From Patiria pectinifera (taxonomy: Eukaryota > Echinodermata > Asteroidea > Valvatida > Asterinidae): a stretch of 64,000 bases of DNA. Under the pieces are notes generated by a model. It was not told where the DNA came from, ran no database searches, and was given only the letters and a program-made list of their open reading frames with translations. A program made the position numbers and the translations under genes. Below, in pieces: positions 1-64,000 of the stretch. Position 1 is the stretch's first letter. The number at the start of each line of letters is the position of its first letter. The stretch is taken from assembly GCA_029964075.1 (NCBI GenBank), contig CM057133.1, forward strand, positions 18,934,699 through 18,998,698, read 5' to 3'.

Positions 1-15
1 TGAACATAAACAATG

Positions 16-360
16 CAGGCTACAAACTCAACACAATTCATCCTCCTTAATGAACTGACACTTTTTGCCATTCAGCCTCAATCTTCCAAAATCCTCCAAA
101 GCTGCCTGGAGAATTTTTTTGAGGCTTGAGGAGAATTAAATCACATTTAAATCTATGCAACCTGCTTACTTAAAGAGGGTCTAGTAAACTTGGCATTCAC
201 AAAAAAATATAAGCAGGCCATTTATCTTAGTGCTCAGCCCATTATTTAATCCTTACCTTCCAAAATAATTATCCTCTTTGAAAAATGGAGGATTTTGAAG
301 GATTGAGGCTGTATGGCAAAAATGTGTGGCGGATTGTGGAGGATGCACTGTGTCAAGGTC
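16..360. repeat. Foldback repeat, arms about 16-110 and 285-358
   Basis: The left arm (cattcagcctcaat, aaaatcctccaaa) is matched in reverse complement by the right arm (ggattttgaaggattgaggc). Decayed related fragments (ggattgaggc words) continue to about 600. MITE-like; no coding capacity seen. Confidence 0.6.
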
Positions 361-599
361 TAAGGCCGGCCGATGTGTTGTATATGCTCAGCCATGCATA
401 CATTTAGGCCAATATTATACTTGAAATCCTCCGCACTACTCCAGGATGTCACTGGCTCTGCCTCAACATATATTGAGAGTGCTTGCTGAAGGATGTTGCA
501 GGATTGAGGCAGTGGTTATCCCTCCAAGGACCACATTCAAGAAAACAAAAAAACGGATCATTTTCAAGGATTGAGGTTGCATCCAAGCAAAAAAGGGAG

Positions 600-1140
600 T
601 TAGGGTTAGTCTTGCTTATGTGCAAAACATTAATTTAGCTATAATTAGTATCAAACACGCACATTACACGCACTCTGACTTCCACAATTGAAAAATTATA
701 GACTTTGTTTATGTATTACAGTAATGATAATTCTTAAAAGCAACAGAATGCAGTTCATTCCAAAATCTGAAACAGCACATATTTAATTTATTTCTGTTTC
801 CGGGCGCAATTTGTGTAGAATAGATTAACTCTTTTAAAGGTATAGAGTAGATCTTTTGCAGCTATCTAAAAAGTAACTGACAAAAGTATTGTTGAAAGCA
901 TACTTGGTTTAAAGATAGTAATGTCACTAAACTCCCTGTGAAAGTATTCTTCTTCGCAGTTGTCAATTTCAAGAAAAACTAGAAATTGTGGTTGTGAACA
1001 ACCACAGAGCCACAACCACAGAGCTGTTCCCAATATTGATTGTCTATTGGACCGTAAACAAAATGATTTAATGATTTTTCAAAAAGAAACGTCCCGTCAA
1101 ATTCAGAATTCATTAGAAAGGTTAATTACGGTATAAAATT
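600..1140. other. Intron or flanking sequence without recognised features
   Basis: AT-rich sequence with no supported exon. AGAGCTGTTCCCAA at about 1017-1031 recurs at about 3090-3103, so it may mark one edge of the following repeat array. Confidence 0.4.
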
Positions 1141-2870
1141 TACACTGCCGGTAACACCGGAAGTAGGGGTCACATGACCTTGACATACCAATTTTCATCC
1201 ATAACACTTCCCAGTCTGTATACCTGCCAGGTTTGAGGTCAATCGGTCAAATACTACTATAGTTATAAGACTGTAAAGATTGCCTCATTAAATATTCATG
1301 ACGTCATAACATGATAATAATTAAGTGCAAGGTAATAATAATGCAATATAATTATCTGTTAATATAGATTTGTATTAATGTGAAGTAATATAAGTAAAAT
1401 TTGTATTAATTTGTATTATTTGTATTAATATGAGATACGATATAGGGGTCTTAAATTACCACTTCCGGTAAAACCTAAAGTGAAGGTCACGTGACTTATC
1501 AATTTTTATCTATAACACTTCCCTGCCTGTATGTCTATCAAATTTGAGATTTAATCGGTCAAATAGTTCTATAGTTATAAGGCTGTGAAAATTGAATCTA
1601 TAAATAGATGTCACGTGACCCCCGATGGCGTCACGATGACGAAAAGTTTCGGCATACATCTTCATGATGGTTAATCACTATGCTGAGTTTAAAGTTGATC
1701 GGATTTAAAATAATTCCCAAATGGGCTTGTAGAATAAGAACGTGTACAAAACCTATGGGAAAAGTGGAAAAAGAAACTAGAGGTCTATGTCTGTTTGCAA
1801 CAGAAGATAGGGCCTTTCCGCATTATGTTTTTTTTATAAATTGAGGTCATGTTTTTCTGTTTTGTGCAAAACTGTGTGCATTTACCTTTTGTCTAACAAA
1901 CCTCATTCAAAAGGAAATTATATTTTGGCATATTGCATTTGTGAGATACAGCAAAAGTCTTATATATAAAATATATAAATAATCACAAGATGACGTCATG
2001 ATGACGTCAGCGCAATATTTATTTGTAACACATCCCGGCCTGTCCCCATACCAAGTTTCAACCCAATCTAAATTACTGTTGATGAGATATAGGGGCTTAA
2101 AATATACAAACGATGATGTCACATGTCTAATGATGATGTCATTGTAACAATACTTGGCAGTGCTCATTATTTTATTGTGGTTTTAGTCTGTACCAAGTTT
2201 AAAAACAATCGGATTAATGAAAGTGTTAAATTTTGTAAGTAGAATAAAATTGGCAATATTAAAAAAATCTTTTAAAAATCGACCAATGACGTCATCGTGA
2301 CGTCATTCAAGATTTTGTGTACTAGTGTTATTATCTACCCACCCACCAAGTTTCATGACGATCGGACATTCCCTTATATGTGTTTCAAAAAATAGCATTT
2401 TTGCTGACGTCATCATGACGTCACGCATTTAAAAAAAAAATTGTGCATATATCTATTGCCCAGCGAACTTAATACAAAAAGAATTTTGAATTTATCATAT
2501 TGCGTTAGTGAGATATGAAATAACATGATGACGTCATGATGATGTCATCTCAAATTTTATCTAAAACACCTCCCGGTATAACCACATGCTGAGTTTCAAG
2601 CCAATCGGACATACCGTTCTGTAGATATAGGGCTTTGAAATATGCAACTTTGCGATGACGTCACATGACCCTTGATGATGTCATCATGACGTCGCTCGTC
2701 CGCATACATCTATGCTGTATGGACTATGCCTATGCAAACTTTGAACGATATGCAACAAAGTTTAATGGCAAAAGTGGCGTGTAGAATAAACGCGTACAAA
2801 GTCTATGGGCTTTTGAGAAAAAAAAAGAAGAAGAAGAAAGAAAAACTAGAGATCTAGTATATCTATGTCT
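1141..2870 (-). repeat. Left TGACGTCA array (inverted relative to 6.5-11.9 kb)
   Basis: At least seven diverged submonomers, each with a word like AAGTTTCAAGCCAATCGG and flanked by TGACGTCA or close variants. Read on the minus strand it lines up with 6550-7270 almost continuously, including CATAGACTTTGTAC and CGCCACTTTTG at the inner edge. No ORF is supported. The repeat family is not one I recognise. Confidence 0.8.
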
Positions 2871-2906
2871 GTTTGCAACAGAACATAGAAAGAAAAAACT
2901 TAACAA

Positions 2907-3047
2907 AAAGAAAGGCTTTTCCGCACTTTGCGGAAAGCAAAAAAAAAATGGGAACAAAAAGAAAGGCTTTTCCGCAACTTTGCGGAAAAAGCCCCAAAAA
3001 AATGAGAACAAAAAGAAAGGCTTTTTCGCAAATTGCGAAAAAGCAAA
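2907..3047. repeat. Three tandem hairpin modules (GGCTTTTCCGC type)
   Basis: Three units of about 50 bases, each a stem such as GGCTTTTCCGC / GCGGAAAAAGCC with a 4-6 base loop (about 2914-2938, 2965-2993, 3019-3044), linked by A-rich spacers. The same hairpin recurs at 7609-7636 and in reverse at 6428-6485. Confidence 0.75.
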
Positions 3048-3091
3048 AAAAAAGAAAAAAAAAGAAAACATTTTTTTTTAACGAAAACAAG

Positions 3092-3121
3092 AGCTGTTCC
3101 CAATTGAAATTGGGAACAGCT
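3092..3121. repeat. Perfect short palindrome
   Basis: AGCTGTTCCCAATT is followed two bases later by its exact reverse complement, a 14-base-pair stem at the inner edge of the left array. Confidence 0.75.
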
Positions 3122-3271
3122 AACAAGGTAAAATAAGGTCATTTTGAAAGATGCGTTAAGTGACACTTTTTTTTTATAGAAAATTCCCCTAATAGTAGCT
3201 GCAATCGGCTAAAAAAGAACTCGTCTCGGACGCTGATTTCGGGATGCAATTCAAAACATGATTTAGCATTT

Positions 3272-3632
3272 TTCAATTCGGGCGATTCACAATGCAGTGC
3301 GCCACCAAGAGTTTGCAATGGAGAGTCCATTTTTCACGTTTACGGTCGACAAATCATGGTCATTTGAATGAGTGTCAGTAGACAATTTGAGCTGATATGT
3401 TATAGATTGGGGCATAGCATTCTGCCGCCTTACAAAAACACCATGGTGATGAGAAGAAAAGAAAAGGGCAAACAGATCCTCGAATCATATGCTCACGAAC
3501 CGGAAAAACTAACGATTGTAAATGTCCCGCGCTGCGAATTTGTCGACCATTTCCCACAATGCACTGGGAAAAATGAACTTTCCCTGGCAAACTCTTTGCG
3601 GCGCACTGCATTGTAAATAGCCCGAATTGAAA
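3272..3632. repeat. Foldback element with arms of about 50 bp
   Basis: TCAATTCGGGC, AATGCAGTGCGCC and AGAGTTTGCAA at 3273-3320 return in reverse complement at about 3588-3631. The 82-codon plus-strand ORF inside (3368-3616) resembles no protein and overlaps the right arm, so I read the whole as a MITE-like foldback. Confidence 0.65.
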
Positions 3633-4310
3633 CTGAATTCCTAGAATATTGTTTCCTCAGAATAAACAGCATTCAAAGAGCTAAAACTTCATCAGGTTAT
3701 TTGTTTTAAGCAACCGTCTTTAGATTTTGAACACTTTTGCTGCTTCAAATGAAAAGAAAATGCACAAATGACAACTGATCTACCTTAACTTAAAAATAAT
3801 GTTCCCTTTTGTATTGTATACACAGTCGTGTGTGCGTTTCTCCAACAGAGTCGGGTACGTGAATATTCTGTGACTCCCAGCTGAAATTAGTGTGTGAGAA
3901 ATTACGGCGTCGATCATACGCACGTCCAACTAGTTTGTTATGCACATCATATGCACTCTGTGCATGTACGCAAAATTCCAGTTGTTTCAAAAATAATTGG
4001 TTTATTTATGCCCCGTTGAGTGTGAAATGATTGTTACTGTGTTTTATTCGCATTAAATATGCGCTGAAAGGTAGAACAAATTGCTTTCAATTTTATAGTC
4101 AGCACTGATTACACTATTTAAAGTCATAAAAAACAAGGGCACTCAGCAAAAACGTTTGTGCTTACAAGTATTGTTTAAATTTGTCTCAGTCGAATATTTA
4201 TAAAAGGGGTGCTTACTTTTTGATGACTTAAAGTCACTTTGTGATTACTGCCCCAGGCCAACGGAGTACAACCAATAAAATTCCAAAGTGATTCAAAATG
4301 TATAGTCTAC

Positions 4311-4489
4311 CTCAGACGTATATTCCTGATCTTGAAACTGATCAATGCTGCCAGAAGCTCTCTTGACAGAAGACATGTCCATGGCGTAGATATTGAAAAT
4401 GATGGTTTCTTCAAGACTTTCATCATCTGTTGAAGAATCTACAGTGGCAGCACCACCAGACAAAGCAGGCCAGGCAGATTTCATCAACC
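4311..4489 (-). CDS. Gene B exon 20: linker and KH-like start after macro 2
   Basis: A 179-nt exon, phase 1 in and phase 0 out, with GACAG acceptor and GAG|GTAGAC donor. It reads [15 protein letters not shown], an acidic linker (STDDESLEE), then [19 protein letters not shown], resembling the KH-like segment after the last macro domain of PARP14. The phase-0 exit matches the phase-0 entry of the gene A WWE exon. No later exon was found in bases 1-4310. Confidence 0.72.
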
Positions 4490-7400
4490 CTGTCATCCAA
4501 ACATGGATAGTAACACATATCAAATGTACTTAAAGAGAAAAAAAATCCAATTTGTTCAACCTGTTTGTATTAGGCAAGAGGTAAAAAACGACTATGAAAT
4601 CTTCAATCATCCACGACATGCTTACTTGAATCGTAATATGTTTCAGGGACTTATATTTCCTTTTATGATTATCCGAGTTTATTACCATATTCATATGCAC
4701 GGCCGTAATAGTGTTACAGATGTTTCAGGACGAAATATAACATAAATTTTGTAGTTTTCTACTGCGATGGATTCTCTTTTTAGGTGCGGGGTCGCAGCTC
4801 TACAAATCGCCATGTCTCTCTGTTAGTCAGTTAGTTAGTAACAAACATTGACATTGTCTATTGCTCCTACATATTTTGACTGATTTCAACAAAACTTTGT
4901 CAAAAGTATCAGTAGCCCACCCCACCCAATTTAATCATGTAATACATGATTAAATTGGGGTCTAAGGTTAACAATGGGTCACAAAACTGATATTATTACT
5001 TAAAACACTACTCCTTCCAGAAACTACATGGCACTATCACATGACTCATGCATGAACAAAATTTGTTGGCCCGCAGCTTCCGAGATATTTCCGATTGAGC
5101 TTGTTTGGAAACATTTCAAGTCGATTCAATACTTGACAAGCAGTCAATTAGCAAACATTAAGTACCGAAATAGTTTTTGTTTTATTCAGGCGCTGTTTTA
5201 AGGATGTAGCTAGCAACAAGGTATTTACCCAAGCCTTTTGACAGCAAACCTTTTTGCTCTCTGTACGAAGTGCCAATCAGAGCATCTTGAAATCCAGAAG
5301 CCATGTCTCGCTGGAATATGACTAGACGGATGAGACGAAGATGTTGAGGCTTCTTACGGACTGCAAATTCAACAATAGCTGTCAACATGGTACTGGCGCA
5401 GTCTGCCACTGACCGACCAGCTTGGCGTGAACAGAAAAGGAATTCCGTGAATTAATTTGAATGTTTCAATTAATAGAATTCAATACAGATCAGTGGCTAT
5501 ATACAACAGCACCCGTATACTATAATTTCATGTTTTATAGTTTTTCGTTCAAGTTGAAAAAGTGATCAGCCTATCTTGTCCACAGCTCCTTTTATACTAC
5601 GTTAGAAATTTGATGCATGATAAGGACAATTGCATTTATAGAAGGTGGAAATGCCTGAAAATTGAAAAATTATTAAATCTTTAAAACTGCAAGCATCTCA
5701 ACTTCAAAAGGGGTATTTAATTAAAGGGGACAACAAGACCTTCCACTTGAGTGATGAGGCAGTGAGGGGCTGTCCATAAAGTGCGTACGCACGAGATGGG
5801 GGTTATTAACATTGCATGTATCATGCGTACACAGGAGGATGGTTTTGTAAGGACACAAGTGATAATTAGCTTTTAATAAACTGTCATAAAATCAATGTAA
5901 TTTCTCAGATTTAATACCCTACCAGGACCAGCTTTTAGTTTTAAGCATAGAAAATCATTATCCTTCACCCCCACTATTTAAATTTCTTCCTGATGCCACT
6001 GCCAGCCAACACCTATCGAGGTCATTAAACTTCAGAGACAGCAAAATTTTACAAAATGCGATTGTGATACGGCTTTTTTTTTCATTTTTGGTCAAGTAGA
6101 GAGATTCAAGTTTTTTTTTTTTATCATTCCACAGCAAATTCTGCAACCTAACGCGGACTTCTCTTTAATCTGACAACAATATTTTTGAAAATTTGAGCAG
6201 CATCTTTTAGTAGAAAATACGAATTTCGTGCGCATTTTACAGTTCAGAATCAGTACAGAAATGCCTTAGCAATCCAGCCACACTCTCTATTTGGCCCAAA
6301 ACAGTGATGATGTGTACGAATTTATGCAATTTATGACAAATGAAACCGAAAACAGTTGCACTTTTGTAGACGTGCAAGTTGTGGTTCAAGCTCACCTTGC
6401 ATGCATACAAAAGTGCAACCTTTTTGGCTCGCAATTTGCGAAAAAGCCTTTCTTTTTGTGTTCTGAGTTTTTGGCTTTTTCGCAAGTTAGCCTTGGTTTC
6501 TGTTCTGATTTTTTCTCTCCCTACTTTCTTCTTTTTGTTCCATGCAAAATCCCATAGACTTTGTACACGATTTTAGTACACGCCACTTTTGGCATTGCAC
6601 TTTGTCATATATCATTCAAATTAAGTATATGCATTGTCCTTAATGGCAAAGTTGTGTTCTGAAGAGTGACGTCATGATTACGTCATCAAAGGTCACGTGA
6701 CGTCATCACAAATGTGCATAGGCCTATTTTGAAGTCCTATATCGTAGTCCTATAATGCTATAGGTAAAAATGAGGTGACGTCATGATGACGTCATGATGC
6801 GATTTTATATGAATATTTGAATTTTTGACCTTTTAGCCATATCTCACGAACACAACATGCAAAATTCAAAATTCTTTTTGTATTTGGTGTGTTAGGTAAT
6901 AGGTATATGCACACAATTTTGAAAAGTGTGTGATGTCATCATGACGTCATCAAAATGCAATTTTGCAAAACGCATGTTTGGGAAGATCCGATCGTCATGA
7001 AACTTATTGGGTAAGTAGATAATGGTACAAGTATCCAAAGTCCGAAGTGACGACACGATGACGTCATCATTTGATTTTTTAATATTTATAATTTCATTCT
7101 GCATCCAAAATTGCACGCTTCCTTTAATCGGATTGACTTTAAACGTGGTTAAAACCAAGACCACGATGACAAAATGTGCATTGAGGATGGTTTTCAAGAT
7201 GACGTCATCGCAGGGCATGTGACGTCATGTGACAAATCTTTATTTCAAATCCCACAAACAAATTCCCATAATTTTTGTACACGCCACTTTTGGCATTGAA
7301 CTTTTTCATACATCATTAAAATTAAGCATATGCATTTTCCTTAGGGAAAAGTTGTGTCCCGAAGAGTGACGTCATGATTACGTAATCATTGGTCACATGA

Positions 7401-10400
7401 CGTCATCACACACGTGCATATTTTGAAGCCCTATATCTACAGAACGGTAAGTCCGATTGGGTTGAAACTCGGTATTTAGGTAGGCCGGGAAGCGTTATAG
7501 GCAAAACTTGAGGTGACGTCATGATGACGTCATGGTGCGATTTTATATGAATTTTGAATTTTTGGACCTTTTAGCCATATCGCAAGAACACAACATGCAA
7601 AATTCATTGGCTTTTCCGCTAAACAGCGGAAAAGCCTTTGTTTTTGTTCTGATTTTTTTGTTCTTCTTTTTGATCTTTTTGGGTCCACCCCAAATCCCAT
7701 TGACTTTGTACACGTTTTTGGTGTGACCAACTTTTGACCTAAAACGTGACCAACTTTTGACCTAAAACAAAGTCCTATTCCAATGAAACTTATCTCAGGT
7801 AAAGACCTTATAGTGAAGTTGTGTCTCGAAGATTGACGTCATGATTTTACGTCATCATGGGTCACGTGACGTCATCACAAACGTGCATATTTTGCAGGCC
7901 TATATCTACAGAACTGTAAGTACGATTGGGTTGAAACTCGGTATGTTGGTACACCGGGATGTGTTATAGGTAAAAATTGAGGTGACGTCATAATGACGTC
8001 ATTGTGGGATTTTATATTAATAGTTTTGGACCTTTAAGCCATATCTCACGAACGCAACATGCAAAATTGAAAATTCTTGTTGTTTTATGTTTGTTAGGTA
8101 ACATGTGTTTGACCAAAATTTAGAAAAAAAGTGTGACGTCACGATGACGTAATCAAAAATGCCATCTTTGAAAACACATATAAGGGAAGGCCCAGTCGTC
8201 ATGAAACTTGGTGGATAGATAGATGGTGTCACAAGTATGCAAAATCTAAAATGACATCACCATGACGTCATCGGTTGTTTCTTATGATTTTTAAAAATAT
8301 TTAGAATTTTATTATACTTACAAAATTGTACACTTTGTTTCACTGGATTAACGTCAAACTTAGTGCACATCAACACCACAAAAACAAATTTGTACACTGA
8401 CCGGTATTGTTACGATGACGTCATCATGGGACACGTAACGTCATCACAAACGTACATATTTTGAAGTCCTATATGTACAGAACAAAAAGTCCGATGGGTT
8501 CAAACTCGGTATGTCGGTAGATCGTGATTTGTTATAGATAAAAAATGAGGTGACGTCATGATGACGTAATCGTGCGATTTTATATGAAGTTTTGTTTTTT
8601 TGGATCTTTAAGCCGTATCTCACGAACGCAACATGCAAAATTCAAAGTTTCTTTTGTATTTAGTTTGTTAGGTAATAGGTATATACAAAATATTTTTTTA
8701 ATTTGTGACGTCACGATGACATCATCAAAAACGCGATTTTTCAAAACATATAACAGCACTTCCCATCGTCCTGAAACTTTATGGATAGGTAGATAATGTC
8801 ACAAGAATGTACAATTCGAAATGACGTCACCATGACGTTATCGGTTGATATTTGTATGATTTTTTTAATATTTAAGATTTGATTCCGCTTACAAAATTTT
8901 ACACCTTCTTTCAAGACCCCAATGAAAACATGTGCATTGACAAGTGTTGTTACGATGACGTCATCGCGGGACATATGACGTCATGTTAAAAGGTGTAAAT
9001 TTTAAAGTCCTATAATGTGAAGAATTTAGTCCTGTACTAAACTACGGTATCTTCTTGCATATGGACAAAACACCCCCCCTAAAAAAAAAAAAATACGGAA
9101 AAGCCCTATGTTCTGTTCATCGAACAGACATAGCTCTAGTTATGTTTGTATTTGGTTTGTTAGGTAATAGGTATATGCACACAATTTTGAACGAGTGTGT
9201 GACGTCATCATAACGTCATCAAAAATGCAATTTTTGTAAAACGCGTATAGGGTGGTGGGTGGATAGATAATGGTACTAGTATGCAAAGTTCGAAGTGACG
9301 TCACGATGACGTCATTGGTTAATTTTTTATGATTTTTTTAATTTTAAAATTGTATTTTGGTTCCAAAATTGTACACTTCCTTTCACTTGATTGACTTCAA
9401 ACTTGATACAAACCAAATACACAATGACAAAATGTGCATTGACATGTGTTGTCAAGATGACGTCATCGCAGGGCATGTGACGTCATGTGATAAAGCTTTA
9501 TTTTTGGAATTATTCTAAGCATTTTGAACAACCTTTAACCGTATCAAGCACTCTCAAAAGTGACTGCAAAAGGGTAAACATAACATAAACATTTGTTAAA
9601 TGCGAAAAAGCCATATGTTCTGTTCGAACAGACATAGCTCTAGTTTTTTTTTGGGGGGGGGGTTTTCTTTTTTTGTCAAAACTCCCATAGACTTTGTGCA
9701 CGATTTTAGTACACGCCACTTTGGCATTGAACTTCATTCAAATTAAGCATATGCTTTGTCCTTATGGCAAAATTGTGTCCTAAAGAGTGACGTCATGATT
9801 ACGTCATCAGGGGACACGTGCCGTCATCACAAACGTGCATAATTGCAAGTCCTATATCTACAGAACAGTAAGTCTGGTTGGGATAAAACTTGGTAGACCG
9901 GGATGTGGGTAGACCGGGATGTGTATAGATTAAAAAAAAATAAGGTGACATCATGATGACCTCATCATACGATTTTATAAGAATGTTTTAATTTTTGGAC
10001 CTTTTATCCATATCTCACGAACGCAACATGCAAAATTCAAAATTCTTTTTTTTTATTTGGTTTGTTAGGCAATATGTACAGTAAACTCCGGCTAAGACGG
10101 CACTCTCGGGACCAGAGAATTTGTGACGGATTACGCGAATGTCGGCTTCTGCTGCAAGTCGTCATTTTGCCGACTTACACAAATACACAAATTGAATCAT
10201 GGAGTGAAAAAAATCTATTGAATTAATGGCCTATGCGCATCTTTATCTGGATCATGCAAACAAGATTCATGGCTAAAATTCAAAGGCTTTGATTTACCCT
10301 GGTTTACTTCTGCATCCATGGTTGATTCCAGCAAATATATCCTCAATGTTTATCATCACAAACAGGCTGTGGTATTGATCACAGAAAGTCATGCATGTAC

Positions 10401-13400
10401 ATGTATGTACGTACGAAGCAAAGACTGCGCGGCCGGCTAGCGTTCGCTTGCATACTGTACGTCCATGTACATGTGGTGTACATTGAGCACGTACGTACGT
10501 GTACAGTCACGAATCAAATGTGTGCATGGTACTGGTACAATAAGGGGTCCCCAAAATGAACAGAGCGCATGCGTGCAGTCGAGAGGGGGTACTGGTATTG
10601 ATGTGCTATCGGGAAAACCCCTTTTTGATCGCGCATGTGCATCAATCATAGTCTATGTAATAGGCCACGGCGAATGCCGTGGTCTATTATGCGCGAACAG
10701 ATTTGCTGAGTAATTAGGCAAGACCCCGCGTCTTGACTTCCTAGATTTTGACCAATCAGCAGGCGCTTTCAATAGGTTTATCGGGTCTTCGGTCATTCAC
10801 CCGTTGCGCGTCATAGACATGGATTTAAAGAAAAAATCTCACGGCGCGCGGCGCTTGGATCATGTTACGCGAATGCGCTCCCGGCTGTTGTTGTATTACA
10901 AAACGCTGCATACGAATTGACCAATCACAGCGTTAGTCCTGATTTTGGGATGAAATGATGTCACGATTTATTAAGGTCGTCTCCGATTGGCTGGCGCGCG
11001 GCTTGCATAAATCTGCATGCTTTGACATATCAGACGTTAGAGAGGGGATGGCTCCGTGGATAACGGGTGATACTCAGACTACATCAATCACGGGCCGCGC
11101 CATAAATGTCGGACTTTTCACTCGCCACTTCTTGCAAACCGCAGAGCACGATGCCGACTTATACAGAGGAATTTGTGTGGTTTTGAGGAAATGGGACTGT
11201 AAGTAACACGCCGATATAGGCGAAATGGCGGCTTACAAAGTCCGGCTTAGAAATAAAAATGTCAATGGAAATGCATAAGAGACAATAGGGACTTTCGTCA
11301 GACGCCGATTTAAGCGATATGACGGTTTATACGTTGTCGGTTTAGCCGGAGTTTACTGATATTTGCATAACATTTTTTAAAAATTAGTGACGTCATCAAA
11401 AATGCGATTTTTCAAAACACATATAAGGAAAGGTTCGATCGTCATGAAACTTTGTGGGTAGGTAGATAATGGTACTATAATGCTAAGTCCAAAGAGCCGT
11501 CACAATGACGCCATCGGTTGATTTTTTATGATTTTTTTAAAAATATTCATAATTTTATTCTGCTTCCAAAATTGCACACTTCCTTTCATCGGATTGACTG
11601 TAAACTTGGTTCAAACTAAGACCACAATGACAAAATGTGCATTGAGAGGGGTTTCAAGATGACGTCATCGCAGGGCATGTGACGTCATGTGATAAAGCTT
11701 TATATTTGGAATTATTCTAAGCATTGTGAACATCCTTTAACTGTATTAAACACTCGAAAAAGTGACTGCAAACGACAAACATAGCATAAACATTTATAAA
11801 ATGCAAAAAGCCCTGTGTTCTGATTTCAATCAGACATACAGCTCTAGTTTTTTGGTACCATTTGTCATAAATTGCATAATTTTGTACACATTATCACTGT
11901 TTTGGGCCAAGCAAAGAGTATGGCTGGGTTGCTAAGGAATTTCTGCACTGGTCAGTTGTAGTTTGAGCAAGATGTGCCCAGTAGTCTTTGAGTAAGACAA
12001 AAAAAGTATTGAGGGGGGATTTTCTTTGTTGGTTGAGTGTAGTTTGGCGATAACTAACTACACAATCGCCAATAAAAAGGCTGCTTTAATTAGCCGGCAA
12101 GCATAGCACATTTGTAATGCTTTGAAATGTACATGTGAAGTACAATAGGGGAGGGTACAGTACATACTTTATGGACGACCCCTAAGATGGAAAATGATTA
12201 ATTGTTTTTTGTCAATAAACTATTAAGGGTAATCATTTTGGCACCTTGTTTTATATGTAAAATGCAAGAGTTATTTTGAGTTTTTATTTTAAGGCAGGGA
12301 ACTTCAGATGCAAGGTACTGAAAGGTCTTTTTTATGCGAGTTACCAAATAAGAAACTCATCTCCAAACCATGAGAAAGGTGTTTTGTTGGCCTTTTTTAT
12401 TTCATGGTTTATTCACTTAACTTCATGAGATCTATTGTGAGAAAAATCCAACCTTAATGATTTAAGTAGAATAACTGCACAGAGTTGACAAAAGACCCCC
12501 TCTAAATGTAACGCAAGTCGCCATGGAAGTGCCCTTAAAAATCATCTTAATTACCTGTGCCCAAAGCTGGGAATGAAACTGATTTCACTTTCTTATCCTC
12601 TGCCTGCTTCAGGGTCTTGAACACAATAGCTTTAATGTCTTCCGGAGTTTGAGGAGTAACGACATGGCAAATAGAACTGCACTGAAGTGAACCACCAGCA
12701 GTCCAATAGATCAGTTTCTTCGGGTCTGTTGACATGTTGTACAGCGAAAATGCAAAAGATATGGTTAATATTAATATAAATAATCTTTACATGTTTAAAT
12801 GCTTTTGGACTTATGCAAGAGAATGTGTACACTGAAAAAAAATTGTAAATAGTGAAAGCCGATGCATGCAAGCTGTGGAGACAGGGCATAGGGTCTGCAA
12901 ACCATGGTTTCTGTATGTTGCAAACATGGACAAAAAGATTATTTTAAAGGCAAGCTCAAAAGAAGGTCCCTTCAAATGGCCGAATTTCATATGGATGCCA
13001 TAACTCTAATTTCAAAGAGATTTTGAGGCCTGAAGGTGTAATTTTATTCATCTTCAAAGTAAATGGCAGAGTCACAGGTGTTAGGAGGTCATCACTCAAC
13101 TTATTTATTTGTGATGAGTTATACAGTGTTTCAACCTACTCCACACTGAAACTTCTGGGGAATAATAAAATGCTTTCAGAGATTTTTGAACTTGAACAAA
13201 TATTTGAAAAACCATGTTCCTTGTAGTCTCATACGTAAGGCACCATGTATTCTTAAAATAACGATCATTCTAAGCTAATATCACATAAATTCCTGTGGGT
13301 ATCCTCCTTGCAGATACCCAACATTAGCATCAGAAACAGTGAAATCCATGACAATCTTTATTGCTTTTCAGAGGGTTTAAATTTCTGAGTGTTCCATGCC

Positions 13401-16400
13401 TAACATGCCCAAATTCTTGGACTTGCCTGTCTTTGTCTTCTTCTTACGTCATTTAAGTGCAACCATTCTGACACATTGCCGTAAAAAGAGGTCCTCTAAT
13501 CATTCTACACAAAACCCCAAGTGCCAGGTTTTTTTTTGCACAAACCTTACCAGACGGCCTATCACGCGCAATTGACTTCGTCAAAAACCGCAAGCCTCAT
13601 TATAAAGAATAAGTTAAGACAGAAGTACCGGACCAACTGTTACGAGAATGTGTTCGTAATGGGACGGTGTTCATCTCACTCAATGGGCTTTCGAAAAGAA
13701 CTTTTCAAATGGGAAACGCACTTTGGAAATATCCAATCAGTTTGGATATTATACTTCATGAGTTTCTTAATAAACAAGCACCTTTTTAAACAATATTTTA
13801 TAACTATTGTTTTTCGGTGTGTGTGTGAATGTGTGTGTGTGTGGGGGCAAAAAGACGATATATCCGAATGGCGCAATTAGACCGACAGCGGGCGCAATGA
13901 ATTTGCGATTGATAAGGGGTTCACAGAATTTCTACGCACCGAGCTCATTTACATAACAAGTGACTCCCACAATTTTTTGAACAAAGAGGCCGTCTCGTTT
14001 AAAAAATAGTGGAATAGTGCAAATGTAGCCCAGAATCAACTGCCTAGTTTTTGGGCTTCCATCTGATGGCAGACTTGATAAAACTACGGTTGAAAAATGG
14101 TTCCTATTTGCCGGAGAAAATGTAGCCTGGGGATGCCGCTTGTAAATTTGGCTGCACGCAGGTTAGGCTGTTACCCTTGCTCTATGTCATTATTGACATA
14201 TTGCCGTAATAGTGGAGCTGCTAAGCGAAAAATCGTGCACTTTGTGGTAAAAGCATGAAATTTGGCAAGTGGGGTCAAAATGGGCCGGGAATCATTTTAA
14301 GATCGGGACCCATCCTGGATCCAAACTGTATTTAACATCCATTTTCCTTGTTTTTGTATGGTTTGACATAAACTTAAACATAAAATAAGACATTTTTGCA
14401 TTTTAACACCTGTTATTTTACCACCCATTTTGTGGGCGTGGCCTACATTTTAAAAGAGGTGGTATATATTAGCAATTTGGTTTAAATATGGGAAATATCA
14501 TTCAGATTGGTGGTAAAATCTTGAAAATTGGCATGTCTAGTCGAAATGGGCTGAAAATCATTTTAAGAGGTGGACCCATTTTGGATCTTGCCCATTTTGG
14601 GGGCAAAGCTTGATTTTTTTAAAAGGGGAGTGCAAACAAAATCAGGAAAACTGTATTTAACGTCAATTTTCCTTTGTTCTTTATGCTTTGAAATAAACTT
14701 AGACATAAGAACAAGCATTCTGACATTCAAACACTTTTCATTTTCACCCTTTTTGTGGGCGTGGCCTATATATGTAAAGGAGGCCTATATGTGCCAAAGA
14801 AGGGTGTAATATTGGAGCTTTTTGATTCATTTGAGGCATGCGCAAAATTTGTATTTTTGTGATACAAACACAAAACTGCAACATAAATTTTAAACGCAAT
14901 TGTAAAAAGAGCGACCTTCCCTTACAGGTGGAGCTAAGTGGGGTTGAATATTCGTAAATGTTCTTTACTGAATGCAGCTAAAATCTAGAGTCCTCAAATG
15001 TTTCATACCTAGGGCTACCGGTATGTGTACAAATAAAGGTATTGCATCTCTGTGAGAGACGTGGTTTATTTTTAAATGTTATAGGCTAAGGTTAAGCCTA
15101 CTTTTAGTGAGTATAATTTGAAGAAAATGATTTAAGTAATGTCACAGAGCCAAGGTACCCACCCCCACACCCTGAATTTTGTCTATTTTTACTACTCCTC
15201 ACAGTCCCCCTGAGCAGGCACTCAACTTTTGCTGCGTATAATTTGAAGAAAAGGATTTCAGTAATATCACAGAGACAAGGTACCTCACCCAGCATTTCGC
15301 CTATTCTTCCTTCTCCTGACAGTGGTAAAGTCCAGCTTTCCCACACTTGCAGCGTCCTCTACATGGCTTCTTGCAGCTGCAGTGCAACAGTTCAGAGCAG
15401 GTCTTTGATGCTTCTGGCAGAGTGGTTTAGAAGGGTTGCCACATTCCAGACACTTCAGTTCATCCCCAGTCAAAAGGACTCGGCAGCTGTGGGTTGGGAT
15501 GCAGGCACAAATTCCAACAGTTACTTTGGAGACAGGTGCGTTTGATGTGCTGCTCAAGTGAAGCAAATGTCGGTGGGATGTTCTCTAGTAATCGAGACTT
15601 TTTGGCCAATAGATGTTTTCTGGCAGCATTGACATCATCCTCTCCACTCGTTCTACAATACAGGAGTACCACAAAGCGTTGCACCAACCTAAGTGATTTG
15701 TGGCTTAGGGTATCAGGCATGCCTAACATCTCCTCAAATGCCTCTGTGACCTCTGGGTAGACATTCCAAATATCCCATGTTGTGTTCTTCCCTATGCCTG
15801 TAAATGAAGAGACATTATCGCAGCCAGTAAAAGCATGGAATACTGGGAGTACAGCTGATTTTCTTGGACCAATTGATGCTGCAATGCTGTGAACCGGCAC
15901 AAATTGGAAGTTGTTTCCAGCACCAAATGCCACCCAGAACTCGTCAGGCTTTATCTTATCCATTACTGCTACTGCCAGCACAACCACATCTGTGTCAACT
16001 GTACGAACCAGGAGCTTTCTGAGTCCTTTTCTCACAGAATCTGCTGCATGTAACATCATGCGGGAATCAGCTTCTTCATGAGAGCAAGGGGTAAGCATGC
16101 TAACATCAAGCACGGATGGAGAGCACATAACATGTTCTTGTTGTGTGGCATATATTTCCTTGCCCTGGACCTCCAATGCAGTGACTTGCCTTGTCAAAAA
16201 GCTGAAGAGTTCTGTCTTTTTCTCAACAACACTCAGAAAATCTTTCAATTTTTTTGGTATTCTTGACGTTTCGACCACACATCTGCGGATTCTCTTTCCT
16301 CTCCTTTGCCTTGTTGTAGCTTTAATACTGTCTTTACGGTACACATCCCATACAATATCCAGCCTCATGGTGTTCTCCAGGTGCCTCAGAACATATGGAA

Positions 16401-19400
16401 AAAAACACCTGCTGTGCATACTCCAGGAAAGTCTTGCTGTTTTAGGCACCAGCAACTGCACTACAGCTGCACCATGAAGGATTACCGCATCGACTACTCC
16501 TGACTCACTGCATGTAGCTACACCTGCTTCCAAACAGGACATCAGCTTTGCCTGTGTACACAGTCGCTGTTGTCCTCTGTGCAACAGTGAAGGTGGCCAT
16601 GCTTGGTTTTCGTGGGCAAAGAATTGATCTAAATCACCATTCCTAGCCTGACATGCAACATACAGTCTTGAGAACAGGTTGCAATCATTTTTCAATGACT
16701 GCATCTGAAACTTATGTCCTGATGAGTTTTGAACAGGTGGACTGCTAAATCGTGGCAACTTGTTCTTGACCAATTTGTCGGTTACTGGCTTTGTGCATTT
16801 CACAAGTCTCCTCGACGAATGAATTGTACTGCTCTTGTCCAATTGCTTCAACATTTCTTACAGTCGCCACTACTGAATCTTCCATGATGTCTTTTGTCTC
16901 CAAAACAAGTAGATCCTTACTCGTCTCCAAAAAAGGATTGCCAAACTCCTCCATCACGGTTTTCAAAGACTGGACGTCCTTCAAGAAGCGTTGTTGAAAT
17001 GACGAAAACTGCTCATGATGATCATCACTTTCATTTGACTCTTTAGATGTAGAAAAGCCATCTTCCTCAAACTCCAATAACACCCTTGCCACCTCAGGAC
17101 CTGCAACTCTGTAAGGCCGACAGCACCACCTGAACCTTTAACAAGAGCATTGTTTTGCTCATGACATTGGTCAATTGCCATTGCAGAGAACTTGTTTCCT
17201 GATTTGTGAACGACAAACTTTGTAGCACGGAATTCTGCTGCGATACTAGGATGCTTTTGCTCCAATACCATCATGTCACGGATTTGGACAGAAAGCCAGC
17301 GAGAGTAATTCGTGTGATCAAGATCGAAAAACCAGGGCATGAGCTGGATTAGGGACTGGACGTACTGTGGCGGATTGCTCCCGAACCCAGTTACTTCCTC
17401 GGACCGGAGACTAACGAGCAGCCTCAAGGCAAAGGGATGCAAGTTCGTTTTGGTGGAAATATACCGCCTAAGGAATTGATTGGCTAACTCTGCTCAATAA
17501 GTCAAATAAACACAACAGGACACCTGATTTCGGACCACAATGATTTAAATATGGTTTATTGAGTCAACAATCGTCTTATGAATGATTAATAATTAAATGA
17601 CCTGATTGAACTTCTTGGACTTGGGGGAACCTTTTATTATTAATTAAGCTTGCTGTATGGCTTACTACCCGATGTGCAAGGCTGCCTACCTCGCTATTTG
17701 GCTTACTACAAGGCTTACAAACTACGACAGTCGTTAAGTGTATTATAGAGGTTCTGAGTAAATAAGAACGCTGTCTCTTTGTTTTGGTCACTTCAACAAT
17801 GAACACGGTCTGCAAATAGACAAACAGAAATGTAATATGATTAAGAAAGGTTGGTAATCCTCTATCTCCCCCCAAGTCTTTGGCATAAAACGTTCCTATG
17901 TGTCCTTTGGTATGACAAAGACTGAGAACATGAATAAAGAACATTATTAACGGTTAATCTAGACAGAACATGAATCAAGAACATTATTAACGGTTAATCT
18001 AGACTAAACTGTAACACCAAAAACCAGAAACGTAAGGGTAAAGTATGATCCAATTAATAGGATCACATATCATAGTCAGAGTGCCAGGCAGGCTTGTTAG
18101 TACTGCGACCGGACCGCCTGGGTGCAGCAGCTGGGGTGTCAACTGCGGGAGGGGTAGCGGGCTTGGTACCAATGACCTGGGGAGGCAACTTCGAGGGTGC
18201 TGGGCCGCTGGGCCTGCTGGCTTGTGACGACTCATCCATAGGTGGGGGCGGGGCATCAACAAGGGGCCGACGGTCTTGACTCGGAGGGTCCTGGGTCATT
18301 CTGGGCGATGTGCCAGGATCTGTAGCATGTGCTAAGGGCAACGAGAGTCGCTGTGGAATGGCACCAGTTGCGGTGGGGGAGTGTGTCGACTTGGGCACTG
18401 GGTTAGCAGTCGGCTTTGGTGGACAATGAACCTCCTCGTGACTGGTCGGATTTGTCTTGCACACAACGCCTTGGCGTGGGATGATCCGACGAACTGTCGG
18501 CTGACGCACTCCGATGTCATCATCCATTGTCAATCGTGGTGTGCGTATTTGTAAGGGAATGTACCTTCTCAGGAATTTCCTATTACGCAGGGTCACTCTT
18601 CCTGAACCATCAATCCTCACAACGTATTGGTCAAACTGGCGGACTTCAACTATGATGCCAGTTTTGTTCCATTTAAGGGGGTGTGGCCCTGTCTGATTCT
18701 GGATGCGGACGTGGTCACCAACGACAAGGGGCAAGAGCCTTTTGGTGTGTTCGGACCAACGCTCGGCACCTGTCATGTGGCGATTGCGGAGAGCTTCTTC
18801 TCGAGCCGCCAAGGTCTCACGCCAAGTGTTATGGGGCCTGTATTTGCCAGGTGGTATGGGGATGAAGTCCCGAATCGGGCGTCCAAATATGCACATTGCC
18901 GGGGAGAGTTTGGTGTCTCTGTCGGGAGTATTTCTATACTGGAGCATTGCGCGTTGGAATGCGTCAGTGTCGAGGTCACCATTACGGCTGGTGTTGTCCA
19001 TGATCAGACGTTTTACGGTCTTGACACCAACTTCAGCACGACAGTTGCTATGTGGATAAGCTACTGAGGAAAGGCGATGATGTACACCCCAGTCCTTCAA
19101 GAAGTGACGTGTAGCTATAGCCGTGAATTCAGGACCACCGTCAGAGGCCAGCTCATCAGGAATACCGAAGGTGACAAAGGTGCGTCGTAGGCAATTGATG
19201 AGCCCAGCTGCGCCATGGGAGGACTTCTCGACAATCGGCCAGTTGGAATAACGGTCGACCACTACCAAGTAGTTGCAGCCTTTGTAGGTAAAGAAGTCGG
19301 CACAAACACACTGGAATGGGTAGTCCGGGGGCGTCAGGGGGGGTGGGTGGTGCGCTCGGATTAGAGGGTGCAATCCGATTACAATGGTTGCACCCAGCGC

Positions 19401-22400
19401 GAAGGGCTGCAATGGCAGGGGTGATACCAGGCCAGAAAATAGATGCCTCGGCTCTTGCGGTCATAGAGGTAACCCCTTGATGGGCAGCATGTAGATTGGC
19501 TAACACCTCCTCCCTTAGAGAGGGTATAACGACACGGTCCTTGTAGAGTATCACGCCGTCGACGGTATGTAGGCTATCCCGAAACTGGAAGTACTCGCGA
19601 AGGGGTCTAGGGAGCTCATGGCGGAATTCAGGTATGCCAGATTCGATGAGGTCAACAAGGCCCTGCATGTTGTCGTCACTGGCTGTAGCGGTACGAACCC
19701 TGTCCCACGTAACAGATTTGAGGCTGAGTGAGTCTAGGGAGGACACAGCAGAGGAGAAGATGCATTCTTCGATGGTGTCTGTGTGTTTTGCTGGGGTGCG
19801 CAGGCCAGCCATGAGACGTTTAGAATGTGCCAAGATGACGGGTGCGGAATCAATGGACGCTACATCGTCAGGGAGGATCAGTTTGACAGGCTCGCCAGTA
19901 GGGTGACGCGAGATACAGTCTGTGGCACGATGTCTAATGCCTGGCACATGGATCATGCGAAATCGGTATCGCAGGGTTTTCTCTTTCAAGTTCCTTAGGC
20001 GAGGGTTAGGGATGTCTTCCAGGCATCGGTCAGTGAAGATCTTCAAGAGGGGCTTGTGATCAACAGCAATTATAAGGTCTTCACATCCCAGTACGAAGTG
20101 TCTGGCTTTATCTAGGGCATCAGCGACTGCAAGGGCTTCACCCTCCACTGGGGCATAGCGTGATTCAGCAGGGTGTGTGAATCTGCTACCGACGAGCGTG
20201 ATTTTCCATCCCGAGTGACAACAGAATGGTTCCATTTTTGTGCAGGAACAGTGTTTCTGTAGTAGCCAGAAGCCAATGCCATTCTTGGACCAATCTGTTG
20301 CCAAACACGTAGGCTTGCTCGGGTCAAAAATTTGGACGCCCTCTTCGATCTCGCTGGCTATCACAGCTTTTGATTCCTCAAAAGCATTTTGGAGGTTGTC
20401 ATCCCACTTGAATGATGAGCTAGGTTTCAAAAGTTGCCGGAATGGCAGCATCTTCTCAGCCATGCTGAAGGCGTACGAAACTTGGTTGACAAGCCCAAAC
20501 CAGGAACGTACATCAGTGATGTCCTTGGGTGTTGGGAAATCCAGGATGGCCTGTAGGTACTTCCTACAAGGCCGGACGCTGTCAGGAGTTATCTCGAACC
20601 CGGCGAATTCTACAGTGTCTTCACCAAACACAAACTTGTCAGGGTTAAGGGTGATCCCATTCCGTCCACAGGTGTCGAGCCACTGAACAGCTTGAAAGAA
20701 GCAGTCTGCTAGCGAGTCAGCCCAAAGCAGGACATCATCTACACACTTGGTTTTGTTTGGGATGTCTGACACAAACTCGTCATACCGCCTCGTGTATCCA
20801 TCGCCGGAGGCAATGTACCCTTGAGGGGCCGTTTTGTAACGGTATCTACCCCAGGGTGTTATAAATGTGGTCAAGTGTCGGTCCTCCTTGCGGATGGGAA
20901 CACTGTGGTAACCGTTCCATGCATCGAAGACGGTTTTCTTTTTCCCGCTTGGGACCGATCTAGCCTGGTGAAAGGGTGATGGCGTGTGGTGCGTTTCCCG
21001 CGTAGCATGAGCATTAAGAGCCTGGAAGTCGACAGTACGTCGTGGTTTGCCATTCTTCTTTGCACAAACTACCATCCTGTGGCACCAGGTGACAGGCTCG
21101 CCAATGGGAACTGGCTCAAGCACGCCCAACTGCACGTCATGGTCTAACCCAGCTTTAACGGCATCCTGCCAGTGGAGTGGGACGGGTACCGGTGTGTGAT
21201 GCGCAACCGGTTCGGCGTTGGGATCTACCATCAGTGTCATGGGGGGGGGGGCTGTCCATAAGAGGCAAAGTCTGATGCTCACATGTGTTGAATGTGCTCG
21301 ACTTGTAGTAGTCAAGGAGATACTGTTGTAGCTTCATACGGTTAGTGTCGATTGCAGGAAACGGCAGTTTCGTTGGGGGTGGTGGGGGTCGTTGACGCCG
21401 AGGGCAATGGCAATCTGAGGTGTGGTCTTCCTGTAGGGCTGCTGTCGTGTCCAGCTTGCATGCTTTCTGAGTTACGCCCATCGTGGGGAAGCCATCCGGA
21501 ATGATTCCAAGGGCGATGCAGGCCTCTTTGCTGAGGAAGAGCTTGTCAGAACTGTCCGTGACGTAAGTCATTTGCCTGGTTTCAATGACCCGGCCCCGTC
21601 CATCTTTGCCTGACAAGCGGAGTACAGTGGCCCCAAGGATCTTGATGCCTCCATTGGTGGCGGTGTGCATCCTCATGGTCACTGGGAGGAGGTCGGATTT
21701 ACGTAGACCGAGGCGGTGAATGACCTTCATACCGGCGAGGCAACTCTGGCACCCTGTGTCTGCCATGGCGGGGACAGAGCAAGTCATGGTGGGAGTGGAA
21801 AGGTCAAAACCGAGGGCTGCGTAGTCTTCCGGTACAATGTTGATGGTTACATCGATGAAAGGTTGTGGCGTTGATCTTTTCCTGAGCCACGTGTTGGAGA
21901 GGTTGTCATATATGTGATGGTCTAGGGGAATGTGCAGTCCTTGGTGTGGTTTTTCCAAGTCATTGACAGTAACTAACTCGTCAGGTGGCACGTGTGGTCT
22001 AGCGGTGGAGCACGGGATTCATGATCGGGAGGTTGTGGGTTCGAGCCCCGCCGTGGCCATGCGTGTTGTGCCCTTGAGTAAGGCGCTTCACCTCAATTAC
22101 TCCTCTCAACCCAGGTGTTAAATGGGTACCGGCATTATTCAATGCTGGGAAGGTAACAGACTCGCTGTGGAGGAGGTGTGGCGATCCCCCCACAGCAGCA
22201 TATGAGTCTGGCCCAATCGCTAAATGAAAGAGAGATGGGCACTCCGTTCCTGTGAACACAGGTTCGTCCCTTTACCTTTTTTTAACTCGTCAAATGCACA
22301 CCCATTGGGGTGTTGTACTGGATCAGAGATGGTACATAAGGCATCAAAGACAGCACCTTCACGTTCATCAGGAGGGGCGGGTGTCGAATGTTTTGGTTTG

Positions 22401-25400
22401 GCCTTACTGCGGCACACACTCTCCATGTGGTGGTGTTTATCACAATGCCCACACCTGTGGCCATATGCTGCACATTCGGTTTTACGAGCGCGGGCCGGGG
22501 CGTTCTTCCCATGTCCTTTCTTGCCACAGTAGGAGCATGGGTCATGTTTCTCCTTGAGGTTCACTTGCTTGGCTTTTTTGTACGTGCTGCTGGTCGCATC
22601 CACTGAGTGTGAGTCTAGTAGTGATGATGCAGACCGTTTGCCTGCCTCTTTAGCTTCAATGAATTGGAAGACTTCCTCCAGGGTCATGTCTTGGTTCTTA
22701 TCGCCAAGGAGATCAAGCTGGATTTCAGGGTCTTCGATGCCTCGGGTGAGTACATCCCGCAGGATTGCTTCTGTGTAGTTAACGTCAATGTCACAGCCAG
22801 GGCATTTTATTAGGAACTTGCAAATTCCTGCTTGACCACGTAGGCGAGCTCCGAAGCTGCGCACTGTTTCATCACGATCCTGACGCATATTGTGAAGTGT
22901 CACTCTGGCAACCATAGTGTTCTCTTCACGCACAGCAAGTTTTTTTTATGGCAGCCAGTACCTCAGTTTCAGATTTGTTGGTGAGGCTACCACCCGCGGA
23001 TCTTGTGAGGTCCTTGCGCAAGGGTTCATCACAGCATTCAAGTAGTTGTACTACTTTGTCCTTGCCAGCTATCTTGGTGGCATCGACGTAATCTGACCAC
23101 CGTGACTTGAAATAAGCCCACTCTTCACTGGAGCCAGCAGCGGCAATCGTTGGCCTTTTGACCTTCTCAACCTTGGCAGCATGTCCAGAGGTGTGTACAG
23201 CGCTGTGGGCAGTGAGGAGTGCAGCTACGATAGCGGCATCGAAATCCTGAGTGGCGTAGTCACAGCCGGGGATGGGGCATGAAAAAAATAAGAACGCTGT
23301 CTCTTTGTGTTGGTCACTTCAACAATGAACACGGTCTGCAAATAGACAAACAGAAATGTAATATGATTAAGAAAGGTTGGTAATCCTCTACTGAGGTAAC
23401 AATTTAAGCTGCAGACGCTCAACGTGGCTTACACAGCTGCTGGGGTCGCTAGTCAGCCACGCAGGGAACGCAGCCGTATGAAAGCAAGGTCAGTACACGT
23501 TCACCGCTTTTCACCGTAAAGGTGTACACCACAGCAGGAACACCGACACCTCTTCCGATACTTGGCACGCTCAACCACCTTTGGCTGATGCTACTCCCAA
23601 CGCACGGCTTACTTATGTTCTCCGCTACAACGGGGAACTACACGCTACCGGGTCAAGTGCACACAGCTCGCCAGCAACAACCTTGCGATCTCGGCTCCCT
23701 AGTAAGCGCTACCCACGGCACAAAGCCGAACCTAGTAAACCACACACAAACCACAAACTCTACAAAGTTCGTGCTTACCTCTTCACCACACGTTTCACCC
23801 ACACAGACGACTGACTGTTGACTCACGAAATGCCATTAACGCACTGACTGTCTAACCACGTGTGTACGTCTCAACAGCACACAGAACAATGCTGGGCGAC
23901 GCGCAGCCAATCACATCTCTGCGCGCAGTCACGTACACCTATGCTCCACCCCGTGACATTGCTCACTGGGGGAATATCCCTAAATTGTGCTAGTCTCCTA
24001 ACCAGCCTACATGTTTATGGAACACTTTCGCCACAGTACAAGTCGAAATTTGCTTCACGGATGGAACGTACAAACACCAGCAGCTTGACCTCCAAGGACA
24101 GATCTTTCAGCCAGTAGTAAAATTGAGGACTCTTGCGTGCTTCCTGCATGCACCACTCATCCAAGCTTAGAGCCTGCAAGGCACCTGTACCACTGCAAAC
24201 TGCTCCTTCCATGCACCTTTCACCATAAGCATCATTGAGGAGTGCATGTAGACTTGCTGCAGTAACTTGATGTGCAAAACGAGTCTTTGTGACGTGGTGT
24301 GCCCGAATGAAAGAATCCGATGTGCCAGAGCTTGCAATATTAGCGTCTGTCAAGGCATTCGTCCAACCGCTATCTTCCAGCCACTCTCCAATGAGCAATT
24401 ATGAAACAAATTAAATATGGAAAATGCTAAAGCAAGCCCTGATTGTATAACCCTTGAATGAATCCTAGGCGTCTCCCTTCTTTTTTCCAATGAAATAAAT
24501 GTTATGAGAAAAAAAAAATATTTGAATGGACACATAATGTTCAATGTGGAAATCATCATAATACATTAGCAATTTGGAAATTGTGAAAACTAATTTACTT
24601 CGTGAGGCTTAGTGCAAAATCTCTTCCCCAGAAAAACTGGATCTGCCACTATTATGAAGAGACCAGAACGATCCTTGATTTCATTTGAACCACAAAGTAA
24701 GAATTTATAATTAACAAAGCAAGACAAAAACATTGCCTTATAATCAGTAGCCTAACTACTGTCCAAATTGCAGGTGTCACTTGGGACTCATTTTAGGTTT
24801 CAAATTATAAAAAGCAAAACAAAAATATTATTGTCGTCTCAAAATTGTGCGGGATACAGGCTACCCTCTTTTGCTCTTTAGTGACACTACTGGTTTTGAA
24901 GTTTTTACCTTACTTGAGGATTGCCATCTCAATATGGAGACCTCCCAGCATCATAACAATGGAGTCCTCTCCATGCGTTGTAGGCCAGGACCACTGCACT
25001 TGCTTGGCAAGGGCAAACAAAGGTTGATCGGCCGTAAGAATGGGAACTTGGCCTGGGTTTAGATGCCGAACAGCAGCACTAACAACATTCATTGAATGCT
25101 TGATCATCCCAACAGAATGGGCGCTATCTGGGAAGAGTGGCATTAAGGCGTTGATTGCAGGAGGGGGTTAATTCTTGCTGTCTGCTTGCATGGTACGCTG
25201 CCCATGATAGCCATGGTGTATCACCATCAACACCTTTCATCAAGGCTCTTTGTACCGTTTCCATACACTGTTTTTCTTCTGAAGTGGCCTTATTCACTGC
25301 CTCAGAGGTGATCGGGCCGTACATACTCGTACCCCGCAACTTCTGGTGCAATGAATTCCTTTGTCTTCAAAGCAGCTGGTGGTACAGACGAGTAGAAGGT

Positions 25401-28400
25401 TGGTAGGGAAACAACTGATTTGGCAGTGCTTGTGGTTTCTTTGATGATCAGAAGAAGACTACGGTCAACGCCAGTATAGGCATGTGATGGATGCTGCATC
25501 AGAGAAATGCCTTTGCCGTGGAACGAATCTTGAGCTGTCATGGAGCTAGGATTATGGTCAATATTATCAATTACTGCTGTGGTGAAAAGTCCATGACGCA
25601 TTTTGGATGGGCACATAACGTTGTCGGCTTCACATTGCTTGCAAACTCCATTCGCCAAGTTTGATGAAAGCTGCAGAAGCCTGTCATAGGAAACACACAT
25701 TCCCAAACTGTAGAATGTGTCCACTAGGTTTCTTTTTCTTGTTTCACCATGCAACTTTTGTGCGATGTACAATGTCAAGGGCGTTTCCCTCTCCCGTCTA
25801 TGGCGCAAGTTGACGTCTGTTTTCTCTTGAGGTTTTGGTGCTCTTCTGACACCGTTAAACATCAAAAGTTGGGATATTGATAAGGCAGACGGTGTTCTTG
25901 AGGAGTTACCAGATGCCAGTTTTGACTGTTGCTCAATATTGGGCCCTTCCTGTATCATTCTCACCAAAGCCAATAAAGAGGGAGGAACACAATTTTGTTG
26001 ACTTCCTCTTTGAAATGTTCCAGTGAAGGATAGTTGATTCGTTAACATTTCACGACGTACAACTGATGCGGCTTTGGCCAAGTACATGGCATCATTGTCA
26101 CAGTCACATGCCTTCATCAAAGCAGCACCAAGAATATGGTCACTTGTCAAGAGAACATCACGACCCTCTGTGTGAGCTGTGAGGTGAGGAATGACTGCCA
26201 GTAGGCGATTTTTCAGCCTGCTACTGTGGACGTTTGTGCCACTTGATGCACCAAACTGTTCAAGTCGCTCTTGGAACAAGGCAACAAGATGTGATAATTT
26301 GAAGACAGGAGATGCATCTGCTTCCTTGAGGAAATCTTCAATGTAAGCAACAAGTTCTGCCAATGCAATACCATGGAGATGAACATCAGGTTCCTCAGTT
26401 TGCTAACACTTGGCATGGCATGATATCTTGCTCCAATAGCTATCATATCTCCAGAAGCCAACTTTTGAAGAAGCCTGGTATCTTTAGTTCAAGGGCACAT
26501 TTTCGAACCCTTGAATCCAAATCGAACGTGGAAGCTTGATGGAAAATCATTTTTCCAGCTGGTTCTTCGCAGAAAAAAACACACTGACTCGTACTCCAAT
26601 TGCCCCCCACCACTTGCCCGCCGGGTTGTTGGCCGAGGATCAGATACATTTGCTTCTGAGGATCTCGTTTTGAAGGCTCGCTCCAACTTCATTTACTAAA
26701 TTTCAGCAAACAACTTTTGTGCTATACTGCAGAATTCATTGAGAGAGTTGCCTCTATGCCAGGGCCTTCGTCAAGCTTTCCTGTATCTATGTCCATAGGC
26801 ATACAGTTTAACTCCCTGGAATGTTGAAAGGTTGTGGATGATGTGTATCCGAGGCCCCCGGTTTCTTTCTTAGTAGATTTTGCCGGACACTGCAATGTTT
26901 CCTCACTGTCACGTTGACATAAAGCACAAAAGCACAAAGTTTACAGTTTGTTGAAGCTTTTTACAATTAAGATGTGCTAGGTTGATTTCCATCAACCAGT
27001 ACAAGACGTTTGGGCATGGTTATGGGTTATAGTGACTACCGGCCATGCACTCTACTATCAGATATACGCTTTCAAGTATACATGTAGTGGTTCCCCAAAG
27101 TAATCAATGTTTCTATCACCACCATCAGCTAGGCAATCGGGATGCATAGGCTAGGCCTCCAAGAATAACATCGTTATCCCTGTGACTATGCTAGGCTGGG
27201 ATTACTGTAGTACTGGATGCACATTGTGAATGGGCGGTCTGAAATGTAATAAGAATACAGAAGACCATTGATAAAAAAAAAATGGTTTTTACCTTTTTGG
27301 GGGGGGGGGGTCCTAAAACTTTCCAGAGCATTTCTAATCTACATTGGACTTCAAACTAATTTTAATGGACAAATCAAACAAAAAAGGTCATGGGCAATTC
27401 CAGCATTTTCAAAGACAATGAAATGTGACATGTCTGGCAGATCAATCCAGCAACTATTATATCTATTTATCAATTCAGAAAAATATCCAAAACTCCTAGT
27501 CTGTAATATCCTTGACAACTAATAGATGGTGGATGTATAGGATATAATAATTACATTTTCAGGTTAATTCACTGAGTTCTTTAAAAGCTCAGTCACAGAT
27601 ATTATATAATGCTGAAAATGATGTCCCACACTCATGAGACAAATGTACAAGAATACAACAATTGAGGCTGCCATCTTGAACATTTTATCCCCTCAAAAAG
27701 AAAAAATACCCAAACTGGAAGTTACTTACATCTATAAGAGCGGTAGATGTTATCACTACCACCTACAGCTATTCCTCCAGCTAGGTGCATAGGCTAGTCT
27801 TCAATGAATACAATCTGATTCTGTAATTATTTTATGATAGGCCTACCATGTGGAACTGGATACATGTGAATTGTAGTCTGAAAAACGAAACAAAAAATGA
27901 TACAGAAACTTAAAAATCAAAAATGGTTTCTTCATTAAATAGTTGCGCAACTAGCAGGAATTTTATAGGACACACATGTACAATCGCTCTACAGTCATTC
28001 TCAATCATTATCATTTATTAAAAAATAAAACTCAATCTTTCATTTAAAAGCTATGACTGTGAGAATGGAATTCTATCATTTTGAATTTTGTTATTTTTAT
28101 CACAAGAACCAGGGCTCCAGGCTGTATAGGCTAGGCTTCCAAGGAACAATTATGACCGCCTTTCAACTTTTCTATATTATTAGGCCTGCTGCAGTATGGA
28201 TGTCAACGTGATGGGCTGAGTACAGAAACAATACAAATTACAGGGTGATTGTGTAGGCTCTGTACTTAGAATAAGATAACAAAAATTTCCTTTATCGTAC
28301 TCACCAAACTAGTTAGCAAAATCGAAACCAACAGGAGAGCTGTCGATAGAGCGTAGAGTTTTGATTTTTGAGGATAATTTTGAAGTAAAACGACATGGAA

Positions 28401-31400
28401 GACAGCAAAATGTAACATAAAAGTAAAGATGACGATCATCGCGACGCACCGTTAATGAGCAAAACAGTGTTAATTCGCAAAGCATCAACTGTAAGAATAT
28501 CACATTTGTACATAAAGATTCTGTTCAACATTAAGAACAAAAGTGTCTTTCAAATCCAAAAAGTCTGCTGATGGGTGCAGAAATCATTTTGGAATGGCAT
28601 GCCGATGAAAACACTCTTGACTCAAACTTGACCAAAACAAAAGAGGCCCGTGACTACGCAATCGTCATTACAATTACAAAAGAATTAGCCCTAGGCTAGG
28701 CCCTAGGCTATGCCTAACTGTTAAGTTAAATCTGCATTCCATTTTTTACTGAACCATTCCTAAACCTTTCTAGATCAACAACAAATCTATAGTCGTTCAC
28801 ACTCACACTCATTCTGATAAAAGAAAAACATACTCGAACTTTAATTTAAAGCAAACAAATTCATAAACTTACCTGAAAACAACACAGCAGAAAACACTCA
28901 TGGAGGCTGCCATGTTGGATTGTAAAACAGAAAAGCGCCCTCAAGAGTTGGCTGCTACTAATATCATTACTATGATAATCATATCTTATCATAATTATAT
29001 CATTGTTTGAGCATGAATATACTGAGATAAAGATTAGAAAACATCCATATTTGTCATTTTTCTATGCAGGATATAAACTCGATGTTGAATTCCAGCATTA
29101 CATTTTTCAAAATGTAATCTTTGCCAGTCATTCCCCACCTTTTTACAAATGTAGGCCACGCCTACAAAATGGGTGGAAAATAAAGGTGTTAAAATGCTAG
29201 AATGTCTTATGTTATGTTTAAGTTTATGTCAAACCATAGAAAAACAAGGAAAATGGATGTTAAATACAGTTTGTGTGAGTTTTTATTTTTTGCATCCCCT
29301 TTTTCAAAAAACAAGCCCCGCCCACAAAATGGTCAAGATCCAGGATGGGTTCCGATCTTAAAATGATTCCCAGCCCATTTTGACCCCACATGCCAAATTT
29401 CATGCTTTCACCACAAAGTGCACGATTTGGCAAAAAATTGACCTAAGCAGCTCTACAAACAGTTGTCCTCCAATCATTCTACACAAAACCCCAGGTGCTA
29501 GGGGTTTTGTGCACAAACCTTAAAATCAGATGGCCTTATCATGCTCAATTAACTTCGGCAAAAACCGCAAGCCTCATCATAGGAAAAAGTTAAGACAGAA
29601 GTACCGGACCAATTTTTACAAGAAAGTGTTTGTAATGAAGATTGCTGGTGTGCAAACTAAGTAATAACCTCTGAGTGCACTTTTTGTGATGTTTGCTTAA
29701 CTTCATGGTTTGTTTTAAATCAAACTTTGATTCTGAAGTTTTTACAAGCCTAATCAATAGAATGTGAAATAGAATTGAAATTTATGGACTATGTGTAAAG
29801 TCAAGATAATAATCACCTTTTTTGCGAAGCGTATCACACTCTTTTGCAATTCTGTTTCCACCATTGGTCAGGATGGCCAGAGAAATTGGACCTGTAAAAA
29901 TCATTTTTTTACATATTAGTTTCTACAATTTGTGTTCAGTCGTGGAATCATTACATGTATATAATATTGATGCTGTCTGATACAAAGTTCCTCCATCTTT
30001 AGCTTTAGAGAAGGTGGATAGTCGACAATTTGACTTGCCAGTCTAGCAAGAATATCCTGATACATATAAAATGATACTATACATCGTACATATTCATGAT
30101 CGAGAGCCGAATTCTCGCTGGTCCATTCACCATCACGTGCCTGCCGCTATTTTTGCTCTTAATTACCAAGCATGCACGCGATCATGCACAGTTCACGCGA
30201 GTATACATGAGCAGTAGACTAAAGCACGGGTACTATCATGGAACTGTCGCGCGGGTGTACTACGCACGCGCGAACATCGCCCTGGATATTATAGTCTGGT
30301 TCCCATACCTTACAATTCCCTGACGCCCCGACGTCTATAATGTAGGTCAGGTAGCCCCACACCTACAAATAAACTTGATGGCCCTTCTCAAAGCTCGGCT
30401 TCGTTTACGGTTATGCTTTATGATTTAAAGCCTTTACTATTCTGATTAAATCTTTAAAAAATCACTTGCTTCATATATCATACAGTCTGATATTTCTGCA
30501 AGAGAACACAGACTGTTGTTGGGCTGGAATCTTCAAAGATAGGGACCCAAAAAGCAGGCGAAGCCAAAATGGAGAAAAAGCCGAGTTTTTGGAATTACCC
30601 TAGGCAACCGTCATCAGATTCGAAACAGTACATGAGGCAGCAAAGCTCGCCCCTAGTACGATTCGAGTGTATATACTTGATGCACAAAGTTGTCATTCAA
30701 TTTGAAGGTTTTTTTTAATGCAAGCAACGATGAACTCATTTTTAAAAATGTAAATACAACCTATTTATTCCCCGGAAATACCCGGGCATAATTCAGACCT
30801 CAATTGTGCTTTCATGTTGGTGTAGGCCTATAAGACTTCATGGTGTTGCCACGGGGTCACAATAGCTGCCCATGGTGTCCCCATGGGACACCATGACGTT
30901 TCTTTAGCTGTGCATGGTGTTTCCATGGGAACCCATGGTGTTTTAAGAGACCGCCATGGTATTTTAAGAGACCACCGTGAGAATCCTCAAAATTCCCATG
31001 TGTTTCCCATGGGGTCCCATGGGGTCCCATGGGGATCCCATGGCAGCGCCATGGGACAATTTTGTAAGGGATTATCCGAGAGTGTCGACGAAATCCATTG
31101 GGTGAACTTCGCACATTTATTTTGATCTGGGAACCAGACTAACCTAGCTATAACCATCAAAAGATGACGGCGCACGTAAAACTGAAGAATGTTGTGGACA
31201 ATAAAGATGCCTCCTCTATTAAAAATATATAGTTGTCTACAATGCAGTAGAAACTGAAATTTCCTGAGGTTGAGCAACATTTTTCTGGTGCGCTGGACAA
31301 GTTTCTCCTAATAGTTTATGCCGAGGTTGCATACTGCAACTATAAAATTCAGCAACTAAATATGTACGAGGTATAGTAAAAACGATGTATGTATAAATTG

Positions 31401-34400
31401 AAAAAAACTTAATGCAGCTAAAATCGACTATCCACCCTCAAACAGTGTTATTTTATTGTCTTTCAAAATCTACCTTGCAAAGCCAATCTTAGCCCAACAC
31501 TGTTGACAATGACATCAGTTGTTTCTTTCACAAGGTCTCCCTGTCCAACTTGAAGACAAACAGCACCTATCTTTGTCTGTAGCATTCCTGTGTCATCACG
31601 TTGTATGGGTGAGTAAGCTTGGCGGTCAGTGGGAGCTACAGAAATATGTGTGACAGGTGTTTGGTAAAGATGAGATCGTGGAACATCAATTAAAAAATGA
31701 TCAGTTTGATGATCAAGGTGCAAGATTATAGAGTTGACACACATGATCTTCTGTTGAAATGGCAGAGTGTAATGCATTCAATCATAAGACAAAAGTCCAA
31801 TCACAAATCAAAACGCAAGCCACACCCCTACAGTCATGTGGTTGCTAAGGCAAATCGTCTGCCGTTGTTAAGCAAAGCTAATCTGATTACGCTATAGCAG
31901 AGCAGTGAAATTTATGCACCACAAAAAACATGGCCTTTTGAACGTTGTGTTTCTTAGAAAATATGCACAGTATGATTGAGAAGTTAAATTAAAACGGAAG
32001 AAAAAATTTTAAACTTCATGTCAGTGAACAAATCGCCGTCATCGATGCCGAAACGTCAATACTCCTTACTGGTACAGCTGACCTTCAAGTCTGGAAGAAA
32101 TCGTTCGCAAACTTCCCCAAATCTCTGTATTTATATGAATTTCTAGGAATTTCATTTTTTTTATTTAACGAGTAGTTGAACACTTATATGATCTAAGTAT
32201 ATTCCGAATTTCAGCTTAATCTGTTGTTGCAAACACTAATATAACAATTTGAACCATCTCCATGGAAAATTTCGACGATGATTTCTGTCGACCCAAGCCA
32301 CATGCATTGTTCAGCAAAGCGCCTTAAGCCCGGTTCATACTCTGCGCAAAAGCGAAAGCAAACGCAAATTTGTGACGTCATGAGGAGTATTCGCGCTGCG
32401 AATTTGTAAAAGTTGAACATTTTTTAACTCGAACGAATTTCGTAGCGAATGTTTCATGACGTCGAATCGCTTCGCATTCACATTCGCATGAAGTATGAAC
32501 CGGGCTTTAGGCGCTACGGTTGACCGATTTCGACCAAGCCACACAATATCGTATTGTAGATTAGCATATTCATTAGCGTCACTCAGCGTGTTTTGGCCTG
32601 GGTTTCGGTATCACCAATGGAAGCCGGCAAAAAGGGTGATATTCATCAATTAATAACTTGTGAAGGAGGCTTTTCTCAAAATTTTTACTGCACACCATAA
32701 TGGATAGGAACCATATTGATGAGGCTTATTTTTGCAATTTCAACGAAAAGTAATGAACATATCACAACGATTTTTGGCACATACTTGGATCATTATAAGG
32801 AAAATAAATCCTGTTGCATGAAAATACGGTCTTCCAAACTGGAGAAATTAATTTTCAAAGATTTCGCCCGTCAACGTGAACATGTGTGTGCACATGTAGT
32901 TTCATTCAAAATAAAGTGCTACGCAACCTTTAGAAATCGCCCTTCGCAACCACTAGACTGCCTAATCAAGTCGAAAGTGACAGAGATGAACAATGACAAA
33001 TCAATGCCTGTATCACAGTTCATTAGAAGAGCTTGTCGTCTGACTTGAGACTGGGTGACTCATGACTGGCCTGTGCAGACCTGTGATGACTTACAATGTA
33101 CTATTAATGTTGACACTGGAAATGAGAATCTTCCCAGTACATTAAAGCAAAGAAAAACAAATGTTGGGCATTAAAAAAAACTGACAAAAATATTCGAGGT
33201 CTTTGAATGAAAGGTGATATTCCCAAGGAACATGAAGGACATACTCCGATGCCTCAGGTTTTTATACATGAACTTTTACGTCACGTGATCAGTACTACTA
33301 CTAGTACTCAACCACTGGAATTTCACAATTTAATACGGTGGTGTAACAAAGCAAAGTAAAACGCAATTTATGCAATATATGTTTGCAATAAACAAGTGCA
33401 AATCCAGTCACCTCTGCCAATGTCGGTGCCATCTTCGTCCTCCTGAAATTGGCTAAATCGATCCATCACAGCCCTTTTGAATACATCACAAGTTGGCTGG
33501 TCATTGTTGGTGAAATGAATCTCCGTCACGGTGGGGTTAGGCATGTTTTTACAGAACTCAGCCACGGCGTTAAGGATCTGCTTTGCGGCAAGGTCAACTG
33601 GGAAGCCATAAACACCAGTGCTGACGGCTGGTATGGCGATAGACTGCATATTCAGCTTATTGGCCAGTTTCAGGCAAGCAATGACACCATCATACAGGAA
33701 ATGCTCTTCATGGCTCGACTTATCATCATCTGGAATAGATGTGGCTCCTCCATGATGTGGCCATCTAGGTCCTGCAACGTGAATAACTCTCTTGCAGGGT
33801 AGTTTTCCGTTAGTGGTGTGAACAGGCTCACCCACATACAATTGGCGACGCTTGGACCTCAATATTTGCTCACACTCAGTCTGAATGACTCTCCCACCTG
33901 TGAAAGATATGAAGACAGCTAGACAATCAACTCATTCATGCCAAATGCTTCAAGTAATGTATCAAAGCCCACATCAGCCCAACTGTGAATAAACTCCACT
34001 ATTTATATTGCAATGTATAATGTAATGCATATATCTAGTTAGGTTTACCTGCTTCGACTACAGCAGCTGCTAGTCCTCCCACATGTTTCAGTTCTGTGTT
34101 TGTAGCATTCACTATGCAGTCTACTTGTTGCCTCGTCAGGTCGCCTCTGCATACTTTCAAAGTGAAGCCATTTGGTAGAGCAAATCGGCAGAGTACCCTC
34201 GTGGATACCATTGGTCTCACTGCTGCACCTCCTTCAACTTCGGCTTCATCATCGCTGTCTTCCTGCACATTCTCTCGGATAACACACTGGTATTCATTCT
34301 CAAGCGATTCCAAAAACTTCTTTCCTTTGTGTTCTCGGAAGAGTTGGGCCATTCCAGTCTTTGAGACCGGATAAGGCTGCTCCTTGATTCTATCTATCAG

Positions 34401-37400
34401 AGAAAAAATGACCTGCTTTGCGGCTTCCAAACCCTCTTCATTTCCTTGAATCACAAATCCCTTGTGGCGGCCACTCCTCTGTGGCTGGATTTTCACAAGG
34501 TTTTTGGCATTCTGCTTTGCTACGTTTACCAAATCTGCGCAATGGAATTTGTCGATGAGACATATTTTGTTCTTGTTTGCTGGAACGATTTTCTTTAGGA
34601 TGACATTGTCTTTCAAGAAATCTATGATTTTGTGCTTTGTCTCGCCCAAGTTAGTCTTGAATCCTGCAAGTTCAACAATGTTTCCTGCAGAACAAGAAAA
34701 CAAAATGGGAAATTACACTTTAACGACTCCAAACCATAAGAACTTAACATAAGTTTTCCGATACAAAAGTGCACCCGCATACATGGAAACAGAATCCAAA
34801 ATAATAAGACAAACTATATAAGTTTGAATGGAGGTCCACAATAGGTTTTAAAAATATAGGAAAATCAAATACATGTATCCAACAGTTGAGACTGGCATTC
34901 CAGAGCCACGTAAACCAAATCAAATTGGAAACGGCACATGTCAACCTGAGTAGATTTTTGGTTTCCAACAGATGAACTTAACACACGAGTAGTGGATACA
35001 AATAAACACACGATTTTAGCAACAAACTGCCACTGTGCAACTCTTTTTTGTGGTTGGTTTGTTTTCGAATAGTACCTCCTCGTCCAACATTTTTCTGAAG
35101 CAGTTTCTGACCCACAACGGTCAACAAACAAATCCTAATCCAAGTTCGTGACGGCAGAAATGAAGAATATAAGGTAACTACAGAAAACTGTCTACTTATG
35201 ATGTTGCATGAGGAAAAGAATACTACACTTCTCTTTCTTTCACATTTTTACAAAAAGAGCATGCTAAAACCACAACTATTTCTTTTTTATGGGTGGGCTC
35301 TGAGACATGTCATACAATAATTATTTCTCAAAATTACATGTATGTATGTGAACAAAAAAAAACTACATTTGAGTTGAGTTTGGCTCATGACTATAGAGCA
35401 ACTTCTAAAATCAAGTTGCTCCCGAGTCTGAACGAACTTGACAGTCGATTTTTCACCATCTAACGCGTCTTATTACTCCCAAGGCTACCATTTTTTTATT
35501 GACTGGACTACGAACATGGCGCACAATTTCGCAGGGTCGGAGAACGAAATAAAACTAAAACTTTACAGTTCTTGTTTTTAACAAACGAAATGCTTCATGT
35601 AGTACGTGTAATGTTCATGTTCCCTAAAACGCAATGTGACACGGCCACTAATTATGTTGCATGACACCAAACATGGAGCACCTTGATTTTCTTTCTTCCA
35701 AATGTTAAAAATCCCGCGTCGGAAATAAAAATAACCATAATTTTCTCATTTTTTCCCTTATAATCTCGTATTCAAAGTCGACAGTTTCGTAATCCAATAA
35801 ATTAAAAAAAAATGTCACCTAACAGTTTGATCACATCAGACTATTCGTGTTCTTCATTCCAGTCTGTACTTTGATTTGGCTCAGTGGAACAGTGGAATGC
35901 CTGTCTGAACAGAGGGTCTATTTCTCAGTGGACTGTTTCCCTGAATTTTACCTCCTTTGTTGCTGATGGCTGCCATAACAAATTTCTGTTTGTTGATCGC
36001 ATCAAGGAGCCTCTGGCCGGTTTGATTCTGGAGAACATCTATTGCAGCTTGGCCTCTGATAGGAATGACATCCTCTTCTATTTCTCGAATGAAGTATGCT
36101 TTAGCCTGGGTTGTATCTTTCTTGCTGGCACCATATATGATGATCTTGCCATCGTCGGATCCATTGCATGCTGCTCGAATGCCCTGCGACCATAGGATCT
36201 CATGGATTTTGTCGATAACATTCCGAACGAACTTTACCTTGTTAAATCCTGTTTTGAGTTCTACTTTCTCCAGATTGTCCATTTGCCTGCGCATCGACAG
36301 CTCTGCATCCCAGACGATCTTACGTGATCCTTCAAAAGTGAGTTTGATTTTATCTTGCAAAGACATGACAGTGATCTTCAGGTTTGGAAAGTCATTTTCA
36401 ATTACATCCTTGATGCCAAATATGATAAAAGGCTGGGACTTCTCTTCTGTCAAGAGGATGTCTTCTTTTGTTTCCTCAGCTTCATACTCAGACTTTGCTT
36501 TCAACTCCTTAATGATTCTATTGATATCAGTACATCCTTTGTCAACAAATTGCTGCTCCCCAACCAGAGTGAGTGAATGTTTGCTAGCATCCAGCTGAAT
36601 GGAAAAGCTCTGGGTGTTCAGCTGATTTATTTTATCTATGACGTCTTTCCAAAATGGCGGCGGGACTACAATTCTGGATGACTTACACCTGTTCAGGAAT
36701 TCAGTCAGAACTTGGGTAGCAGTTTCAGACCATTTGAGCCAAGATGATTGTCGCTGTCCATCTCCCAGTAGAGGTTCCAGCCTAGCTGTTGTCTTATCAT
36801 CACCATCTGGCCATTTCAGAATGGCATTTGCATCCCTTAGCTTCTGAATCAAAGTCTTCCGTGTGTGTTGGCCCTTCCTAAAGATGAACTCCATGATGAT
36901 GGGTTCTTGGACTTGAACACTGACTGGCTTAGGGACATAAGGAGTATAAGGGACATCTAATTGACTCAGTCTTCCCAGACATTCATGGTACTCTTCAACC
37001 AATAATAGCTCAGTGCCGCCAACCTTGTAGGGACCCCCTTTCGACAGAACGTCACCAACCACTACAGAAAAAATTAATGCAAACACAATCCGATAATTTC
37101 AGATTCAACAGTAAAATTTACTACGAATGCAACAATTTCAGAAATTAGATCATATTTTTGAAAAAAAAACCAGTAAAAAATTCTGCATTCATGAAACTTT
37201 TTCAACTTTCAGTGCCTAAAAATAATCCTGGTAAGTCTAAAACATGTAGGCCAACACAGAATTTTCCTCAGAATAAAATTAAAGCTTCGTGTAAGGCGGT
37301 CCCATGAAAACACAATATAACTACAAGTAATTTGACAATGTTTCTGCAGAAGGAGCAACATGAAAGAAAAGAAACGGTTGTTCTTCATAAAATGTTGGCA

Positions 37401-40400
37401 TACCTTTCCAGTCTTCAAAGTAGACAACAGCCTGAGTGTCCGTTGGTCCCTGCTGTACGTCTCTGACACCGGTGCCGCCACTTTTCTTTTTGTTGTCGAA
37501 ATACAACTCAATCATCTCCAAAGAAGCTTTCGGTGAGACCCCTTCAACGCAAATATAGTATTTAAATAATTCAATGTATATGTTGAAACTTGCATGTTAA
37601 TACCGTTTTCACAACATGAACACCAGAGTTAAAACTTAAAATAACGACAAAGAATTGAAACTGACAGATATCCAGGACTGATCCTGGATGCATAGTGTAC
37701 CAACATTCCACTATAATCTTCCATGCAAATGTGGACATGGCTGAAAAGTGGAAAACTTATGAAATTTTCAAAACTACAAGCATCAAATGCGATACTAAAT
37801 TTAATGGGACATTAAGATCTTTCACTTGATCGATGTACTGTGCCAGGGAGATGAAATATAGTGTACATGTACATGTTTTTTTTTGTTAATAAACAGTTTT
37901 GGCGGCTAAAATTATGGATTTTAAGCTGCCATTTTGGCAGTTTTTGGTTTATACGAAATGCAAAAAGTGTTACTGTTGGTTTTTGTTTTAATGCCAAGCA
38001 AAGGTTATATTTTATGGCAAAAGAGTTTATTGTTTGATTGTTAGTTTCTCATAATAATATTTTAACTTGTATCCAACACGAGTGGACCAACCGTAATATG
38101 AGTAACTGTAGTGTGAGCAGCCAGCTTTTTTCTTTCTAGCATCCATAACAAATTTTGTCTACACATTTCATTCTAAGCAAACTACTGAATCAAAAGAATC
38201 AACAAAATTAGCTGGCCTAATGTTCCAGTCTTAAGCAGGACCTTCTCAAAGCCTTTGGCATTTGCTTTCAGTGACAGTATTTTCAAAGGGTGCCGTTCTG
38301 AAATAAGGGAGCATATATACAACTTTAACTTTGTTGTTGCCATCTGAAAAAGTCTTGAATATTGGGTTTTATGCAGAAAAAAGAAATATATTGTCCCACT
38401 AGTATGACGGCCAAGCACACATTTTATCCATATGCTCAGTATCTTACATGGATTTGTTGGGTTTTATCTAAAAAAAAAAATGACTAATTAACTGGCTTTA
38501 TGTCTCACCTTCCACGAGAATACAATCTGACTCCTTCACCTGCTCTGCTCTCAAATAGGCTCCACTCAACGCTTTTGAAGAAATTCTTTTGATTACTTTC
38601 TCGAAGTCTACAAAACGTTTTAAAAAATAAGCAATCAGTTAGATTTCAGTACAAATTGAACAATGTGTAGTAACGCAAGGACTAATGAAACACAATGAAG
38701 AATGTAGTTATTTGCTTAATAGAAATCATACCTTTTGGGTGTGAGATTATTATATTACTCTTCATATGGGGGGGGGGGCTGAATCGGCCCCGCCTAAGAT
38801 CTCGGCCATCGAGTGACAAAAAAGTATGAAACTCGGTACATGCATAAAACAACTAAACATAAACATACCCAAGAAAGTTCATGAATATAGGTCAAAGGGG
38901 TTTTTGAATTATGGCTAATTACTCATTCATATGCACGAATGGTCATTCTGCTTTTTTTCCTCGCTCGTTCATTTGAGGGTTAATGCTTAACATTGAAAGA
39001 AAGCAATACTCTATGATCTCGATTTCAATTCAAAAGCTGCCTAGTCATCTTTTGATTTGCGCCCAAATTCGGCGTCCATGATACAAACATTCTACTTTTC
39101 TCAAAAGAACACCAACATCAAGTGCCATGATTTCACAGGATGCTTGACACTATAATTCAATAAAAATCAAATAAGATATTTCATTAAAAAGTAGGTTGTT
39201 TTGTTTTTTAATGTTTGCAATATTACCTTTAAGTAGGCTGAATAAGAGCAAACCTGTCGAAGAAACTACATGTACTGTACATTTTGACTAAATGTACAAT
39301 TAGAGTAAATTGGGGGGATCCTCGTAACTGGGTCCCATTGCCAGGACTAATGCATGGAAAGCACCCTCTTTTGAAACTACAATCAATGTTTGTTTCCTTC
39401 CGAATAGTACCATTTCAGGCAGAATTATTTCATAGGGTCTTTGCTAACAGTCCTATCTTAACTTTGAGCAAAGTTTCTTTAATTTAATCAGCGACGGTGA
39501 GTAATTTTCCAGGTAACTGTAAATTATCGTACCCCACAGTAAACATATATAATGTTAGGTTTTGCCCTTCACCGGGTGGGACTCGAACCCACGACCACGA
39601 TCTGCACTAGAAAGCAGAAGGTCGTGGGTTCGAGTCCCACCCGAGTGATTTTTTCCAACTTTAACTCGGGAGGTAACACTGAGTATACAGTGTTAAAAAA
39701 AAAACGTCGGTGAAGGGCAAAACCTAATTTGATTTATATCACCCCGACGCAAAATTCCATCTTATAATAGTTTATGCGGTACCCGCTGCTATGTACATCA
39801 GATTCGAACCGGCCAACCGATCCCGTTAGCTCGGTGGTCGAGTGGTAAGACATCTGCACTAGAAAGCATGAGGTCGTGGGTTCGAGTCCCACCCGAGTGA
39901 TTTTTTCCAACTTGAACTCGGGAGGTAACACTGAGTATACAGTGTTTAAAAAAACCTCGGTGAAGGGCAAAACCTAATTTGATTTATATCACCCCGACGC
40001 AAAATTTCATCTTATAATAATATATAATGTTGTCACTAGGCATCATGCATGTGCAGTCATGTGTACCTAACTTTTCTTAAAGAACGTGACATGCATAAAT
40101 AAAAAGCAGGAGAAGTTACTTTCAAAGAGAAAGTTATACCTTGGATGTCTTTGGTGAATGTGCAGAGGGCTGTTCCAGGCATCTCACCATATTGTATCTT
40201 GAACTCATCCGTACCAGACTGAATCTCAATGAACATTGTCACAAGCTCTAAATTACACCCATCAGGAATTCCGCTCAGAAACAGATATCGCTTCTTGACT
40301 GGACGAGGGCGAGGTTTCTTCTTTACACACAGTCGCACTGTGAGATTAGCTCCTCCAACCTTATGCTTTCTTGCAATCACTTTGGTAGCAACTAAAAGAA

Positions 40401-43400
40401 TTTAAAGAAAAACATTGCTTAAAAAACATAATGACAGAACCAAGAGTGCCATTTATTTTCAAACGGTCACCTCACCTCCAAACAAATGGCCCCATTCAAC
40501 CCGTGTAATTATGCCTACAAAAGCTATGCCAATATCGGGATATGCGGGTGTGCATTGTGTTCCCTCACATTAGTAAATGTAGATTTCTTTTCATTGTACC
40601 TTTTACTTTTTTTTGTTTTTTTTCTACTCAGAACTTAGTGACATGAAATGACATACTTGATGCATTCTCAAATGTAATTCTGATGGCTCCAGTCTTTTTG
40701 TCATGCTCCCATGTCTTGATGTCACCTCCTCCAGATCTTCCGGGATTCTCAAAATGCAGCTTGAGCACCTCCTCTGACGATTGGTTGAAACCGGTAACCT
40801 CAACAAATTGTTCCTCGTCATCCCCTTCTTCCCGTTGGTCTTTAGTCATCTCCTTAGTAAATGATTAGTTAATAGAGACATTGTATTTATTGGTGCATAA
40901 ATAATAGCATACTGCACTGAACTTTTTACATAAAGTAATTGTACAAAAGCTAATTGACCAAATCGATATAGCTACCTTCATTTCAACATCTTGCCAAAAT
41001 AGCTTTTCTTCATCTGATTCACTGTTGCTTGGAAAACTTGTGTCTTCGATTCCTTCCGCCAATGAATTAACAAACCGACGAGCTATCATCAATCCTTCTT
41101 TGTTCCCTTGAATGAAAACGCCCGTTCTACTGCCGGATTCTGAAGCGATCTTCATGTGGTTGTGCTTGTGTTGTTCTGCCAAGCTGTCCAATGACTTACC
41201 ATGACGCTTGAGGAGGACATCCATTTTGCTCTTACTCATGTTAATGAAATCTTTGTTGATGACGTTGGCTGCTAGGAATTCAAGTATGCTCTGTTTCACC
41301 TCTTCCAAGCTAGTCCTGAATCCAGCCAGCTGTACCACATCTTAAAAAAAGAAATTTTTGTTGAGGTTAACCTGCATGAATAATAGATCACTTTTTCCCA
41401 ATAGTCCTTAACGGTACGTATAAAAAATAAAAAGTTCTTACCTTCTGTGGTATTGATGTTTACCGCAGTAAACTTCTGCTGGTTTGTTTCATCAAGCACA
41501 TGCCTCCCTTCTTTGCTCTTTAGAACAGAAAGCACAGTCTGGTCCTTGATTGGAATGACATCCTCTTCTATTTCTTGATTGATGTACGCTTTAGCTCGGA
41601 CCCTATCCTTCTTAGTGGCACCTAATATGATAATCTTGCCATCATCGGATCCATTACATGCTGCTCGAATGCCCTGTGAACGCAATATCTCCTGAATTTT
41701 GTCGATATGATTCTGAACGAACTTGACTTTGTTACGTCCCATTTTGATTTCTTCTTTCTCTAGACTGTCCATTTGCCTCCGCATCGACAGCTCTGCTTCC
41801 TGGACGATCTTACGTGATCCTTCTAATACGAGTCTGATTTTATCTTGTAAGGAGATGACCACGATCTTCAGGTTCGGAAAGTCCTTTTCAATTTTATCCT
41901 GGATGCCACATATAATAAAATGCTGGGACTTCACTTCTGTCAAGGTTATGACTACTTTTGTTTGCTGTGCTTCGTACTTGGCTTTTGCTCCTAACTCCGT
42001 AATGATTCTATCAATATCAGTATATCCTTCGTCAACGTCCTGCTGCTCCCCGACCAGACAGACTTGATGAGTGTAATCATTCAGGTGAATTAAGAGGCTC
42101 TTGGTGCCAAGCTGATTTATTCTCTCAATGACGTCTTTCCAACATGGAGATGGTACTGCAATCATGGATGACTTACACCTGCTCAGGAATTCAGTCAGAA
42201 CTTTGGTAGCAGTTTCAGACCATTTGAGCCAAGATGATTGTCGCTGTCCATCTTCCAGTAGAGGTTCCAGCCTAGCTGTTGTCTTATCATCACCATCTGG
42301 CCATTTCAGAATGGCCTTTGCATCCCTAAGCTTCTGAGTCAAAGTCTTCTTTGTGTGTTGGCCCTTCCCGAAGATGAAGTCCATGATGGGTTCTTGGACT
42401 TGTACAGTGACTGGCCTAGGGACATGAGGAGTTGGGACATCTAATGGACTCAGTCTTCCCAGACATTCATGGTACTCTTCAACTAATATTTCAACATCCC
42501 CGACTTTGTGGGGTCCCCTTTTCGCGATAACATCATCAACAACTATTGAAAAATAAAGCAAACATTTTTGTTTAGTTGATGGGTAAATGAATTTATTTAT
42601 ACAGCCAAGTATGGAATAATATACTTTCTAAACTTGTTTTGGCAAGGTTTTGTTAATTGAAACTGGTTTTATTTGAATGTTTCAGCTCCTTATATGTCAA
42701 ATGCTCAAAAAGTGACACACTTCTGAAAGTAAATTCAAATCAATGTGTGCATCATTTAACATTAAAATTATGCATGAAAATAATTAGCCTAGATTTGTAT
42801 AATTCTAAATGCCTTACAAGGCAGGTTGCTTAGATCCAATATTTGACGAGATCGTAACTGCTTTGGAAATTCTTATGGGAAAGGTGCCAAATTTCAATAA
42901 CTCCTAAAAATGGCCGCGGCGTAATATAATACACATATTGTAGCATATTTAACATATTTTGGGGATTTTATTTAGATATTCTTAACTTGCAAAACAATTT
43001 CTAAAGCATATAAGTGACTGGATATTTATGAGGACATATGAACGATCCGAATAGCTATACCCTATAGTTGCGCACATACATTTATTTCCCAAACTTTAGT
43101 ATTGATGAGCTTCAAATTCACAAAGTTACTTAATGCTGGCACGGTTACCCCTATATAATAACTTCAAAGATATCCCCCCAAAAAACTGATTTAGGTTGTT
43201 CATCATGTCAATGTCAAACATTTTCTTGAGCACATATACGGATTTCCTGAGATTTTTTTAAAGGAACCATTCGCTGAACTCTTAACGCCAATTTCCAGAC
43301 ACTTTTTTCCTCCCTTTCCTTTTTGGACTATATTTCACAATGCCACTATTGTTCAGATGATTTTTATTAGGGAAAATGTGCAAGTAAATTACTTTGTGAA

Positions 43401-46400
43401 TTTGAAGCTTATCAATATGCCTACTGAGGTTTGGCGAGTCTATAGCCTACTGGACAAAATCTACGAAAAAATAAATGCGTGTCAACTTTGGGGAACAGTG
43501 GTAGCCATTTTGGATCTGTAATCACAGTGTTCTTATAATTATCCAATCAGTTGTATAATTTACAACGTTTTTTTGGAAAGATATGTAAATATAATCCAGA
43601 AACCATTTTAACGTATTAAAATAAATGTGCATAAATTAATCGCTCGGCGTCCATTTGGATTTATTCAAATGAGGTACCCTTCCAAAACATTTAAGGTATT
43701 GGCTCTTCTAAATCAGCTAGCTCTGCATGGTCCATTCTATACAGGGCAAATGTGGTCGAAATGTGAACTAAAAAGGATACAGGCATGAATACCTTTCCAG
43801 TCTTCGAAGTAGACAATAGCCTGAGTGTCCGTTGGTCCCTCCTGTACGTCTCTGACACCGGTGCCGCCACTTTTCTTCTTGTTGTCAAAATACAATTCAA
43901 TCATCTCCAAAGATGTTTTTGGTGAGACCCCTTCAAGACAAACATCTTTCTTTGTAAAATTATGTAAATATATTTCAAATGGTTATGAAGTAAAAGATGT
44001 AGTTTGTTTCTATCGGAATTCTTTACTTAAGAGAGAGAGAGAGAAGTTACATGTATCTAAAAACATTACCCATGTTGTAAATCGTTTTCAAAATGGTTAT
44101 AAAGCAAAAGAAGTGTTTGGTCATGTCACTCGGAATTATTTTATTTTAAGAGACAGGTGAGTTATCTGCAAAACATTATCCTCGTTCCAACTACTGACAA
44201 CAATTCTCACCTTGCACTAGGATAGAGTCCGACTCGTGCACCTTCTCTGCTGTCACAAAGGATCCTTGCAACTTCTTTGTACAAATGCTTTTGATGACTC
44301 CTTCCATATCTACAATCGAAACAGTTTATTACTAATTAGTTTATTACTAAAATAAAATGTGTGCTGAACAAAATAATGCCCTGCTAGCAATGCTGAAAGG
44401 TTTGCATGCTGTTCTGCTCCTGTAAAATCAATCTTAACCTGAACATTCGAACAATACATATATGAGTTTTTAAATGTATATGGGCTTTAAAATTAAATTC
44501 ATAATACAATTCAAAAATTACAACTTGATATCAAAACTATTGTTTTCTTACAATAATTATTATGGTTGACAATAAAGACAAAACGGCACGTTTCAACTTT
44601 AATCCAAACAAATCACCTGGGATATCCTCTGCAAATGTGCAGATTGCTGTTCCAGGCATCTCACCATATTGTATCTTGAACTCATCCGTACCAGACCGAT
44701 TCTCAACGAACAGTGTCACAAGCTCTGAGCTACACCCATCAGGAATTTCGCTTAGAAGCAGACATCGCTTCTTGACTGGACGAGGGCGAGGTTTCTTCCT
44801 CACGATCTGTCGCACTGACAGAGATGCACCATCAACCCTATGGGATCTGGCGATAACTGAGTGCGCAACTAAAACATAATCACAAAAGGTTTCAACAAAG
44901 TAACTAACATGTAGATTAAAGAATTGAAAAGTAAAGCGAGACCAGGTCAACTGTATAATCAATTTGTGATACGCTTTTTTCTTTTTTTTCTTATCAACGT
45001 TAATTTTAAAGCAGTCTTTTCTTCATTGTGTTTCAATGAAGTTGGATTACTTTTAAATGCAGTATGCACGCTATACTACGAGGTGGTATTTCTAGGAACA
45101 TCATTAATGAATTACACAGAATATGATTATCCAAATCGGGAAGCACCAGACTTGATTAACTACGCACCCGTTTTAGTTGAATGTTTAGATGGAGAATAAA
45201 CGTGTTTTCCTAATACCGTGTGTATTACCTGAAGAATTCTCAAATGTCAATATGATGGCTCCAGTCTTGGGGTCGTGTTCAAATGTTTTGATGTCACCTC
45301 CTCCAGATTTACGAGGGGTCTCAAAATAGAGCTTGAGCATCTCATCTGACGTCGATGGCTTGAAGTCAGTCACCTCAACAACCAGCTCATCATCTTCACT
45401 TTCTGAATCTGAAGAGTCATCTTCTGAATCATGCTAAATTTGTTATAATAATGAAACGAAAATCTCAACTACATATATAAAAGCAGAACAAGGTAAATAC
45501 ATGGTATTTTGTTTACGATAATCCAGACCCATGACTGAAACTCGTTCGAAATACAACGTCAAAATGACAGTTGCCTCCAAGGTAGCAATAGCTACAAGCA
45601 CTCTAGGAATACCGTAATTGTCAAATATGTGTGATTTTTTTCAAGACATGCTGTTAGCATGTGGCCTAGGAAACGGGACTTCGCACTGCAGGCTACTTTC
45701 ATGTTACTTTTTTTTTAAAATCAGCCCCGTTTGAAACAATAATTGTACAGCGCCCTTCTCTGACTTAGACAGGTGGAAATGTGATTTGTTCCCCCCTTTT
45801 TTTTAGAAGACATTTTTTAGAAAAGTGTTCTTCAAACCTTTCATAAATAATTCCGATTGGAAAAAAAATGAGCCAAATGAATTTTTTTTAAAAAGAATTT
45901 TCACTTGTTTTCAGTTTTCCTCATAATGGATCATTCTGCATCCACTTTTGGAAAAGAAAAAGGTTTTATCACTTTTTCTGATTGGTGTGAGGTGCTGAAT
46001 AATGAAAGAAACATGTTTTGATCTTTCTGAAAGCAAAATGGAAACAAATTTAAGTATGTGCTTCCTAAACTTGAAATTAATTACATCTTTGGCCTGGTAA
46101 AACTTGACTTTTTTAAAGTTTTGTTTAGTTTTGTTGTATGGTTTTATTTTTTACCTTTTCTGCTGGTAGTGTTTATTAAAAGTCAATTTCAGTTGAAATC
46201 GAAAAGTCTTTGCCAGAGAATGGATAGGAATTCCGAATCAGTCTTCACAATGAAAGTCTTTCTGGTTTTGGCATGAAGTCGTCCAGGGCGTGTCTTGTTG
46301 GGATTACTGTTGGGCATTCTAGTGAATAGTGTCTGTGTTCTTGAGGAACCTCTAGTTAGTGAACTGGATGACGGTGGTGCTTGTTGGAAAGGTCACGTTT

Positions 46401-49212
46401 TCCCTGACTGACTCTAAGTTTAGTATGTGTGCCCGGCGGTTGCTACGTAGGATACAGTCATTTTGGTGTGCGCAGGCCTACACTATTATTGTCCGAGATT
46501 ACGTCATTCTCACTTCTTTCAGTCAGCCCCAATTAGGAAACAAGAGCACTGCACCGTCATGTGACGGGTGGAATATGTGTGAATTTAAATAAATAGGTGA
46601 AAGCAAATATCTTTTAAATGGTGATTTTAGAAAAAAAGCTAGTACGTTATATTCAACATGTACGCATTAGATATGAAATGGTGGGATCTTTGTCCACTAC
46701 CCTAACAGAACGAAGGATTTTTGTCATGATAGTATTGATTACATTGAACGTCTTTTTTGGTCGTGTAAAATGGTAAAACCCCTTTGGAACGAAATCGAAA
46801 AGATTGCTGCATCTAAGTATGGCAAATCGATCAGTCTGTCCGTGGAAAATATTCTTTTCGGGGTCGGGGAAACATACAATAGTTATCGGTTTCTGAATAC
46901 TTTAATTAATATAGGTAAACAAACAGTGAGTCGTTTTAAATTTGGCCAGTATTCCAACCTTATCATCCTTTTTGAGCAGGAACTGCAGCTTCGTCATGTC
47001 GAGTAAACTGTTTTGATAGATTTTTGTTGTTGTGTGTAGTTCATTAGTACCTATAGAGCAGACGATTAACTGTACATGTACATAGATTATTGTTATTTAA
47101 TTGTTGATTGTATCTTTGAATAAAACAGAAAAAAACATGTGTGAATTTAAATAAATAGGTAAAAGCAAATATCTTTTAAATGGTGATTTTAGAAAAAAAA
47201 AGCTAGTACGTTGTATTCAACATGTACGCATTAGATACGAAATGGTGGGATCTTTGCCCACTACCCTAACAGAATGAAGGAGAAAATCATTGCGATTACT
47301 GTATAGACTCAATGTAGTTCTCGAATATCGGTAAAACCACTTCGATCCAAGTCATTTTTGTGCGTCACTTTAGTGAAGATGATTATTAACGTTCGCTTGC
47401 ATTTAATTTATTTAGAAAATCAATATTGAAAAAAAAAATACTCCAGGCGAAATCCATGATTCAATTTAAGTTACAAACCAAGTTATAAACCAAAATATGC
47501 ATCAATGGCTGCGTAAACAGTTATAGACATATACAAAACAAAAAACATACATGCAATAACCCCGATAAATAGCATTAACAAATACACGTTAATAAATAAA
47601 TATACCACCTTGAGTTGAGCAGAGGATTCCTGCTGAGACGCCGAGTCTATAGGTGAGTGCGCTCCAGACAGCTCATGTGGATGTACTTCCAGGAGAGTGG
47701 GAACTCCATCAATCTCAAGCTCATGATGTTCCTGTTCTAATACCTGCTGAACACCTGTTGGTGACGGTTTCATTTAGGTAAAACGTCCAAAGGAATGAGG
47801 CATGTATTAAATACCGTTTCCACAAGAATGTGTTCATCAGTGAAAAATATGTTGCAGGCTCATGTCATATGCTCCCATGATGACACACCACCAATATGCT
47901 TGACCTGCTTCACTACATAATAGAACACCACGATGGGAGGGAGTGCAGGTAAAGCAAAACCGACTAAATGTCTTATACATGTGCAAAGCACCCTACATTA
48001 TAGGAATTTCAAGGTCGATGAGGTTTCAGCAATCAGAAAAAGGACAATACATTTTTGTAGGTTCTCATCCAATGACTAAAGAGATAGGAATAGACCTTTT
48101 AAGTCTGATAATCCCTCCGGCAATACACATAGTGGGATTGTGTACACGGGCCCCGCTACGTTTTGTCAGGTTAGAGTCAAAAGGTGTTTTAATATTTCAA
48201 AATCACATTTACATTAGCCGTCTTTTGATTCCATGACCCTATGTTTTGTAACTAGAAAGTACTCAGAGGGCGCAAACCTCCGGGATTGAGCAACAGGATT
48301 GCTTATATTTTGAATTTATCGAAAAGTAGGGCCGCTTTATATCGTTAGCTAATTATCCATGAAAGACAAATCCTTGAATTCAAACATTTTGTATTCTGCG
48401 TGCATATGCCTGTGTCGGTGTACTTCTCCACTACCCCATTGTATAAAATGGTCTTGTCCATTGACCTTTGTGGTTAGATTAGATGGGTGATAAGGCATGA
48501 CGTCGCACATACAAAATGGTGAAGAATCCTAAAAAAAAAATCCTGCATCCATACCCAGATCCGGATTACTCCCAAAATCTAATCGTTGTTTTACTAGTAC
48601 CAAAGTCCACCCCTAAAAATGTCATGAAAATCCGTCCATAACTTTTGAGTTTTCCTGTTCGTAGACAAACAAACTAACCAACCAACAAACAAAACAAACA
48701 AACGCCGATGAATACATAACCTCCTTGACGGAGGTAATTATGAACACCATCTTTGGCAGAAAAGCTATTCACAGACATTGTCATGCGAATCAATGCGATT
48801 ATGCATGTGCATGTTCCGGTGATCACCCTCTTTTTAAATTTGTGTTGCATTTTGCCGTCTTGCAATTTACCCAAATTTACCTTAAAAAAAAAACTCTAAA
48901 CCCTGCCCTCCATCCACGACACCCCGGCCCCATTAGATTTCGTTCTTCAACAGGAACACGTTCGAAGGGGGCCATAATTCATCCACCTATGTGAGTTTAC
49001 TCACCTGAGTACTCATTGAAAGTGACTATCATCCACAATCCATGGACATCCTCGAAAAGGTTGACATCTTCCACTCCGCAACCTCCACTTACTTGGGTCT
49101 TTTGAAAATATATCCAGACTTTATCTTTAAGGTGCGGTCTCTTAGACTGAAAGCATCTAGGAGGAAGTCGAACGCGAATAGAAGTCTGCGAATTGTTGGG
49201 ATTAGTTTCCAT
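4311..49212 (-). CDS. Gene B: PARP14-like multi-RRM/KH/macro protein, 20 exons, 3' end outside window
   Basis: Joined exons on the minus strand, 5' to 3': 49212-49005, 47754-47609, 45433-45229, 44868-44617, 44309-44211, 43930-43793, 42542-41442, 41340-40976, 40852-40657, 40391-40140, 38607-38509, 37541-37404, 37061-35952, 34684-34049, 33897-33412, 31635-31474, 29891-29817, 12725-12555, 5420-5229, 4489-4311. Every intron has GT/AG ends, phases agree, and the 2,070 codons are open. Domain order is RRM1, then block 1 (three RRM-like units, KH-like region), block 2 (the same again), macro 1, macro 2 and a KH-like start. PARP14 family proteins add WWE and an ART domain, which would lie left of base 1. 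Human PARP14 is about 1,800 residues, so this protein is already longer. Likely role is mono-ADP-ribosylation signalling in innate immunity (family knowledge). No break is seen in the host exons. I do not assign a one-to-one ortholog. Confidence 0.88.
4925..4959. repeat. Short perfect-arm palindrome in an intron
   Basis: CCCAATTTAATCATGT is mirrored by ACATGATTAAATTGGG across a 3-base centre, in the intron between exons 19 and 20. Possibly the relic of a small transposon; no other signal is present. Confidence 0.6.
5229..5420 (-). CDS. Gene B exon 19: macro 2 C-terminal part
   Basis: A 192-nt phase 1-1 exon. [19 protein letters not shown] completes the GTG loop region, and [13 protein letters not shown] is the last core strand. 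I end it at TTGG|GTAAAT, which keeps phase 1; the frame stays open beyond this point, so a later donor is possible. It sits between the two inverted TGACGTCA arrays. Confidence 0.8.
5430..6410. other. Intron 18 part without recognised features
   Basis: AT-rich intron between exon 19 and the right array. ORFs here are short and not protein-like. Nothing else supported. Confidence 0.5.
6428..9145 (+). repeat. Right TGACGTCA array, part 1
   Basis: Several units of up to about 0.9 kb start near CATAGACTTTGTACACG / CGCCACTTTTGGCATTG (about 6555, 7266, 7693) and contain ordered submonomers: a TATATCTACAGAAC block with TCCGATTGGGTTGAAACTCG, an ACGAACGCAACATGCAAAATT block, a CCGATCGTCATGAAACTT block and a CGGATTGACTTCAAACTT block, separated by paired TGACGTCA words. 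The part ends with a near-palindromic CTATGTTCTGTT / AACAGACATAG and CTCTAG. Later units are truncated. No coding potential. Confidence 0.82.
7609..7636. repeat. Perfect 12-bp-stem hairpin
   Basis: GGCTTTTCCGCT, AAAC loop, AGCGGAAAAGCC. It interrupts an array unit exactly where other units continue with AAAATTCTTTTTG, so it behaves like a junction or inserted module. Confidence 0.75.
9146..9642 (+). repeat. Right TGACGTCA array, part 2
   Basis: A partial unit starting at the TTTGGTTTGTTAGGTAATAG block and ending with the same ATGTTCTGTTCGAACAGACAT and AGCTCTAG terminus as part 1. The repeated terminus suggests discrete copies of one element rather than a simple satellite. Confidence 0.75.
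9680..11846 (+). repeat. Right TGACGTCA array, part 3, split by a TIR element
   Basis: A copy beginning CATAGACTTTGTGCACG and ending AATCAGACATACAGCTCTAG. Its middle is interrupted by the element at 10079-11357; sequence on both sides continues one ordered unit (TTGTTAGGCAATATG before, ATTTGCATAAC and GTGACGTCATC after). Confidence 0.78.
10079..11357. mobile_element. Tigger/pogo-like non-autonomous DNA transposon
   Basis: It begins CAGTAAACTCCGGCTAAG and ends with the reverse complement, TAGCCGGAGTTTACTG. CAGTNAAC-type ends are typical of pogo/Tigger elements, whose target duplication is TA; here TA is clear on the left while the right flank reads AT, so the duplication is imperfect or altered. 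The interior is GC-richer than its surroundings and has sub-terminal GTCGGCTT/GCCGACTT repeats. The open frame at 10955-11206 shows no transposase motif. Inserted in the TGACGTCA array, so younger than that copy. Confidence 0.75.
11850..12540. other. Intron 18 part near exon 18, nothing recognised
   Basis: AT-rich sequence between the array and exon 18, without repeats or ORFs that I can support. Confidence 0.5.
12555..12725 (-). CDS. Gene B exon 18: macro 2 core with GTG loop
   Basis: A 171-nt phase 1-1 exon: [35 protein letters not shown] and [12 protein letters not shown]. The FPALGTG stretch is the phosphate-binding loop. It is separated from exon 17 by the transposon-filled 17-kb intron, yet its frame and borders are intact. 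Confidence 0.85.
13485..13670 (+). repeat. Dispersed repeat module Y, copy 1
   Basis: About 185 bases (AATCATTCTACACAAAACCC, AAAAACCGCAAGCCTCAT, CAGAAGTACCGGACCAA) recur in the same orientation at about 29465-29650, 16 kb away. The two copies bracket the nested insertion region of this intron. Confidence 0.72.
14210..14800 (+). repeat. Dispersed repeat module X, two tandem copies
   Basis: Two diverged copies of a roughly 260-base module (about 14215-14460 and 14480-14790): AAAATGGGC, AATCATTTTAAGA, CTGTATTTAAC, AAACTTA-ACATA and TTTTGTGGGCGTGGCCTA. An inverted copy lies at 29120-29445 and a further copy near 51340-51550. Confidence 0.72.
15112..15330 (-). repeat. Tandem duplication with a 123-bp period
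   Basis: GTATAATTTGAAGAAAA, GTAAT-TCACAGAG and CAAGGTACC at 15112 recur at 15235 with few differences. It lies at the 3' end of the PIN-like/CXC gene remnant and may duplicate its last coding or untranslated part. Confidence 0.65.
15300..17361 (-). pseudogene. PIN-like/CXC multicopy family gene, C-terminal half (degraded)
   Basis: Minus-strand coding remnant. From the N side it shows a [10 protein letters not shown] block, [20 protein letters not shown] and GSGGAVGL, then an acidic-residue domain with [25 protein letters not shown] and [13 protein letters not shown]. The spaced acidic residues resemble PIN/FEN-like nuclease folds (inference). At the end is a Cys-rich [18 protein letters not shown] motif of tesmin/TSO1 CXC type. 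I know this as an uncharacterised family, often found in many copies in invertebrate genomes and possibly mobile. This copy has a few breaks and is presumably not functional. The other half lies at 24040-26937, across the retroelement. Confidence 0.72.
17761..17864 (-). repeat. 104-bp direct repeat, 3' copy in the gypsy element
   Basis: Near-identical to 23287-23390. On the minus strand it follows a purine-rich TTGGGGGGAGA tract, where a 3' LTR would begin. It ends in a pyrimidine-rich stretch and CAG that looks like a splice acceptor; spliced transcripts are known in some LTR elements, but here this is speculative. Confidence 0.7.
17925..18004 (-). repeat. Two tandem 40-bp units
   Basis: Two copies of a 40-base unit (AGAACATGAAT-AAGAACATT, then ATTAACGGTTAATCTAGAC) differing at about one base, between the integrase part and the 3' end of the gypsy element. 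Confidence 0.85.
21984..22282 (+). mobile_element. tRNA-derived SINE inserted in the gypsy element
   Basis: A 299-bp insertion flanked by a perfect 10-bp duplication TAACTCGTCA (21974-21983, 22283-22292). The head has an A-box-like TGGTCTAGCGG and a B-box GGTTCGAGCCC. It is followed by a core (CTTGAGTAAGGCGCTTCACC, GTGTTAAATGGGTACCGGC) of a type shared among several metazoan SINE families, and a T-rich tail. Transcribed on the plus strand, opposite to its host element. It is the innermost layer of the nested insertions. Confidence 0.86.
23287..23390 (-). repeat. 104-bp direct repeat, 5' copy in the gypsy element
   Basis: Partner of 17761-17864, directly upstream of the gag-like part. It is probably an LTR-derived fragment, although sequence outside the 104 bp is not shared. 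Confidence 0.7.
24040..26937 (-). pseudogene. PIN-like/CXC multicopy family gene, N-terminal half (degraded)
   Basis: Minus-strand remnant of the same family. It opens with two Cys-rich, possibly zinc-binding segments ([35 protein letters not shown]), then [42 protein letters not shown] and [52 protein letters not shown] and [12 protein letters not shown], where the retroelement interrupts it. A gap at about 24400-24910 with a plausible CAAG|GTAAAA donor suggests at least one intron, so it is a gene copy rather than a processed one. It shows a few breaks. It lies inside intron 17 of gene B, same strand. Confidence 0.72.
27100..28230. repeat. Three diverged copies of a roughly 100-bp module
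   Basis: GCATAGGCTAGGCCTCCAAG near 27140, a related copy near 27785 and TATAGGCTAGGCTTCCAAGG near 28125, each followed by a stretch ending near a GGATG or GGATAC word. They lie between the PIN-like/CXC gene start and repeat module X. They may be part of that element's upstream region. Confidence 0.5.
29120..29650 (-). repeat. Modules X (inverted) and Y (direct), second copies
   Basis: 29120-29445 is the reverse complement of module X (TAGGCCACGCC, AATGATTCCCAGCCCATTTTG). 29465-29650 repeats module Y of 13485 in direct orientation. Their presence at both ends of the 15.1-29.1 kb segment makes them candidate edges of a larger mobile or duplicated unit. Confidence 0.68.
29817..29891 (-). CDS. 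Gene B exon 17: macro 2, helix segment
   Basis: A 75-nt phase 1-1 exon with good AG and GT borders, encoding [20 protein letters not shown] and TLRKK. This is the helix after the first nucleotide-binding loop of macro 2. The next coding exon lies 17 kb away. Confidence 0.8.
30840..31062. repeat. CCATGGGG minisatellite
   Basis: An irregular tandem array built on palindromic CCATGG cores: GTCCCCATGGGACACCATG, then repeated TCCCATGGGG. Both strands look open in places only because of the repeat; no protein is inferred. Confidence 0.8.
31474..31635 (-). CDS. Gene B exon 16: start of macro 2
   Basis: A 162-nt phase 1-1 exon: [17 protein letters not shown] linker, then [20 protein letters not shown] and IVNSVGLRL. 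The GDL motif is kept, but the NAxN of macro 1 reads NSVG, as in reader-type PARP macro domains thought to bind without hydrolysis (inference). Confidence 0.83.
32318..32515. mobile_element. MITE with 24-bp terminal inverted repeats
   Basis: AGCGCCTTAAGCCCGGTTCA at the left is matched in reverse at the right with two mismatches over 24 bases. The interior is short and has TTCGC/GCGAA palindromes. A related element with GCCGGTTCATA ends lies at 50893-50993. Superfamily unassigned. Confidence 0.7.
32560..33400. other. Intron 15 without recognised features
   Basis: The plus-strand open frame at 32716-33048 (110 codons) is of ordinary AT-rich composition with no family likeness; I do not call it a gene. 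Confidence 0.5.
33412..33897 (-). CDS. Gene B exon 15: second half of macro 1
   Basis: A 486-nt phase 1-1 exon. It continues with [31 protein letters not shown] and the phosphate-loop motif [19 protein letters not shown], ending in an acidic tail ([11 protein letters not shown]). Macro domains of this type bind ADP-ribose; the first macro domain of vertebrate PARP14 is reported to remove it. Whether this one hydrolyses cannot be read from sequence alone. Confidence 0.87.
34049..34684 (-). CDS. Gene B exon 14: KH-like segment and first half of macro 1
   Basis: A 636-nt phase 1-1 exon. The first half ([20 protein letters not shown], then [18 protein letters not shown]) parallels exon 8. The second half opens a macro domain: [38 protein letters not shown]. 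The GDL, NAxN and GGLA elements are ADP-ribose-binding signatures in this family, so macro 1 looks competent to bind ADP-ribose. Confidence 0.86.
35080..35950. other. Intron 13 part without recognised features
   Basis: AT-rich, no repeats or open frames that I can support. Confidence 0.5.
35952..37061 (-). CDS. Gene B exon 13: end of RRM7 and KH-like region
   Basis: A 1,110-nt phase 1-1 exon beginning [16 protein letters not shown] and continuing with the same KH-like segments as exon 7, including [19 protein letters not shown] and [16 protein letters not shown]. The segment around [20 protein letters not shown] is almost unchanged between the two copies. Confidence 0.86.
37404..37541 (-). 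CDS. Gene B exon 12: start of RRM7
   Basis: A 138-nt phase 1-1 exon: [40 protein letters not shown]. It is nearly the same protein as exon 6, suggesting a fairly recent duplication or gene conversion. Confidence 0.86.
38509..38607 (-). CDS. Gene B exon 11: end of RRM6
   Basis: A 99-nt phase 1-1 exon ([16 protein letters not shown], then [10 protein letters not shown]) with GTGAGA donor. It matches exon 5 in length and protein. It is short and was found through splice-site and phase fit. Confidence 0.82.
39557..40019 (+). mobile_element. Dimeric tRNA-Ser-like SINE with fold-back head
   Basis: A 463-bp insertion flanked by a perfect 12-bp duplication ATATATAATGTT (39545-39556, 40020-40031). 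It holds two direct copies of a tRNA-derived unit: GGTCGAGTGGTAAGACAT, CTGCACTAGAAAGCA, B-box GGTTCGAGTCCCACC, then a shared AACTCGGGAGGTAACACTG body and CTTATAATA tail. The loop CTAGAAA would carry an AGA (Ser) anticodon. The left copy has an inverted head (GGTTTTGCCCTTCACC, GGTGGGACTCGAACCC), giving a long hairpin. Not a functional tRNA gene. Confidence 0.85.
40140..40391 (-). CDS. Gene B exon 10: end of RRM5, start of RRM6
   Basis: A 252-nt phase 1-1 exon: [20 protein letters not shown], the basic [11 protein letters not shown] linker, then LFLSGIPDG and [19 protein letters not shown]. Length and sequence match exon 4 along the whole exon, strong evidence for block duplication. Confidence 0.86.
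40657..40852 (-). CDS. Gene B exon 9: acidic linker and RRM5 (block 2 start)
   Basis: It enters in phase 0 after TACTAAG with [15 protein letters not shown], then the RRM strands [28 protein letters not shown] and [11 protein letters not shown]. The donor is A|GTATGT (phase 1). It is the paralog of exon 3, slightly shorter in its acidic part. Confidence 0.83.
40976..41340 (-). CDS. Gene B exon 8: KH-like end of block 1, phase-0 exit
   Basis: It enters in phase 1 with [18 protein letters not shown] and contains the KH-like [20 protein letters not shown]. It ends EMK in phase 0 at AAG|GTAGCT. It matches the first part of exon 14 but stops where exon 14 runs on into macro 1. Block 1 therefore has no macro domain; the KH segment is joined directly to the next acidic linker and RRM. 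Confidence 0.82.
41442..42542 (-). CDS. Gene B exon 7: end of RRM4 and KH-like region
   Basis: A 1,101-nt phase 1-1 exon. The first 30 or so residues finish RRM4 ([20 protein letters not shown]). A region matching the KH-like middle of PARP14 follows, with alternating helix/strand segments and repeated [34 protein letters not shown] and EEDVIPI elements. The KH repeats are divergent, so I do not count them exactly. Exon 13 (1,110 nt) is the paralog. Confidence 0.85.
42940..43620. repeat. Diverged foldback element in intron 6
   Basis: GAGCTTCAAATTCACAAAGT at about 43107 is mirrored at about 43392-43411. Flanking words (GACTGGATATTTATGAGGAC against GATTGGATAATTATAAGAAC) also pair, giving arms of roughly 200 bases around a 230-base centre. 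MITE-like; strongly diverged. Confidence 0.55.
43793..43930 (-). CDS. Gene B exon 6: start of RRM4
   Basis: A 138-nt symmetric phase 1-1 exon reading [15 protein letters not shown], then [15 protein letters not shown] and [10 protein letters not shown], the first half of a PARP14-type RRM. Exon 12 is identical in length and almost identical in sequence. Confidence 0.86.
44211..44309 (-). CDS. Gene B exon 5: end of RRM3
   Basis: A 99-nt symmetric phase 1-1 exon with consensus splice sites. It encodes [16 protein letters not shown] and a VHESDSILV tail, the last helix and strand of RRM3. Exon 11 is the same length and clearly homologous. Confidence 0.84.
44617..44868 (-). CDS. Gene B exon 4: end of RRM2 and start of RRM3
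   Basis: The 252-nt exon is symmetric (phase 1-1). It ends RRM2 ([20 protein letters not shown]), has the basic linker [11 protein letters not shown], and begins RRM3 ([28 protein letters not shown]). Exon 10 has exactly the same length and nearly the same protein. Confidence 0.86.
45229..45433 (-). CDS. Gene B exon 3: acidic linker and RRM2 (block 1 start)
   Basis: It enters in phase 0 with an acidic Ser-rich stretch ([16 protein letters not shown]), then RRM-like sequence [26 protein letters not shown] and [10 protein letters not shown]. It leaves in phase 1. Exon 9 (196 nt) is its clear paralog. Entry in phase 0 matters because this exon opens the duplicated block. Confidence 0.85.
46575..46717. 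repeat. 143-bp direct repeat, left of LINE tail
   Basis: A copy of 47137-47281, differing by about five substitutions and a short A-run. It directly abuts the LINE fragment on its left side. Confidence 0.82.
46718..47136 (+). mobile_element. LINE 3' fragment between long direct repeats
   Basis: About 419 bases. They encode a C-terminal LINE ORF2-like end ([38 protein letters not shown], then a stop near 47006), a short 3' UTR, AATAAA at about 47118 and an A-rich end. The W-C-KPLW motif is like the tail after the reverse transcriptase in L1/Tx1-type elements. It is truncated at its 5' end. The flanking 143-bp repeats look like an unusually long target-site duplication. Confidence 0.68.
47137..47281. 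repeat. 143-bp direct repeat, right of LINE tail
   Basis: Starts ATGTGTGAATTTAAATAAAT straight after the A-rich LINE end. Partner of 46575-46717. Confidence 0.82.
47609..47754 (-). CDS. Gene B exon 2: second half of RRM1 and linker
   Basis: The acceptor at 47755-47756 leaves GT, which completes a Gly codon and continues the RRM with [14 protein letters not shown], matching the helix and last strand of PARP-type RRMs. A linker ending SAQLK follows. The exon is 146 nt and ends in phase 0. The open frame continues upstream of this acceptor, but the RRM continuity decides the boundary. Confidence 0.8.
47800..48480. other. Intron 1 part without recognised features
   Basis: No exon or repeat that I can support. 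The plus-strand open frame at 47943-48236 is not protein-like. Confidence 0.45.
48484..48745 (-). repeat. Dispersed repeat with CAAA-rich tail and GGAGGT end
   Basis: Contains CCGGATTACTCCCAAAATCT, AAATCCGTCCATAACTTTTG, a CAAACAAAC-rich stretch and CCTCCTTGACGGAGG, a 6-bp-stem hairpin. The word order resembles a repeat common in marine invertebrate genomes. Its class is not clear to me. Confidence 0.55.
49005..49212 (-). CDS. Gene B exon 1: start codon and first half of RRM1
   Basis: The ATG at 49212 is the first in frame, with a TAA six bases upstream, so the start is well fixed. About 69 codons encode a short leader and the beginning of an RRM-like fold: VRLPP, KVWIYF, then GGCGVEDV and MIVTF, as in the N-terminal RRM of PARP10/14. 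The donor is a consensus CAG|GTGAGT; the exon ends in phase 1. An untranslated exon further upstream cannot be excluded. Confidence 0.82.
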
Positions 49213-49440
49213 AGCTTAACCACAACTACATGTAGTTAGGCCTATATACATGGATATAGCCTGTACGTTGATTTGCATTTTTGCAGCGCAATTTGATGCT
49301 GGAAATTAATTACACGATTCAAAATGGCGACGCAGTTAGTAATGAATGTACAATGTACTAAGTCTACATAATGTACATATTGTACATGTACATGTACAGA
49401 GGGAATCCTTTTCAGTCGTCTACCTGTTATTTCACACAAT

Positions 49441-49450
49441 GGGAAATTCC
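49441..49450. promoter_or_regulatory. kappaB-type site upstream of gene B
   Basis: GGGAAATTCC fits the Rel/NF-kappaB consensus GGGRNWYYCC exactly and lies 229 bases upstream of the gene B ATG. A GC-rich TGCGCAGGCGCA word follows at about 49463-49474, an NRF1-like promoter element. The transcription start is not known, so placement in a promoter is inference. Confidence 0.45.
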
Positions 49451-49479
49451 AAAACCTGGTTTCTGCGCAGGCGCAGTAG

Positions 49480-50890
49480 AGAGCCTTTATCGTAGCACTG
49501 CACTATGACCTTTTTCTTTCAAGTGGATTCCCAGTATTTGATATTGCATTGTAGATAGTGTTTGCTTTACGATATTACAACACTCTGGAAATCCCCCAGC
49601 ACGCAATAATAAAATGTAGGCCTACACCATGCACGGAAATCCATGAACGTGTACTTTAGAACAGGGACTTTCTCAAAGGTTCTAACAAAAGAACCAATTG
49701 AAGCCTTTGATACGTCTGCAAAAATACCCAAATTATACTGATATTATGGACCGATCAGATCACATTTATTACCAATGCTATCATGCTGTTACCTTGAATT
49801 TTACTAATCAAGCACATGTATAAAAATGTTTTGATTTACAAAATCATAGGGGGAAATTCTTTTTGAATTGCGACATCCTTTTTTTTCTGAATATAATTTT
49901 TTTTAATACCTTTAGCGGTCAAGAAATATTCCTCAGTTGCGAATCAAAACCCACAGACGCAAAATATATGGAAAAGAGCATTTTGCAAGTCGATCTTTAC
50001 ACCAGTTCCAATTATACACTACTGAATTTTAGCCCCAAATGGAATAACCAAAAACATGGTCTATGTCCTCTGTGAAATCTTCATGTGTGAATGGGGGGTT
50101 CAAGACAGCAGGTGACCAACCTTTCCACCATAAACACAGGGCGTGCCTCCAATGTTATCTCAAAATGCGAAGAGCTTTACTCAGGTAGGTGCGCGTGACG
50201 CTTGTGAAAGGGCTGCCTGGATTGGGAGGATCAGCCTTAAGTTGAAAGACAAAGGTTAAGAAAACATGCACATTATATAGGTTTTCCAGGCCAATTTCTC
50301 AAAAGATAGCATTCAAATTCAACTTGATAGTGGCCTATTTGAAGCAAAGAATTCGCCCCTTGCTGTCATTTCCGTGGTTCGTATATCTCAGGCATAGTGT
50401 TCAATGATGGAAAGATTTATGCTTAAACACCGTTGCCATTTTGTTTCTCGTGAAAATTCTTGTTATTGATTTAATTGACAGTTTGAGACAATCATGAATT
50501 CTTACTATGATTATTTTTTACTAATTATGTATCATCATCATCCACCAGATGTAAACCACTGCAAATGAGCTTTTATGACAACTATATATGCATGACATGT
50601 AGAGTAATTTCAAAGCAGTAAAACAGCACATGCACTCCACTAAAATACGTTAAAATGCGTTAGTCATTTTAACTAATTAAAATTAGTCCTGCACGATGTC
50701 TCAAATTAGTTTTTCCCCGTTTGTTCTTTGGCTAAATTCTCCCATGTCTCAAATGGCGATTGTTTAACAGCTCCACTATATAGCCTGATTTGTCTTTTTT
50801 AAGAGAAAGCTGGAAAGACGTTTTTGCCGAAAAGAAATCTTGGGAACTAAACCCATGCGATGGTTTTGTGTTTTTTTTTCACAGCAACTT
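49480..50890. other. Intergenic sequence upstream of gene B, little recognised
   Basis: AT-rich, no supported gene. The part next to 49212-49480 may contain the gene B promoter. Confidence 0.4.
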
Positions 50891-50892
50891 AA

Positions 50893-50993
50893 TAAGCCGG
50901 TTCATAGTTTACGATCATGTGCAAATTTGACATCACCGGAAGCATTCGCGTTCGCTTTCGCGCCGAGTGTGAACCGGCGCCGGCCTTTAGGGT
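50893..50993. mobile_element. Short MITE related to 32318-32515
   Basis: Ends AAGCCGGTTCATAG and GTGTGAACCGGC, interior CATTCGCGTTCGCTTTCGCG. The TIR and interior words are similar to the 32.3-kb element, with larger divergence. Confidence 0.5.
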
Positions 50994-51339
50994 GACCATA
51001 TCGTTTATCAGTGGATTTTGCTTTATTCTACGATGCTTTACAGTGCTACGCAGCACCCCTGGTGTTATTCATGTATATGTGCATGTGGATACCCGTAAAA
51101 TTATAATTTACTTCAAGTTATTACCAATGACTGGATTTTTCGACAGAATAAACAACACAAAGAGATTCAGAGATCAAACTGAAGTGAAAATCGAGTAATT
51201 AATTCTCCTTGATGTTGGTAAATCACAATTATGCAAAAACGTTTTTCTGCGTGTAGGCACGTCACGATCACGATGGCTCAGTTTCTACTGGGAATCTTAT
51301 GGTCAAATTGTGGTAGAAGCGTGAGACTTGACTTGTAGG

Positions 51340-51550
51340 GCTGCAATGGTGTAAACGTCATTTTATGGGGACCTTGGAGCGTGATAAAAAAGGCGGGGAT
51401 GGGGCAAAGCACAAACTCAGAAAGAACTATTTAGTATTTATTTCCCTATTTTCCGTGCTCTGAAATAAATTTAGACATGGGTTAAACTATTCCAACATCC
51501 CAACATCCGTTATTTTCACCCCATTTGTGGGTGTGGCCTGAAAGTGCACA
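51340..51550 (+). repeat. Repeat module X, further copy
   Basis: CTCTGAAATAAATTTAGACAT, then CACCCCATTTGTGGGTGTGGCC, as in 14480-14790. This copy is outside the 17-kb intron, so the module is dispersed. Confidence 0.6.
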
Positions 51551-51959
51551 ATGTTGTAATCGGTATCGAACTACAAGTGATTTTAGTAGGGAAAAAGTTA
51601 ATTAGTTCACTATATTTTAATGTGGTGGAAGTACCTCAGAAAACGTAGTTTTATTATGAAAGCGAATTTGCTTAACTTATGACTTGCGGCATATCTGGTT
51701 AAAGTATTGGTCAATTCAAAATGATAGAAATAGTAGTTAATCTTTACAACTCTCAAAAAGAATGAAACTTGAACAATGATGACCAATGTACACCTCAAAT
51801 GTTATTTGATTTCTTTATAATTTGATGACATTTTATTATCTGAGTAAACATTAATAATGACCGAGTTTACAAGAAACGTATCTGATACAAGTAGACCTAC
51901 ATTATGACAAGATATCAACCTTTAAAACCAGGAGCATGACTGCACATTAAAAAGGGATC

Positions 51960-54340
51960 TTTGTATTCATTCTCATGACTGATATACAAGTTTCATGCTT
52001 CAACCAATAACTGAAGACAAAAGTATTACAAAGAAAGCAACAATCAACGAATTACCGTCAACCAAGTTTACATCTACAAAAGCATGATATAAACATCTCG
52101 GTCATTATGTCGTCCTTACGCAACTTGAAAAGCTACGAAAACAAAACGAACATTAGAAAGTTGATTGGATCATGTTAAAAGTCTGAATATTAATGGTTTG
52201 ACACTGAGTAACATGGTATAAAATGTATTTTGCAGGCGGTGATCACCACTCAATGTTTTCAAAGATTACTATTGCGTTATATAACTTGGTTACTTTTAGA
52301 ACAATCGAATTTCTTTTTATGAGTCTGCAATCATGAATTCTTTGTTCTATGGATACGGCTCGGAACACTTTACCACATTAAATATAACACTTTTGCCATT
52401 ACACCGTACACCACGCATACAAATCCCTAAACATAACGGCACAAAAGCTACAGGGTTATTTCGATTTTGCCTCTTCATTTATACTTGTTTAATTAAAAGT
52501 GAGCCATCTGAAACCTAAGAGAGAGATACGATGAAGCACCGAAGCTATGTTAATGCATAGGGAAAAAGTGTAATGGCTTCTTTTATCTTGTTGCTTGAAA
52601 TGTTCTGAATATTGGCAATTGACTATCGGATTAAAACCAAGTTGTATTCACAAGGTACTACATGACGGTAAAAAAAAACCTTTTCAAATATTTAAACATT
52701 TTTTTCTCTCTTAATGGCATTCTTTTTTCTTTTTCAAAAGCAGCTATATGTCAGTAAATGTTTGTGTTCATATTTCGTCACCAATCATATTTCGTCATCT
52801 TAGACAGCACTGTCTATATTTGTAATGCTCAATTTCTTGGTAAAACTTTAAACATGAAGTACACGAAGTAACATGAAGTATGCAAGAACAATACGAGGAT
52901 CATATTTGGTTCTTAATTATATTTGTTTTGTTTTGTCTATTTATGATTCAAACAATTCAAAGTTGTTTTAGCACCATCCTAACAAAGGTACTACTCTTAT
53001 TTCCACATGTGTTCTTAATATTGCACATGTGCATGATTTACACATTAAGTTCTATTACACCTTTGTTTTAACCCAATATTATTGAAAGTTATATCAATTA
53101 ATGTATACTGGAGATAAGGGGGAAGGTATATAAACTTACACATTTCTTTCTGAAAAAGGTGTTTCTGTGAAAGCTGAAACTTCATTTGGATTAAAAGTAC
53201 ACAAATGCTTATTTCTGGTTTGCAGTGTCTTACCAAGGCATACTGGCCAAGTCTTTTGGCTAGACATAATGACTGAGCTTTTAAAATATTACAGAGAAAT
53301 CCACAATCAACAAATTGCAGCTGAAAGTCAATGATGGTTTCATCCAAAAACTTAATTCAAACATCTCGACAGTTCTTTCGTCCTTAATATGCAACTTGTA
53401 AATTCCGAATAATAATGGTATCTGACACTGACAAGAAACGTGTATAAATGTATTTTGCAGGCGGTAATTAATATTTCTTTAGCTTGATTATACCTTTAGA
53501 AACAAAAATATCAGATTTCCTGTTAAGAATCTCCAATTAGGAATTCTTTGTCATATAGATAAGGGTCGGATCACTTTACAACATTATAATACGTCTGCAA
53601 CTACCCTATTATATCCACCATGCATGTATTTCGGGAAATCCTCAAAACATAATTATGACACAAAAGGTACTTATGGTTATTTTGATTTTGCCTCTTAATG
53701 GATTGTTTTTTAAATCAAAACTGAGCTACCTGAAAACAAAAAGAGACAGGATGAAACACAAAGGCTCTTTAAATGCATGAACAAAAGTTCAATGGTTTCT
53801 TTTAATTTGTTGCTTCACATTTAATTTGGTGAATCACAAATCTGATTAAAACCACTATTTACAAGCTCTGTATGACAGCAAAAAAAAGTGTTCAAATCTG
53901 TAAGCTATTTTATTCTTCTTTCTTGACCATTTTTTTCTTTTTCCAAAGCAGTTATATCACTGAATGTTATTGTTACTCATATTTCGATATTTTGGACATC
54001 ACTAACTACATTTTTGTATGTTCAATTTCTTTGTGAAACTTTAAACATGAAGTAACAGTATCTTTTTAAAAGGATCAAGTTTTTCCTCATTTAATATTTT
54101 TCGTTATATATTTTTTCGTCATATATTTTTTAGCACCAGCATCAGTCTAAAGGCACTACATACACATGTGTTCTTAATATTGCACATGTGGAATTTGGAT
54201 TTACACGTTTTGTGTCAATCTTTGCTAACCTACTCATTTTAAAAGCTACATTCATCCACATGTATTGGACAAGTAAACTTACTTACAGTTTTGTAAAAAA
54301 GATGTTACTGTGAAAGCTGAAACTTCATTTGGAAAAAAAT
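51960..54340. repeat. Diverged tandem duplication, unit about 1.2 kb
   Basis: Collinear matches: AACATCTCG at 52095 and 53362; TGTATTTTGCAGGCGGT at about 52227 and 53449; GATTTTGCCTC at about 52463 and 53685; CACATGTGTTCTTAATATTG at 53004 and 54163; GTGAAAGCTGAAACTTCATT at about 53167 and 54311. Period 1.15-1.27 kb with many indels. It lies between the gene A stop and the gene B start. No coding signal was seen. Confidence 0.72.
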
Positions 54341-54598
54341 ATGTCTTATCTGTCGTATTCCAAGTCTTATCTACTGCAAAAGTCTTTCAGCCAGACATTT
54401 ATAAATTTCACAGATTTGGCCTTTATGCCGGTACACAATAACATACTGTAAAGGAATGGATATTAAAAAAACACTATTTCAACTAAGCATACCATCTTTA
54501 TGATAATATACCTTAAACCGTGCTGCTGCTGTTGTTTTTTTTATCCAGCTAGTACCATTTCAGATTTGCATGCCTTAATGTGCTTTTGTTATTTGTTC

Positions 54599-54604
54599 TT
54601 TATT
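54599..54604 (-). terminator. Possible polyadenylation signal of gene A
   Basis: AATAAA on the minus strand about 175 bases after the gene A stop codon, the right place for a 3' end. The region is AT-rich, so chance occurrence is plausible. Confidence 0.4.
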
Positions 54605-54779
54605 CATGTGGGCTGAAAATTTAGCATTGAATGACCCAACAGAAGAACAACAGCTTCAGTCCTTGACCCTATAATGACTCTACATAATTACTGGGTTGTA
54701 TCAAAGGGGCTGCAGATCGTTCAACCTTATTAATTGCAGAATGAATACATCTTCCATCTGTATGAAGTGTTTGACTTGC

Positions 54780-55063
54780 TTACTGGAATTTGATGAGGTA
54801 TTCTGGGTAGGCTTGTGCATCATGAAAGATAACATAGATGCCTGGCTGGTTTACATTGTCCACCACGCAGTCGTACTGTTGGTCCGGATGACTTGGTTTG
54901 TTGGGAGGAGTTATCATCCCGTGATTGCCTCTGATGTAATCACCGACCAGAACCTTTGTCAGGTACATGTGCTGTACACCGTTTGCATCAGGCTTTGCGT
55001 ATTGCGGTTGTGCTGAGTAGTTAGCATTCACAGCAAAGTAGGTTCCATTTCCGTAGGCAGTTG
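54780..55063 (-). CDS. Gene A last exon: ART domain second half and stop
   Basis: A 284-nt exon starting AG|CA in phase 1, coding TAYGNGTYFAVNANYSA (catalytic Tyr), MYLTKVLVGDYIRGN, and ending PEYLIKFQ and TAA. Nothing is missing from the catalytic half, so the enzyme core looks complete. Confidence 0.87.
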
Positions 55064-58000
55064 CTGAAGATATAAACACGAGTGTTCTAAAATTGATTAT
55101 TTCCATCAATTTAATCATTGTAAAAATTAGTATTTTATGCAGCTGAGTCCATTTTCTACAAGTTTTATGTAAACCTATCAGTCCCAAGGTGAACACTATG
55201 GCTTTGCATTTTCAATATAACGAAACAAAGCGCTCATTTGCATTTGCTTAGAAGAGTAGTAAATATGCAGCAACAGGACCATTTTCAAACGTTAATTTGA
55301 CAAATATTTCTGGATCGCATGTTATTTGATACAGGAACTTACATTCTTTCAATAAGTAACATACTTATTTTATTTGTCATCTGACAATAAATTGCCATTT
55401 CCATTTATAGTCAACAAGTTTTTGGTCAATGTCAATGGTGAGGTGTGAAAAGAACGAACATTTTCCGCTACTTTGTGCAAAAAAACCTGCTATAACTTCT
55501 AAAGGGTTTGTTGTTGTCATTTGGATCAAGCAAGCCGTTGGAGTCTAATACTTGCTCATTACATTCATCAGTTCATGCAAAAGTTATGATGATTAGTCAA
55601 TTTTAACCCATTGCCCTAGTCAATAGTATACAAATATTGAGTGGCTCAGTGTGGAATGGGAGGAATATTATCGCAAGGTATAATCTGGACTTTTCCATTT
55701 CACAAGGCGAAGCCGAGTGAACTGGAAAAGTCCAGATTTTACCGAGCGATAATATTTCTCCCATTTCACAGTTTAAAGCCACTCAATACTTGTTTTATAT
55801 AACTGACATATAGATCCTTGTCATTTGATATATTTGAATTTTTATTTCAATACAAACCTGGAGGAAAATGTATTTCTCCCTTCCAAACCACCCCTTTACA
55901 AAAAAATGTTTGAACCCAACGCTGTAGCACCAGCTCTTTGGACATGTTGGAACAATACGAGCTATGCGCAACGCTGAACGCGCACACCAGCATGTATTTG
56001 AATGACCCTAACTGTTCAATAGTATTTCCCATTCCCCATGGCCTGGGCGGATAGTACTTTTTGAGCCCCGGCGTGAATGGCAGTAATAACGAATGTCGCG
56101 TGATACGAGTTCCACCAATCACATGAAAAGGATCTGTATGTCGATTATATAATAGCATATTTGCACCAATAGACACCACGGTTTTATAATGCGAAATCCC
56201 GGTGCGTGCGGTACTCCATACACACACATACATGTAGGCCTAAATGCATTTTACTGTACGTACAGTGCGTGTGCAGCGCGTGCACAGCGCGTGCAGTATT
56301 ATTTGAGCGAGTGCTATGTTCCGATATGTTTTGATGAAGTTCAAGCACTGAAAAGGAGCGGTTCTAGAGCCTATATTTTAGGGGGGCTAGTAGGGTGGAA
56401 CCAAAATGTTTGCAGGAAGGTGAGGTGAAATGTAGACCTTTTTTTCTTCGGACATTAGACTGATTTTTAAAAAGAAACGCGAGCTGATAACGGAAATTAC
56501 TCATGGAAGCACTCAAATCATGTGCAAAAGAGGCGTTCAACAAAAGTGTGGCATTTGGCAAACACTAAAACCTCATCTTCTTACACATATTTCTTGAATA
56601 TCTGAGTAAAAAAAAATGCTTTTCGGATATTTGGTTCATCAAATATTCAGAGAAAAGGTATTTACAGCCTTATCCAACACCACTGAATGGAACCAGTGGC
56701 ATAAGTACAGGGTGTCACTATGGAAGGTGGGGCGGGGTGGTGGTGGAGGGAGAAGGGGGCAACATCCCCAACTTATAATACTGAATCGCACAAAAACAAT
56801 ATATCAGTTGCCTTCAGTGCCCCCCCCCCTGAAAATTGGCGTACCCCAGGTGCTTTTGGGGGCATCCCAGCAGGGATCCATACCCCCCTCTCGCACTTGA
56901 AAATCTTCAATTGCACACAAAAAATATATTACTTGCCTTCAGTACCCCCTTGAACAATTGGTGCACCCCAAGTGAATGAAACTGTGTTCTTTTGTAAGTT
57001 CTAACGACACAGAATTCTTAAATGTTGATCCTATGTGATGACCAAAATGTTAAGACATAAATAAATACTTTACAGCTAAGCGGTAGACAAAAATATACAA
57101 TACTAAAGTGTGTCTTTTACTTGTGAAAATTGAGGTTCTAATTACCATTCTTGCCACAGAAGCTGCGATTGAAACCAAACTTGTTGATTTTATCACACGT
57201 TTGCTCATCGGTACCATGGAACAATGTCTCTTCAATGTTAGTACGACCAAGACGAGCCTCCATCGCTGCCTTACGTGCTCCGTACTGCATCATCAAGTCT
57301 CTGTTCTGAATTCTGTGTATCTATTTGCATTAGGGAGTCAAAACAATAATTTGTTATTATGACACACAAATTAACCAGTGAAAGCTACATATTTTTAATT
57401 TACTGAAAAGAAATAAATCGTTATAAAGTAGCCTTATTGCATTTTCACTTTTTCAGTTATATATCGTGATCAATTAAAAAGGTCACATAAAATAATGAGA
57501 GATTGAGGTTTCAACCACGTTTAAGCCAGCTGAGTTAGGCAGGATAAACTTTTTTATTTGAACTGGACTGCTGGGACAAAAAGATTAACAATAAAAGATA
57601 AGCTAAAACAAACATCCAATATATAGAGTATAAGATAAAAATCTGTACCTCTTGAATCTGACGGCCTCCCATACTTTTTTGAAATTGTGTCTCCACGGCA
57701 GTGTAATCACCCGAGCCTGCAGTCAATGGTGCCATTTTGAAGTGCTCTTTCTTATCCATAGGAATCCAGTTGGGTGGCAATTCAAATGAAGCAGCTGAGC
57801 ATAAACAAGAAATAAAAATGCACTCTGGCTAAGCAATCACCAAATCTGACCAGCTGATTACCAGTAAATAAAAGAGTAAGTACACTTTATTTTAAATTAC
57901 CCGTCGTGTGCCTGGCAGAAGGGCACATGCATATACGCCCTTTTGCATATCACCAAAATGTTCCCAGCAAAAAGTTGTTACAAAAATTTTGATTCACACA

Positions 58001-58520
58001 TGTAAATGTGTCGAATTTAAAATTTGTATGATTTATAATACGCGTGGGAAAACATTGCATTCACAATACGCATGGGGAACATTGTAAACTTTCAATGCAA
58101 TTTTGTTGAAAAGTGATTTTCGCGTCAGAACGCTCATATGCTCTTTGCATTTGTTACACATAATTTACAATAATGAATATAGTTTGGGATGAAACCTTTT
58201 TGATCTTGATAGTTTTAAGGAACTCATTCACACGATGTATTATATTAAAAATAACTGTTTTTCTCAACACAAGGAAAGTATTACAATTGAGGATTCCCAC
58301 AAAAGTATCGATACCCACCTTTCTTTAGGTCAACACGGTGGACATTCAGATTTCCAGCAAATGAAGCCTCCTGCATGTTTTGGAAGTTGATTGTCACTTG
58401 TCCATCTTCAAGATTCAGACTAACTGAGGGGCGCTTCTTGTTGTAGGCATCCTCGATGATAACATTCACCTCAGGATCATATGGTTCCATGCCATGTGGC
58501 GTGCTGTACTTCCATTGCAC
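54780..58520 (-). CDS. Gene A: PARP14-like C-terminal part, WWE plus ADP-ribosyltransferase
   Basis: Four exons: 58520-58319, 57794-57649, 57320-57146 and 55063-54780, with stop TAA at 54782-54780, 268 residues in all. The first is a WWE domain; the rest form the ART fold. LFHGT supplies the catalytic His and GTYFA the Tyr; the third position falls near GIYVIF, hydrophobic as in mono-ADP-ribosyltransferases PARP10/14, not the Glu of PARP1. The protein ends AQAYPEYLIKFQ like PARP14. The first exon seen enters in phase 0, so upstream exons exist or existed; none was found in 58521-64000. Gene A lies 5.6 kb upstream of gene B on the same strand and is probably a tandem paralog. Confidence 0.87.
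55631..55792. mobile_element. Foldback MITE, about 75-bp arms
   Basis: CAAATATTGAGTGGCT at the left pairs with AGCCACTCAATACTTG at the right. Inside, GGAATATTATCGC and AATCTGGACTTTTCC pair with GCGATAATATTTC and GGAAAAGTCCAGATT. TATA occurs on both flanks, a possible target duplication. In the last intron of gene A. Confidence 0.78.
56783..56975. repeat. C-rich tandem duplication, period about 125 bp
   Basis: AATCGCACAAAAACAATATA, TTGCCTTCAGTGCCCCC and TTGGCGTACCCCAGGTG recur as AATTGCACACAAAAAATATA, TTGCCTTCAGTACCCCC and TTGGTGCACCCCAAGTG. In the last intron of gene A. Confidence 0.7.
57146..57320 (-). CDS. Gene A exon: ART domain first half with catalytic His
   Basis: A 175-nt exon, phase 0 in and 1 out: IHRIQNRDLMMQYGARK, then ETLFHGTDEQTCDKI and NRSFCGKN. 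HGT is the NAD-binding H of the H-Y-phi triad. The acceptor AAATAG was preferred over two later AGs because it keeps the conserved IQN helix in phase 0. Confidence 0.85.
57649..57794 (-). CDS. Gene A exon: linker to ART domain
   Basis: A 146-nt exon, phase 1 in and 0 out. It encodes FELPPNWIPMDKKEHFKMAP, then YTAVETQFQKSMG and IQE. The LPPNW-MD pattern marks the N-terminal border of the catalytic domain in PARP10/14/15. Confidence 0.84.
58319..58520 (-). CDS. Gene A exon: WWE domain
   Basis: A 202-nt exon with acceptor CACAG at 58521-58522 and donor AAAG|GTGGGT, entering in phase 0. It reads VQWKYSTPHG, MEPYDPEVNVIIEDAYNKKR, VSLNLEDGQVTINFQNMQE. The spacing of aromatic residues and YDP fits WWE domains, which bind iso-ADP-ribose or ADP-ribose termini in PARPs. 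Confidence 0.84.
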
Positions 58521-58798
58521 CTGTGAGATTCACCAACCAACAATTCAATATATCTTTCACGTACAGTTCTCTTTTGGTTTTCGTTATTGGCTGTTTCGGC
58601 AATTGTTTTCGTTAAGATTTTGGCTGCTTCTATAACTTGCAGAAACAGCCCTTGTTTTCGATACTTTTCTTTTCTTTACTTTTTCAGACTCCTGTCCATA
58701 GCACTTGTCCAATACATCAATCTCACTGACTTTATACAAGGCACACATATAGACCAGTCTGCAGACTGTGCCAAGCAATGACACCATCATCAGGGTTG

Positions 58799-58960
58799 GC
58801 TGATTTAAATCACGTTGATTTAAATCACTGATTTAATTCGCGATTTAAATCAAATGATTTCTTTTTAAAAAATAACTGATTTAAATCACTTTTTTGTAAA
58901 AATCTTATTTTTGGCAAAATAAATTGATCGAGGGTCATTTTAATCATTTAAATCAACTGA
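58799..58960. repeat. GATTTAAATC palindrome cluster
   Basis: At least four GATTTAAATC or near copies in about 100 bases, followed by weaker copies. A related stretch (CTGATTTAAATTT, GATTGAAATCAAATAA) at 59860-59900 may be the other end of a roughly 1.1-kb element. Confidence 0.6.
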
Positions 58961-59899
58961 TTCCACTTAATTGGCCTATCGCCGTTTGCGCGTTAACAAC
59001 ACCCCCTAGACTACCCTATGGACTTTTTGTACGTTAAGTTTTGTTTGTCTTAGATGTTGCGTGTTCCGCGTCCATTTGTATATCATGTAATTGGAAATTA
59101 TTTCACAAGCTGCGTTGACGCAAGATCATTGTTTTGATTAAAGTCAAGATCTGAGTAGATTTTTTTTTTTTGAAGTTTGAATTGTATTTAAAGACAGCAC
59201 ACTCATGTTTGCTTTAATCCATCCTTGATCTGGTTACAGTGATATTGTGAATCAAATTGTGCTGGTGTAGGCTTACCTGAACCATCTAAAGGTGTATTAA
59301 AGTCCCCATCGATAGTCTTATTCCTAACGTTTCTCCACAAAAATTTAGATGGAGATTAATATAATACCTTTTAAAGGTGCAAGGCCTGATTTCTGTTCTC
59401 CACCTTGGACCATCAATCAGACACTATAAGTATACACAAGGATCAGTGTCGCCGGTTTTGAAATTAGAAGCATTTTTATGAAATGGAGAACTGTACTTGT
59501 GTTTTTTTTGTATACCATGTACACGTACCATAAATCAAGTTTTTCGTTTATATCCACACACAACGTATCTCAGCTGTATCAATCAAGCAATGCACCTTAG
59601 TGTCTTCAGTATTAATGTACCATTGAACCAGTGATGTAGACTACATGTAGAAGAAATCAGGTGATGATTTTTTTATAATCACTGATTCAATACAATTGTT
59701 TTAAAAGAATTTATCAATTTATTGAGTATTGTGGATGATGGTTATTATAGGAACCTGCCAATAAATTCCTTAGTTATGGGTGTAAGGTTGCATGGGGAGA
59801 CTTAGACACATTTTTAGACATATCAATATTTTGAAAGTTAAAAACAATTCCTACAAATCTGATTTAAATTTAAAAAAAAATATGATTGAAATCAAATAA

Positions 59900-60375
59900 A
59901 TGGTCACCATGATGTCATCATGTTTTGTGCATATTTTGAAGGCTTATACCAACAGATCTACAGGTCTGATTAGGTTGAACCCTGGTACGTATCTAAACCG
60001 GAATGTGTCATAGACAAGAATTAAAGTGACGTTCTGATGATGTCATCACATGTCATGTGGTGTCACATTTAAAGATGATTTTTCTAAGGCCTATATCAAC
60101 AGTACTATAGGTCTGATTTGGTTGTAACTGTACCAAAACCAGGATGTTATAGATGATATTGGAAATGACGTCATGACGACGTTATCACACGACTAGTGAA
60201 GTCACATTAAAGGTGGACTTTTCTAAGGCCTATATCTACAGAACTATAAGTCCAATTGGTTGTAACTTGGCATGTACCTAAACTGGGATGTGTTAGAGAT
60301 AAAAATGTAAGTGACATCAAGACAACTTCATCATGTGTCATGCGACGTCACATCACATTAACCCGAGCCCCCTAA
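59900..60375 (+). repeat. Diverged TGACGTCA-type units
   Basis: Three units with GGCCTATATCTACAGAACTA, GTCC(A)ATTGGTTGTAACTTGG and TGATGTCATCA-type pairs. Same order as the 6.5-11.9 kb array but clearly more diverged, so an older copy. A G-run follows at about 60381-60393. Confidence 0.7.
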
Positions 60376-60556
60376 GGGCTGGGGGGGGGGGGGAGTTCCA
60401 AATACCACAGAATACTACATGTGTTGTGCACACTTGTATGTAAAAATGCATACTACAGGTACAACTCAGTAGTATTTTCTATTGTGTAGCTTAATAGGTG
60501 AGTTTAGGGTTAAGGGTGCATTTTTTGAAGCCGAGGGTGTACATGTGGACCCTATC

Positions 60557-60805
60557 TCAGCAGACAACAATTGTTTTGCTATACCACTGGTATAGATTAC
60601 AGCTGTCCAATTCTGTCACTGGTAACGTCTGAAACTGTGGGTCTCTTCCCGTTGCGGTACAGAATTGGCGAACTATTTCAACAGAATTGTTCGTATTTTT
60701 CTTCATGCTGATGCTGTCCTGTTCAAAAATCAAATTTCTGATCTTGTCTTTTGAACAAGAGAGAAACCTCTTCTTTGGAGGCGACCTGCTGTCATCTGCC
60801 GACAT
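60557..60805 (-). CDS. Crypton/ZMYM-QRICH1-type N-terminal domain fragment or first exon
   Basis: An 82-codon frame from a true ATG: MSADDSRSPPKKRFLS, then IRNLIFEQDSISMKKNTNNS, VEIVRQFCTATGRD, LPVTELDS. The pattern (Lys/Pro-rich leader, D-xx-NTKxxxxxxVxxxxxFC, LP-xELD) resembles the N-terminal core-binding-like domain of Crypton-derived proteins. Likeness stops after ELDS, where AGCT|GTAATC could be a weak donor or the copy is simply truncated. It could be a transposon relic or the first exon of an unrelated gene. Phase does not fit the gene A WWE exon. Confidence 0.38.
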   Translation of the reverse strand: MSADDSRSPPKKRFLSCSKDKIRNLIFEQDSISMKKNTNNSVEIVRQFCTATGRDPQFQTLPVTELDSCNLYQWYSKTIVVC

Positions 60806-61429
60806 TATTAATGACGGCTACAAAAATTGGCACAGTTAAAAAAGGAAGACGAACAGTGATGAACAATGTAAACAACAATGGCTGTCTTAGCAAAAATAAT
60901 GCTTCACTGTCCCCCATGGCACATCTTACAGGAACATACATCAATTTACGTAGTACCAGCGTAGCTACAACCTCGTACCCGAGGTCACACTAATATAATA
61001 CAACGTGGTGAAAACGACACTTTCAACAGCAGGAAAGATCAAGGTAATGTACCCCCGTGGGGTACATCACTCATGTACCACGATGTACATCGCTCATGCG
61101 TTTTTGTGGCATGTCACGTGATCCACTCTCGACCAATAAAAATAACAATCTGTTACTGTGGTATAATATGTTCAGAACATCTGATCACTCTGCAACTTTC
61201 TACTGCAAATGTATTACTCCTAATAACACAACATTAATATGCAATAACAAAATGCTGAAACAGTTGTGGGTTTGTCCTCAAACGTAAATCTTAAGTTGGT
61301 GTTTTTTAACAATTTTGTCATTGCATTTGTACACATGTTCATTGTGCATGCCAATTTGGGCACTTACATATGCACATCACTCTGATTGCCTTATACTTGG
61401 TACACACATAGACCAGCACCTACAGATGT

Positions 61430-61659
61430 GCCAAACTTTGACGTCATCATGATGCCATCATTTGTCACGTGACATCAGAAGGTGCACATTTTCAAGGCCT
61501 ATATCTAGAGAACTTCACGTCCTATTGGGTTGAAACTTGGTGTGAACCTACAGATGAATTTTTATGTGACCTCATGATGACGTCATCACACATCATGTGA
61601 GATCACATAAACGGTGGATTTTTCTATGGCCCGTATCTAAAGAACTATACTTCTGATAT
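61430..61659 (+). repeat. TGACGTCA-type unit interrupted by the 61.67-kb MITE
   Basis: GGCCTATATCTAGAGAACTT, CCTATTGGGTTGAAACTTGG, ATGATGACGTCATCAC. Same family as 59900-60375. The MITE sits directly at its end. Confidence 0.65.
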
Positions 61660-61668
61660 CACTTGAAC

Positions 61669-62187
61669 CAACCTCGTCCCCAGTGCTTACTTTATTTCCA
61701 ACCGCGTTTCCAATAGTAAACCCTGGATAGGAAACTTTCTTCCTGTATCCTGATTGGATACCGCAATTGGCTAGTAATGGATTTTTATCGTGTACTTGGT
61801 GCTATATATTCACAACGTGCAGTACGTGTTTTCGCGATCATTCGTCCACGCCTTCTCAAAAATACTAATTTCCTTTCCAATTTGCTCATATTAATATGAA
61901 ATATGATACTGCATGTTGTCTTGATAAGATCGTAACAGTTTGATTTCAAAAATCGTGTTTTCGTAACTCACGCCGTGCTCGCGCTGCTGCGCTACGAATT
62001 GACTCTGTTTTTACCCCAGACACCGCATACAAAAACAAACGCTAATGTGTAACGCATATCCAGGCACCAGACTGTTCCTCATTTGCATACGTGTGCAAAA
62101 ATCTTGCACATGCAAATGATCCAATACCAGGGTGAGAGAGCAGGTAGTGGTGGGCGCGTACTGCTCAACACCCTGGGGACGAGGTTG
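61669..62187. mobile_element. MITE with perfect 15-bp TIRs and 9-bp target duplication
   Basis: A 519-bp element with ends CAACCTCGTCCCCAG / CTGGGGACGAGGTTG, flanked by perfect CACTTGAAC duplications (61660-61668, 62188-62196). A 9-bp duplication suits Mutator-like elements; P elements usually give 8. No transposase is encoded, so it is non-autonomous. Confidence 0.85.
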
Positions 62188-62969
62188 CACTTGAACATCT
62201 TCATCCCTTGAAATTACAGTTAACTAAATTTTCACGGATTTTTCAACATATTAAGCCAGATTAGGAGTCCGTGAAAACACCCTTAAGATAGACCCAGTGT
62301 ACCGTTATGTATGACCAATGATAATCCTCAGTGGCCAGGGTCATTAAAAAAATGTGAAAATACCCTTACAGGATTAGTCCTACATGTATATAAGCCAGAT
62401 GTAAATATCCGTGAAACATCTCTTAAAGATTCTTTTCACGGAGAAATGGACTTTTAACGAAAGTTTAAGGGATCAGATGTTCATAGTAATTATTTGATAC
62501 GTTTTTGTACCAAGACTTGTTTGTGTTATCGATGAAAACTGAATGGATGTCATGAATCATGATGACATCTTTACACCTCATGTGATGTAACAGTTAACCA
62601 GTTCACATCTGACGACGCAAAGGTTTGCAGTATTCTGAACGGATGACGGATAAACACACAGCGAGTGAGGCTGGAAATATCTATCTGCGACCCGTTCGCA
62701 GCGAGCTAGGCCGGAAATATCACGTTGTACTACCCGCAGATGACGGCCTGACCCTGTCTGGCATCGAGGTTCACAAAACAAAATCCTGCGCTTGGGTTCG
62801 GTCATCAAAATAAGTTAACCAGTGTCATACTGGTGATGGGGCAATAATTAATCAAAGGCCGATACCCCCAGAACTACAGGGTGAGTAAAAAAATAAAGAA
62901 ACCCAAATGCCGGGCTATTGTTTAGTGAAGTTCTGCATGTAGCAGTTTCAAAATCTAGGATATGAAAGC

Positions 62970-63270
62970 CTACTCTGTAAACTTTGTTGTAGTACAAGAA
63001 TCATTCATGTACTTTTCAAGTTACGGAATTTTAAATACAAACTCCGTTTTAAGGTTCTGTCCACAGATCACAAAAAAGTTCAGTGTTCTTTCAGCAAAAC
63101 GAAAACAAATCACATAGGGGTGTGTGTGAATTGTTTTCGTTTTGCTGAAAGAACGCACATCTTTTTTGTGATCCATGGACAGAACTTTAAAATGGCGGTT
63201 GTGTTTAAAATTCTGTAACTTGAAAAGTACATGCATGGTTTGAATGATTCTTATACTAAACGAAAGCTTA
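62970..63270. repeat. Long near-perfect inverted repeat, about 100-130-bp arms
   Basis: The left arm has ACTTTTCAAGTTACGGAATT, GGTTCTGTCC, GATCACAAAAAA and TCTTTCAGCAAAACGAAAAC; the right arm is its reverse complement with few mismatches, around a spacer of about 28 bases. Transcription would give a long hairpin RNA. Confidence 0.82.
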
Positions 63271-63299
63271 GGCCAAAAAAATATATACTTCTGCTTCCT

Positions 63300-64000
63300 G
63301 TTATCCAACCGACCCTATTTTTAGGCCGCAACCCTAAACATTTAATCAGCAATTCCAAAAAAAATTAAAAATTAATAATTGAAATTTTGAATAAATAAAA
63401 AAAAAAAAAATTGTTGTCTTTTCTGTCTACACAAAATACCTCTCAACAACCCTTCCGCGTCAAAAATGCTTGTATTTATTTGTTTTCTTACTTACATTCA
63501 CTATTTTTTTCAAAAGAAACTTGCTTTTGCTTTTACAAATTTGCTTCGCGATAACTTCTTCGCAATTCGATGTCGCCGTGACACGTACGTAATGCTACAT
63601 TGTAGCTCAATGCGGCGACGACTGGTTCCCGCCGCGCCACTCAGGGGCCAATTTAGAAGACATGATGAAAATGCGGTAACCAGTCTGTGCATAACTATGC
63701 ACTAGCACATGCGCTAGCATGGCTATGCATGGCAGGCCCACGCAGTGCACTGTCAACTGGTCAGTCAGATTCCACATCGTAAAAATGCCAAGAAAACACC
63801 GATGGAGAAAGAACATTTTTGTAAGTTAATTCACAGAACTTGATCTCTCTTGTCTGTGTATGTATTTTCCATGTTAAAGAGTTCATTTTGAGATGGCACT
63901 ACTCGTATTTTGAGTGATACGACGCAGCTAATTTCCCAAAAATTGTCCACCGTAAAAACAAGGTCTGTCGCCCGTTGTTCACACGTGCATTCATGCATGC
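63300..64000. other. Right edge, nothing recognised
   Basis: AT-rich sequence with short open frames on both strands, none protein-like. No gene A exon was identified here. Confidence 0.4.

Follow-up and report, generated by a model that had tools for sequence, protein, structure and literature searches.

The PARP14-like gene on the minus strand of the window (the whole 64-kb stretch of DNA analyzed) is probably a composite of two paralogous lineages of one gene cluster, with exchange still going on. Exons 1–2 and a first six-exon block (block 1, exons 3–8) would descend from one RRM-KH module lineage, and a second block (block 2, exons 9–14) together with the macro exons would descend from another, represented in the cluster by PARP14-like genes with a single block. 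Exon 8 ends at a GT, whereas its homologue in single-block relatives continues towards a macro domain; a 123-nt intron then joins exon 8 in frame to exon 9. The event was likely a deletion or an unequal exchange among neighboring paralogs, followed by further exchange.

The 17-exon gene model (49212–29817, minus strand; Table 1) has GT-AG borders at all 16 introns, and its reading frame stays open over 1889 codons. The initial annotation had paired exons 3–8 one to one with exons 9–14, and its sizes and phases stand: block 1 (45433–40976) consists of exons of 205, 252, 99, 138, 1101, and 365 nt, and block 2 (40852–34049) of exons of 196, 252, 99, 138, 1110, and 636 nt. Block 1 is entered and left in phase 0, so the argument that copying it would preserve the frame also holds.

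Table 1. Exons and related features of the PARP14-like gene, in window coordinates.
Feature	Position	Strand	Description
Exon 1	49005..49212	(-)	From ATG; first half of RRM-like unit 1; Pfam RRM_PARP14_1 33.3 bits with exon 2
Exon 2	47609..47754	(-)	Second half of RRM-like unit 1 and acidic/serine linker
Exon 3	45229..45433	(-)	Block 1 unit a (RRM); RRM_PARP14_3 56.1 bits with exon 4
Exon 4	44617..44868	(-)	Block 1 unit b; protein identity to exon 10 72%
Exon 5	44211..44309	(-)	Block 1 unit c; protein identity to exon 11 53%
Exon 6	43793..43930	(-)	Block 1 unit d (RRM); RRM_PARP14_3 63.8 bits with neighbors
Exon 7	41442..42542	(-)	Block 1 KH exon; KH_PARP14_1 and KH_PARP14_2 matches
Exon 8	40976..41340	(-)	Truncated relative of exon 14
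Junction intron, 123 nt	40853..40975	(-)	Phase 0, GTAGCT...ACTAAG; length and phase identical at 20.47 Mb
Exon 9	40657..40852	(-)	Block 2 unit a (RRM); RRM_PARP14_3 41.4 bits with exon 10
Exon 10	40140..40391	(-)	Block 2 unit b
Exon 11	38509..38607	(-)	Block 2 unit c
Exon 12	37404..37541	(-)	Block 2 unit d (RRM); RRM_PARP14_3 55.4 bits with neighbors
Exon 13	35952..37061	(-)	Block 2 KH exon; alone KH_PARP14_2 30.1 bits, KH_PARP14_1 18.5 bits (below cut-off)
Exon 14	34049..34684	(-)	KH-like part, then start of macro domain 1
Exon 15	33412..33897	(-)	Remainder of macro domain 1; Macro 99.2 bits over exons 14–15
Exon 16	31474..31635	(-)	Macro domain 2 start (by eye)
Exon 17	29817..29891	(-)	Macro domain 2 continuation (by eye)
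Probable next macro exon	12555..12725	(-)	Beyond a 17-kb intron containing a retroelement

The gene has the PARP14-type traits of N-terminal RRMs, a KH array, and macro domains. The architecture of seven RRM-like units proposed earlier is retained, but when the units are tested one by one, five of the seven score above the curated threshold of a Pfam PARP14 RRM model; of the two that do not, the middle one in block 1 reaches 20.6 bits where 27 are required, and its counterpart in block 2, tested alone, gives no match. The doubled KH region is borne out, as the spliced protein matches both KH_PARP14_1 (39.3 bits, cut-off 21) and KH_PARP14_2 (40.2 bits, cut-off 27), each in two stretches. Structure prediction for the block 1 KH exon (two sequences) gave a mean pLDDT of 45.6 and is excluded from the argument.

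Downstream, a tblastx comparison was mostly noise and served as a pointer to the probable next macro exon, which, checked separately, has relatives at 19.008 and 20.423 Mb (95 and 97% identical). There is no second PARP exon within the 64-kb window. A PARP catalytic exon on the same strand (C5:18923987-18924265), 10.4 kb beyond the window, is the candidate 3' end of this gene; the exons would be joined in one mRNA, whose putative product is a mono-ADP-ribosyltransferase in which the front that binds RNA or partners would be doubled. Vertebrate PARP14 (BAL2/ARTD8) likewise has RRM units and a KH array followed by macro domains, and the PARP14-specific Pfam RRM and KH models match here. Human PARP14 contains three RRMs, eight KHs, three macro domains, a WWE, and an ART (PMC13224862). 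The window gene differs from vertebrate PARP14 in its seven RRM-like units and in two KH arrays of two ancestries, and its putative catalytic exon lies outside the window.

Compared directly by BLASTN, four of the six exon pairs (3, 4, 6, and 7 versus 9, 10, 12, and 13) match at 76.5–94% identity by run, while neither the 99-nt pair nor the exon 8/14 pair is detected at the DNA level and matches in introns stop within about 40 bases of an exon. In the protein alignment suggested as a check, the six pairs are in order 69, 72, 53, 94, 71, and 40% identical. The BLASTN comparison and the checked exon structure exclude chance or mis-drawn exons. By far the lowest similarity is that between exon 8 and the start of exon 14, a pair whose dS is about 2.9, against 0.25–0.55 for the KH exons and for exons 3–6/9–12; the overall dS is 0.49. 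The lower values suggest that at least part of the blocks has a more recent shared ancestry or was exchanged.

The initial annotation had proposed that the six-exon block was copied inside this gene, and this claim is not supported. AU tests reject sisterhood of block 1 and block 2 in all four data sets (KH exon; exon 8/14; exons 3–6/9–12; all joined), with p values from 1.6e-4 to 2e-101, and a recent intragenic duplication was rejected on the trees. Each block has its closest relatives in other genes rather than in its partner block. Block-1-type rows form one clade with support of 100/100 (six rows; joint tree and exons a–d tree), and block-2-type rows form another in the exons a–d tree (nine rows; 100/100). 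Including introns, block 1 is 91–94% identical to the locus at 20.47 Mb and 83–89% identical, in pieces, to that at 19.46 Mb, and the single-block genes at both 19.02 and 20.41 Mb match window positions 35494–38163 at 87–88% identity. The exon 8 protein is 76–93% identical to five block-1-type copies versus 40% to exon 14. The rejected sisterhood, the clade support, the intron-level matches to other genes, and the exon 8 identities argue for the composite origin, as do the exon structure with its open frame, the in-frame continuation of the exon 8 homologue at 19.46 and 19.96 Mb, and the 123-nt join. The trees omit KH copies that are partial or contain stops (19968448, 19975255, 19977043, 19983914, 20488656, and 20489201) and all but one or two copies of a second cluster; row 1902_a0 is omitted from the A–D and joint trees, and row 507 from the joint tree.

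Several observations count against the composite origin. These include the lower dS outside exon 8/14, the lack of a single supported clade for block 2 in the KH tree, and the position of the 20.47 Mb second KH exon and exon 14 relative, which cluster with block-1-type copies. Moreover, a tree constrained to unite the four junction-bearing block 1 copies is marginally rejected (p 0.032), a two-block gene at 19.44 Mb has its homologous GT and AG out of phase, and the 20.47 Mb locus, the mirror mate of the window gene, is possibly an allele rather than an independent gene.

An older intragenic duplication, in which a two-block gene predates the expansion of the cluster and the single-block genes lost either block before gene conversion, is unlikely. 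The block order and phase suit a tandem copy, and block 2 has been lost at least once, as a decayed exon 9 remnant lies behind block 1 at 20.01 Mb. In addition, the single-block copies at 19.46 and 19.96 Mb nest within the junction-bearing block 1 group of the joint tree (95/94). However, in these two copies the exon 8 homologue continues in frame towards a macro domain, which would not be simply restored by loss of block 2. The second cluster, with copies at 5.03 and 5.07 Mb that have an exon-14-type exon and with KH places spaced like single blocks, also speaks against this history, as does the rejected sisterhood.

The join between exons 8 and 9 is in frame with conserved splice sites both in the window and at a second locus, 20.467–20.478 Mb, where both blocks are present through the second KH exon and the join is again 123 nt long. 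Because exon order and junction recur in this separately assembled region, the junction is not a one-off mis-join. The intron that precedes exon 9 in block-2-type genes was considered as a source of the junction intron and discarded, as the alignment was not convincing.

It is quite improbable that the blocks instead belong to separate transcription units, the first a block-1-only gene with its end inside the junction intron, the second a PARP14-like gene that has block 2 and starts independently. The exon 8 frame does reach a stop inside this intron, where the window has AATAAA and the 20.47 and 20.01 Mb loci have ATTAAA, and the splice pair out of frame at 19.44 Mb would also fit two units; a short isoform terminating in the intron is conceivable on these signals. 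However, a search for relatives of exon 1 between the blocks found none and the in-frame join is conserved at 20.47 Mb in donor, acceptor, length, and phase, making two complete separate genes unlikely; the acceptor, moreover, reads TG instead of AG at 20.01 Mb, where block 2 is missing. An assembly artefact that wrongly placed two genes or alleles in tandem is the most far-fetched reading: the whole cluster is mirrored about 19.73 Mb, like a haplotype joined in reverse, but a mirror join does not yield a same-strand tandem, the tandem order is identical in both arms, and the overall dS between blocks is too great for alleles.

The mirror symmetry of the cluster gives an opposite-strand mate for 54 of 57 places, against a mean of 4.8 and a maximum of 20 for 64 shifted centers; this count omits places at 4–5 Mb and on other chromosomes, weak macro matches, KH fragments, repeated DTC pieces, and the exon b search. 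In a longer-range mirror comparison with window positions 59500–62500, a dispersed repeat overwhelmed the matches. Side-by-side duplication of PARP14-like genes is common, with at least four together in Branchiostoma floridae (PMC4245714). The clustering resembles that of lancelets and sponges, but a single chromosome here has many more copies and includes a probable composite gene.

The cluster also includes Deltex-type genes. According to PMC13224862, DTX3L has one RRM, five KHs, a RING, and a DTC, PARP9 and DTX3L jointly resemble PARP14, and all three cooperate in vertebrate antiviral signaling. At 19.45 and 20.00 Mb in the cluster, block-1-type front ends precede Deltex-type RING-DTC exons, so the PARP14-like and DTX3L-like genes of the cluster may share interchangeable front ends. 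The window gene differs from DTX3L in having no DTC match among the best genome-wide candidates, and its neighbors' fronts have more RRM units. A more specific proposal, which we advance tentatively and consider rather unlikely, is that the window gene is a natural PARP14 fusion with a front from the lineage serving its ubiquitin-ligase partners, PARP14-like and DTX3L-like genes drawing on one swappable set of fronts. It is suggested by the RRM-KH type of block 1, which elsewhere precedes RING-DTC or macro-RING-DTC exons, and is made less likely by the 19.44 Mb two-block gene, which is out of frame at the homologous splice pair. If it is correct, a single chain would here contain contacts that in humans are made between separate proteins. 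Homologous RRM-KH fronts on PARP14-type and Deltex-type genes of one cluster would bear directly on the origin of the DTX3L front, and would also show that exchange between neighboring genes, and not point change alone, alters how many RNA-binding units these enzymes have. At 20.00 Mb, macro, RING, and the DTC start occur in one 831-codon frame. Among the best candidates genome-wide, none of the DTC pieces lies in the window, and at least 25 of at least 33 fall within 18.9–20.7 Mb.

Rebuilt exon by exon, the minus-strand PARP14-like gene comprises 17 exons between 49212 and 29817; all 16 introns have GT-AG borders, the phases agree, and the open frame runs for 1889 codons without a stop. The exon sizes of block 1 (exons 3-8) and block 2 (exons 9-14) are those given in the initial annotation. 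Its front is a doubled RRM-KH region in one open frame with two ancestries, and the in-frame junction between the blocks is common to this gene and its mirror mate at 20.47 Mb of the same contig (C5, CM057133.1). Both blocks are recognised by the Pfam models for PARP14 RRM and KH regions, and 5 of the 7 RRM-like units exceed a cut-off when scored singly. At the protein level the six exon pairs are, in order, 69, 72, 53, 94, 71 and 40% identical. At the DNA level BLASTN detects four of the six pairs (76.5-94% identity), and similarity reaches no further into the introns than about 40 bases from an exon. Synonymous distance is 0.25-0.55 for exons 3-7/9-13 and jumps to about 2.9 for exon 8/14. 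Within the intron that separates exons 10 and 11 lie two 170-bp copies (95%) and an inverted piece (39569-40019); a tRNA-like fold without a clear anticodon at 39827-39901 suggests that this repeat is tRNA-derived.

The window corresponds to C5:18934699-18998698. A search of the 613-Mb genome placed relatives of its exons in a first cluster at 18.9-20.7 Mb of C5 and a second one at 4.4-5.3 Mb. The first shows mirror symmetry around a centre near 19.73 Mb, over about 1.6 Mb near the contig end: of 57 places entered by hand from the search results, 54 can be paired with a mate on the opposite strand to within 40 kb of the expected sum, whereas 64 shifted centres gave 4.8 on average and 20 at most. 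Alignment of four mirror pairs, across introns and intergenic DNA as well, gave 91-99% identity in the longest pieces and 89-95% as means over every piece; synonymous distance in three pairs is 0.10-0.13. Either the region was duplicated in inverted orientation or a second haplotype was joined to it in reverse.

The initial annotation proposed that the six-exon block had been copied inside one gene, which is not supported by trees built for each exon set from 15 or 16 copies (window, neighbouring loci and one or two from the second cluster). Forcing the two window blocks to be sisters costs 256 log units for the KH exon, 251 for exon 8/14, 213 for exons 3-6/9-12 and 761 for all joined, and the AU test rejects sisterhood in all four data sets (p 9e-59, 1e-53, 1.6e-4 and 2e-101, respectively). 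The joint tree groups block 1 with the first blocks at 20.47 and 19.44 Mb and with the copies at 20.01, 19.46 and 19.96 Mb (6 rows, 100/100). In the tree of exons a-d (exons 3-6 and 9-12 of the window gene), block 2 joins the copies at 19.02, 20.41, 19.38, 20.08, 19.23 and 20.23 Mb, along with the second blocks of the 20.47 and 19.44 Mb loci, these nine rows separating from the six block-1 rows with support of 100/100. DNA comparison with introns agrees with both placements: block 1 is 91-94% identical to 20.47 Mb and, in pieces, 83-89% to 19.46 Mb, and 35494-38163 shares 87-88% identity with the loci at 19.02 and 20.41 Mb. The KH tree contains no single supported block-2 clade. The second KH exon at 20.47 Mb is 74% identical to either window block, and because this exon and the exon 14 remnant cluster with block-1-type copies, the second block there is itself mixed; the genes have evidently gone on exchanging sequence. 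Compared with their nearest copies, the two window blocks have a dN/dS of 0.4-0.5, a value consistent with moderate constraint and no proof of anything further.

At the junction, window exon 8 ends AAG|GTAGCT and exon 9 follows exactly 123 nt later in phase 0, an arrangement identical at 20.47 Mb. The homologous GT and AG also exist at 19.44 Mb, mutually out of phase; other GTs are in phase, and the frame may be kept by another route or lost. The 20.01 Mb locus retains about 60 nt of exon 9, its acceptor AG has become TG, and a search of 9.8 kb there found no RRM or KH exon other than those of block 1. The in-frame join is thus found in two of four loci, the two being mirror mates of each other. 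Constraining the block 1 copies of all four loci to a single clade is marginally rejected (p 0.032), which favours loss or exchange should the join have a single origin. The homologue of exon 8 at 19.46 and 19.96 Mb continues in frame towards a macro-like stretch (18.7 bits at 19.46 Mb, below the cut-off of 22). The junction intron contains AATAAA in the window and ATTAAA at 20.47 and 20.01 Mb, motifs that leave room for a short isoform.

Among the copies read, only the window gene has two full blocks followed by macro exons. The 20.47 Mb mate (C5:20467043-20481337; L037, L038) retains both blocks through the second KH exon and a broken exon 14 relative; a PARP exon lies 2.4 kb further on, with no macro match between the two. 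At 19.44-19.45 Mb, exons a-d of the second block precede a frame that begins like the KH exon and continues into a pair of RING fingers and then the beginning of a Deltex C-terminal domain (DTC; 30.3 bits, cut-off 25). A single frame at 20.00 Mb, with a DTC start of 26.5 bits (same cut-off), shares the strand of the 20.01 Mb block 1 and lies downstream of it; strand and distance suggest that both belong to one gene. Of 33 DTC pieces among the best candidates genome-wide, 25 map to this cluster and none to the window.

Candidate further exons of the window gene, and its Deltex-type neighbours
Feature	Position	Strand	Remark
Macro exon	12725-12555	minus	beyond 17-kb intron containing retroelement
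PARP catalytic exon	10.4 kb outside window	same as window gene	
Two RINGs and DTC start	L040:5541-6000 with L043 (C5:19.452-19.453 Mb)		after second RRM block
Macro, RING and DTC start	L044:499-2994 (C5:20.00 Mb)	minus	831-codon frame

Both blocks would be transcribed as one mRNA, and the doubled front may bind RNA or partner proteins, by analogy with human PARP14, whose KH-containing fragments bind RNA or partners in vitro in experiments described in PMC10450202 and whose contact with DTX3L is attributed to KH domains in PMC13224862 and PMC11080071. Viral pressure may drive the turnover, as PMC13224862 holds for PARP14 genes in general. Side-by-side duplication of PARP14-like genes is already described in PMC4245714. 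In a literature search that covered neither preprints nor most subscription journals, and hence is weak evidence of absence, neither a doubled front end nor a front common to PARP14-type and Deltex-type genes was seen described.

The gene probably extends beyond 29817. The macro exon further downstream has relatives at 19.008 and 20.423 Mb (95 and 97% identical), the next piece may lie at 5397-5296, where the match is weak (26%, E 0.001), and the catalytic exon outside the window would form the 3' end. The retroelement frame in the 17-kb intron (19156-21333, minus) matches reverse transcriptase, RNase H and integrase zinc-binding domains, and adjoining frames (18063-23318) look related to it. 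Another PARP catalytic exon, at 54780-55211 (minus), probably forms the 3' terminus of the single-block gene that lies upstream at 19.02 Mb. A dispersed repeat of about 520 bp at about 61662-62197 recurs in at least 39 further places at 97-99% identity (40 of 5330 candidates scored).
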